Assembly: GCA_003246255.1 (NCBI GenBank)
Contig: QKAX01000139.1
Location: 1 to 43,214, forward strand
Origin: Demequina lutea
Lineage (GTDB): Bacteria; Actinomycetota; Actinomycetes; Actinomycetales; Demequinaceae
DNA length: 43,214 nt
Reading direction: 5' to 3'
Translations under genes and position numbers: made by a program
Notes under the pieces: generated by a model
Database searches by the model: none
What the model was told of the DNA's origin: nothing
Seen by the model: the letters and a program-made list of their open reading frames with translations, nothing else
In this document: piece after piece, positions 1 through 43,214 of the stretch
How the letters are laid out: every line of letters begins with the position of its first letter
Numbering within the stretch: the stretch's first letter is position 1

Positions 1-525
1 CACATTGTCCTGCACGGCGGCCGTGAGGCCCGCGCCGGGCTCGATGCCCACGATGCGGTTGCCAAACTCGTCCGCGTTGGCGGCGAGGTCGGCAAGCGAG
101 TCGATGGGAGCGTCGGCGTTCACCGCGACGGTGAGCTTGGCGGAGTCGAACCACGCGCCCACCTCTTCGATGTCGCTACCGAACTGGTCGAGGTAGGACG
201 CGTGCGTGGCGGGCAGCCACACGTCGGTCACCAGGTCGTAGTCGCCATCGGCGAGGGCCTGGAAGGTGGGAGCCGGGTCGGCGTACTCGAGGGACACGTT
301 GTAGCCCTTGTCCTCGAGGATGTGCTGCCACAGCAGCGACGACGCCACGGCCTCGTCCCAGCCGTTGAACACGCCGAGCGTGATGTCGCCGCCCGCGGCA
401 GCGGAGGTCTCGGAGGAGCCCGTGGTGGGCTCGGTGGTCGACTCGCCGGAACCCGACGAGCAGGCCGCGAGCGTGAGGCCCGCGGCAGCGGTCAGTGCGA
501 GAAGCGCTGAGGTGCGCATCTTCAT
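1..525 (-). CDS. proX: Glycine betaine/proline ABC transporter substrate-binding lipoprotein (C-terminus beyond window edge)
   Basis: Minus-strand frame MKMRTSALLALTAAAGLTLAACSSGSGES... (signal peptide with lipobox LAAC), then ITLGVFNGWDEAVASSLLWQHILEDKGYNVSLEYADPAPTFQALADGDYDLVTDVWLPATHASYL, typical of OpuAC-type binding proteins; next to proW/proV. Confidence 0.85.
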   Translation of the reverse strand, partial: MKMRTSALLALTAAAGLTLAACSSGSGESTTEPTTGSSETSAAAGGDITLGVFNGWDEAVASSLLWQHILEDKGYNVSLEYADPAPTFQALADGDYDLVTDVWLPATHASYLDQFGSDIEEVGAWFDSAKLTVAVNADAPIDSLADLAANADEFGNRIVGIEPGAGLTAAVQDNV

Positions 526-636
526 GATCGTTGTTCCTTTCCCAACGCTCGGAATCTCCGTGCGTCGTGAGCATTGCTGGCCTTTTCGGAGGGGCCGAAT
601 GCACGCAGCCTGGGGACAGGCCGCGAGGTCTGTGTG

Positions 637-1483
637 TTACGCGTCGGCCTTCTTGGTCGACCGCAGTTTCTTGAGAAGGTGCAAGCCGCGCTTCTGGCCG
701 AACGCTCCGGTGAAGCGGTCGAGCATGATCGCGAGGATCACCACGGCGAGGCCCGCCTCGTAGCCGAGGGGCTTGTTGTACGCCGACAGCGCGCGCGTCA
801 CCTCGCCACCGAGGCCGCCGGCGCCGACGAAGCCGGCGATAACGACCATCGACAGCGACAGCATGATGATCTGGTTGACGCCGGCCATGATGGACGGCAT
901 GGCGAGCGGCAGCTGGACCTGACGCAGGATGCGGCCGGGGGAGGCGCCGAAGGCCTGGCCGGCCTCCACCACTTCCTTGTCCACACCGCGGATGCCCAGC
1001 TCCGTGAGGCGCACGCCGGGGGCGAGCGCGAACAGGATCGTGGCGAAGATGCCGGGCGCCACGCCGATGCGGAACAGCGCGATCGCGGGCAGCAGGTACA
1101 CCAGCGCGGGCATGGTCTGCAGGAAGTCGAGGATCGGCTTGACGATTGCCGACACGACCGATGATCGCGCCGCCCAGATGCCCACCGGCACCGACACGAC
1201 GATCGCGAGGAACGCCGCGACGATCACGAGCGACGTTCACCGAGACGATGAACAGCAGGCCAAGCGCGGTGCCGACGGCAAACTTCCAGCCGCGCGCGAA
1301 CAGTGCCGCGATGGCGAGCACCACGATGACGACGGCCTCGGGGGGTGTGGTGAACAGCCAGTCCACCGCGTTGTAGAGGCCCAGGAAGATGGCCTTGAGG
1401 AAGTCGAAGAACCACGAACCGTAGTGCGCGATCCACTCCACGGCGGCGTCGATGCCCTGACCAAAGTTGATGCGGAAATCCAT
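637..1483 (-). pseudogene. proW: Glycine betaine/proline ABC transporter permease, reading frame disrupted near 1225-1245
   Basis: N-terminal part (MDFRINFGQGIDAAVEWIAHYGSWFFDFLKAIFLGLYNAVDWLF...LLFIVSVN) and C-terminal part (LVIVAAFLAIVVSVPVGIWAARS...GAGGLGGEVTRAL) lie in different frames; could be a true mutation or an assembly/sequencing error. Confidence 0.8.
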
Positions 1484-2778
1484 CACTTCACCTCCTTGGC
1501 GTCGATGGAACCCGTCTCGACGGCGGCCTCCAGGGCCTGCGTGACCACCTCGGCGGGCAGGGGGTCGGGGCGCGGGGAGGCCTGGGCCGCGGCGTCGGCG
1601 TCGCCGCCGAGCGTCGCGAGCAGCGTCACGCGAGGCACGACCCCCACGAGGCGGTTCTTCTCGTCCACGACGCCCAGGGGCAGCGCGGACTCGATCGCGG
1701 GGATCAGGATGTCCGCCACCGCGGTGTCCTTGGCGACCGCGCCGTGATCCTCGCGGACCAGGCCGTCCAGCGAGGTGACGCCCTTGCGCACGGCATCCAG
1801 CGCGTCGCGATCGGTGATCCAGCCCAGCAGCGAGCGGCTGCGGTTGACCACGTAGACGGCGCTCAGCTGCTCGTCGCGCATGATCTTGAGTGCTCCGTGG
1901 GGGCCCGACGAGGGGTACGCCACCGCGCGCGGCTTGCGCATGACCGACTCGGCCGTCAGCACGCGGGTGCGGTCAACGTCCTGCACAAACTGCTCCACGT
2001 ACTCGTTCGCGGGGTCCGTGAGGATCTGCTCGGGGGAGCCGATCTGCACAATGCGACCGTCGCGCATCACGGCGATGCGGTCGCCCAGGAACATGGCCTC
2101 GTTGAGGTCGTGCGTGATGAAGATGATGGTCTTGCCGAGTGTTGCTTGGAGCTCGAGCAGCTGCTCCTGCATCTCGCGACGGATCAGCGGATCGAGCGCT
2201 GAGAACGCCTCGTCCATGAGGAGCACATCCGTGTCGGCTGCAAGCGCTCGGGCCAGACCCACGCGCTGCTGCATGCCGCCTGAGAGCTCGCTCGGGAGCT
2301 TGCCCTCCCAGCCGGCGAGGCCGACCACCTGGGTCACCTCGCGAGCCTTCGCCTCGCGCTCCTCGCGGGGCATGCCCTGGATCTCGAGGCCGTAGGCCAC
2401 GTTGTCCAGCACTGTGCGGTGGGGGAGCAGCGCGAAGTGCTGGAAGACCATGGACACGCGCTTGCGGCGAATCTCGCGCAGCTTCTTGTCGGAGATGTCG
2501 GTGATCTGGTCGCCGCCGATGTGGACGGAGCCGGCTGTCGCCTCGTGCAGGCCGTTGAGCATGCGGATCAGCGTGGACTTGCCGGAGCCGGAGAGCCCCA
2601 TGACCACGAAGATCTCGCCCTTGTTGACCTCAAAGGACACGTCGATCACGGCGGCCGTCGTGCCGGACCCCAGCTTGTCGCGGGGAGTGCCCTTCTTCAA
2701 CTTGTTGACGGCGGATTCGGTATTGCGTCCGAAGACCTTAAACAGGCCGTCGGCGCGCACGGCGATGGTGTCGCTCAC
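1483..2778 (-). CDS. proV: Glycine betaine/proline ABC transporter ATP-binding protein with C-terminal CBS-like region
   Basis: Walker A GLSGSGKST, signature ELSGGMQQRVGLARALA, Walker B VLLMDEAFSALDPLIRREMQ; GTG start at 2778 with GAGGAAAG SD; TGATG overlap with proW. Confidence 0.9.
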   Translation of the reverse strand: MSDTIAVRADGLFKVFGRNTESAVNKLKKGTPRDKLGSGTTAAVIDVSFEVNKGEIFVVMGLSGSGKSTLIRMLNGLHEATAGSVHIGGDQITDISDKKLREIRRKRVSMVFQHFALLPHRTVLDNVAYGLEIQGMPREEREAKAREVTQVVGLAGWEGKLPSELSGGMQQRVGLARALAADTDVLLMDEAFSALDPLIRREMQEQLLELQATLGKTIIFITHDLNEAMFLGDRIAVMRDGRIVQIGSPEQILTDPANEYVEQFVQDVDRTRVLTAESVMRKPRAVAYPSSGPHGALKIMRDEQLSAVYVVNRSRSLLGWITDRDALDAVRKGVTSLDGLVREDHGAVAKDTAVADILIPAIESALPLGVVDEKNRLVGVVPRVTLLATLGGDADAAAQASPRPDPLPAEVVTQALEAAVETGSIDAKEVK

Positions 2779-3049
2779 GTCTTTCCTCAGCGGCCCCCAA
2801 GCGGGCAGGGGCATGTCACGGCCTCGACCACACGAGGACTCGCAGCCGTCGGACGGCAATCACGGGCCAGCGGGCACCACATCCGGTGGCGCACTCACAT
2901 GCGGCCTTTTGGCACCACACTCACGAGGGGCGGCGACCTGAGGCCTGGGCTTGTCGTTGACGCTCGGGACACGCAGGCGCGTCGCCGGAGCGGCCTCTCG
3001 ACCGTACCAAGGATTGGCAACGACCACAAGGCCAAGAGCAAAGGAGTGG

Positions 3050-3069
3050 TAAAACTCGCTGTTAGCGAG
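3050..3069 (-). terminator. Likely intrinsic terminator of tesB
   Basis: Minus strand reads CTCGCT-AAC-AGCGAG-TTTTA: 6-bp stem followed by a short T tract; the tesB TAA stop (3062-3064) lies inside the hairpin. Confidence 0.6.
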
Positions 3070-3955
3070 CCGATTCCAGGTGGGGCATGCGCAGCATGCC
3101 CTCCTGCGCCACGGAGGCCACGAGGCGGCCATCCTCGGCGAAGACCCACGCCCCCGTGAGGCCCCTGCCGCCCTGCGCTGTGGTGGCGTCCTGCACAAAA
3201 AGGAGCCACTCGTCGGCGCGGGCGGGGCGGTGCCACCAGATGGCGTGATCCAGGCTTGCGAAGCTCATGTTGGGCGTGGCCCACGAGGCGCCGTGGCGGC
3301 GCAGCGCGGGCTCAAGGATCACCTGGTCGGAGCCGAACGCAATGAGCGCGCGGTGCACAAGGTCGCTCGCCTCGATGGGCTGGCGGACCCTCATCCAGGC
3401 GGTCTGATAGGCCTTGGGTGCGGCATCGGGCTTGACAAAGATCGAACCCTCGACGTGACGCACGTCGAACGGCGCCGACTCAAGCCAGAAATCGGCGGTG
3501 GGGTGGCCCGCGAACGGGGCGAGGATGTCGACGCCAGACGGCAGCTCATCGGGCCGCGGCACCTCGGGCATGACCACCTGGTGCTCGGGTCCGGCCTGTG
3601 GCAGCTGGAACGAGGCGATCACGGACAGGATGGGTGCGCCGCCCTGGAGCGCGTGCGTGCGACGGGCAGTGAACGAGCGGCCGTCGCGTAGCAGCTCTAC
3701 CTCGAACGTGATGGGCTTGGACGCGTCGCCGGGCCGCAGGAAGTAGCCGTGCATCGAGTGCACGGCGTGCGCCTCGTCCACGGTGAGGCCCGCGGCGAGC
3801 ACCGCCTGCGACAACACCTGGCCGCCAAAGACTCGTCCGCCGGGCATGGGCAGCGAGTCGCCCTCGAACGTGGTGTCGCCAAGGCGGCGCAGATCCAGCG
3901 CCCCCATTCCTGCCCCAACGGCGGTCTCAGCCCAGGTGTCTTCGAGGTGCTCCAT
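3062..3955 (-). CDS. tesB: Acyl-CoA thioesterase II (TesB-like, double hotdog)
   Basis: MEHLEDTW...GRVFGGQVLSQAVLAAGLTVDEAHAVHSMHGYFLRPGDASKPITFEVELLRDGRSFTARR is TesB-typical. Confidence 0.9.
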   Translation of the reverse strand: MEHLEDTWAETAVGAGMGALDLRRLGDTTFEGDSLPMPGGRVFGGQVLSQAVLAAGLTVDEAHAVHSMHGYFLRPGDASKPITFEVELLRDGRSFTARRTHALQGGAPILSVIASFQLPQAGPEHQVVMPEVPRPDELPSGVDILAPFAGHPTADFWLESAPFDVRHVEGSIFVKPDAAPKAYQTAWMRVRQPIEASDLVHRALIAFGSDQVILEPALRRHGASWATPNMSFASLDHAIWWHRPARADEWLLFVQDATTAQGGRGLTGAWVFAEDGRLVASVAQEGMLRMPHLESAR

Positions 3956-3998
3956 GGTCTGAGGCTATCCCGAGGCGAGCCCTGCGGGGCAAGCGGAA

Positions 3999-4397
3999 CT
4001 AGCTGCCGGGCGTCGGCTCGAACGAATTGATGAGGGAGTGCGCCGCGCGCTCGAGGTAGTCGAGCAGTGTCGACTCGTGCAGCGGGGCGAGGCCCTGCGC
4101 TCGCACCGCCTCGCTCATGAGTGCGTACCAGTGGTCACGCGCGTCGGGATTGACCAGGAAGGCCGCGTGACGCATGCGCAAACGGGGATGCCCGCGCTGC
4201 TCCGAGTACGTCGCGGGCCCGCCCCAGTACTGCTCCAGGAACATCGTGAGGCGCTGCACCGCGCCCTCCATGTCGTGCGCCGGGTACATCGGCTTGAGGA
4301 CTGGGTCGGTCTCCACGCCGTCGTAGAAGCGGCGCACGATCGCCTCGAAGGTGGCGCGCCCGCCCACCTGCTCGTAGAACGTAGGGGTCTCGGTCAC
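3999..4397 (-). CDS. glbO: Truncated haemoglobin (group II/GlbO-like)
   Basis: [39 protein letters not shown]...[31 protein letters not shown] start overlaps the mscS stop (GTGA). Confidence 0.87.
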
Positions 4398-5398
4398 GAC
4401 GTCGATTCTCCACCCTGCGCGCCGCGCTTGGCGGGGTGCGTCTCGTCCAGGTACAGCGTGTGGTCGGGCACGGCCATGCGGATGCCGCGCTCGGCAAAGA
4501 TGCGGCGCATCTCGTGGCGCACGGCGCGCATCACCGTCCACTGCGAGGTGGGCGTGACCTGCGCGAGCAGGCGCACCACCACGGCGTCGTAGTCGAAGGC
4601 CTCGATGCCGGGCACCTCCGGATCGGCGAGGATCGCCGCATCCACGGCCTCGTCGGCCGCTCGTGCCGCCGCCACGGCATCGAGCATGGCCTGCCGCGCG
4701 GTCTCCAAGTCGGTGTCGTAGTCGAGGCGCACCTCGATGAGCGCGCGTGACCACAGCTTGGTGCGGTTGCCCACGGCGGTGATCTCGCCATTGGGGACGT
4801 ACCAGACGGTGCCGTCGAGCGAGCGCAGGCGCGTGCTGCGAAGACCCACCTCCTCGACGGTCCCCGAGGCTGCACCGAGGTCCACCACGTCGCCCACGCC
4901 GTACTGATCCTCCACAAGCATGAAGAGCCCGGCCAGGAGATCCTTCACCAGCGACTGCGCGCCAAAGCCCAGCGCCACGCCCACGATGCCGGCCGACGCC
5001 AGTAGCGGGGCCACCGGCAGGCCAACGAGGTCAAGCAGCATCACGACGAGCACGGCGAGCACCACCACCGCGAGCGCGGAGTTCAGCACCGCTCGGATCG
5101 TGTTGGATCGCTGCGCCCGGCGAGCGAGCGCGAGCCGCAGCTCCTGCGAGTCGATAGGGGGGATGGTGAAGTTTGTGCGTTCAAGGGCGCGCCGGGCCTT
5201 CCGGCTGAACGGCATGCCCTGCTCGATCGAGCGTGCGATCGCGCGCGTGACCAGGCGACCGATGATCCACAGCAGCAACCCGCCCAGCAGGATGAAGCCG
5301 GCACGCACAGCAGTGCCCCACGCGGTGTCGAACCATGAGATCACAGCGCTGGTGTCGGATGTGCCGGTAGCCGCGATCAGAAACTGATGGGAGAGCAT
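4394..5398 (-). CDS. MscS-family mechanosensitive ion channel
   Basis: N-terminal TM helices; [44 protein letters not shown]...[11 protein letters not shown] is the MscS pore/beta-domain motif. Confidence 0.9.
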
Positions 5399-5463
5399 TT
5401 CTCCAGCGTAATCGCCGGGCGAAGACCCCCGACAATCCTGGCCGATGCTGGCAGGATGGGAGC

Positions 5464-7593
5464 GTGACTGACGACGCCAACGCCCAGCCCCCCTCGGAGG
5501 CTCTCCTCACGCTCGCGCGAGCGTGCGGCGTGGCCACCGATGTGCACCTGATCGACGGCACCCATGTGGTGGTGTCCCGCGCTGCCATGGTGGCCGCGCT
5601 CGCGGCGATGGGCATCTCGGCGCAGACCGACGAGCAGTGCTGGGCGTCCCTTCACGATCTCGAGGACTACCTGTGGAAGCGCATCGTGCCTCCGGTCACT
5701 GTGATGCGCCAGGGCGGTGCGCGCGACATCCCCGTGCACGTGCCGCACGGCTCTCCCGTCGCGGCGCGCCTGCGCCTTGAGCAGGGCGGCGACATCACGC
5801 TCGCGCAGGTGGATCAGTACTGGGAGCCACGCGCGATCGACGGCGCCCACGTGGGTCGCGCGACCTTCAGGCTTCCCGAGGATCTCCCGCTGGGCTGGCA
5901 CGTCGTCGAGGCCGCGTTCCCGGGATCGCGGGGTCGCGGTTACGTGGTCGTCACCCCCGATCGCCTCGCCGAGTCCCACGCGCTGCAGACGCGGCGCCCG
6001 TGGGGCTTCATGACCCAGCTGTACTCGTTGCGCTCCGCCCGATCCTGGGGCATCGGCGACCTGGGCGACCTGGCGGACCTGTGCTCCCTGTCGCGCATCC
6101 GCGCGGGCGCAGACTTTGTGCTCATCAACCCGCTGCACGCGAACGAGGCCGTGCCGCCGCTCAGCGACTCGCCTTACCTCCCCTCGTCGCGCCGATTCCT
6201 GGCCCCGATGTACATCCGGGTCGAGGACATCCCCGAGGTCGCGTACGTGCCGTCGCAGCAGCGAGCGGTTCTTGAATGGGAGTTCGAGCGACCGAGCCGC
6301 GTCAACGGCACTGCGGACCTCCTGAACCGCGATGAGGCGTGGCGCGCCAAGCGTGCGGCGCTTGAGCAGATCTACGAGGCGCCCCGCTCGCAGGGGCGCG
6401 AGGCGCAGTTCGAGGCCTTCTGCGTGCGCGAGGGCAAGGCGCTCGAGGACTATGCGACGTGGGCGGCTATCGCCGAGGAGTTCGAGGGCCAGGAGTGGCC
6501 CGCTGATCTGGAGACCGCCTCGTCGCCGGGCGTTCCGGAATGGCGAGACGCGCACTCCGAGCGCATCGTGTTCCATGCGTGGATGCAGTGGATCGCGGAC
6601 GAGCAGGCCTCGGCCGCCCAGGCTGCTGCCAAGCAGGCCGGCATGGAGATTGGCATCATCACGGATCTGGCCGTGGGCGTGCACCCCGAGGGGGCCGACG
6701 CGTGGAGCCTTCACCGCGTTTTGGCTCAGGGCATGAGCGTGGGTGCCCCGCCGGATGCGTTCAACCCGGCCGGCCAGAACTGGTCGCAGCCGCCGTGGCA
6801 GCCCCGAGCCCTCGAGGCCTCCGCCTACCTGCCGTTCCGCGACGTGGTGAGGGCGGCAGTGCGTCACGCAGGCGCTGTGCGCATCGACCACATCCTCGGC
6901 ATGTTCCGGCAGTGGTGGATTCCTGATGGTCACGGGGCGGGCGATGGCACGTACGTGCAGTTCGACTTCGAGTCGCTTGTGGGCATCATCGTGCTGGAGG
7001 CGCACCGAGCCGGGGCGATGGTCATCGGCGAGGACCTTGGCACGGTGGAGCCGTGGGTGCGCGACTACCTGCGCTCGCGAGGCGTCTTGGGGACGTCGGT
7101 GCTGTGGTTCGAGCGCGAACACGGCGGTGGCTTCACCGCCCCCGAGCACTACCGACGCGAGACCCTGGCCACCGTCACCACTCATGATCTGCCCACGACG
7201 GCGCAGATGCTCGTGGGCGAGCAGGTGGACCTGCGGGCCGAGTTGGGTCTACTCACCGACGTGGAGGGCGCGCGCGAGGAGGCCAGACGCGAACTCGAGG
7301 CGCTGCGTGGGCTCATGCAGGCGCGTGGGCTGCTCGTTCCTGACTACAACGATGAGGACCTGATCGCGGCCGCGCACAAGCTTGTGCTCAGCTCGCCGGC
7401 GCTCCTCACTGGCGTGGCGCTGACTGACGCTGTGGGAGACATGCGCGCGCAGAATGTGCCCGGCACGTTCCTCGAGTACCCCAATTGGCGCATCCCGCTG
7501 ACTGACCGCAATGGCGAGCCTGTGCTGCTGGATGACCTGTTCGATCATCCGCGCATGCAGCGCCTCGTCGCAGCGATTCGCTCCGTTCGGTAG
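5464..7593 (+). CDS. malQ: 4-alpha-glucanotransferase (amylomaltase)
   Basis: PWGFMTQLYSLRSARSWGIGDLGDL, SPYLPSSRRFLAPMYI, IGIITDLAVGV, RIDHILGMFRQWWIP, GEDLGTVEPWVRDYL, TTHDLPTTAQM motifs. Confidence 0.93.
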   Translation: MTDDANAQPPSEALLTLARACGVATDVHLIDGTHVVVSRAAMVAALAAMGISAQTDEQCWASLHDLEDYLWKRIVPPVTVMRQGGARDIPVHVPHGSPVAARLRLEQGGDITLAQVDQYWEPRAIDGAHVGRATFRLPEDLPLGWHVVEAAFPGSRGRGYVVVTPDRLAESHALQTRRPWGFMTQLYSLRSARSWGIGDLGDLADLCSLSRIRAGADFVLINPLHANEAVPPLSDSPYLPSSRRFLAPMYIRVEDIPEVAYVPSQQRAVLEWEFERPSRVNGTADLLNRDEAWRAKRAALEQIYEAPRSQGREAQFEAFCVREGKALEDYATWAAIAEEFEGQEWPADLETASSPGVPEWRDAHSERIVFHAWMQWIADEQASAAQAAAKQAGMEIGIITDLAVGVHPEGADAWSLHRVLAQGMSVGAPPDAFNPAGQNWSQPPWQPRALEASAYLPFRDVVRAAVRHAGAVRIDHILGMFRQWWIPDGHGAGDGTYVQFDFESLVGIIVLEAHRAGAMVIGEDLGTVEPWVRDYLRSRGVLGTSVLWFEREHGGGFTAPEHYRRETLATVTTHDLPTTAQMLVGEQVDLRAELGLLTDVEGAREEARRELEALRGLMQARGLLVPDYNDEDLIAAAHKLVLSSPALLTGVALTDAVGDMRAQNVPGTFLEYPNWRIPLTDRNGEPVLLDDLFDHPRMQRLVAAIRSVR

Positions 7594-7595
7594 CG

Positions 7596-8327
7596 ATGCC
7601 CCACCGTCGCGCCCGGGCGCTCGCCGCAGCGGCGACCTTTGCGCTCGTCGCCGCGCTTGGCGCTAGCGCGGTGTGGGGGGCGGTGCCGCCGGGAGCGCTG
7701 GTGCCGCTACTCCTGGCGACGGCTGTCGTGGGGATGGTCGCGCAGTTTGCCCTGCTCTTTGCTGGATACTCGCCTGCCGTGGAGCGCGTTGCCGAGCAGC
7801 TCTCCGCCGATTCTGGCGCGGGATCGGCGAGATGGAGCGTGGGCGGGCGCGGCGAGTCGTCGGCGTTGACGGATGGCTTTGCGCTCGCCGCCGTGCCCGC
7901 CTCGGCTCCGATCCACGGCGCCACGCGGATGGCGAGGGTCACCATCTCGTTCGAGAGGGCGCGCATCGCTGGCCCCGTGCGGGTGCCGCTGACGGTGGTC
8001 TCGGTCGATGGGCCCAGTCTCAGGGGCGTGGTCGCGGCGTATCGGGGCACCGGAGGGAGGGACGCCTCGTTGGCGCGGTTTGCGGCCGATCTCGGGTCGC
8101 CTCGGAGGGTCGCGCGGCAGTGGACTGTGGCCGCTTCACGCGATGGCCTCGCGGCACTGCCCGGCATTGACGCGGCGCTCGAGGGCCTCTCGGAGTTTCC
8201 GCAGGCCGCGATCTGGTCGCGCGGGGCTTCGCGCCTTGTGATCCCCGGCCACGTGGTGCGGGCGTCCACTCTGCTCGCGCTCATCGCCGAGGCAGCGGAC
8301 ATGAACGGACGCGCAGCAACGCGCTAG
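7596..8327 (+). CDS. Hypothetical protein with N-terminal TM hairpin
   Basis: ATG two nt after the malQ stop; two hydrophobic stretches (ALAAAATFALVAALGASAVWGA; LVPLLLATAVVGMVAQFALLFAGY) then a soluble domain. Confidence 0.65.
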   Translation: MPHRRARALAAAATFALVAALGASAVWGAVPPGALVPLLLATAVVGMVAQFALLFAGYSPAVERVAEQLSADSGAGSARWSVGGRGESSALTDGFALAAVPASAPIHGATRMARVTISFERARIAGPVRVPLTVVSVDGPSLRGVVAAYRGTGGRDASLARFAADLGSPRRVARQWTVAASRDGLAALPGIDAALEGLSEFPQAAIWSRGASRLVIPGHVVRASTLLALIAEAADMNGRAATR

Positions 8328-8359
8328 GCGCTGCTGGCGTGCCCGCCCGCGCGCCGTGC

Positions 8360-10951
8360 CTACAGTGCGCTGGTGGCCTGTGCGGAGACGGCGCGGCGAA
8401 TCTCGTCGAGCCCCTCGCGCACAATCTTCACGAGCACGGACGGGGCCTCCGCATTCTCTGCAAGCCAGGCCTCCACCGCATCGGCGAGACCGTCCACACG
8501 GCCAGCCGCCCAGGTGGGGAACACGTAGCGCGCCACCCGGGCTCCCACGAACCCCTCGTTCGCCTCGTAATAGCCGCGCAGCTCCGCCAGGAGGGGCAGG
8601 GCGAGCGGGGCCATGAGCGACGGATCTGTCGCTCGCGCGATGCCCAGTCCGATCTCGTACTGCACAGCATTCGGCACGGGGGCCACGGGTCGCACGAGAG
8701 CGTCCCACGCGCGCTGCTTGGCACCGAGCGTGCCGATGGCCGCCCGCACGCCCGCAGCGCGACGTTGACCGGCGGCGCCTGGGTCCATCGCGAGGCGCCC
8801 GGCGATGGTGCCGTCTCCCGCTCCACCGGCGGCGACCACGCCGGCGAGCAAGTCCCACGCGAGGTCGGCGTCGACCTCGAGGCCCGTGAATTTGATGGCG
8901 CCGTCCATGAGATCGGCGAGCCGCGCGGCCTGCGTGGGTGTGGCGACGACGCGCGCGTAGGCCTTCACCGCCTGCAGCTGAAGGTCGGAGCCGGGTGCGG
9001 CGCCCTCCAGGACGGTCCACAGGCGTTCCGCCGCGCGCTCGCCCTCGCGAAGGGCTCCGCTGGGGTGCACGTAGCGGCCAAGAGCCACCGCGAGGTTGCG
9101 GATGTGCGCCTCGGCGGTCTCCGAGTTGGTGACGTTCGGCATCGCCGTGAGCACGGCGTCGATGTAGCGCTCGGCGGGTAGCACGCCGTCGCGGCACATG
9201 TGCCACAGGGCGTCGAGCACCGACGACAGCGCTGTGGCGTCCTTGAGGTGGCCCACGTAGCCCGCCACCGTCTCGAGCGACACCTCGTCGAGCTGGGCCT
9301 TGGCATACGTGCGGTCGAGGTCGTTGACAAGCAGGAGGTCGGGGCGTTGCTTGCCCACGACGTCGGCCACGCCGGTGAGCGCGCCACCCACAGCGGCCTC
9401 TACTGCCCACTCGCGCGTGAACCCGCCCGCAGCGTGCGAGTAGCCGGCGATGGTGACGCGGTGCGGCCTGTGCGTGGGGAAGTCCTCCGGCACATCCTCC
9501 GCGACGGCGAACTCGGTGATGACGCCATCGCCGTCAGTGTCGATGACCGGCCGCAACGTGGTGGCTCCGGGAGTCTGCAACCAGACCTGCGCCCACTCGG
9601 CGAGCGAGCGCCCGGAGGCCTTCTCCACCTCGGCCAGGAACTCGGCGAGCGTCGCGTTTCCCCATGCATAGCGCTTCAGATACGCGGCGACTCCGGCAAA
9701 GAAAGCGTCCTCGCCCACGTAGGCAGCGAGCTGCTTGAGCGCCGACGCGCCCTTCGCGTACGTGATCATGTCGAACGCGCTCACTGTGGCCTCGACGTCC
9801 GGAATCTCGGTGACGATCGCGTGCGTCGTGGGCAGCTGATCCTGCACGTAGGCGACTGACTTGCGGGAGGCGCCAAAGGTCACCCACGCGTCCTTCCACG
9901 GGGTGGCCTGCTCGGTGGCCCACGTGCCCACGAACTCCGCGAACGACTCGTTGAGCCACAGGTCGTCCCACCACTTCATGGTGACGAGGTTGCCGAACCA
10001 CATGTGGCTGAGCTCGTGCAGCACCACGTTGACGCGCTGCTGGCGGAGCGCCTCCGAGGGCCGCGAGCGGAACAGCAGACGGTCCTCCGAGAACGTCACA
10101 CAGCCCACGTTCTCCATGGCTCCCAGGTTGTACTCGGGAACGAACACCTGGTCGTACTTCTCGTAGGGGAACTCGGTATCGAACATCTGCTCATACAGGT
10201 CGAGGCCCGCCTGCACGGTGCCGATCATCTCGTCGGCATCGAGGTGCGCGGCAAGGTTCTTGCGGCCATAGACCTTGGATGGAATCTCGCCCTTGCGCGA
10301 GATGAGGGTGCCGCCGGCCGACGCGTAGGGACCCGCGACCACGGCGGCGACGTAGGTGGGGAGCTCGGGGGTGCGACCAAAGATCCAGCGGTTGACGTGC
10401 TGCGTGCCGCCCTGCGCCGCGCCGATGCTGGTGGAGCGGCCGGGCTGACGCACCTTAGCGCGCACGGGGGTGTTGGAGACGACCTCCCAGCTCGCGGGGG
10501 CGATCACCTCGAACGCGAAGGTGGCGCGAATGTCGGGCTGGTCAAAGCATGCGAAGGCGGCTCGCGCGTCGACGGCGGCGAACTGGCTGTAGAGGTACGT
10601 CTCGCCATCCTCCGGGTCCACGAAGCGGTGGATGCCCTGGCCGTCGGTGCGGTACGCGTAGTCCGCCTCGACCACGAGCGAGTTCTTTGCCAGCAGGTCG
10701 CGCACCTCGATGCGACCCTCGCCGATGCTCTCGCGCGCGATGCGGGACCAGTTCAGCACCGCATCGTCCACCTGGGCGGCCGCGCAATCGACGAACGTGG
10801 CGGTGCCGGGCGTGGCGTCGAAGACCACGGTGGTGGTGGTGTGGAACGTGTCGCCCGGCTGCGTGAAGTCGAAGACGACGGTGTACGCGACGTGCGAGAC
10901 GAGGCCGGCGCGCTCTTGCGCCTCGGCCTTCAGCAGATTCATACCCGGCAT
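8360..10951 (-). CDS. pepN: Aminopeptidase N, M1 family
   Basis: GAMENVGCVTFSEDRLLF exopeptidase motif; HELSHMWFGNLVTMKWWDDLWLNESFAEF (HExxH-x18-E); start taken at MPGMNLLKAEAQ. Confidence 0.93.
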   Translation of the reverse strand: MPGMNLLKAEAQERAGLVSHVAYTVVFDFTQPGDTFHTTTTVVFDATPGTATFVDCAAAQVDDAVLNWSRIARESIGEGRIEVRDLLAKNSLVVEADYAYRTDGQGIHRFVDPEDGETYLYSQFAAVDARAAFACFDQPDIRATFAFEVIAPASWEVVSNTPVRAKVRQPGRSTSIGAAQGGTQHVNRWIFGRTPELPTYVAAVVAGPYASAGGTLISRKGEIPSKVYGRKNLAAHLDADEMIGTVQAGLDLYEQMFDTEFPYEKYDQVFVPEYNLGAMENVGCVTFSEDRLLFRSRPSEALRQQRVNVVLHELSHMWFGNLVTMKWWDDLWLNESFAEFVGTWATEQATPWKDAWVTFGASRKSVAYVQDQLPTTHAIVTEIPDVEATVSAFDMITYAKGASALKQLAAYVGEDAFFAGVAAYLKRYAWGNATLAEFLAEVEKASGRSLAEWAQVWLQTPGATTLRPVIDTDGDGVITEFAVAEDVPEDFPTHRPHRVTIAGYSHAAGGFTREWAVEAAVGGALTGVADVVGKQRPDLLLVNDLDRTYAKAQLDEVSLETVAGYVGHLKDATALSSVLDALWHMCRDGVLPAERYIDAVLTAMPNVTNSETAEAHIRNLAVALGRYVHPSGALREGERAAERLWTVLEGAAPGSDLQLQAVKAYARVVATPTQAARLADLMDGAIKFTGLEVDADLAWDLLAGVVAAGGAGDGTIAGRLAMDPGAAGQRRAAGVRAAIGTLGAKQRAWDALVRPVAPVPNAVQYEIGLGIARATDPSLMAPLALPLLAELRGYYEANEGFVGARVARYVFPTWAAGRVDGLADAVEAWLAENAEAPSVLVKIVREGLDEIRRAVSAQATSAL

Positions 10952-11074
10952 GGCACCTACTCTTGCACGCCCCAAGCGCCGCTCCCGACGCCTGGTCCCG
11001 GATGAGAGCCGGCGCGCGAGGGCGGGGCGGCCGCCCGCGGGTCGCGGGTGGCGCGGTCGTGGGGCGGAGGTCCC

Positions 11075-11102
11075 TTGTCGCGACGCTATACAAACGTATA
11101 GT
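11075..11102 (+). promoter_or_regulatory. Predicted TetR-operon promoter: -35 TTGTCG (11075-11080), 16-nt spacer, -10 TATAGT (11097-11102)
   Basis: Hexamers and spacing read directly; -10 ends 9 nt before the ATG. Confidence 0.5.
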
Positions 11103-11121
11103 CTCTTATACATGCGTATAG
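11086..11121. promoter_or_regulatory. Tandem palindromic operator candidate for the TetR regulator
   Basis: CTATAC-AAAC-GTATAG (11086-11101, perfect arms) and TTATAC-ATGC-GTATAG (11106-11121, one mismatch), 20 bp centre-to-centre; the second encloses the ATG. Confidence 0.7.
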
Positions 11122-11756
11122 CCGATGAGGACATCACCTCCGCCGCGCGAATCCGCGACGCTGCCGTCAGGTGCTTTGCGCGCGCTGGCTTCGACGCGAG
11201 CCTCCGCACCATCGCCGACGAGGCGGGGGTCTCTCTTGGCCTCATCCGTCACCACTTTGGCTCCAAGGAGGGCCTGCGCGCCGCGTGCGACGAGCGCGTG
11301 CTGTGGCTCATGGATGACCTGGGGCGTACCAAGGCGCAGTCGCCGTCGCCCATCGACGCCGCCTTCGCCGCGATGGCTGACCGCCCTGAGCTGGAGCCGG
11401 CGGTGCTCTACCTCATGCGCGGCCTCGCGGCGGGCGGTCAGTTCTCGGCTGCGGTGGTGGACCAGATGACGGCGAGCCTCGAGGAGTACCTCGAGAAGGG
11501 GGTTGCCGACGGCAGCATCCGCCCCTCGGGCGACAACCGGGCCCGCGCGCGCTACCTCGTCCTGAGCGGCGTGGGCGGCATGCTGCTCCACTTCATGCAG
11601 TCCGGCGACTGGTCCGAGCGCGCATGGCGCGACTTCAGTGCCCTCAGCACGCGCCCGAGCCTCGAGTTGTACACGCAGGGCCTGCTCGCCACGAGCGATT
11701 TCCTGGATGCCTACACGGCGCTCAGCAGCGACGGAGTTGAAGGAGGCGACGCATGA
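11112..11756 (+). CDS. TetR/AcrR family transcriptional regulator
   Basis: ITSAARIRDAAVRCFARAGFDASLRTIADEAGVSLGLIRHHFGSKEGLRAACDE is a TetR HTH. Confidence 0.9.
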   Translation: MRIADEDITSAARIRDAAVRCFARAGFDASLRTIADEAGVSLGLIRHHFGSKEGLRAACDERVLWLMDDLGRTKAQSPSPIDAAFAAMADRPELEPAVLYLMRGLAAGGQFSAAVVDQMTASLEEYLEKGVADGSIRPSGDNRARARYLVLSGVGGMLLHFMQSGDWSERAWRDFSALSTRPSLELYTQGLLATSDFLDAYTALSSDGVEGGDA

Positions 11757-12652
11757 CGGCAGTGATTGAGGCCAGCGGACTGGTCAAGACGTTCGGGCGC
11801 ACGCGGGCGCTCGACGGATTCGACCTCACTGTGCAACCGGGCGAGGTCGCCGCCTTCCTGGGGCCAAACGGGGCAGGCAAGTCCACCACGATCCGCATCC
11901 TGTTGGGCCTGCTGCGTGCCGAAGCCGGCGCCGTGACGCTCCTTGGAGGCGATCCGTGGCGCGACGCAGTGGCCCTGCATCGGCGTCTTGCGTACGTGCC
12001 GGGAGATGTGACCCTGTGGCCCACGCTCACGGGCGGAGAGGCGATCGACACGCTGGGGCGCCTGCGCGGCGGTCTCAACGAGGCGCGCAAGCGCGAGCTC
12101 ATTGAGCGCTTTGACCTGGACCCGCGCAAGAAGGGCCGCACGTACTCCAAGGGCAATCGGCAGAAGGTCGCGCTCATCGCGGCGCTCGCGGCCGATGCCG
12201 AGTTGTATGTCATGGACGAGCCCACCTCGGGCCTCGACCCCCTCATGGAGGCCGAGTTCCAGAAGGTGGTGCGCGAGCTCACCGGCGAGGGGCGCACAGT
12301 GTTGCTATCGAGTCACATCCTGGCGGAGGTGGAGAAGCTGTGCGACACCGTGACCATCATTCGCGACGGGGTCACTGTGCAGTCGGGACGCCTCGCGGAT
12401 CTACGCCACCTCACGCGCTCCGCCGTGACAGCGCGCACGCGTGACGACGCTGCGGGCATCGGCGAGCTTGCCGGGGTTCACGACTTCGCGTCGGGCGCCG
12501 ACGGCCTGGTCACCTTCTCGCTCGACGGCGACCACACGGCCGACGTGATGGCCGCGCTCGCCGCGCGCGGCATCGTCGCGCTCGAATCGGCGCCGCCCTC
12601 GCTCGAGGCGATGTTCCTGAGCGAGTACGGCACGGCCAAGGCGTCGAAGTGA
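11753..12652 (+). CDS. ABC exporter ATP-binding protein
   Basis: Walker A GPNGAGKST, YSKGNRQKVALIAALA signature, Walker B LYVMDEPTSGLDPLME; ATGA overlap with the regulator. Confidence 0.92.
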   Translation: MTAVIEASGLVKTFGRTRALDGFDLTVQPGEVAAFLGPNGAGKSTTIRILLGLLRAEAGAVTLLGGDPWRDAVALHRRLAYVPGDVTLWPTLTGGEAIDTLGRLRGGLNEARKRELIERFDLDPRKKGRTYSKGNRQKVALIAALAADAELYVMDEPTSGLDPLMEAEFQKVVRELTGEGRTVLLSSHILAEVEKLCDTVTIIRDGVTVQSGRLADLRHLTRSAVTARTRDDAAGIGELAGVHDFASGADGLVTFSLDGDHTADVMAALAARGIVALESAPPSLEAMFLSEYGTAKASK

Positions 12653-14249
12653 GTGCCTTCGCAGGCACCGGCATGCTGCTGCGCGTCGCGCTGCGCAAGG
12701 ACCGCGTGCGGCTCAGCGTGTGGGTGGGCCTGGTGGTGCTGCTCGCGTTCTACTGCGTGGACGCCGTCAAGGCGGCGTACCCCAACGAGGGCGACCTCGC
12801 GGCTCTGCTCGGCTTTGTGCAGGGCCCGGCGGGAGTCGCGATGACGGGGCCCGGCTACGGGCTCGATACCCCCACGTACGCGACTGTCTTCGCGGGCGTG
12901 TACGCGCTCTACGTGTACCTTGCGGTGGCGTTCATGGGCGCCACCGCCGTGGTGCGGCACACGCGCGCCGACGAGGAATCGGGCCGCTCGGAGCTGATCG
13001 GAGCGGGGGCGGTGGGGCGGTTCGCGCCGCTCACGGCCGCCGGAGTCGTCGCGATGGGCGCGAGCCTCGTCACGGGGGTCGGCATCGTGGGCGCCACGTG
13101 GAGCTACGGGAGCGCTGCCGACGCCTGGCTACTCGGCGCGTGCGCGGCGTCGGTGGGCATCGTCTTCGCCGGCATCGCCGCGGTGGCCGCGCAGCTCGCC
13201 GAGCGCGCACGCTCTGCGATGTCGATGGCCTCTGCAGTGATCGGCGCGGCGGTGGTGGTGCGCGGAGTGGGCGACATCATGCGCGAGCACGGCAGCTGGC
13301 TGTCGTGGTTCTCGCCGTTCGCGTGGGCGCAACAGACTCGCCCCTTCGCGGAGCCCCGCTGGTGGCCGCTGCTGGTGCCCGTGGTGGTGGCCGCGTGCCT
13401 GTGGGCGGCGTCGGCCGTGCTGCTCGCACGGCGCGACATGGGGGCCGGGCTCGTGGCCCAGCGCCCCGGCCGGTCGCATGCGTCGCGCTGGCTGGCCGGG
13501 CCGTACTCGCTCGCCCTGCGGCTCGAGCGGGGCTCGATCATCGGCTGGTCGCTCGGCGTGGGCTTCTCGGGACTGCTGTACGGATCCCTTGCCGCGTCGG
13601 TGCAGGAGTCGCTGGCGAACCTGCCCCAGAACCTCAAGACAGTGCTGCTCGCGCAGGATGGCGACCTCGTGGACGCGTACGCCGCCACCATGGCGTTCTT
13701 TGATGCGTTGTTGGTCGCGTGCTTCGCGATTGTGGCCGTGCATCGGCTCGCCTCCGAGGAGGCCGCAGGGCGCGCCGAGGTGGTGCTCGCGGCGGCCGTG
13801 AGCCGACGCACGTGGGTCGGTGCCTCGGTGGTGGCGGCGCTCGTCGGCTCGGTAGTGGTGACCCTCGCGGGCGGCCTGGGCCTGGGCATCGCCGTGGGTG
13901 CGTCGCTGGGCGATTCCTCTCGCGTGTGGCCTCTCGTGCTCGCGCAGGCGGCGTATCTGCCTGCGGTGGCGGTCGTCATAGGCGTCACGGCCGCGCTCGC
14001 GTCGGCGCGCCCGCGCTGGGTCTCGGCCGCGTGGGCGCTGGTGGGCTGGGGCATGTTCGCCGGGTTCTTTGGCCAGCTGGTGAGCCTGCCGCAGGCGGCG
14101 CTCAACGCGTCGCCGTTCCATTCCAGCACATCCCCAGGTCTCCGATCGAGCCGCTCGCCGCCACTCCGCTCGTGGCGCTGCTGGCGGCGGGCGCGGCGCT
14201 CGTGGGCGTCGCGCTGGTGACCTTCCGCCGCAGGGACGTGCCCGCGTAG
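12649..14249 (+). pseudogene. ABC-2 type exporter permease, C-terminal frameshift
   Basis: Multi-TM protein with GTGA overlap to the ATPase; frame breaks at tandem TTCCATTCCA (14116-14125); removing one TTCCA restores ...SPFQHIPRSPIEPLAATPLVALLAAGAALVGVALVTFRRRDVPA*. Confidence 0.85.
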
Positions 14250-14296
14250 GACCGGCGCTCCGCGTCCGCGGACCGTGCGCGCTGTACCGTGGCCGC

Positions 14297-14947
14297 ATGC
14301 ATGCCGACGCGATCGATCCCACCGCGGGCTTCCTGGCCATGGATGTGTGGTCCATCGTGGCGCTCGCAGTGGGCGCCGTGCTGGCGGGCGCGTGGGCGAT
14401 GTCGCGCGGCTACGGGCGCGACCCCCTCGGCGCCCTGGTGAAGTGGTGTCAGGCGCGCGGCCTCGAGTTTGTGGAGCGGCCGGACGAGCCCGACGTCGTG
14501 GGCACCTTCGCAGGTCGCGTGGATGGCGCCGAGGTGCGCATCGAGGTGAGCAGGCTGCCTCACCGCAAGCTCACCGACCTCCCGCCGCAGCTCACATCGA
14601 TCTCCGCCGCGACGGCGTACGACGGGCCGCCCGTGCTGATTCAGCCAGCGGAGTGGGTCATGGACGTCGAGGGGAACGCTGTCGAGGGGCGGCTCGCCAC
14701 CGGCGATCCGAGCCTCGACGAGCGGTGGGCTGTGTACGGCGCCGACGCCTTCGCGGCCAAGCGCGTACTCACCGCGGCGGTGCGACGCCGCCTCGCGGAG
14801 CCCGACACCGAGCTGTTGTCGCTGCTCATCGCGGACGGCGCCGTGGTCACCCGGCACCCCGGCATCGTGCACGAGGCCGCTGAGCTCGAGCGCAGGCTCG
14901 CGGTGGTGACCGATGTTGCCGCGGCGCTCGCGGCTCCCGTCGCCTGA
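14297..14947 (+). CDS. Hypothetical protein with N-terminal TM helix
   Basis: MDVWSIVALAVGAVLAGAWAM TM segment; -10-like TACCGT 6 nt before the ATG. Confidence 0.65.
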   Translation: MHADAIDPTAGFLAMDVWSIVALAVGAVLAGAWAMSRGYGRDPLGALVKWCQARGLEFVERPDEPDVVGTFAGRVDGAEVRIEVSRLPHRKLTDLPPQLTSISAATAYDGPPVLIQPAEWVMDVEGNAVEGRLATGDPSLDERWAVYGADAFAAKRVLTAAVRRRLAEPDTELLSLLIADGAVVTRHPGIVHEAAELERRLAVVTDVAAALAAPVA

Positions 14948-14998
14948 CCCGCGGCCACCGGCGTCGCCCGTAGACGTAGCGAGGCCCCAACATGCGCA

Positions 14999-15037
14999 GC
15001 GAGGCCCCCGGATCCCAAGCGGATCCGGGGGCCTCGC
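14999..15037. terminator. Strong bidirectional hairpin between convergent genes
   Basis: Perfect 17-bp inverted repeat GCGAGGCCCCCGGATCC-CAAGC-GGATCCGGGGGCCTCGC; no long T tract, but located between two convergent stop codons. Confidence 0.8.
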
Positions 15038-15047
15038 GCTATCAGGC

Positions 15048-17657
15048 TTACTCGCCCTCGGTGATGGACTCCCACGCGGCGGCGCGGTCGGCGGCCTGGT
15101 TCTCCAGGGCGCGGCGCACGCCGTCGCGACCCTCGATCACCAGGCGCTTGAGCGCGTCGTGAGCGTCGGCGTTGGCGGCGAGCCAGGCATCGGCCTTGTC
15201 CTGGAGGTCTTCCACGCGGCCGGCGTGCACGGTGGGGTAGAGGCCCTCGATCAGGTTGGTGGCCATCTCGTTGGTCTTGTCCTTGTAGACGCGGCGCAGC
15301 ATGTCGAAGTACTCGTCGATGTAGGGCTCCACGATCGCTGTGTCGTGCACGTGGTTGAAGCCCGCCGTGGTCTCCGCCTGCAGCGCGTTCGGCAGGTCCT
15401 TGCCCGCCGGGGCGTTGATGAGGGCGTCCCACGCGGCACGCTTGGCCTCCGCCGTGGGGATGGCCGCCTTGGCGTGCGCGGCGCGGCGGGCGCCCGACGC
15501 GGTGGCGTCCTTGGTGAGCTGCAGCTCGATGGCCACCTCGCCTGCGCGGCCGCCGGCGACGAGGGAGATCAGCAGATCCCACGCGAGGTCGGCGTCGATC
15601 GGTAGCTCCTCGAGGTGGAGCTTGTCGTCCAGGATCGCGGCCACGGTGTCGAGCATGGGCTCCGTGTTGGCGAGCGAGGCGTACGCCTTGAGGAACTGCA
15701 GCTGGTTGTCCGAGCCGGGCTCGGCGGCCAGCGTGAGCTGCCACAGCACGCGCGCGGCGTTGCTCTGGGTCTCGTCCGCCACCTCGGGGGCCACGTACAG
15801 GCCAAGTGCGGTCGCGAGCTGGCGCAGCAGCACCAGCACAGTGGTCGACTCGGTCTCCTGGCCGATGTTCTTCAGCACCAGGTCAACGAACTGACGCGCG
15901 GGCATCTCGCCGTCGCGCGTCATGTCCCACGCGGCGAGCAGCACCATCGAGCGGGCCAGCGGGGGCAGCGTGGCGACGTGCTCCACCGCGGCCGCGAGCG
16001 ACTCGTCGTCCAGGCGCACCTTGCAGTACGCGAGGTCATCGTCGTTGACCAGGATCAGCGCGGGGCGCTGCTTGCCCACCATCTCGGCGATCTCGGTGAG
16101 CTCGCCGTCGATGTCGGTCTCGATCGCGATGGAGCGCGTGAGCTCGCCGTCCACGAGGTCGTAGCCGCCGATGACGAGGCGGTGCGGGCGCTGCGTCGGC
16201 CATTCGGCGGGGACCTCCTGGGCGACGGCGAAGCGGGTGATGACCCCGGCGTCGTCCGTCTCCACGACGGGCCGCAGCGTGGTGATGCCTGCCTTCTGCA
16301 GCCACACTTCGGACCAGCCGCTGAGGTCGCGGCCGGAGGCCTTCTCGAGCTCCACGAGCAGGTCGTTCAGGGTCGCGTTGGAGTGGTGGTGCTTGCGCAT
16401 GTACTCCGCGACGCCCTTGAAGAACTCGTCCTCGCCCACAAAGTAGACGAGCTGCTTGAGCACCGAGGCGCCCTTGGCGTACGTGATGCCGTCAAAGTTG
16501 ACCTCGACGTCCTCGAGGTCCTTGATCTCGGCCATGATCGGGTGCGTCGAGGGCAGCTGGTCCTGACGGTAGGCCCACGACTTCTCAAGCGAGTTGAACG
16601 TGACCCAGTTGTTCTCCCACTTGGTGGTCTTCACAGTGGCGAGGGTTGAGGTGAACTCCGCGAAGGACTCGTTGAGCCACAGGTCGTTCCACCACTTCAT
16701 GGTGACGAGGTCGCCGAACCACATGTGCGCGAGCTCGTGCAGCACGGTGACGGTGCGGCGCTCGACGCGCGCCTGCGCGGGCTTGGAGCGGAACACGTAG
16801 TCCTCGAGGAACGTCACGCAGCCGGCGTTCTCCATGGCGCCCGCGTTGAACTCGGGCACAAAGATCTGGTCGTACTTCTCGAACGGGTAGTCGGTCTCGA
16901 ACTTCTCCTCGTAGAAGGTGAAGCCCTTCTGGGTGTCGTCGAGGATCACGTCGGCGTCGAGGTAGTCGGCGAGGGCCTTGCGGCAGTACACGTTGGCGCT
17001 CAGCGTGCCCTTGCGGGACTCCACCGAGCCCTGCACCTCGTGGTACGGACCGGCGACGATCGCGGTGACGTAGCAGGGGATGGGCACGGTGGGGGAGAAG
17101 GTCCACGTGGCGACGCCGTGCGTGGTGCCGGCGATGTCGATCGAGCCCTCGGCGGCGGCCTTGGTGGACGGCGAGTTGCTCAGCACGTGCCAGTGATCGG
17201 GCGCGGTCACAGTGAAGCTGAACGCGGCCTTGAGGTCGGGCTGCTCGAACACTGCGTAGACGCGGCGGGTGTCGGCCACCTCGAACTGCGAGTAGAGGTA
17301 CACCTCGCCGTCCTCGGGGTCCACAAAGCGGTGCAGGCCCTCGCCGGTGTTCATGTAGGCGCAGTCCGCGACCACCACGAGGGTGTTGTCCTCGGCCAGG
17401 TTCGGCAGCGCGATGCGGGAGTCCACAAAGTGGGTCGCGGGGTCCAGCTCCACACCGTTGAGCGTGATCGAGTGGACGGTGGGCGCGATGAGGTCAATGA
17501 ACGTCTCGGCACCGGCGGTGGCCTTGAACGTCACGGTGGAGGTCGAGCGGAAGGTTTCCTCGGAGGTGGTGAGGTCCAGCACGACGTTGTAGGTCTCGGT
17601 GGAGACGAGCGCGGCGCGGGCCTCGGCCTCGGCGCGCGTGAGGTTAGTACCAGGCAT
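15048..17657 (-). CDS. pepN: Aminopeptidase N, M1 family (second paralog)
   Basis: GAMENAGCVTFLEDYVF; HELAHMWFGDLVTMKWWNDLWLNESFAEF; colinear with the 8360-10951 protein. Confidence 0.93.
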   Translation of the reverse strand: MPGTNLTRAEAEARAALVSTETYNVVLDLTTSEETFRSTSTVTFKATAGAETFIDLIAPTVHSITLNGVELDPATHFVDSRIALPNLAEDNTLVVVADCAYMNTGEGLHRFVDPEDGEVYLYSQFEVADTRRVYAVFEQPDLKAAFSFTVTAPDHWHVLSNSPSTKAAAEGSIDIAGTTHGVATWTFSPTVPIPCYVTAIVAGPYHEVQGSVESRKGTLSANVYCRKALADYLDADVILDDTQKGFTFYEEKFETDYPFEKYDQIFVPEFNAGAMENAGCVTFLEDYVFRSKPAQARVERRTVTVLHELAHMWFGDLVTMKWWNDLWLNESFAEFTSTLATVKTTKWENNWVTFNSLEKSWAYRQDQLPSTHPIMAEIKDLEDVEVNFDGITYAKGASVLKQLVYFVGEDEFFKGVAEYMRKHHHSNATLNDLLVELEKASGRDLSGWSEVWLQKAGITTLRPVVETDDAGVITRFAVAQEVPAEWPTQRPHRLVIGGYDLVDGELTRSIAIETDIDGELTEIAEMVGKQRPALILVNDDDLAYCKVRLDDESLAAAVEHVATLPPLARSMVLLAAWDMTRDGEMPARQFVDLVLKNIGQETESTTVLVLLRQLATALGLYVAPEVADETQSNAARVLWQLTLAAEPGSDNQLQFLKAYASLANTEPMLDTVAAILDDKLHLEELPIDADLAWDLLISLVAGGRAGEVAIELQLTKDATASGARRAAHAKAAIPTAEAKRAAWDALINAPAGKDLPNALQAETTAGFNHVHDTAIVEPYIDEYFDMLRRVYKDKTNEMATNLIEGLYPTVHAGRVEDLQDKADAWLAANADAHDALKRLVIEGRDGVRRALENQAADRAAAWESITEGE

Positions 17658-17714
17658 GCGCCGATTCTGTCATGCGAGGGCGACGCGCGAGACGTGGCGG
17701 CGCGTCGGTCCCAC

Positions 17715-17729
17715 TAGCCTGTCCGTGTG
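17715..17729 (+). promoter_or_regulatory. Predicted leaderless -10/start: TAGCCT-N6-GTG (pnuC)
   Basis: TAGCCT 17715-17720, GTG at 17727. Confidence 0.5.
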
Positions 17730-18332
17730 ATGGGGTGGATTGCTGCGCACTGGACCGAACTCGTCGGCTTTGGCACGGGACTTGTGTGCGTCGCGCTCGC
17801 GGCGCGCAGGAACGTCTGGAACTACCCGATCGGGCTGGCAAACAACGTCGCCTTCTTTGTGCTCTTCCTTGGCGCTGGCCTCTACGCGAGCGCCGGCCTG
17901 CAGGTGGTCTACGGCGCGCTGGCTGTGCACGGCTGGTTCCGTTGGGTCACGCGCGTAGAGAAGGACAGGGAGTACATCGCCCGCACGCCTCGCCGCCACG
18001 TGCCAGCGCTTGTCGCGGCGTTCGTGGTGCTCGCGGCTGCCATCGCATGGGTGCTGCTGACGTATACGGACTCCACGGTGGCCGGCTGGGACGCCTCGAC
18101 CACGGCCGCGAGCCTGGTGGCGCAGTACCTGCTCAACCGCAAGCGCATCGAGAACTGGTGGGTGTGGATGGGCGTGGACGTCGTCTTTGCCGTGCTTGCC
18201 GCCGCGTCGGGCCTGTGGATCACTGCCTCCCTGTACGTCATCTTCTTTGTGCTGTGCGTCTGCGGCTACCGCTCGTGGCTCGCTGTGGAGGCGGCCGCGC
18301 GCCGCGATGTCCAGGTGCCGGCGAATGCCTAG
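17727..18332 (+). CDS. pnuC: Nicotinamide riboside transporter PnuC
   Basis: RNVWNYPIGLANNVAFFVLFLGAGLYASAGLQVVYGALAVHGWFRWV is PnuC-typical; followed by nadR. Confidence 0.9.
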   Translation: MMGWIAAHWTELVGFGTGLVCVALAARRNVWNYPIGLANNVAFFVLFLGAGLYASAGLQVVYGALAVHGWFRWVTRVEKDREYIARTPRRHVPALVAAFVVLAAAIAWVLLTYTDSTVAGWDASTTAASLVAQYLLNRKRIENWWVWMGVDVVFAVLAAASGLWITASLYVIFFVLCVCGYRSWLAVEAAARRDVQVPANA

Positions 18333-19347
18333 CCCGCGCTACCGGCATGGCCTCGTGATCGGCAAGTTCTACCCGCTTCACGCGGGCCACTCGCGCCTGA
18401 TTCGCGAGGCGCAGCGCGCGTGCGAGCGCGTGACTGTCGAGGTGCTCGCGTCAAGCGTCGAATCGATCCCGGGCGACGTGCGCGCCGAGTGGGTGCGCGA
18501 GGACCACCCGACCGCGCGCGTGGTGTGGGGGCTCGACGACCTGCCGATCGACTACGAGGATCCAGCACTCTGGGACGGCCACATGCAGCTGATGGAGTCG
18601 CTGCTGGACGAGCCGGTGGATGCCGTCTTCACGTCCGATGCGTACGGCGAGGAGATGGCGCGGCGCCTGGGTGCCGAGTGGGTGCAGGTGGACGCGGGGC
18701 GGGGAGAGATTCCGGTCTCCGGCACGGCGATTCGCGGGGACCTGGCTGCGCACTGGGGCGAGCTGTCGTCGGCAGTGCGTGCGTCGCTCGCCGCGCGAGT
18801 GGTGGTGCTCGGCGCCGAGTCCACGGGGTCGACCACGCTTGCCGCGGCGCTCGCCGACGCGCTCGGCACCGCGTGGGTGCCCGAGTACGGCCGCGACTAC
18901 ACGGTCACCCGGCCGGGAGGGCTCGAGGCCCCCTGGACGTCTCCTGAGTTTGAACTGGTCGTGGCGGCGCAGATCGCGTGGGAGGGCGCCGCCCTGCGCT
19001 CGGTCCCCACACCGATCCTGGTGTGCGACACGGACGTGCTCGCCACCGCGCTGTGGCACGAGCGATACGTGGGCGAGGCCGCGCCGCGCATCCTGTCCCG
19101 CGCCGCCCAGCATCGGCCGGCCTTGTACGTGCTCACTGGCGACGAGATCCCCTTTGTGCAGGACGGCACCCGCGATGGCGAGCACATCAGGCACGCGATG
19201 CAGCAGCGGTTCAGGGACACCCTGGCCGAGGCAGGCGTGCCGTGGGTCGAGGTCACGGGCTCCGTTGAGGAGAGGGTCGCGGCGTCGCTCGCGCACATCG
19301 ACCGCGTGGTGCTTCCGGGGCTTCGGTTTGCCCCGCCGCTAGGCTGA
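18325..19347 (+). CDS. nadR: NadR-like bifunctional NMN adenylyltransferase / ribosylnicotinamide kinase
   Basis: HGLVIGKFYPLHAGHSRLIREA nucleotidyltransferase motif; VSGTAIRGD; kinase P-loop-like GAESTGSTTLA; overlaps the pnuC 3' end by 8 nt. Confidence 0.88.
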   Translation: MPSPRYRHGLVIGKFYPLHAGHSRLIREAQRACERVTVEVLASSVESIPGDVRAEWVREDHPTARVVWGLDDLPIDYEDPALWDGHMQLMESLLDEPVDAVFTSDAYGEEMARRLGAEWVQVDAGRGEIPVSGTAIRGDLAAHWGELSSAVRASLAARVVVLGAESTGSTTLAAALADALGTAWVPEYGRDYTVTRPGGLEAPWTSPEFELVVAAQIAWEGAALRSVPTPILVCDTDVLATALWHERYVGEAAPRILSRAAQHRPALYVLTGDEIPFVQDGTRDGEHIRHAMQQRFRDTLAEAGVPWVEVTGSVEERVAASLAHIDRVVLPGLRFAPPLG

Positions 19348-19354
19348 CGGCATG
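19340..19354 (+). promoter_or_regulatory. Predicted leaderless -10/start for the MoxR cassette: TAGGCT-N6-ATG
   Basis: TAGGCT 19340-19345 inside the nadR 3' end, ATG at 19352. Confidence 0.5.
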
Positions 19355-20914
19355 GCCGACCGCTGGCATCACCTGTCCGCAAGTCCCACCTCGCCGCGAG
19401 CCACCGCGCCTCAGCAGATGACAGCTGAGGACCTGGTATCGGGCGGGCCGCGCCACGATGTAGGTCTCGACGAGCGCCTTCGTCAGGCGTACTACTGGAT
19501 CGTCAACACCGCCGTCATCTCGCCGTACTACGACATCGAGTTCTCGGTCACCCCGCCGCTCACCTTCTCGCTCGGCGACGCGGGTGCGGAGCTGAGCCTC
19601 CCGGACGATGCCTCGTACTCGTCGAACGTGCTGATCCCGCTCCTCACGTTCGCCGTGGGCGGGCGCTGCCTGCTCGTCGGCGGCCCTGGCCGAGGCAAGA
19701 CCACGGTGGCGGTGCTGATGGGCGTGATGGCGGGCACTGATGCGGCCGATGTGCGACGTTCGGTACAGCAGGGGCAGCCCCAGCTCACCGTCTCGGACCT
19801 GGTGGGCATCCCGCTGCCCAAGGACCTCATCGGCGCGTCGCGACTCACCGACATTGGCATCGCCTGGCGCGACTGGCTGTCGCTGCCTGTCAAGATCATC
19901 GACGAGTACAACCGCATCCCCACCAAGACGCAGTCGGCGCTGCTCACGATGGTGGCCGAGGGGTACGTCGAGAGCCACGACCAGATGCGACGCACGGCGC
20001 CCGATGGCGGGGTGGAGAGCTGGTACTTCACCGCGAACGACGACGCCGGTGGCGGTACCTTCCCCGTGATCCAGGCGCTCAAGGATCGCCTCGACGTGAC
20101 GGTGCAGGCGGTCGGCTTCAACAGTCGCTTCTTTGACGAACTGGTGGCGCGCGTCGAGGCCGGGGACCGGCCAGAGGACAACGTGCCCGCCGAGCTCGTC
20201 TTCGATGCCGACGACCGTGCGGCGATGCGCGCATTGGTGCGCGGCTTGCCCATTGAGGCCCCGGTGCGCAGGCGGCTCGAGTTCTTCTTCTCGCACTTTG
20301 AGTTTGTGCAGCACGGAGGCAAGAGGTTCGAGTACCGCACCAAGGACGTGGTGGCGACATCGGGCGTCGATGTGGGGTCCATCGTGCGCGCGAACGGCGG
20401 CGCCGATCTTGAGGCGGACCTCGGTGCCCAGACGCTGAATGGGCTGTCGGTGCGCGCCCTGCAAACCCTCGTGCTGTTCTCCAAGGCGATGGCGTGGTTC
20501 AGGGGTTCCGGCACCGTGACGGCGGCCGATGTGAGGGCCGTCCTGCCCTTCGTGCTGCGCGGCAAGCTGCAGCCGCACCTCGATCACCCCCGGTTCGCGG
20601 AGGGCGCGGAGCCCGAGTTGGCGTCCGACGCCGCCTCGTGGCTCACCTCGCTGTGGGACGAGTCAGGGCGACTCTTTGACGCCCTCAACCTTGGCCGCAC
20701 GGATCCAGTGGGCGACCTTCTCCACGAGTTCTCGAAGGGCCTCGACGGGCTGGACGGCGTGGAGGTGATGCGCAGGCTGACGGCGATCGAGTCTCAGATT
20801 CGCGCGGTCGCCGATGCCGGAAAGCTCTACGGGCGACACTTTGACGATCTCACGGCCCTCAAGTATTTGCACCAGCGGTACACGGCCTATCTCGCCTGGC
20901 GGGAGCGCGGGTGA
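19352..20914 (+). CDS. MoxR-like AAA+ ATPase
   Basis: Walker A GGPGRGKTT; Walker B VKIIDEYNRIPTKTQSALLTMVAEGYVE; sensor-1/Arg region WYFTANDDAGGGTFPVIQALKDRLD. Confidence 0.9.
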   Translation: MADRWHHLSASPTSPRATAPQQMTAEDLVSGGPRHDVGLDERLRQAYYWIVNTAVISPYYDIEFSVTPPLTFSLGDAGAELSLPDDASYSSNVLIPLLTFAVGGRCLLVGGPGRGKTTVAVLMGVMAGTDAADVRRSVQQGQPQLTVSDLVGIPLPKDLIGASRLTDIGIAWRDWLSLPVKIIDEYNRIPTKTQSALLTMVAEGYVESHDQMRRTAPDGGVESWYFTANDDAGGGTFPVIQALKDRLDVTVQAVGFNSRFFDELVARVEAGDRPEDNVPAELVFDADDRAAMRALVRGLPIEAPVRRRLEFFFSHFEFVQHGGKRFEYRTKDVVATSGVDVGSIVRANGGADLEADLGAQTLNGLSVRALQTLVLFSKAMAWFRGSGTVTAADVRAVLPFVLRGKLQPHLDHPRFAEGAEPELASDAASWLTSLWDESGRLFDALNLGRTDPVGDLLHEFSKGLDGLDGVEVMRRLTAIESQIRAVADAGKLYGRHFDDLTALKYLHQRYTAYLAWRERG

Positions 20915-21594
20915 CACTCCGTCTTGCGGCGCACCTCGCCGCACCCCGCGTAGCCGCCGCGCCGATGCCTCCCTTTGAGGGCCTCGATGCCGCTGCGGTG
21001 ACGCGCGCCGCGGTGGCGCAGGGCGCGGAATCCGAGGCGTTCGCCGCGCTCGTGGCGGCCGGACAGGCGGCGGGCGAGTCGCGGCCGCTCGACCTGATTG
21101 CGATCGCGGCCTGGCGGGCAGGGGCGATCACGCTGCGCGCCGATGCCTTGGCGCGTCTGCGCGAGCGCGACTCGGATGATGTCGCCGCGGCGCTCCTCGG
21201 CTGCGCGCCGCACGAGGTCGCTGAGTTTGTAGAACGTCAAGCGGCTGACAGATGGTTCATGCCGGGATCCGACGGCAAGGCCGGCTACGTCTGCTCGGTG
21301 GGAGGCTTCGCGGGCATCGGCGGCGCGTTCCGGCGTCCCGTGGAAGAGGGCGTCGCCCTCGCCGATGACGGCGCCTTTGCGGTGCGCGAGGGACCCCGGT
21401 GGTGGCGAATCGACGCCGATGTATGGTGCGCGCGCCTGGTGCCGCTCGACGCCGCGCCCCGCGAGGCGTCGGGAGTGGTGCCGCTGCGGGCGGACGAGCC
21501 CGTCGCGTCGGCGATGTGGGCTGACGGCGTGCGCGTCTCCCTCATGGTGCCCCCGCAGACCCACCTCGCGTGGCTGTACGTCGAGCGCGCGTGA
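20911..21594 (+). CDS. Uncharacterised cassette protein, helical N-terminus and apparently beta-rich C-terminus
   Basis: GTGA overlap with the MoxR stop; no recognised motif. Confidence 0.7.
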   Translation: MTLRLAAHLAAPRVAAAPMPPFEGLDAAAVTRAAVAQGAESEAFAALVAAGQAAGESRPLDLIAIAAWRAGAITLRADALARLRERDSDDVAAALLGCAPHEVAEFVERQAADRWFMPGSDGKAGYVCSVGGFAGIGGAFRRPVEEGVALADDGAFAVREGPRWWRIDADVWCARLVPLDAAPREASGVVPLRADEPVASAMWADGVRVSLMVPPQTHLAWLYVERA

Positions 21595-23390
21595 AGCACG
21601 GCCGGGCGAAGAAGCCGGACGACGCGGCGATCGCCGCGGCCTGGGCGTCCGCGCTCGGGCTGTGGGGTGTGCACATGCACGATCCCGTGAGTGCGACTGA
21701 CGGCAAGGCGCACGGCGCGTTCGCGTGGTTCGGCTTTCCTCCCACCGTGCACGTGGACCACGGAATGCTCGCACAGCAGGGGGGAGCGGACGAGCTCGAG
21801 ACGGTGTTTGCGCACGAGATCGGACACCATGTGCTCGCGCCGGCAACCCGCATCGCGAGCCTCAAGATTCGCCATCAAATGGCGCGAGCGCTCGCCGCCT
21901 CCGGATCGAGGGACCCCGCGCGCCACGCCCCGTTGCTGGCGAATGTGTGGAGTGACCTGCTCGTCAACACGCGCATCGTGGCGATGCAGCGCGAAGCCAC
22001 GGGGGAGACCGGGCGCGACGACATCGGCATGGTGAGGTTGTGGCGAGCGTTGCGGACCCCTGAGACGTCGCCGCTCATGTGGGTCTACCTGCGCGCGAGC
22101 GAGACCTTGTGGCGTCTGCCGGCGGGAACGCTGTGCGACGCCGCCCCTCCCCGAGCCCGCGTCACGGGCACGGCGTCGCTCGCGTCGCATGGCGCGGTCG
22201 GTCCCGGCGTCGAGTCCGTCGAGGACCTCGCGCGGCAGCTGCGCACCATCGCGCGCACGCATCCCGAGAGCGACCCCGATCGCCTCGCCAGCGTGGCACG
22301 CACGTTTGCTCACGATCCGGTGGGCGGCGCGCTCGCCTTTGGGCTCATCGCCGCGCCCTATCTTGTCGCCGACGACGACGAGCGTGGAGGTGGCGCGGCC
22401 GCGGGGTCCGGCGGAACGGGGTGTGCTGACGAGAGCGGTCCGGCCACCGCGGCCGAGATGTCACGCGTCTTGGGTGACAGGAGGATGTGGGACCCGCCCC
22501 CTGCGTCAGAGCTCGACGAGGCGTCGCGCGCCGCGGTCGCGGGCGAGGCAGGTCAGGGCCTGCAGCTTGCCGATACCCAGGCGCTGTACAGCGCGCTGGC
22601 CACCGACGTCGTGACGGTTGCCTGGTACCGCGCCCAGGCACTGCCATATGTGCGGCCGTGGACCAGGCGGTCGGAGAACGTGCGCAGTGAGGACCTGCCG
22701 GGTCCCGTGGACGTGTGGGAGGCAGGCGACGACCTTGCCGACCTCGACTGGCCCGCCACCTTGCGATCGAGCCCTGTGGTGGTGCCTGGCGTGACGACGC
22801 GGCGACGCTCGTGGCTTGAGGACGACGCGGAGCCAGGCGAGCGCAGCATCACCCTTGACGTGTACGTCGACTCGTCTGGCTCGATGAGGAACCCGCGGGC
22901 CGGGTCGCCCGCGGTGCTCGCCGGCGCGATTCTTGTCTTGTCCATTCTCAAGGGAGGCGGCCGAGTGAGAGTGACGAGTTTCTCGGGCGCCGGTCAGGTG
23001 GCAGGAGGCGAGACTTTCGTCGACGACGCCGACGCCGCCCTTCGGGACCTGCTGCACTACTTTGGCGGCGGCACGAGCTTTCCCCTTGACCTGTATCGCG
23101 ACAGGTATGCGGGTCTACCGGCGGCGACAACGGCCACCGAGCGTCACGTCGTGGTGCTCTCGGATGACGGTCTCGCGTCGATGTTCGGCGTGCGCAACGA
23201 GGCATACGCACATGTCGCCGCCACTGTGCGAAGGGTGTTGACGACGGGCACGCTGCTGCTCGCGGATCGGCTCCATGGCGTGAGTGCCGTCGCGGGCGAG
23301 GCCGGGTACGACGTCATCTATCTTGATGCCATGGACGATGCTCCCGCCGCGTGCGCGGCGCTTGCGGAGGTGCTCCATGGCGGCGCTTGA
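21591..23390 (+). CDS. Zincin-like metallopeptidase domain fused to a vWA domain
   Basis: FAHEIGHHVLAP (HExxH at 21813-21827) and downstream NVWSDLLVNTRI; C-terminal MIDAS DSSGSM (22869-22886), GGGTSFPLD, VVLSDDG; GTGA overlap with the previous gene. Confidence 0.88.
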   Translation: MKHGRAKKPDDAAIAAAWASALGLWGVHMHDPVSATDGKAHGAFAWFGFPPTVHVDHGMLAQQGGADELETVFAHEIGHHVLAPATRIASLKIRHQMARALAASGSRDPARHAPLLANVWSDLLVNTRIVAMQREATGETGRDDIGMVRLWRALRTPETSPLMWVYLRASETLWRLPAGTLCDAAPPRARVTGTASLASHGAVGPGVESVEDLARQLRTIARTHPESDPDRLASVARTFAHDPVGGALAFGLIAAPYLVADDDERGGGAAAGSGGTGCADESGPATAAEMSRVLGDRRMWDPPPASELDEASRAAVAGEAGQGLQLADTQALYSALATDVVTVAWYRAQALPYVRPWTRRSENVRSEDLPGPVDVWEAGDDLADLDWPATLRSSPVVVPGVTTRRRSWLEDDAEPGERSITLDVYVDSSGSMRNPRAGSPAVLAGAILVLSILKGGGRVRVTSFSGAGQVAGGETFVDDADAALRDLLHYFGGGTSFPLDLYRDRYAGLPAATTATERHVVVLSDDGLASMFGVRNEAYAHVAATVRRVLTTGTLLLADRLHGVSAVAGEAGYDVIYLDAMDDAPAACAALAEVLHGGA

Positions 23391-23988
23391 CCCCTTGCTC
23401 GCCGCGTGGACGCGCTTGGGAGTGCGCGACACTGACCTGTGGGCGCGCACGGTGCCGGGCCCACGGCTCGCCGACGTCGAGGCGCGGCTATCCGCCGTGC
23501 CAGCTCCGTTCGTCGCCGACGAGGCAGCTCCGCTAGCGATTGTGCGCGACTGCGGCATCGGAGGCACGTTCGCGGCGGAGGCGTTGTTGGGAGATGCGCG
23601 AGCGGCCAAGGGCGCCGCCATCGCGGCATGGCTGATCGGGTCCGAGGACCTCTACGGACCGCTGGATCCTCCGCTCGCCGCGGGTGCGGCACCGCTCCTT
23701 GTCGATGCTCTCTCGCTCAGGCTCGCTCCGACTGCCGATCCGCTGACGTGGATCGGGGACGCACAACGCCGCGAGGAGGCGGCTCGATGGTCGCTCCTGG
23801 CGCTGGGCTATCGGCCGGCGGGAGAGGGCATCCACGATGCGTCGAGTCTGTTGTCGTCCCTCGACTCGCTGCGCCGCGACGCCGCGCTCGCGGCGGTGCT
23901 CGAGGAGCAGACCCATCGCCAGGCAGTGGCGGCGAAGCTCGCCGAGGCGCGTGCGCGTGAGGCGACGGCGCGGTACACGCGCGAATGA
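23377..23988 (+). CDS. Uncharacterised, mostly helical cassette protein
   Basis: Overlaps the vWA gene by 14 nt; C-terminal charged helix SLRRDAALAAVLEEQTHRQAVAAKLAEARAREATARYTRE. Confidence 0.7.
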   Translation: MAALDPLLAAWTRLGVRDTDLWARTVPGPRLADVEARLSAVPAPFVADEAAPLAIVRDCGIGGTFAAEALLGDARAAKGAAIAAWLIGSEDLYGPLDPPLAAGAAPLLVDALSLRLAPTADPLTWIGDAQRREEAARWSLLALGYRPAGEGIHDASSLLSSLDSLRRDAALAAVLEEQTHRQAVAAKLAEARAREATARYTRE

Positions 23989-25436
23989 CGACCTCGGCGG
24001 GAGGCGGCACCTCGTGGGCCGAGCGCGACGAGGCGGATCCCCTCGCGCTCGATGAGTACCGCCCCGGCGAGTCGGCAGTGCTCGCCGACGAGGAGCGATG
24101 GCCCGAACTCTCCGTAGAGGAGAGGGCCAGGCTCGCGGCGTGGCGCTCGCATCCCGACGCCCCACGGTGGACCCACGCGACCGGCGACCGGCTGCGCCCA
24201 GGGGACGCCGAGCGCGTGGCATCGGCGCTGCCGACCGACGGATGGCTCGAGAGTCACCTGGAGGTGGCGAGGGGCCTGGTTCACTACCGTCGCTTGAGCG
24301 GCTTGCGCGAGTTGGCTGACTTCCCGCCCGTGTCGCGCGCCGACCTCATGAGTGACGTCTCAGCGTTCGTACCCCTCGACGCGGATCTGAGCGGCGCTGT
24401 GCACGGGTCGAGCTCCGGGTCGACGGGCGCGGCGCTCGTGGTGCCCGACGACATCGACGACAACGCGCGCACCTTTCACACCCTGCGCCGCCTTGTCCAG
24501 GCCCATGCGGGGCCGTGGGAACCCGATCCCCACCGCGTGGCGCTGGCGCACGTGGTCCACCAGCGCGAGGCCTTCACGTATGTCTCGCTCATCACGAGCT
24601 TTGAGCGCACGCCCATGATGCGCATCAACCTTGACCCCGCCGACTGGCCAGAGCCCGGCTCGAGGGGCCGCTATCTCGCCGCGGCGAACCCCCAGGTCAT
24701 CACCGGCGATCCCATGAGCCTTGAGACCCTGCTCGACGACGAGGTGGGTCGCGGCCTCGCGCCGCTCGCGATTGCGAGCGGGGCGGTGGAGCTCTCGGAC
24801 GGGTTACGTGCCGCCCTCGAGGCCCGATTCGCGTGCCCGGTACTTGACATCTACGGACTGCATGAGACACGGCCGCTCGCGTATCGCGCTGACTCCGGTC
24901 CCTTTAGGGTCTTGCCTGGACGGATCGTGGTCGAGACCCTCGACCATCGCGGGGCCCCTGTGGCGCAGGGCGAGGTGGGGGAGATCACCGTCACGGTGGG
25001 CCAGAATCCCTTCCTCCCGCTCGTGAGGTACCGCACAGGGGACTTCGGGGCTCTGGTTGATCTTCCCGGCGGCGGAGTGGGCATCGACCACTTCGAGGGG
25101 CGTGCCCACACGGTCTTCACCGGACCTGGAGGTGCCGCCGTGCCTGCAGTTGACCTCACGCAGCATCTGCAGGCGCATGGCGCGCTGGGCTGGGAGGTCG
25201 TTCAGCGTGCCGATGGCGCTGTCCGTGCCCGCATCGCCGGGGGCGATGCGGAGGCGATCCGTGCTGCTCTGGTGGCGATGGTGGGCGAACGTGTGACGGT
25301 GGAGAGAGTCGCTACCGTGCGCGAGCTCGGCGTCGGTAAGCCCCGCCGATATCGGTCCGAGGCCGCCCCCGTCCAGCGCAGGAGCCGCTCCGAAGAGACT
25401 GCAAAGCCAGCGGAGATGGAGGGGGACGGCGTATGA
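23985..25436 (+). CDS. ANL-superfamily adenylate-forming enzyme, PaaK/CapK-like
   Basis: SSSGSTGAALVVPDD (A3), VLDIYGLHETRPLA (A5), LPLVRYRTGDFGALVD (A7), FEGR (A8-like), GVGKPRRY (A10-like Lys); ATGA overlap with the previous gene. Confidence 0.8.
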   Translation: MTTSAGGGTSWAERDEADPLALDEYRPGESAVLADEERWPELSVEERARLAAWRSHPDAPRWTHATGDRLRPGDAERVASALPTDGWLESHLEVARGLVHYRRLSGLRELADFPPVSRADLMSDVSAFVPLDADLSGAVHGSSSGSTGAALVVPDDIDDNARTFHTLRRLVQAHAGPWEPDPHRVALAHVVHQREAFTYVSLITSFERTPMMRINLDPADWPEPGSRGRYLAAANPQVITGDPMSLETLLDDEVGRGLAPLAIASGAVELSDGLRAALEARFACPVLDIYGLHETRPLAYRADSGPFRVLPGRIVVETLDHRGAPVAQGEVGEITVTVGQNPFLPLVRYRTGDFGALVDLPGGGVGIDHFEGRAHTVFTGPGGAAVPAVDLTQHLQAHGALGWEVVQRADGAVRARIAGGDAEAIRAALVAMVGERVTVERVATVRELGVGKPRRYRSEAAPVQRRSRSEETAKPAEMEGDGV

Positions 25437-26014
25437 GGGCGTGGGGTGGCGTCACGGCGGCAGCCGCATTCGCGATGGTGGCGTGCTCGCCACCCGGCAC
25501 CGACGCCCTCACCACCTCCGAGCAGGCCGTCACCGAGCGCCTCGGCATGATCCAGGCCGCCGTGACCGACTGGTCGGATGCGACTACCCTCGCCGATGCG
25601 CGGGCCGCCGCCGAGCGCGCTCGCAACCTCGTCGTCGGACCGGACAACGAGCTGTACGGCGACGGCGACGGCGACGGCGTCATGGGTGGGGAAGCGGAGC
25701 GAGGGCTGCTGCCAGGCCAGACCGAGGAGCCGGGCATTGCTGCGGCCGCCGACTCCCACGAGTGCGCGGTCGCTGACGTCCTGGGAGGCTCGTGGGAGGA
25801 CCCGGCGTCGCGGTGGGACGAAGCGCTGGCGGTCTACGACGTGTGGACGCCGGGCAACAACACGATGCCGCGGCTCGCGAGCCACCCGCAGCGCATCGTG
25901 GGCTGGGCGACGCTCGCGCTCGCGGCGGATGACCTCGACAAGGCGCACGACTACGCCGGCCACGCCCAGATCCACGTGGATGTGAGCGTGCGCGCGATCA
26001 GCGACTGCGGTTAG
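25433..26014 (+). CDS. Small secreted lipoprotein with acidic DGDGDG loop
   Basis: Signal peptide and lipobox FAMVACSPPG; GPDNELYGDGDGDGVMGGEAERGLLPG; ATGA overlap with the ANL gene. Confidence 0.75.
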   Translation: MRAWGGVTAAAAFAMVACSPPGTDALTTSEQAVTERLGMIQAAVTDWSDATTLADARAAAERARNLVVGPDNELYGDGDGDGVMGGEAERGLLPGQTEEPGIAAAADSHECAVADVLGGSWEDPASRWDEALAVYDVWTPGNNTMPRLASHPQRIVGWATLALAADDLDKAHDYAGHAQIHVDVSVRAISDCG

Positions 26015-27477
26015 CCCCGCTCCGAGTCGGCAGCGCGCTTGTGCGTGTACATCGCGTGATCGGCGTGCGTGAGCAGCTCGTCGACAGTCACCGACTCGCC
26101 CGAGCGCGCTGTCGAGACGCCGACGCTGGTGCGGACGTCCACGGGGCCAACGCTCAGCTGGAAGGGGGTCGCAAACACGCTCTCGACGCGGGCCCGGGCG
26201 CTCTGGGCGATCGCGTCAGGCCCTCCCTCGAACACCACGATGAACTCGTCGCCTCCGAGCCGGCCCACCAGATCCTGGCCGCCAAACCGCACGGAAGCGC
26301 TGAGGCGCCCCGCCACCTCCTCAAGGAGCTCGTCGCCCACCGCGTGTCCGTAGGTGTCGTTGACCTCCTTGAACCCGTTGAGGTCCATGAAGCACACCAC
26401 CACGCCGCGCGCCTGACCCGCAGCGACCCGTTTCGCGAGATCCTCCAGGTGCGCGCTGACGGCGCGGCGGTTGGCGAGCCCGGTCAGGGGGTCGCCATCG
26501 GCGAGGATCTGCAGCTGCGCCTCCGACTCGCGATGCGCGTGAGCAATCTGGCCCACGCGCGTGAGCACCATCGCGATGATCACCACCTGCGCGACGGCCG
26601 CCGTGAGCCAGTCAACCTCAAGCCCCATCGAGGCTCGCCCGATGCCGATGAGCGGCCCCAGCGCGAGCGCCAATGCCAGCATGGCGATGCGCGCGGGAGT
26701 GAGGCGGCTCGGCGAGCGCTCGCCCACCTGGAACGCCGATGCGCCGGCGGGGTGAGCGACGGCGGCCCACGCGGCCGCATACGAGAGGGGCCAGGGGAGG
26801 CCCGTCCACCAGGTGGTACCGGCGCTCGAAGGGTCGCTGTACAGCGCGGTGATCACGTTTCCCGCCACAGCAAATGCGACGGACGCGGCGAAGTACGCGA
26901 GTGACGGGCGTGCGCGCGGATGTACAGCGCCCGACGTCCACACGCCAAGGATGACGCCAATGCACCCACCCAACGCCAACACCACGGCGAGGATGAAGGC
27001 GCGATCTTGGGCCGTCGCTTCGGCGGCGAGCGCGGGGCCGATGATCAGCAGCCACAGACCTACCGCGACGCCGACGCCGACGGTCGCGGCATCAAGCGCC
27101 CCGCCCGAGTCGCGCCGCAGTGAGGGCGTAAGCGATATCACCGCCGCGGCGAGCAGGAACAGGTATGCGAGCACCATGACGATGTCGGCGACAGGCTCGG
27201 GCGAGGAGTCGTGGCCAAGGCGGCCCACCGCCACCGTCCATGTGACGTTCGTGGCGGTGAGGAGCGCAAACGCGGCGAAGAGCATGCGGTAGACGTGACG
27301 CTGCAGGCCCGATGTGCGCACGGTCACGACGCCCACGGTCAACGCCACCACGGCGCTGCTCAACGTGACGGAGAGCCCCCGCTCGAAGGCGCCGCCAGAG
27401 ACATACAGCACCAGCGTCACCCCGGCCAGTGCGCACGCGGACGCGAATAGGCGCGCTGGAGTACGGGTGAATCTCAC
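26011..27477 (-). CDS. Membrane-bound diguanylate cyclase (GGDEF domain)
   Basis: Several N-terminal TM helices; DPLTGLANRRAVSAHLEDL...VVCFMDLNGFKEVNDTYGHAVGDELL...VGRLGGDEFIVVFEG; GTG start preceded by GAGGAG. Confidence 0.9.
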   Translation of the reverse strand: MRFTRTPARLFASACALAGVTLVLYVSGGAFERGLSVTLSSAVVALTVGVVTVRTSGLQRHVYRMLFAAFALLTATNVTWTVAVGRLGHDSSPEPVADIVMVLAYLFLLAAAVISLTPSLRRDSGGALDAATVGVGVAVGLWLLIIGPALAAEATAQDRAFILAVVLALGGCIGVILGVWTSGAVHPRARPSLAYFAASVAFAVAGNVITALYSDPSSAGTTWWTGLPWPLSYAAAWAAVAHPAGASAFQVGERSPSRLTPARIAMLALALALGPLIGIGRASMGLEVDWLTAAVAQVVIIAMVLTRVGQIAHAHRESEAQLQILADGDPLTGLANRRAVSAHLEDLAKRVAAGQARGVVVCFMDLNGFKEVNDTYGHAVGDELLEEVAGRLSASVRFGGQDLVGRLGGDEFIVVFEGGPDAIAQSARARVESVFATPFQLSVGPVDVRTSVGVSTARSGESVTVDELLTHADHAMYTHKRAADSERG

Positions 27478-27631
27478 ACCTCCTCATCGTCCTCTCTTTT
27501 CAGGGTTGCAGGAATGAAGATGATGAGTTCGACACAAGTTCTCGCGGCCCGCCGAGCGGTGGGTGTGACACCATAAGCGCAGGGCTCGCCGACGAGTCAC
27601 GTCCCCCTCGCCTCGAAAGAACGGCACCCTC

Positions 27632-28891
27632 TTGCCTCAACTCAGCCCGCTGCGCACACGCCTCGCCCTCATGGCGCTCGCCCTTGGCGGCTTCGGCATC
27701 GGCACCACCGAGTTTGTCGCCATGGGCCTGTTGCGCGACATCGCGCGCGACCTCCTGCCTGACCTGTACGGGCAGAGCCAGGAGGAGGCGCTCGCTCGCG
27801 CGGGAGTGGTGATCTCCGCGTACGCGCTCGGCGTGGTCGTGGGAGCCCCCACGATCGCGGCCTTCGCAGCACGGTTCCCCCGCAAGAAGCTGCTCATCTG
27901 GCTCACAGTCGCGTTCACAGCAGGGACAGTGGCGTCTGCGCTCGCGCCGACGTTCGAGACGGTGGTGCTGTTCCGCTTCATTGCTGGCCTGCCGCATGGT
28001 GCCTACTTTGGCGTCGCCGCGCTGGTGGCCGCGCAACTGATGGGCCCCGCCAAGCGTGGTCAGGCTGTCGCGCTCGTGTTGTCTGGCCTCACGATCGCCA
28101 ATGTGGTGGGAGTGCCGCTCATCACCGCCCTTGGCCAGCAGTCGTCGTGGCGCGTCGCGTACCTGGTGGTGGCAGCCGTGTTCCTCGCCTCCACCGCGGC
28201 CATCGTCGCGGCGGTGCCCCGCCAGCCGGGTGACCCTCACGCGACGATCCGCCGCGAACTGCGTGCCTTCACGCGGCCGGCCGTATGGTTCGCGTTGATG
28301 ACCGGCGCGCTGGGCTTCGGCGGCTTCTTTGCCGTGTACTCGTATGTGTCGCCCATGGCCACCGAGGTCGCAGGCGCTCCCGAGAGGCTCGTGCCGGTTG
28401 CCCTGGTGGTGCTGGGGCTGGGCACCACGGTGGGCAACGTGATCGGCGGTCGCATGTCGGATTCGAGTGCGATTCGCGCCGTCTTTTACCTGTTCGGTGC
28501 GTTCGCGGTGGCGCAGATCGTGCTGATCGTGCTGTCGCCCACGTTCATCGGGCTGCTCGTGGGCCTGTTCCTCGTAGGAGGGGTGGGCGCGGGCCTGTCG
28601 CCAGCGATCCAGACGCGCCTCATGGACGTCGCGGGCGATAGCCAGACCATGGCCGCTGCCGTGAACCACGCCTCACTCAACATCGGCAACTCGATCGGCG
28701 CGGCGCTGGGTGGAGCGGTGATCGCAGCCAACCTGGGTTATATCGCTCCGGCGTGGGTGGGTCTTGCGCTGTGCGTACCTGGCGCGTTGTTCGCTTTTGG
28801 CGGGTGGCTGGTCACTCGCCGCCACGCCGATGCGGGCGTCGCCGGCGCCGCGCACGAGCCCGCCCTGGTCGAGGCCGACCACGCGGGCTAG
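27632..28891 (+). CDS. MFS transporter (AraJ/DHA1-like)
   Basis: FGIGTTEFVAMGLLRDIARDLL...SAYALGVVVGAPTIAAFAARFPRKKLLIW is typical of DHA1 exporters; TTG start assumed. Confidence 0.85.
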   Translation: MPQLSPLRTRLALMALALGGFGIGTTEFVAMGLLRDIARDLLPDLYGQSQEEALARAGVVISAYALGVVVGAPTIAAFAARFPRKKLLIWLTVAFTAGTVASALAPTFETVVLFRFIAGLPHGAYFGVAALVAAQLMGPAKRGQAVALVLSGLTIANVVGVPLITALGQQSSWRVAYLVVAAVFLASTAAIVAAVPRQPGDPHATIRRELRAFTRPAVWFALMTGALGFGGFFAVYSYVSPMATEVAGAPERLVPVALVVLGLGTTVGNVIGGRMSDSSAIRAVFYLFGAFAVAQIVLIVLSPTFIGLLVGLFLVGGVGAGLSPAIQTRLMDVAGDSQTMAAAVNHASLNIGNSIGAALGGAVIAANLGYIAPAWVGLALCVPGALFAFGGWLVTRRHADAGVAGAAHEPALVEADHAG

Positions 28892-29169
28892 CGGCGGGGG
28901 GAAGAGGCCCCCGAGATCGGCGTGTGTGCCGCGGCTGCGCAGCGAACCTGACGCGTCAGTCCGGGGGATGATCCCGGCACCTCGCCGGGATGATCGCGAG
29001 CGCCAGCGCTCAGGGTGTGGATCATCCGGTTGAGGGAGGGACCTCGAAAAGTGCTGCGTGGTACGTTTTTCGCGACGGGGGCCGCTGGGCATAGCGACCC
29101 ACTTCCGGGGTGACGCCCGAGGTTGGCAAGGGGAGGGCCACCGGCCTCCCATGAACGACAGGACGTGAC

Positions 29170-30333
29170 ATGGGTTTCATCAAGAATCTGGCCAGCGCGG
29201 GCGTTGACGCCCTCAAGTCGAGCTTTGGCGACCAGTGGCTTGACTTCCTTGTTCCCCCGACCCCGATCAGCGACACCGCCGTCGTGTTCCCCGCGGTGAT
29301 CCAGCGCAACAACGCGGGCCGAGGCAACAACGACTACGGCTCCGAGAACATCATCACGCGCGGCTCCCGCATCGTGGTGCCCGAGGGCTACGGCCTCCTC
29401 ACCTTCCAAGACGGCGCTGTCACCGGCTTCATCAACGAGCCGGGCGCGTACACGTACGACAACCAGGATCAGAACTCCAAGTCGGTGTTCTCCGGGGGCG
29501 GCATTCTGAGCTCCACGTTCCAGACCTCGTGGGAGCGCTTCAAGTTTGCCGGCCAGCCCGGCACGCAACAGCTCGCGTTCTACGTGAATCTCAAGGAGAT
29601 CCCGAACAACCTGTTCGGCACGCAGGGCCCCATCTACTGGGACGACTCGTACATCGGTGCCCAGGCTGGTGCCGTCACGCGCGGCTCGTACGTGCTCAAG
29701 GTCGTTGACCCGATCCTCTTTGTGAAGACCCTGGTCCCCGCGTCGTACATCTCCGCGAACGCGCGCGTCTTTGACCTCACGCAGGTCGAGAATCCCGTGT
29801 CGTCGCAGCTGTTCAACGAGGTGGTCGGCTCGCTGGCTGGCGCGTTCTCGCGCTACGTCAACAGCCCCGACCGCGAGGCCCGCATCACGCGCATCCAGTC
29901 CGACTCGGTGGGCTTCGCCCAGTCGCTCTCGGCCGAGATCGAGTCCAACTACCACTGGACCGAGCAGCGTGGTCTGAGCATCTCCTCCGCCACGATCATC
30001 TCGATCGAGTACGACGAGGACACCACCAACCTGCTGAGCGACGTCCGCAAGGCCGACGCCCTGGCCGGGCGCCGTGGCGACTCGTTCCTCAAGCAGTCGG
30101 TGGCGCGCGGCGTCGAGGCGGCCGGCGAGACCGGCGGCGGCACGGGCCTGGCCATGATGGGAATGGGCATGGGCGCGATGGGCAACCTCGTGGGCGCCGC
30201 AGGCACCGCGTCGGCCGCCCCCGAGCAGGTGGACCCTGCCGCTCAGCTCGCTCAGTACAAGAAGATGCTCGACGACGGCCTCATCAATGAAGAGGACTAC
30301 GACGCGCTCAAGAAGAAGGCCCTCGGCCTGTAA
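29170..30333 (+). CDS. SPFH-domain (virion-core-protein-like) protein with C-terminal SHOCT-like motif
   Basis: MGFIKNLASAGVDALKSSFGDQWLDF...SRIVVPEGYGLLTFQDGAVTGFINEPGAYTYD; C-term DPAAQLAQYKKMLDDGLINEEDYDALKKKALGL. Confidence 0.82.
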   Translation: MGFIKNLASAGVDALKSSFGDQWLDFLVPPTPISDTAVVFPAVIQRNNAGRGNNDYGSENIITRGSRIVVPEGYGLLTFQDGAVTGFINEPGAYTYDNQDQNSKSVFSGGGILSSTFQTSWERFKFAGQPGTQQLAFYVNLKEIPNNLFGTQGPIYWDDSYIGAQAGAVTRGSYVLKVVDPILFVKTLVPASYISANARVFDLTQVENPVSSQLFNEVVGSLAGAFSRYVNSPDREARITRIQSDSVGFAQSLSAEIESNYHWTEQRGLSISSATIISIEYDEDTTNLLSDVRKADALAGRRGDSFLKQSVARGVEAAGETGGGTGLAMMGMGMGAMGNLVGAAGTASAAPEQVDPAAQLAQYKKMLDDGLINEEDYDALKKKALGL

Positions 30334-30339
30334 CCGATC

Positions 30340-31731
30340 ATGACGACGGACAGCTCTCCCGAGCGGCCCTCGGACGTCGGCCCGGCGGGCCAGGCTGGAA
30401 TCTTCCAGCCTGAGCCCGCCGCGGCAGTTCCGCCGCCGCCCGCAGCCCAGCCCGCCGAGGCGTCGGCCCCGCAGCCCGCGGCTGGCGCCCCTGTGCCCGC
30501 TCCTCCGGCCGATCCGCTCGAGACCCTCTCGGAGGCCACGGGCCTGCCCCTCGAGGACGAGGGCGGCGTGAAGCATCTGCAGACGCCTGAGGGCGCCAAG
30601 GACGGCGCCGTCAAATGCGCCCGCTGTGGTGCAACTGAGGTCAGGTTCAACCCCGCGACAGGCATGTTCATGTGTGCCTTCTGCCGCTACGAGTGGGCCG
30701 AGGCGACTCTCGACGAGGCCATGGGCCTGAGCGTGGGCATCGGCGACCTCAAGGGCACCACGATGTCGACTGCGGCCGCCGACATCACGGACGACCAGGC
30801 GCTCATCACCCTCAAGTGCCAAGGGTGCGGCGCCGAGGTGGTCATTGACACGGAGCACAACCTCAAAGCCCGCTGTCACTGGTGCAAGTCGGTGCTGTCG
30901 CTCAACAACAGGATCCCCAACGGCGCCGTGCCGGACGGCATACTGCCCTTCGCCATCTCGAAGGAGCAGGCGATGGCCTCCATCAAGGCGTTCGCCGAGG
31001 AGCGCAAGGCATTTGCGCTCAAGGAGTTCTCGGAGGCGTTCCGCCCCGAGAACGTCATGGGCGTCTACCTGCCCTACATGACTGTGGACGGCAATGTCAC
31101 GGTCAAGCTCGAGGGGCTCGGAGAGACCCTTGTGGCCCGGGTGCGCGTCAACAAGGACGAGACGGCGTACAAGGTCAATTCGTACTCCGTGGAGCGCGAT
31201 ATGGACCTGCTGGTGGACGATGTGGTGGTCGAGACCTCGAGCTCCAAGGTCAATGTGAACTCCGCGATCAGCACCAACAACATCATCAATGCGATCCTGC
31301 CGTTCGACGTGAAGAACATCGTCCGTTTCAACGCAAATTACCTGGGCGACTCGTTCACCTCGCAGCGGCGAGACATGGACGTGGATGAGGCCGAAGGGTA
31401 CGCCGCGCAGCACTTCCTCACGATCGCGCGCGGGGCAGCTCATGGCACCGTCACGGGATACGACCGTGGCGTGGCGTGGCAGGCGGAGCAGGTGCACATT
31501 CACGGCAGCCGCTGGACATCGCTGCTGCTCCCAGTGTGGCTTTACGGCTTTGCCGAGAAGAAGCGCAACGGCTATGTGACTCACTACATCGCCGTCAACG
31601 GGCGTACAGGCGCCACTATGGGCTCGGTGCCCATCAACACGGGCAAGGCGCTGGGGATCTCGATTGGCGTGGCCGCCGCGATCTCGGTGGTGACGTGGCC
31701 GCTTGGCCTCATCGCATTGGCGATGTCGTGA
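30340..31731 (+). CDS. Double zinc-ribbon (TFIIB-type) protein with C-terminal hydrophobic segment
   Basis: CARCGATEVRFNPATGMFMCAFC and CQGCGAEVVIDTEHNLKARCHWC; C-terminal GISIGVAAAISVVTWPLGLIALAM. Confidence 0.8.
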   Translation: MTTDSSPERPSDVGPAGQAGIFQPEPAAAVPPPPAAQPAEASAPQPAAGAPVPAPPADPLETLSEATGLPLEDEGGVKHLQTPEGAKDGAVKCARCGATEVRFNPATGMFMCAFCRYEWAEATLDEAMGLSVGIGDLKGTTMSTAAADITDDQALITLKCQGCGAEVVIDTEHNLKARCHWCKSVLSLNNRIPNGAVPDGILPFAISKEQAMASIKAFAEERKAFALKEFSEAFRPENVMGVYLPYMTVDGNVTVKLEGLGETLVARVRVNKDETAYKVNSYSVERDMDLLVDDVVVETSSSKVNVNSAISTNNIINAILPFDVKNIVRFNANYLGDSFTSQRRDMDVDEAEGYAAQHFLTIARGAAHGTVTGYDRGVAWQAEQVHIHGSRWTSLLLPVWLYGFAEKKRNGYVTHYIAVNGRTGATMGSVPINTGKALGISIGVAAAISVVTWPLGLIALAMS

Positions 31732-31759
31732 GGGGCGCGTTCATGGAAGGAGGGCTCGC

Positions 31760-32035
31760 ATGAGCGACTCGGGAAACAGCGCGGGCGCCATCGCGGTGGC
31801 CCTGTTCGCGGCAGGCCCGGCGACTGGCGTCTTCATCTACGCGTCCATCCAGGCCAAGTATCGCAACCGCAAGGCGCGATATATGCCAGAGAAGGTGGTC
31901 GACTACAAGGTCGAGCGCATGGACGTGAACGACAACTATGCGGGCACGTTCACCACCAAGCGCGGCAGCGTGCAGGGCCGCAATGAGAGCGATCACGCAC
32001 AGCGAGCGCCCTCGGTGCGCATGACAAAGGACTAG
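31760..32035 (+). CDS. Small single-TM hypothetical protein
   Basis: ATG at 31760 after GGAAGGAGG; AGAIAVALFAAGPATGVFIYASIQ TM helix and basic tail. Confidence 0.65.
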   Translation: MSDSGNSAGAIAVALFAAGPATGVFIYASIQAKYRNRKARYMPEKVVDYKVERMDVNDNYAGTFTTKRGSVQGRNESDHAQRAPSVRMTKD

Positions 32036-32131
32036 CTCTGCTGGCCGGGCGAGGGATCGTCCGGCCAGCGACGGGCCAAGGGGCTGGCGCCGCGTGTCGG
32101 ATTCCCCGTCCCGCTCGCCTATTCTCGTGGG

Positions 32132-33511
32132 GTGAGTGACCATCCCACGCCGCCCGACGGGGCGGCACCCAGCGTCGCACTTGACGCCCCCGTCAAGCAC
32201 CGCCGGCTCGTGGACCTCGCTCCACTCAAGGCGAGCCCCGCCTTCGCGCGCCTGTGGATTGGCAGCGTCATCTCCGGCATCGGCGCGCAGATGTCGATCG
32301 TGGCTGTGGGCCTGCAGATCTACGAGATCACCCAGAGCACGTTCGCTGTGGGCCTGGTGGGGGGCATCTCGCTGGTGCCCATGATCGTCGCTGGCCTGTG
32401 GGGCGGCATGATCGCCGATGTCTTCGACAGGCGCCGCGTGCTGATCGTCGCCTCGCTGGTTGCCTGGTTCTCCACGCTGGGTCTCGTGTCGCTGGCGGTG
32501 TGGGATGCGGTGGCGCAGCAGTCCGGAGGACACGCGGCAATCTGGCCGTTCTACGTGGTCACCACCATCAACGCGGTGGCCACCACCATTCGCGGTGCTG
32601 CACAGGGCGCCGTGGTGGGCCGCCTGCTGCCTCCTCACCTCATCTCGCGAGCCACGGCTCTCAACGGCATCGGCTTTGGCGCGATGCTCACGGTAGGCCC
32701 CGCGCTGGCTGGCGTGCTCGCTGCATCGATCGGGTTGCCGTGGACGTTCGCCGTGGATGCCGTGTTGTTTACTGCAGGCTTCCTCGGCATCTGGATGCTG
32801 CCCTCGCTGCCGCGAGTGGGCGAACGCGTGCAGGCCGGCTGGGGCGTGCTTGTCGAGGGGCTGCACTTCCTGGCCAAGGCCCCCAACATTCGCATGAGCT
32901 TCATCGTGGACATCGTCGCCATGACCTTTGGTCGCCCCTACGCCTTGTTCCCCGCGCTGGGCGCATTGGTGGTGGGCGGAGGCTCGCTCACTGTGGGCGC
33001 TCTGACGGCCGCCGGCGCGGCGGGGACGATTCTCACGAGCCTGTTCTCGGGCTTCGTGGGCCGTGTGCACCATCACGGGCTCGCGGTGGCGCGCGCTATC
33101 CAGGTGTTTGGCGGCTTCGTGCTGCTCTTTGGCGTCGTGACGCTGGTCGTGGGCGCATCGGGTCACGCGGCGGGGGAGGGCTGGGGTGGCATCCACTGGG
33201 CGTCGCTCTCGCTGCTCGCGCTCGCGCTGGCAGGCATGGGCGCTTCCGATGAGGTGAGCGCGATCTTCCGCCAGTCAATGATCATTCAGGCGGCACCCGA
33301 TGAGATGCGTGGCCGCCTGCAGGGCGTCTTCATCGTGGTGGTGACGGGCGGGCCGCGCGTGGGCGACATGTACGCGGGCATTCTCGCGACGGCCGTGGCG
33401 CTGTGGAGCCCCACCTTGTTCGGCGGTCTCGTCATCGTCGGCCTGATTGCGGTGTTGACGCGGGCTCAGCGCTCGTTCAGGGAGTACGACGCGCGCACGC
33501 CGACGCCGTAG
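32132..33511 (+). CDS. MFS transporter (EntS/MFS_3-like)
   Basis: FARLWIGSVISGIGAQMSIVAVGLQIYEITQSTFAVGLVGG...GGMIADVFDRRRVLI; TATTCT 6 nt before the GTG start. Confidence 0.87.
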   Translation: MSDHPTPPDGAAPSVALDAPVKHRRLVDLAPLKASPAFARLWIGSVISGIGAQMSIVAVGLQIYEITQSTFAVGLVGGISLVPMIVAGLWGGMIADVFDRRRVLIVASLVAWFSTLGLVSLAVWDAVAQQSGGHAAIWPFYVVTTINAVATTIRGAAQGAVVGRLLPPHLISRATALNGIGFGAMLTVGPALAGVLAASIGLPWTFAVDAVLFTAGFLGIWMLPSLPRVGERVQAGWGVLVEGLHFLAKAPNIRMSFIVDIVAMTFGRPYALFPALGALVVGGGSLTVGALTAAGAAGTILTSLFSGFVGRVHHHGLAVARAIQVFGGFVLLFGVVTLVVGASGHAAGEGWGGIHWASLSLLALALAGMGASDEVSAIFRQSMIIQAAPDEMRGRLQGVFIVVVTGGPRVGDMYAGILATAVALWSPTLFGGLVIVGLIAVLTRAQRSFREYDARTPTP

Positions 33512-34703
33512 GCCTCGGCAGATCGCGCATGCCCCACAGGGGCGAGAACGTCACGATCGCGGCGGAGAGGGCGAGTAGCGCCGAGCCGGCCCAGAACGCG
33601 GCGGCGATGCCCCAGGCCTGCGCGATAGCCCCGCCGGCGAGGGCGCCCACCGGCGCCACGAGCATCATGGCGAACATGAGCGAGGCGTTCATGCGACCCT
33701 GCAGGTGCGGCGGGCAGATCTCTTGCCGCAGGGTGCGTTGCGCCACCGAGTATGCGGCCATCGCGAACATCGCGCCTAGCTCGCCTGCAAAGAGGATGGC
33801 GATATCCCAGCCATGCGGCGAGGCAAGCGCGAGGGGATAGCCGAGGCTTGCCGCGGCGCCTCCCAGCGCGAGCATCGGCACGGCCCCTCCGTCGCCGTAG
33901 CGGCGAGCGAACCACGGGCTCGCTGCGGCGCCCGCGATGCCGCCCAGCCCGGTGATGCCGAGCACGAGGCCCACGACCAACTCGTCGTACCCCATGACGC
34001 GCACGATAGCGGCAGGGAACAGGGTGATCACCATGACTCCGCCGAGGTTGGCGACCATGCCGCGCAGCAGGATGAGGCGCTGGAGTCGATCGCCGATCAC
34101 GTAGCGCAGCCCGTCGCGGATGCGCGGCGGTGCCGCGTGGACCGCACGCACGGGCTCCGGCAGGCGGGCGGCGGTCACGGCGGTCACCACGAGCGCGGCG
34201 CCGCCCACGAGCGGCAGCAGGGGAGCGGCGACGGCCTGTGCAAGCCCGCTGCCAGCGATGGGTGCCACCGTCGAGGACACGTGCGAGCCGGTGTCGATGC
34301 GCGCGTTGGCCGCGCGCAGGGTGCCGGGTTCCACCATCGCGGGCACTGCCGCCGCCGAGGTGACCTGATAGAGCGTCGCGGCGGCCCCGGCGATGCCGGC
34401 GAGCGCGAACAGCCACCACTCGGTGAGCGCCCCGGTGGCCCACACGAGCGCGATGGCGCCGAGCGCGGCCGCCCTGCCCACTGCTCCGACGGCCATCAGC
34501 GCTCGCGGCGACATCCGGTCGCTCATGAGGCCTGCAGGCAGCGCCACGAGCACGGGTGCCGCGAACAGCCCCGCGTTGATGACGCCGATCCACCACGGAC
34601 TCGACGCGAGCGTGACGGTCGCGATGAGCGGGATCCCCAGCGTGGTGAGCTCGTCGGCGAAGCGCTCGGCGATCCGGCCCGTGACGAGGAGGCGCAGGAT
34701 CAC
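33477..34703 (-). CDS. MFS transporter
   Basis: Multi-TM; ALPAGLMSDRMSPRALMAVGAVGRAAAL; CPPHLQGRMNASLMFAMMLVAPVGALAGG. Confidence 0.85.
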   Translation of the reverse strand: MILRLLVTGRIAERFADELTTLGIPLIATVTLASSPWWIGVINAGLFAAPVLVALPAGLMSDRMSPRALMAVGAVGRAAALGAIALVWATGALTEWWLFALAGIAGAAATLYQVTSAAAVPAMVEPGTLRAANARIDTGSHVSSTVAPIAGSGLAQAVAAPLLPLVGGAALVVTAVTAARLPEPVRAVHAAPPRIRDGLRYVIGDRLQRLILLRGMVANLGGVMVITLFPAAIVRVMGYDELVVGLVLGITGLGGIAGAAASPWFARRYGDGGAVPMLALGGAAASLGYPLALASPHGWDIAILFAGELGAMFAMAAYSVAQRTLRQEICPPHLQGRMNASLMFAMMLVAPVGALAGGAIAQAWGIAAAFWAGSALLALSAAIVTFSPLWGMRDLPRPTASACARRTP

Positions 34704-36055
34704 GGCTGCGGCACGTAGGGCTCACCGGACGGCACCACGGGCACCCTTCCCATGCGCCACAGCGGCGACACCATGAGGATGATCACGCCCGCGAGGTTGC
34801 CCACCGCGCCAATCCAGAAGGCGGTAGCGAGGCCCAGGTGCGTGGCGATAAAGCCGGACGCCAGCGCGCCCACGGGCCCGATGCCCCAAATCACCGTGCG
34901 GATGGACGCTGTCATGCGGCCCAGCAGGCGCGGGGGACACTGTCGCTGACGCATGGACACCTGCACCACGTTGAAGGCCACCACGCCGAACATCCCCAGG
35001 AACATGCCGATGGCGATCAGCACTGTCGCGACGGGCACTGGCGCGACGAACGCGGCGAGCGGGAAGAACATCGGCACCGACGATACGAGGTACGTGATGG
35101 GGATGGCGTGCCCCTCACCAAACGCCTTAGTGAACTTGGGGGCGGTGAAGGCGCCCACGATCGCCCCGATCGATCCGGCCGTCAGGAGCAGTCCGTAGAC
35201 GCCTGGGCCCAGGCCCAGGTAGCGCAGCAGCAGGATCGAGAACATCGTGTATCCGACGTTGCTGAACAGGTTGGACACGGCCGTCGAGACCACCACTGGC
35301 CGTATGAAGGGGTGGTGGAAGACAAACCGCATGCCCTCCTTGATCTCGTCGATGATGCGAGACTCGTGCTCGCGCGGCGGTGGCTCGTCGGCCGGAATGC
35401 GCCAGATGGCCACGCCCGACGCGAGGTAGCCCACCGTGGCGGCGATGGGCAGGAACGGTGCGGAGATCACGCGCGCGAGCAGGCCGCCAAGGCCGGGACC
35501 GGCGGCGCGGGCCGTCCACGCTGTGGTCTGGAGGCGGGAGTTGGCGACGTCAAGCTGATCCTCCTCCACGAGCGAAGGGACGATCGACATGTACGCCATG
35601 TCAAAGAACACGGCGGCGGCGGAGATGAGGAAGGCTCCCACCATGAGCCAGCTCATCTCAAGGGTGTCGGTGAGCCACAGGATCGGAATGGCTGCCATCA
35701 CGAGCGCGCGCACCACGTTTGCCCACACCATGATGCGGCGCCGCGACACGCGGTCGACGTACGCGCCCACGGGCAGCGACAGCAGCAGGAACGCGACGCC
35801 CTCGGCCGCGTTCAGGATGCCAATCTCCACCTCGGAGGCCACGAGATAGGTGACGGCGATGATGGGGATGGCCACCTGCGCGATCTCCACGCCAAAGCCC
35901 TGCACCGTCTCGCCGGTGAGGAGCGCCATGTAGGGGCGGTTGCGCCACAGGCTTGCCGGCGTGGCGGTGGTGAGGGGTGTGGGGACGTCGGCGTCTCCTG
36001 GCGGGATCAGTGGCTCGTCCTCGGCCGCTGACGCTTTGTGGGGATCGTGGGTCAC
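34700..36055 (-). CDS. MFS transporter (MFS_3-like)
   Basis: LWRNRPYMALLTGETVQGFGVEIAQVAIPIIAVTYLVASEVEIGILNAAEGVAFLLLSLPVGAYVDRVSRRRIMV. Confidence 0.88.
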   Translation of the reverse strand: MTHDPHKASAAEDEPLIPPGDADVPTPLTTATPASLWRNRPYMALLTGETVQGFGVEIAQVAIPIIAVTYLVASEVEIGILNAAEGVAFLLLSLPVGAYVDRVSRRRIMVWANVVRALVMAAIPILWLTDTLEMSWLMVGAFLISAAAVFFDMAYMSIVPSLVEEDQLDVANSRLQTTAWTARAAGPGLGGLLARVISAPFLPIAATVGYLASGVAIWRIPADEPPPREHESRIIDEIKEGMRFVFHHPFIRPVVVSTAVSNLFSNVGYTMFSILLLRYLGLGPGVYGLLLTAGSIGAIVGAFTAPKFTKAFGEGHAIPITYLVSSVPMFFPLAAFVAPVPVATVLIAIGMFLGMFGVVAFNVVQVSMRQRQCPPRLLGRMTASIRTVIWGIGPVGALASGFIATHLGLATAFWIGAVGNLAGVIILMVSPLWRMGRVPVVPSGEPYVPQP

Positions 36056-36091
36056 CTAGGCAGTGTGTCAGACCGGCGCGCGACCCGTCCC

Positions 36092-37843
36092 TTAGCTCAC
36101 GGGTGCAATCTTGCGCAGCACCGTGTTGCGGCGCAGCCAGCCCACGACATCGCCGTTCTCGAGGACCGGAACACCGTCGCCGGCTTCCTCGCCCAGGAGC
36201 ACGTCGATGACCTTCTCAAGCGGTGCGTCGGGTGCCACATAGTCCCGCCACTCGATCAGTTGCGACACGGTGACTACCCCGGCGTCGTCGTCCTGAATGG
36301 CGGCAGCGGCGCACGCGACGGCGGTGACCACTCCCACGTACTCGCCGTGTTCGGTGACGACCGGCAGTGCGCCACGGCGGGCCGAGCGCAGGGCCCTGAT
36401 CGCCTCGCGCACAGTGAGTCGGGTGCCCACCGACGCGGGCGGAGGCGACATGAGCGACGCGACCGTCACGCCCTCGAGGGCCGCGTTGCCAGGCTTCTTT
36501 GTGAGGTCGATGCCGCGCCGACGCAGCTTGGCGGTGTAGATCGAGTCCTTGGAGAGAGATGAGGACAGCAGCGTCGAGGTCACCACGGCGAGCAGCAGGG
36601 GCAGGATGATCGAGTACTCCCCGGTCAACTCAAACAGGATGATGACGGCCGTAATGGGGGCTCGTGAGGCGCCGGCAAACACGGCTCCCATGCCCACGAG
36701 TGCGTACGCCCCGGGCGAGATGTCGAGCCCGGGGAAGAGGTAGTCGGCGAACTGGCCGAACGCCGCGCCCATCATGGCGCCCAGAAACAGCGACGGCGCG
36801 AACACGCCGCCGGAGCCGCCGATCGCGATGGTGAGCGAGGTGGCCACCATCTTGCCGGCGAGCAGGATGAGCAGGAAGCCGATGGTGTACTTGGTCATCA
36901 CGGCGTTCTCAAGCACCGGATATCCCACGCCGTACATCTGGGGAAGCGCCAGCAGCAGCAGGCCAAAGAGCAGGCCGCCGACGCCGGGGCGCAACCACTC
37001 GGGTCCGTGCCAGATCTTGTCGGCCACGTCCTCGAACCAGTAGAGCACCTTGGTGAAGCTGGTGGCCACGAGCGCCGCGAGCACGCCGAGCACGGCGTAC
37101 AGCACGTACTCGCCGAGCCCGTGCACTGTGAACTCGGGAAGTGACAGGAACGGCTCGTCGCCCAGGGCCGCGCGACCGATGACCGACGCGGTGACCGAGG
37201 CAAGCACCACGGCGGCGAAGGCCCGTGCGACGAAGTTCGCGAGCAGCAGCTCAAGCGCGAAGAACACGCCGGCGATGGGGGCATTGAAGGTGGCGGCGAT
37301 GCCGCCGGCGGCGCCGCACGCGACAAGCATGCGCACCTGAGACTCGTTGAGCTTGACCCACCGCGCGATGGCTGAGCCGAGAGCTGAGCCGATCTGCACG
37401 ATGGGCCCCTCGCGGCCCACCGAGCCTCCCGAGCCGATGGTGATGGCGGAGGCGAGCGCCTTCACGAGCGCCACCTTCGCGGGGATGCGGCCGGCGCGCT
37501 TGTTGATGGCGTACATGACCTCGGGCACGCCGTGTCCGCGCGCCTCGCGAGCGAACTTGTAGATCAGGGGACCGTAAATGAGGCCGCCGATCGCGGGGGC
37601 CAGGATCACAAAGTAGTGGCCGAGCCACGGGAGCCATGGGTGCGAGTCGCCAGGGCTGGCCGCGTAGTCCGCGTGGCCTGAGAACAGCAGTGTCGCGTGC
37701 TCGATAAGCCAGCGGAACGCTATCGCGCCCACTCCTGCGACAGCGCCGACTGCGATCGACAGCACGATGAGCGCCGAGTTCTCGGAGCGGCGCATCCATA
37801 CGAGCGCGCGCCGCCAGCCGGTGGTCTTGGTCTGGGGAGTCAT
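36092..37843 (-). CDS. ClC-family chloride channel/transporter with C-terminal CBS pair
   Basis: GHGVPEVMYAI, GSGGSVGREGPIVQIGSALGS, GGSGGVFAPSLFLGAMMGAAFG; C-terminal CBS-like repeats; start taken at MTPQTK. Confidence 0.92.
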   Translation of the reverse strand: MTPQTKTTGWRRALVWMRRSENSALIVLSIAVGAVAGVGAIAFRWLIEHATLLFSGHADYAASPGDSHPWLPWLGHYFVILAPAIGGLIYGPLIYKFAREARGHGVPEVMYAINKRAGRIPAKVALVKALASAITIGSGGSVGREGPIVQIGSALGSAIARWVKLNESQVRMLVACGAAGGIAATFNAPIAGVFFALELLLANFVARAFAAVVLASVTASVIGRAALGDEPFLSLPEFTVHGLGEYVLYAVLGVLAALVATSFTKVLYWFEDVADKIWHGPEWLRPGVGGLLFGLLLLALPQMYGVGYPVLENAVMTKYTIGFLLILLAGKMVATSLTIAIGGSGGVFAPSLFLGAMMGAAFGQFADYLFPGLDISPGAYALVGMGAVFAGASRAPITAVIILFELTGEYSIILPLLLAVVTSTLLSSSLSKDSIYTAKLRRRGIDLTKKPGNAALEGVTVASLMSPPPASVGTRLTVREAIRALRSARRGALPVVTEHGEYVGVVTAVACAAAAIQDDDAGVVTVSQLIEWRDYVAPDAPLEKVIDVLLGEEAGDGVPVLENGDVVGWLRRNTVLRKIAPVS

Positions 37844-37860
37844 GGGGCGAGTCCTCAATA

Positions 37861-37884
37861 GTTGTATGACTGCAACAGTTGTAG
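37861..37884. promoter_or_regulatory. Candidate MarR operator in the clc/marR divergent region
   Basis: GTTGTA-TGAC-TGCAAC (37861-37876) overlapping CTGCAAC-A-GTTGTAG (37870-37884); interleaved imperfect palindromes. Confidence 0.55.
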
Positions 37885-37914
37885 GCTAGCAGGATTCTCG
37901 GATAGCGTGGACGC

Positions 37915-38388
37915 ATGACCAGCCCCGCTGCCCCCCTTGACGACGAGGCGATGGCCACCCTGGTGGCCTCCAGGTCGCTGCTGGGCTTTGTGGCCCGCTC
38001 GCTCGCGCCGGTGCTCGACACCATGACCATGCCGCAGTACCGCGTGCTGGTGGTGCTTGATGGTGCAGGCTCCTTGCGCATGAGTGACCTTGCCGAGCGC
38101 GTGGGAGTTCACCCCTCGACCCTGAGCCGCACGGTAGAGAAGCTTGTGACGGCTGGCTGGCTCGACAGGGCGGCCTCGGAGGACAGTCGGCGCGAGGTGC
38201 ACGTGAGTCTAAGCGACGCGGGGGTGCGCCTTGTCGGCACCGTGACCGCCGAGCGCCGCGCCGCGATCGCCACCGTGCTGGCAGGCATGGAGCCAGCCGA
38301 CCGGGCGGCAGTGCGTCAGGGCATGGAGTTGTTCGCCCGGGCCGCCGGCGAGGCGTCGCCACCTGATCTGCTTGAGCTGGGGCTCTGA
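37915..38388 (+). CDS. MarR family transcriptional regulator
   Basis: TMPQYRVLVVLDGAGSLRMSDLAERVGVHPSTLSRTVEKLVTAGWLDRAASEDSRREVHVSLSDAG. Confidence 0.93.
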   Translation: MTSPAAPLDDEAMATLVASRSLLGFVARSLAPVLDTMTMPQYRVLVVLDGAGSLRMSDLAERVGVHPSTLSRTVEKLVTAGWLDRAASEDSRREVHVSLSDAGVRLVGTVTAERRAAIATVLAGMEPADRAAVRQGMELFARAAGEASPPDLLELGL

Positions 38389-38430
38389 CGCCTCCAGCGA
38401 AAGCGGCGCTGCCGTGTCGGGCCGCCCGCC

Positions 38431-38445
38431 TAGGCTGAGCGCATG
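38431..38445 (+). promoter_or_regulatory. Predicted leaderless -10/start: TAGGCT-N6-ATG
   Basis: TAGGCT 38431-38436, ATG at 38443. Confidence 0.5.
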
Positions 38446-40353
38446 TCTCACCCTCCCGTCGGCTCGCGCCGCGCAGCCACCGGCGGCGGGGGAGCGCGCG
38501 GGCTGACGGGCCGCGGAGACCCCGACGCGATTCGGGCCGAGAACGCGGCCGCGCCGCACATCCCGCGCCTGTGGTCGCGCATCGGCGAGCTGTTTGTGCC
38601 GTACCGCGGGCAGCTGGTGCTCACGGCGGTGCTGGTTCTCGCGTCGTCGGCCGCCACGGTGATCCCGCCACTGCTGGTGCAGCGGGTGTTTGACCACGCA
38701 CTGTTCCCCGCGGCCGCGGACGGCTCCACCCTGCCGCCGCGCATGGGGCTACTCACCGAGCTCGTGGCCGCGATGGTCGCCATCTTTGTGCTGTCGGCGG
38801 GCCTGGGCGTGTGGCAGACGTGGGTCACGTCGCGCGTGGGCAACCGGGTCACGGGAGACCTGCGCGTACGGCTGTTCGACACGCTGCAGCGCATGGAGCT
38901 TGCGTTCTTCACGCGCACCAAGACGGGCATCATTCAGTCGCGCCTGCAGAACGACGTGGGCGGCGTCGCGGGCGTGCTCACCACCTTCGTGTCCAGCATC
39001 GTGGGTAACAGTGCCACCGTGATCGCGTCGCTCGTGGCCATGATCCTGCTCGACTGGCGGCTCACGCTGCTGGCGGTGATCCTCATGCCCGGGCTGGTGA
39101 TCGCGCAGCGCCGCGTGGGCTTGGTGCGCCAGCGGATCGCCGCCAAGACGCAGGAGTCGCTGTCCGAGATGACGGCCATCACGCAAGAGACGTTGTCGGT
39201 GAGCGGCATTCTGTTGAGCAAGGTCTACAACCGGCAGCGGCTCGAGTCCCGCCGCTACGGCGCGGAGAACGACAACCAGATCCGCCTGCAGGTGCAGCAG
39301 GCCATGAGCGGGCAGTGGTTCTTTGGGCTCGTATCGGTGATCATGTCGTCGGTCCCGGCTGTCATCTACCTGGCCGCCGGCTGGCTGCTGCAGACCGGCA
39401 CAGGGGTCGCGGGCGAGCCGCTCTCCGCCGGCACCATCGTGGCGTTCACCACCATTCAGGCACGCCTGCTGTTCCCGCTCATGGCGCTCATGCGCGTCGC
39501 GCTCGAGGTGCAGACCTCGCGCGCCCTGTTCGCGCGCATCTTCGAGTACCTGGACCTCACGCCCGCCATCGCCGACGCGCCGGGCGCGTCCACCGTGGCC
39601 GACGCGCCCGGTCCCGTGGGGCAGATCGAGTTCGCTGACGTGCGGTTCAGCTACGCGGACGCGGCCGACGACGCCGCTCCCACTCTCGACGGCGTCAGCT
39701 TCGTGGCGCGCCCCGGCGAGACGCACGCCTTCGTGGGGCCGTCTGGGGCGGGCAAGACCACGATCGTGTACCTCGCAGCCAGGCTCCAGGAGGTCAGCGG
39801 GGGAGCCGTGTTGTTCGCGGGCACCGACGTGCGTGAGCTCACTCACGAGTCGGTCGTGGACCACATCGGCGTCGTGACTCAAGAGACGTACCTGTTCCAC
39901 GCCACCATCGCGGAAAACCTGCGCTACGCCAAGCCGGACGCTACCGACGAGGAGCTCGAGGCCGCGTGCAGGGCCGCGAACATTCACGACGCGATCGCTG
40001 GCTTCGCCGACGGCTACGACACCGTCGTGGGCGAGCGCGGCTACCGCCTCTCAGGAGGCGAGAAGCAGCGCATCGCGATCGCGCGCGTGCTGCTCAAGGA
40101 TCCGGCCGTGCTGTTGTTGGACGAGGCGACCTCGGCCCTCGACACAGTGAGCGAGCGCGTGGTGCAGGAGGCGCTCGACACCGCCGCGCGCGGACGCACC
40201 ACGCTCGTGGTCGCCCATCGCCTGTCCACCGTCAAGGACGCGGACGTGATCCACGTGGTGGATGGCGGACGCATCGTGGAGTCCGGCACGCATGCCGAGC
40301 TCGCCGCCGCGGGCGGCCTGTACTCGCGGCTCGCCGCGATCCAGGCGGGCTAA
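38443..40353 (+). CDS. ABC exporter with fused TM and nucleotide-binding domains (MsbA/LmrA-like)
   Basis: Six-TM domain, Walker [10 protein letters not shown], signature [16 protein letters not shown], Walker [13 protein letters not shown]. Confidence 0.93.
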
Positions 40354-41858
40354 GGGCGGGACGCGGTCGGGTGGTCGGGGGCCCCATCCTCGGTCTCGGG
40401 GATCTCGCCGCCGCCGGCAAAGTCCGGCAGGCCCGGGGTGCTGCTGGGCGCGAGTGGCTCGGCGCTCCCCACGACCGCGCCGGCATCGGGCGCTGTCGCA
40501 AAGGCCTCCGCGGCCATCACCGGCCCCGAGCCCGCGACCAGGGCATCGGCCCGCGCCGCCTCGTCGGGATTGTCGGCGAGCCACTGCGCGGCCGTCTTGA
40601 CGTGGCGCACGCGCGAGCCGGCGAGCAGCAGCCACGACGCGACCGCGCCCACGAGCGCAATCACAAATGTGTGGCCCATGCCGATGCGCTCTCCCAGTTC
40701 GCCGCCCACGAGCGCGCCGATCGGGGTGACGCCCCACATGGCGAAGCGCATCGTGGCGTTCATGCGGCCCATCAACTCGGGCGGGCACAGCTGCTGGCGC
40801 AGCGTGAGGTGGGTGATGTTGAACACTGGCAGGGCCGCCCACCCCACACAGAACGTGGCCATGATGGTCCAGTAGCCCACCGAGACGGGAGCGACGTCGG
40901 CCACGACGTACGCGACGAGCGGCGGAATCGCCGAGACGGCCATGGACCACACGATCGTGGGGCCAGCGCCAAAGCGCGCGACGGACTTTGTGGCGATCCA
41001 CGGGCCAGCGAGCGACGCGATGGCCGCGACCGTGAAGATGAGGCCGTATTCGCCGGTGCCCACGCCCATCTGCCGCAGCACCAGGATCGCCATGAGCGCC
41101 TGCGCCATCTGGTTGAAGCCGGCCCAAATCGATACCGCGATGGCGGTGCGCGACAACAACGGGTGCAGGAACACGAAGCGCGCGCCCTCGCGCACCTCCG
41201 CTCCCAGCGAGCGGCCCGACGCGGGCCGAGGCGTGTCGTCGACCCGCAGCCGGGACGCGGCGAATGCGCTCGCGAGATAGCCGATGGTGCCGCCGCCGAG
41301 CAAGAACGGGGCCGGGATGGCGCGCGCGAGAAGGCCCGACGCTCCGGGGCCGGCCACGCGCGCGAAGGTCTCGGCTGTGGTGAGCGCCGAGTTGGCGGCG
41401 TGCAGGTGCTCGCGGCGCACAATCTGCGGCGTGAGGCTCATGTACGACACGTCAAAGAAGACTGTCGCAAAGCCGAGCCCGAGCGCGAGCGCAATGAGCC
41501 ACGAGACGTTGAGCACGTTGGCCAGGTAGAGCGCGGGGACCGCGCCCATCAGCACTGCCCTCGCCAGGTTGGCCACGATCATCACGCGCCGCTTGGAGAT
41601 GCGATCGATCCACGCGCCCGCCGGCAGCCCGATCAGCAGGAACGCGCCCGTCGCCGCCGCCTGAATCATGCCAGTCTCGCGTTCGGTCGCGTCCAGGTAC
41701 GTCACCGCGACGATCGGCAGCGCAATCGTGGCCACCTGAACTCCGAGGTGCGACACCGATTCGCCCGCGAGCAGCGTGGTGAAGTTGCGATTTCGGCGTA
41801 ACGGTTCGGCGGTGTCAACAGTGGCCGACGACGCGGCCGAGGCAGAAGGGGAGGGCAC
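40350..41858 (-). CDS. MFS transporter (MFS_3-like)
   Basis: LRRNRNFTTLLAGESVSHLGVQVATIALPIVAVTYLDATERETGMIQAAATGAFLLIGLPAGAWIDRISKRRVMI; start at GTG (VPSPSAS), 6 nt after CAGACT. Confidence 0.88.
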   Translation of the reverse strand: MPSPSASAASSATVDTAEPLRRNRNFTTLLAGESVSHLGVQVATIALPIVAVTYLDATERETGMIQAAATGAFLLIGLPAGAWIDRISKRRVMIVANLARAVLMGAVPALYLANVLNVSWLIALALGLGFATVFFDVSYMSLTPQIVRREHLHAANSALTTAETFARVAGPGASGLLARAIPAPFLLGGGTIGYLASAFAASRLRVDDTPRPASGRSLGAEVREGARFVFLHPLLSRTAIAVSIWAGFNQMAQALMAILVLRQMGVGTGEYGLIFTVAAIASLAGPWIATKSVARFGAGPTIVWSMAVSAIPPLVAYVVADVAPVSVGYWTIMATFCVGWAALPVFNITHLTLRQQLCPPELMGRMNATMRFAMWGVTPIGALVGGELGERIGMGHTFVIALVGAVASWLLLAGSRVRHVKTAAQWLADNPDEAARADALVAGSGPVMAAEAFATAPDAGAVVGSAEPLAPSSTPGLPDFAGGGEIPETEDGAPDHPTASRP

Positions 41859-41871
41859 CAGACGAGTCTGG
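41858..41871. promoter_or_regulatory. 14-bp palindrome overlapping the -10 and start of the MFS gene
   Basis: CCAGAC-GA-GTCTGG with perfect 6-bp arms. Confidence 0.4.
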
Positions 41872-42000
41872 CACCCGCGTCGGACACTTCTGGCGGGACC
41901 GGTGGCCCGAGAGGGGTGCTGTTGCGGTACCCCACGTCGCGCCACGAGGCGGCGCGCGGGTGCAGTCGCGTCGGGTGACACCAGCCGATAGTGTCCAGGC

Positions 42001-43214
42001 ATGAGCCAAGGCTTTCGGGGGGGACCGGGGCGCTGGTGCCCCAACTGCGGGACGCGCGCGTCGCCAAGCGCGGTGACGTGCGTCGCATGTGGGCTTGAGC
42101 TCGCGTCGCGGGTCGCGCGCGATCTCGAGGGCGCGAACGGATCCATCTATGCGCTGCGCGAGAGGCGCGATGCGCTGGAGGCGGACCTCGCCGCGGTGTC
42201 CGAGTCCCTCGAGCAGTGGACGGCGTACCGCGACAGGATCGTCGAGACGATCGCGCCGGCGCCGGCGCCCGCCGCGCACGTGGCCGATGCCGCGCCGTGG
42301 GCGGCCGTTCCGCTTCCGCGCGGGTTTGTGCCCGAGCCGCTTGGCGCCCCTGCCGAGGCCTGCGTCGACCCGCCTGCCGAGCATGCAGCGCCCGCCGCCC
42401 CTGCCGCGGTCGCCGAGCTGCAGCCCGGGTCATGGGTCGCGCCTGCGGCGGCGCCGATCGCCGCGGCCGTCGCCTCTCAGCCCGCGCCACGTGCGCGCCC
42501 CGAGCGGCGCCTCTCCGCCGCCGCGCTCCTCGGCGTGGCCGGAGCCGCGCTCGTCATCATCGCTGGCATCGTCTTTGTGGCCGCGTCGTGGGCCACGTAC
42601 GAGTCGTGGGCGAGGGGCCTCATTCTGCTGGTGTTCGCAGCGACATTCGCCGCCATCGCGGACCTTGCGACGCGGCGCGACTTCGCCACCATCGGCGGTG
42701 CTCTCGGAGTGGTGGGAGCGGGCTTCGTGGGCGTGGCCGTATACGCCTTCGGCTCCACGGAGACGCGCATCGCGCCCTACACGACTCCCATCGCGCTGGT
42801 CGTGGCGAGCGCCGCGGGGCTCGCGCTCGCGGCCCGCCGCATCAAGGCGGTGGGCGGCGCCGCCGCGGGCGGCACGGTGTTGGCGGGCCTTGCCCTCTCG
42901 ATCGAGCTGGCGGCCAGGGCTCCCGGCGGCACCGAGAACATGGCTCGCTATGTGATCGGTGCGTCGCTCGCGGGCGCAGCCGTGTTCGCGAGCCGGCCGC
43001 TGTGGCGCACCCCCGCCCAGCGCGGAATCGTCGCCTGGGGTGGGGTAGCGCTCGCGTACACCGGAATCCCGTTTGCCCTGGGCCTGAGTTCGCGCCTCAC
43101 CGAGCGGCCAGCCCTCGCGGCCGTCGCGATGGCGCTCTCGCTCGCCGCTGTGGCTGCGGTGGCCTGGTGGCGCCCGCGATGGGCGTCGGGCGTGCTGACG
43201 GCGTTCGTGACGGC
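42001..43214 (+). CDS. Zinc-ribbon plus multi-TM membrane protein (SCO7613-C-terminal-like), truncated by the window end
   Basis: Open frame to window end, absent from the ORF track for lack of a stop: MSQGFRGGPGRWCPNCGTRASPSAVTCVACGLEL, coiled-coil-like segment, Ala/Pro linker, then repeated TM helices; TAGTGT 6 nt before the ATG. Confidence 0.65.
   Translation, partial: MSQGFRGGPGRWCPNCGTRASPSAVTCVACGLELASRVARDLEGANGSIYALRERRDALEADLAAVSESLEQWTAYRDRIVETIAPAPAPAAHVADAAPWAAVPLPRGFVPEPLGAPAEACVDPPAEHAAPAAPAAVAELQPGSWVAPAAAPIAAAVASQPAPRARPERRLSAAALLGVAGAALVIIAGIVFVAASWATYESWARGLILLVFAATFAAIADLATRRDFATIGGALGVVGAGFVGVAVYAFGSTETRIAPYTTPIALVVASAAGLALAARRIKAVGGAAAGGTVLAGLALSIELAARAPGGTENMARYVIGASLAGAAVFASRPLWRTPAQRGIVAWGGVALAYTGIPFALGLSSRLTERPALAAVAMALSLAAVAAVAWWRPRWASGVLTAFVT

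Follow-up and report, generated by a model that had tools for sequence, protein, structure and literature searches.

The window analysed here, a 43,214-nt stretch of Demequina lutea contig QKAX01000139.1, contains a tightly packed run of seven plus-strand genes, pnuC-nadR-MoxR-B-(zincin-vWA)-D-ANL, at positions 17727 to 25436, with successive junctions from pnuC to ANL of -26, +4, -4, -4, -14 and -4 nt. The unit opens with PnuC, a nicotinamide riboside (NMN-family) transporter (17727-18332; Pfam NMN_transporter 1.5e-48, TIGR01528 above its cut-off). NadR follows (18307-19347), combining an NMN adenylyltransferase and a ribosylnicotinamide kinase (CTP_transf_like; AAA_28 1.6e-31; TIGR01526 4.3e-54); its start codon, on which the 26-nt overlap with pnuC depends, is approximate. 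Next come a MoxR-type AAA+ ATPase (19352-20914), a conserved protein of no family, B, here in a short form of 227 aa (20911-21594), a zincin-vWA fusion (21591-23390), an all-helical protein, D (23377-23988), and a PaaK/CapK-like adenylating enzyme of the ANL superfamily (23985-25436). A lipoprotein-like ORF on the same strand (25433-26014) overlaps the ANL stop. The flanking genes are both on the minus strand: an aminopeptidase N-like gene (15048-17657), divergent from pnuC and 69 nt away, and a gene for a GGDEF protein (26011-27477).

The first-pass annotation had described a six-gene overlapping cassette at 19352-26014. All six ORFs are present with the overlaps it gave (junctions -4, -4, -14, -4 and -4 nt), but its borders hold only in part: the five genes from MoxR to ANL belong together, the lipoprotein does not, and pnuC and nadR were overlooked. 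That linkage, absent from the annotation, is the strongest functional clue to the cassette. The lipoprotein had been put forward as an envelope component. No homologue of it is found in cassette loci of other genera, and nine sister genomes, themselves free of the cassette, carry relatives with 49-59% identity on other contigs. It is an unlinked gene of the genus, and a role as a subunit is ruled out.

The enzymes of the unit have intact active sites. In the MoxR protein the Walker A K/T, the Walker B D/E, the sensor asparagine and an arginine are invariant in 80/80 sequences, and the Pfam lid model AAA_lid_2 scores above its cut-off with AAA_3 just below, identifying an AAA+ ATPase with the MoxR-type lid; identity between phyla is about 50%. 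The fusion protein has a gluzincin-like domain (HEIGHH at residue 75, Peptidase_M48 just above cut-off) in which HExxH, D122, N126 and E171 are invariant in 76/76; D122 and E171 are both candidates for the third zinc ligand. Its vWA domain was assigned from the MIDAS residues D427-S429-S431, T495 and D525, as Pfam gives no vWA match in the window's protein and a weak one in a single distant member. The D/S/S/D positions are invariant in 76/76 and the threonine is kept in 69/76, as expected of a vWA co-chaperone, and the zincin-vWA architecture is constant across loci.

Structure modelling of B and D, which had been proposed as a way to classify them, gave confident models but no known fold. 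B has a beta-rich C-terminal domain, to which the long form found elsewhere (310-370 aa) adds a helical N-terminal region. The long form is modelled by AF2 with a pLDDT of 90.6 and has no PDB match at E<=0.001; no Pfam family, VMAP included, was found in 42 members, bar one spurious Collagen match. D, a well-folded protein of 190-230 aa in the model (pLDDT 95.9), with a 39-residue C-terminal helix, has neither a Pfam nor a PDB match. Its free C-terminus is fixed, lying exactly 8 residues past the invariant Glu195 in 83/84 relatives. The tail consensus is E-A-A-x-[RQK]-[YW]-x-x-E/Y/V, and the window's own tail is E-ATARYTRE.

The ANL enzyme carries near-invariant SSGSTG, Y-x-x-x-E, YRTGD and R (A8) motifs, with an A10-type lysine in 60/72, and so belongs to the ANL superfamily. 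Its matches to AMP-binding and PaaK/DVU_1553-like models all fall short of the curated cut-offs (DVU_1553 at 54 bits against 300), and it is not a phenylacetate-CoA ligase, PaaK proper scoring 28.9 bits against 646. By sequence profile its nearest structures are PaaK 2y4o and 2y27. It shares the adenylation motifs with the PaaK/CapK-like ligases, and differs from them in its far lower family scores, a divergent N-terminal region and its fixed place in the cassette. That ATP-dependent activation of a carboxylate by this enzyme is coupled to the MoxR/vWA-zincin machine, as the first-pass annotation supposed, is a reasonable inference.

In phylum-wide draws, 15 genomes of the phylum share the order MoxR-B-zvWA-D-ANL, which is complete in 67/70 further loci with enough flanking sequence (B in 69/70), so that the gene order is beyond chance. 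Going by record titles, these loci span Actinomycetota, Pseudomonadota, Myxococcota, Planctomycetota, Desulfobacterota-type genomes and Bacteroidota. The pairwise distances of all seven unit proteins correlate at 0.85-0.94, although host phylogeny is partly behind these values. The earlier proposal that MoxR, zincin-vWA, ANL and the two uncharacterised proteins form one module is thus upheld; the neighbourhood check that was to decide it found ANL strongly kept beside MoxR/vWA and the lipoprotein not. The cassette also appears to be undescribed, as had been suspected. Our literature search found no published description of it, nothing on MoxR with PnuC/NadR or on PaaK with vWA, and one paper on MoxR with nicotinamide riboside, which is unrelated.

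The functional tie of the cassette to NadR/PnuC salvage is well supported. The pnuC-nadR pair lies upstream of the cassette in most lineages, including Actinomycetota, Bacteroidota (L141, L148) and locus L143, and downstream in others (L131, L136 and L140); the partners are therefore the same though the arrangement differs. Linked pnuC was seen in 12/16 loci first examined and in many more later. In a draw of 278 genomes, NadR was present in 11/11 known cassette genomes against 22/278 overall (4.5e-14, or 3e-12 even if two unseen NadR-negative cassette genomes are assumed), values to be read with the sampling being non-independent and the cassette genomes partly related. Linkage is not obligatory: Mycolicibacterium, Agreia, Schumannella and a further actinobacterial family, represented by two genomes (L047/L048), lack the pair near the cassette, and no NadR at all was seen in two cassette-bearing MAGs, both incomplete. 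An unlinked NadR, mostly adjoining PnuC, was found elsewhere in 13/15 cassette genomes lacking a linked one. The NadR motifs GKFYPLHxGH and GAESTGxTTL are conserved and both domains match clearly, with TIGR01526 below its equivalog cut-off. No NAD or other riboswitch was found upstream. As in a conventional pnuC-nadR salvage operon there are two genes, in that order and with the catalytic motifs; such an operon can stand alone, and cassette-free pairs do exist (L218, L219), whereas here it heads or follows a five-gene machine.

Within the genus the cassette is rare. Both NadR and zvWA occur in 1/44 genomes, the window's own, and the 43 others have no NadR. Across the order a protein search found it in 16/396, one of them weak. 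In one sister genome (G042, locus L167) the aminopeptidase N-like and GGDEF genes lie side by side, about 0.5 kb apart, and the cassette is missing. The block thus occupies a variable site, empty in one sister, with the flanking genes as its edges. Elsewhere, the L136 cassette adjoins a tmRNA. Cargo of a mobile element or phage was discarded as the main reading, since viral contigs, phages and plasmids gave no matches, though the sites resemble insertion sites.

Taken together, we consider it somewhat better than even (roughly 55%) that the genes encode a conserved ATP-driven MoxR-vWA remodelling or processing machine which works, and usually travels, with PnuC and NadR. The product is best read as a MoxR-vWA machine of a new class that is linked in function to nicotinamide-riboside/NAD salvage and has D for its client; the chemistry is one that we infer. 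Its parts would be a MoxR ring, the zincin-vWA protein as both co-chaperone and metallopeptidase, B and D as dedicated subunits, and the PaaK-like adenylating enzyme. In known systems the MIDAS binds an acidic ligand residue, and here it may capture the C-terminal tail of D. Co-variation between the Thr/Tyr change in the MIDAS and the terminal residue of D would have shown such binding; none was seen, D ending in Glu in all seven Tyr forms. ATP hydrolysis by MoxR would then remodel the D/B complex, which the zincin might trim or check, and the ANL enzyme would activate a carboxylate, that of a small acid or of the D C-terminus, so that it could be passed to a thiol or an amine. The product or the trigger would be connected with NR/NMN/NAD supply, so that NadR/PnuC would either feed into this chemistry or respond to what it yields.

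An unlikely alternative is a conflict or defence system of the MoxR-vWA ternary type, in which the machine would determine the threshold at which an effector acts and NadR/PnuC would replenish or regulate the NAD consumed by the system or the invader. MoxR-vWA conflict systems and NAD-linked effectors have been described (Kaur et al. 2020, PMC7159879). Like those ternary systems the cassette has MoxR, a vWA co-chaperone and at least one further conserved component, and it is patchy. Its sporadic occurrence in order and genus, the variable site in the window and the tmRNA beside the L136 cassette are consistent with defence, as is a TCAD9-type protein, whose domain takes its name from the ternary systems, immediately before MoxR in L134 (with NUDIX) and L144. 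However, none of the four third components is present: MoxR is preceded by NadR or by an unrelated gene and not by VMAP (PMC7159879), and iSTAND, FtsH and beta-propeller domains are absent from the cassette proteins of the window and of L131. The vWA is instead fused to a zincin in a constant architecture with no variable effector domain, and ANL and the NadR/PnuC linkage are further differences. The proteins are strongly conserved and not rapidly diverging, the cassette is single copy in 10/10 genomes checked, and plasmids, phages and viral contigs hold no relatives. PADLOC matched no known anti-phage system.

Rather less probable is a maturation role, in which MoxR/zincin-vWA with B and D would assemble a target enzyme or insert its metal or cofactor, ANL adding a step of acyl or adenylyl chemistry and NadR the nucleotide part. 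MoxR-vWA pairs are known to activate metalloenzymes, CoxD/CoxE, NorQ/NorD and CbbQ/CbbO being maturation-type examples. The nearest ANL model, DVU_1553, presumably sits in a metalloenzyme-maturation-like cluster, and radical SAM genes occur at four proteobacterial loci, but a metalloenzyme gene that could be the target was not found recurring beside the cassette. The classical pairs, RavA-ViaA among them, share an AAA+ ring, a MIDAS vWA partner and probable client remodelling; they are two-protein cores with known clients and have no zincin fusion, B, D or ANL. We know of no link between them and NAD salvage. RavA-ViaA acts on fumarate reductase (PMC10585395) and so serves as a precedent for metalloenzyme clients.

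A more specific version of the D-client reading is doubtful: D would be a ribosomally made substrate whose C-terminus is processed or conjugated, its E-A-A-x-R-Y-x-x-E tail being presented and trimmed by MoxR/zincin-vWA and the exposed carboxylate adenylated by the PaaK-like enzyme; the product would either be attached to a nicotinamide nucleotide from NadR or be derived from one. If true, this would amount to a protein-conjugation or peptide-cofactor pathway of an unknown sort, with ANL in place of E1- or Pup-ligase-type chemistry. Least probable is a peptide- or nucleotide-derived small-molecule pathway, the D tail being modified by radical SAM enzymes in some Proteobacteria, cut off by the zincin and then adenylated or otherwise activated through ANL, with NadR performing a nucleotide step: the tail length is fixed, a radical SAM gene closest to heme- and RiPP-type maturases immediately precedes D in L131 and L140, and a zincin with a conserved C-terminal peptide and a radical SAM enzyme is on record in accessory form for other MoxR-vWA systems (PMC7159879). 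FxSxx-type peptide processing has a radical SAM/SPASM enzyme, a separate zincin and a short precursor with a conserved C-terminal peptide; the cassette shares a zincin and a fixed C-terminal tail, but the radical SAM is present at only four loci, D is a long folded protein and not a short variable precursor, and no exporter or tailoring set was seen.

MoxR-vWA machines are widespread and their clients are known for few. On the preferred reading of a machine tied to NAD salvage, NadR/PnuC serve as a genetic tag pointing to that pathway as the place to seek its function, and a cassette found across phyla with two family-less, fold-unmatched proteins offers a direct route to what MoxR-vWA machines do. 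It would also add an unrecognised partner to bacterial NAD metabolism, including that of fast-growing mycobacteria (Mycolicibacterium).

The six open reading frames of the first-pass annotation (19352-26014) and their overlaps were recovered exactly when the window sequence was read again, but the borders of the cassette were not, as two genes just upstream had been left out and a lipoprotein-like ORF had been wrongly included. The upstream genes, pnuC (17727-18332) and nadR (18307-19347), were identified by Pfam and NCBIfam and lie directly before MoxR, with 4 nt between the end of nadR and MoxR. Seven genes, pnuC, nadR, MoxR, B, zincin-vWA, D and ANL, form one run at 17727-25436, with junctions of -26, +4, -4, -4, -14 and -4 nt, and 69 nt separate this run from the start of a divergent aminopeptidase gene. 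One sister genome has the aminopeptidase and GGDEF genes that flank the cassette here side by side, with no cassette gene in between. NadR was found in one of 44 genomes of the genus, namely the window's own, and therefore the seven genes most likely came into this genome as a block. At 8360-17657 of the window lies a pair of paralogous aminopeptidase N-like genes with about 49% identity and about 4 kb between them, and the stretch upstream of the second differs among sister genomes. In another cassette locus, L136 (9248-10001), the start of the cassette lies about 0.4 kb past a tmRNA gene; tmRNA genes are classic integration sites for genomic islands.

The acidic lipoprotein-like ORF, earlier counted as the sixth member, was rejected as part of the conserved unit. 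Relatives at 49-59% identity occur on other contigs in nine sister genomes, all without the cassette, and cassette loci outside the genus yielded none. The 4 nt that the ORF shares with ANL look like a chance local outcome of the insertion.

The zincin-vWA protein had no match in other members of the genus. It was matched in 16 of 396 genomes of the order, one weakly, and 397 genomes of the phylum gave one further full-length match and a group of distant ones. The order MoxR-B-zincin-vWA-D-ANL is kept in 15 other loci. A MoxR-alignment profile run against the GTDB genome collection returned 458 relatives, and the best 80 (three from the same assemblies as loci collected earlier) come, going by record titles, from Actinomycetota (Microbacterium, Agromyces, Agreia, Cryobacterium, Mycolicibacterium, Nocardioides, Rhodococcus, Cellulomonas, Oerskovia), Paucimonas, Fluviicoccus, Myxococcota, Flavobacterium, and Oxalobacteraceae, Thalassobium, Planctomycetota, Desulfosudis-labelled and Chloroflexi MAGs. 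Among these 80, all four MoxR partners were present in 67 of the 70 loci with enough flank. One Chloroflexi genome has the module split over two contigs (MoxR-B and zincin-vWA-D-ANL), and in Mycolicibacterium houstonense (L088:6953-15359) it is rearranged, with pieces of D and ANL duplicated. A distant actinobacterial group (L059-L062, eg L060:5771-9823) has MoxR, a family-less protein of 281-300 aa and a vWA protein, in L060 with a degenerate zincin motif; ANL, D and NadR were not found nearby. Three Bacteroidota genomes (L145-L147) carry an isolated zincin-vWA gene with no MoxR or ANL found nearby; it adjoins an amine-oxidase-like gene in L145 and a gene of equal size in L146.

Among the same 70 loci, nadR and pnuC are directly upstream in 40. 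They lie downstream of ANL in the further proteobacterial loci L131, L136 and L140, and upstream in L143 and in the Bacteroidota loci L141 and L148. The same partners in rearranged order in distant lineages speak for an association that reflects function rather than shared ancestry alone. NadR occurs in 22 of 278 genomes of the order, including all 11 cassette genomes known in that draw (4.5e-14, or 3e-12 if L047 and L048, cassette genomes without linked NadR that may be in the draw unseen, are counted as negative). Where NadR is not linked, 13 of 15 cassette genomes carry it elsewhere, mostly beside PnuC (in one, the adenylyltransferase half only), and those without NadR anywhere are MAGs. 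The NAD link of the cassette is supported by the data. A NadR homolog after ANL in a Chloroflexi MAG (L232:4001-4450) consists of the adenylyltransferase half only and has an internal stop.

The catalytic residues of the cassette are essentially invariant. The Walker A and B motifs, sensor Asn and Arg of MoxR are present in 80/80 sequences, and the zincin HExxH and the MIDAS D/S/S/D each in 76/76 zincin-vWA proteins; among 72 ANL sequences, most core motifs are kept in 66-71 and the A10-type Lys in 60. No Pfam family matches B or D, and a PDB search with their AlphaFold2 models (pLDDT 90.6 for long-form B, 95.9 for D) gave no hit at E<=0.001. A 39-residue helix forms the C-terminal end of D, whose stop falls exactly 8 residues past an invariant Glu in 83 of 84 sequences; the tail reads E-A-A-x-[RQK]-[YW]-x-x-E in most, with a final -Y or -V in some. 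A fixed length and fixed terminal residue of this kind were not found at the C-termini of MoxR and ANL. Such constancy of a free C-terminus between phyla would be expected if the tail were a site of binding, threading, cleavage or activation.

Some loci carry additional genes. One radical SAM family is found in four proteobacterial loci, directly before D in L131 and L140, and in L125 (4999-9816) a PFL-like glycyl-radical enzyme, the radical SAM protein that is probably its activase, and one of the cassette type stand in series before MoxR. A TCAD9-type protein precedes MoxR in L134 and L144. In L134 (7097-9763) it is an 888-aa protein in which an N-terminus that by eye is isochorismatase/nicotinamidase-like, with its usual Cys replaced, is followed by TCAD9/kinase-like and fused NUDIX domains.

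The module lacks the defining component of each of the four published ternary systems (VMAP, iSTAND, FtsH, beta-propeller) as well as their variable effectors, and it also differs from the two-protein MoxR-vWA pairs. The most fitting label is a new class of the MoxR-vWA kind. No paper combining its parts was found in the open-licence literature, although the supplements of the 2020 survey (Kaur et al., PMC7159879) may list it.

As is established for known MoxR-vWA pairs and summarised in that survey (PMC7159879), the vWA domain takes hold of a client by a segment that is acidic or extended, and the AAA+ ring remodels it. In the simplest scheme D, together with B, would be the client of the MoxR-vWA machine, and the zincin and/or ANL would receive its tail; co-variation of the MIDAS with the last residue of D was looked for and not found. 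On this scheme the zincin may cleave, and ANL ligate, in a reaction that would serve or sense nicotinamide-nucleotide supply.
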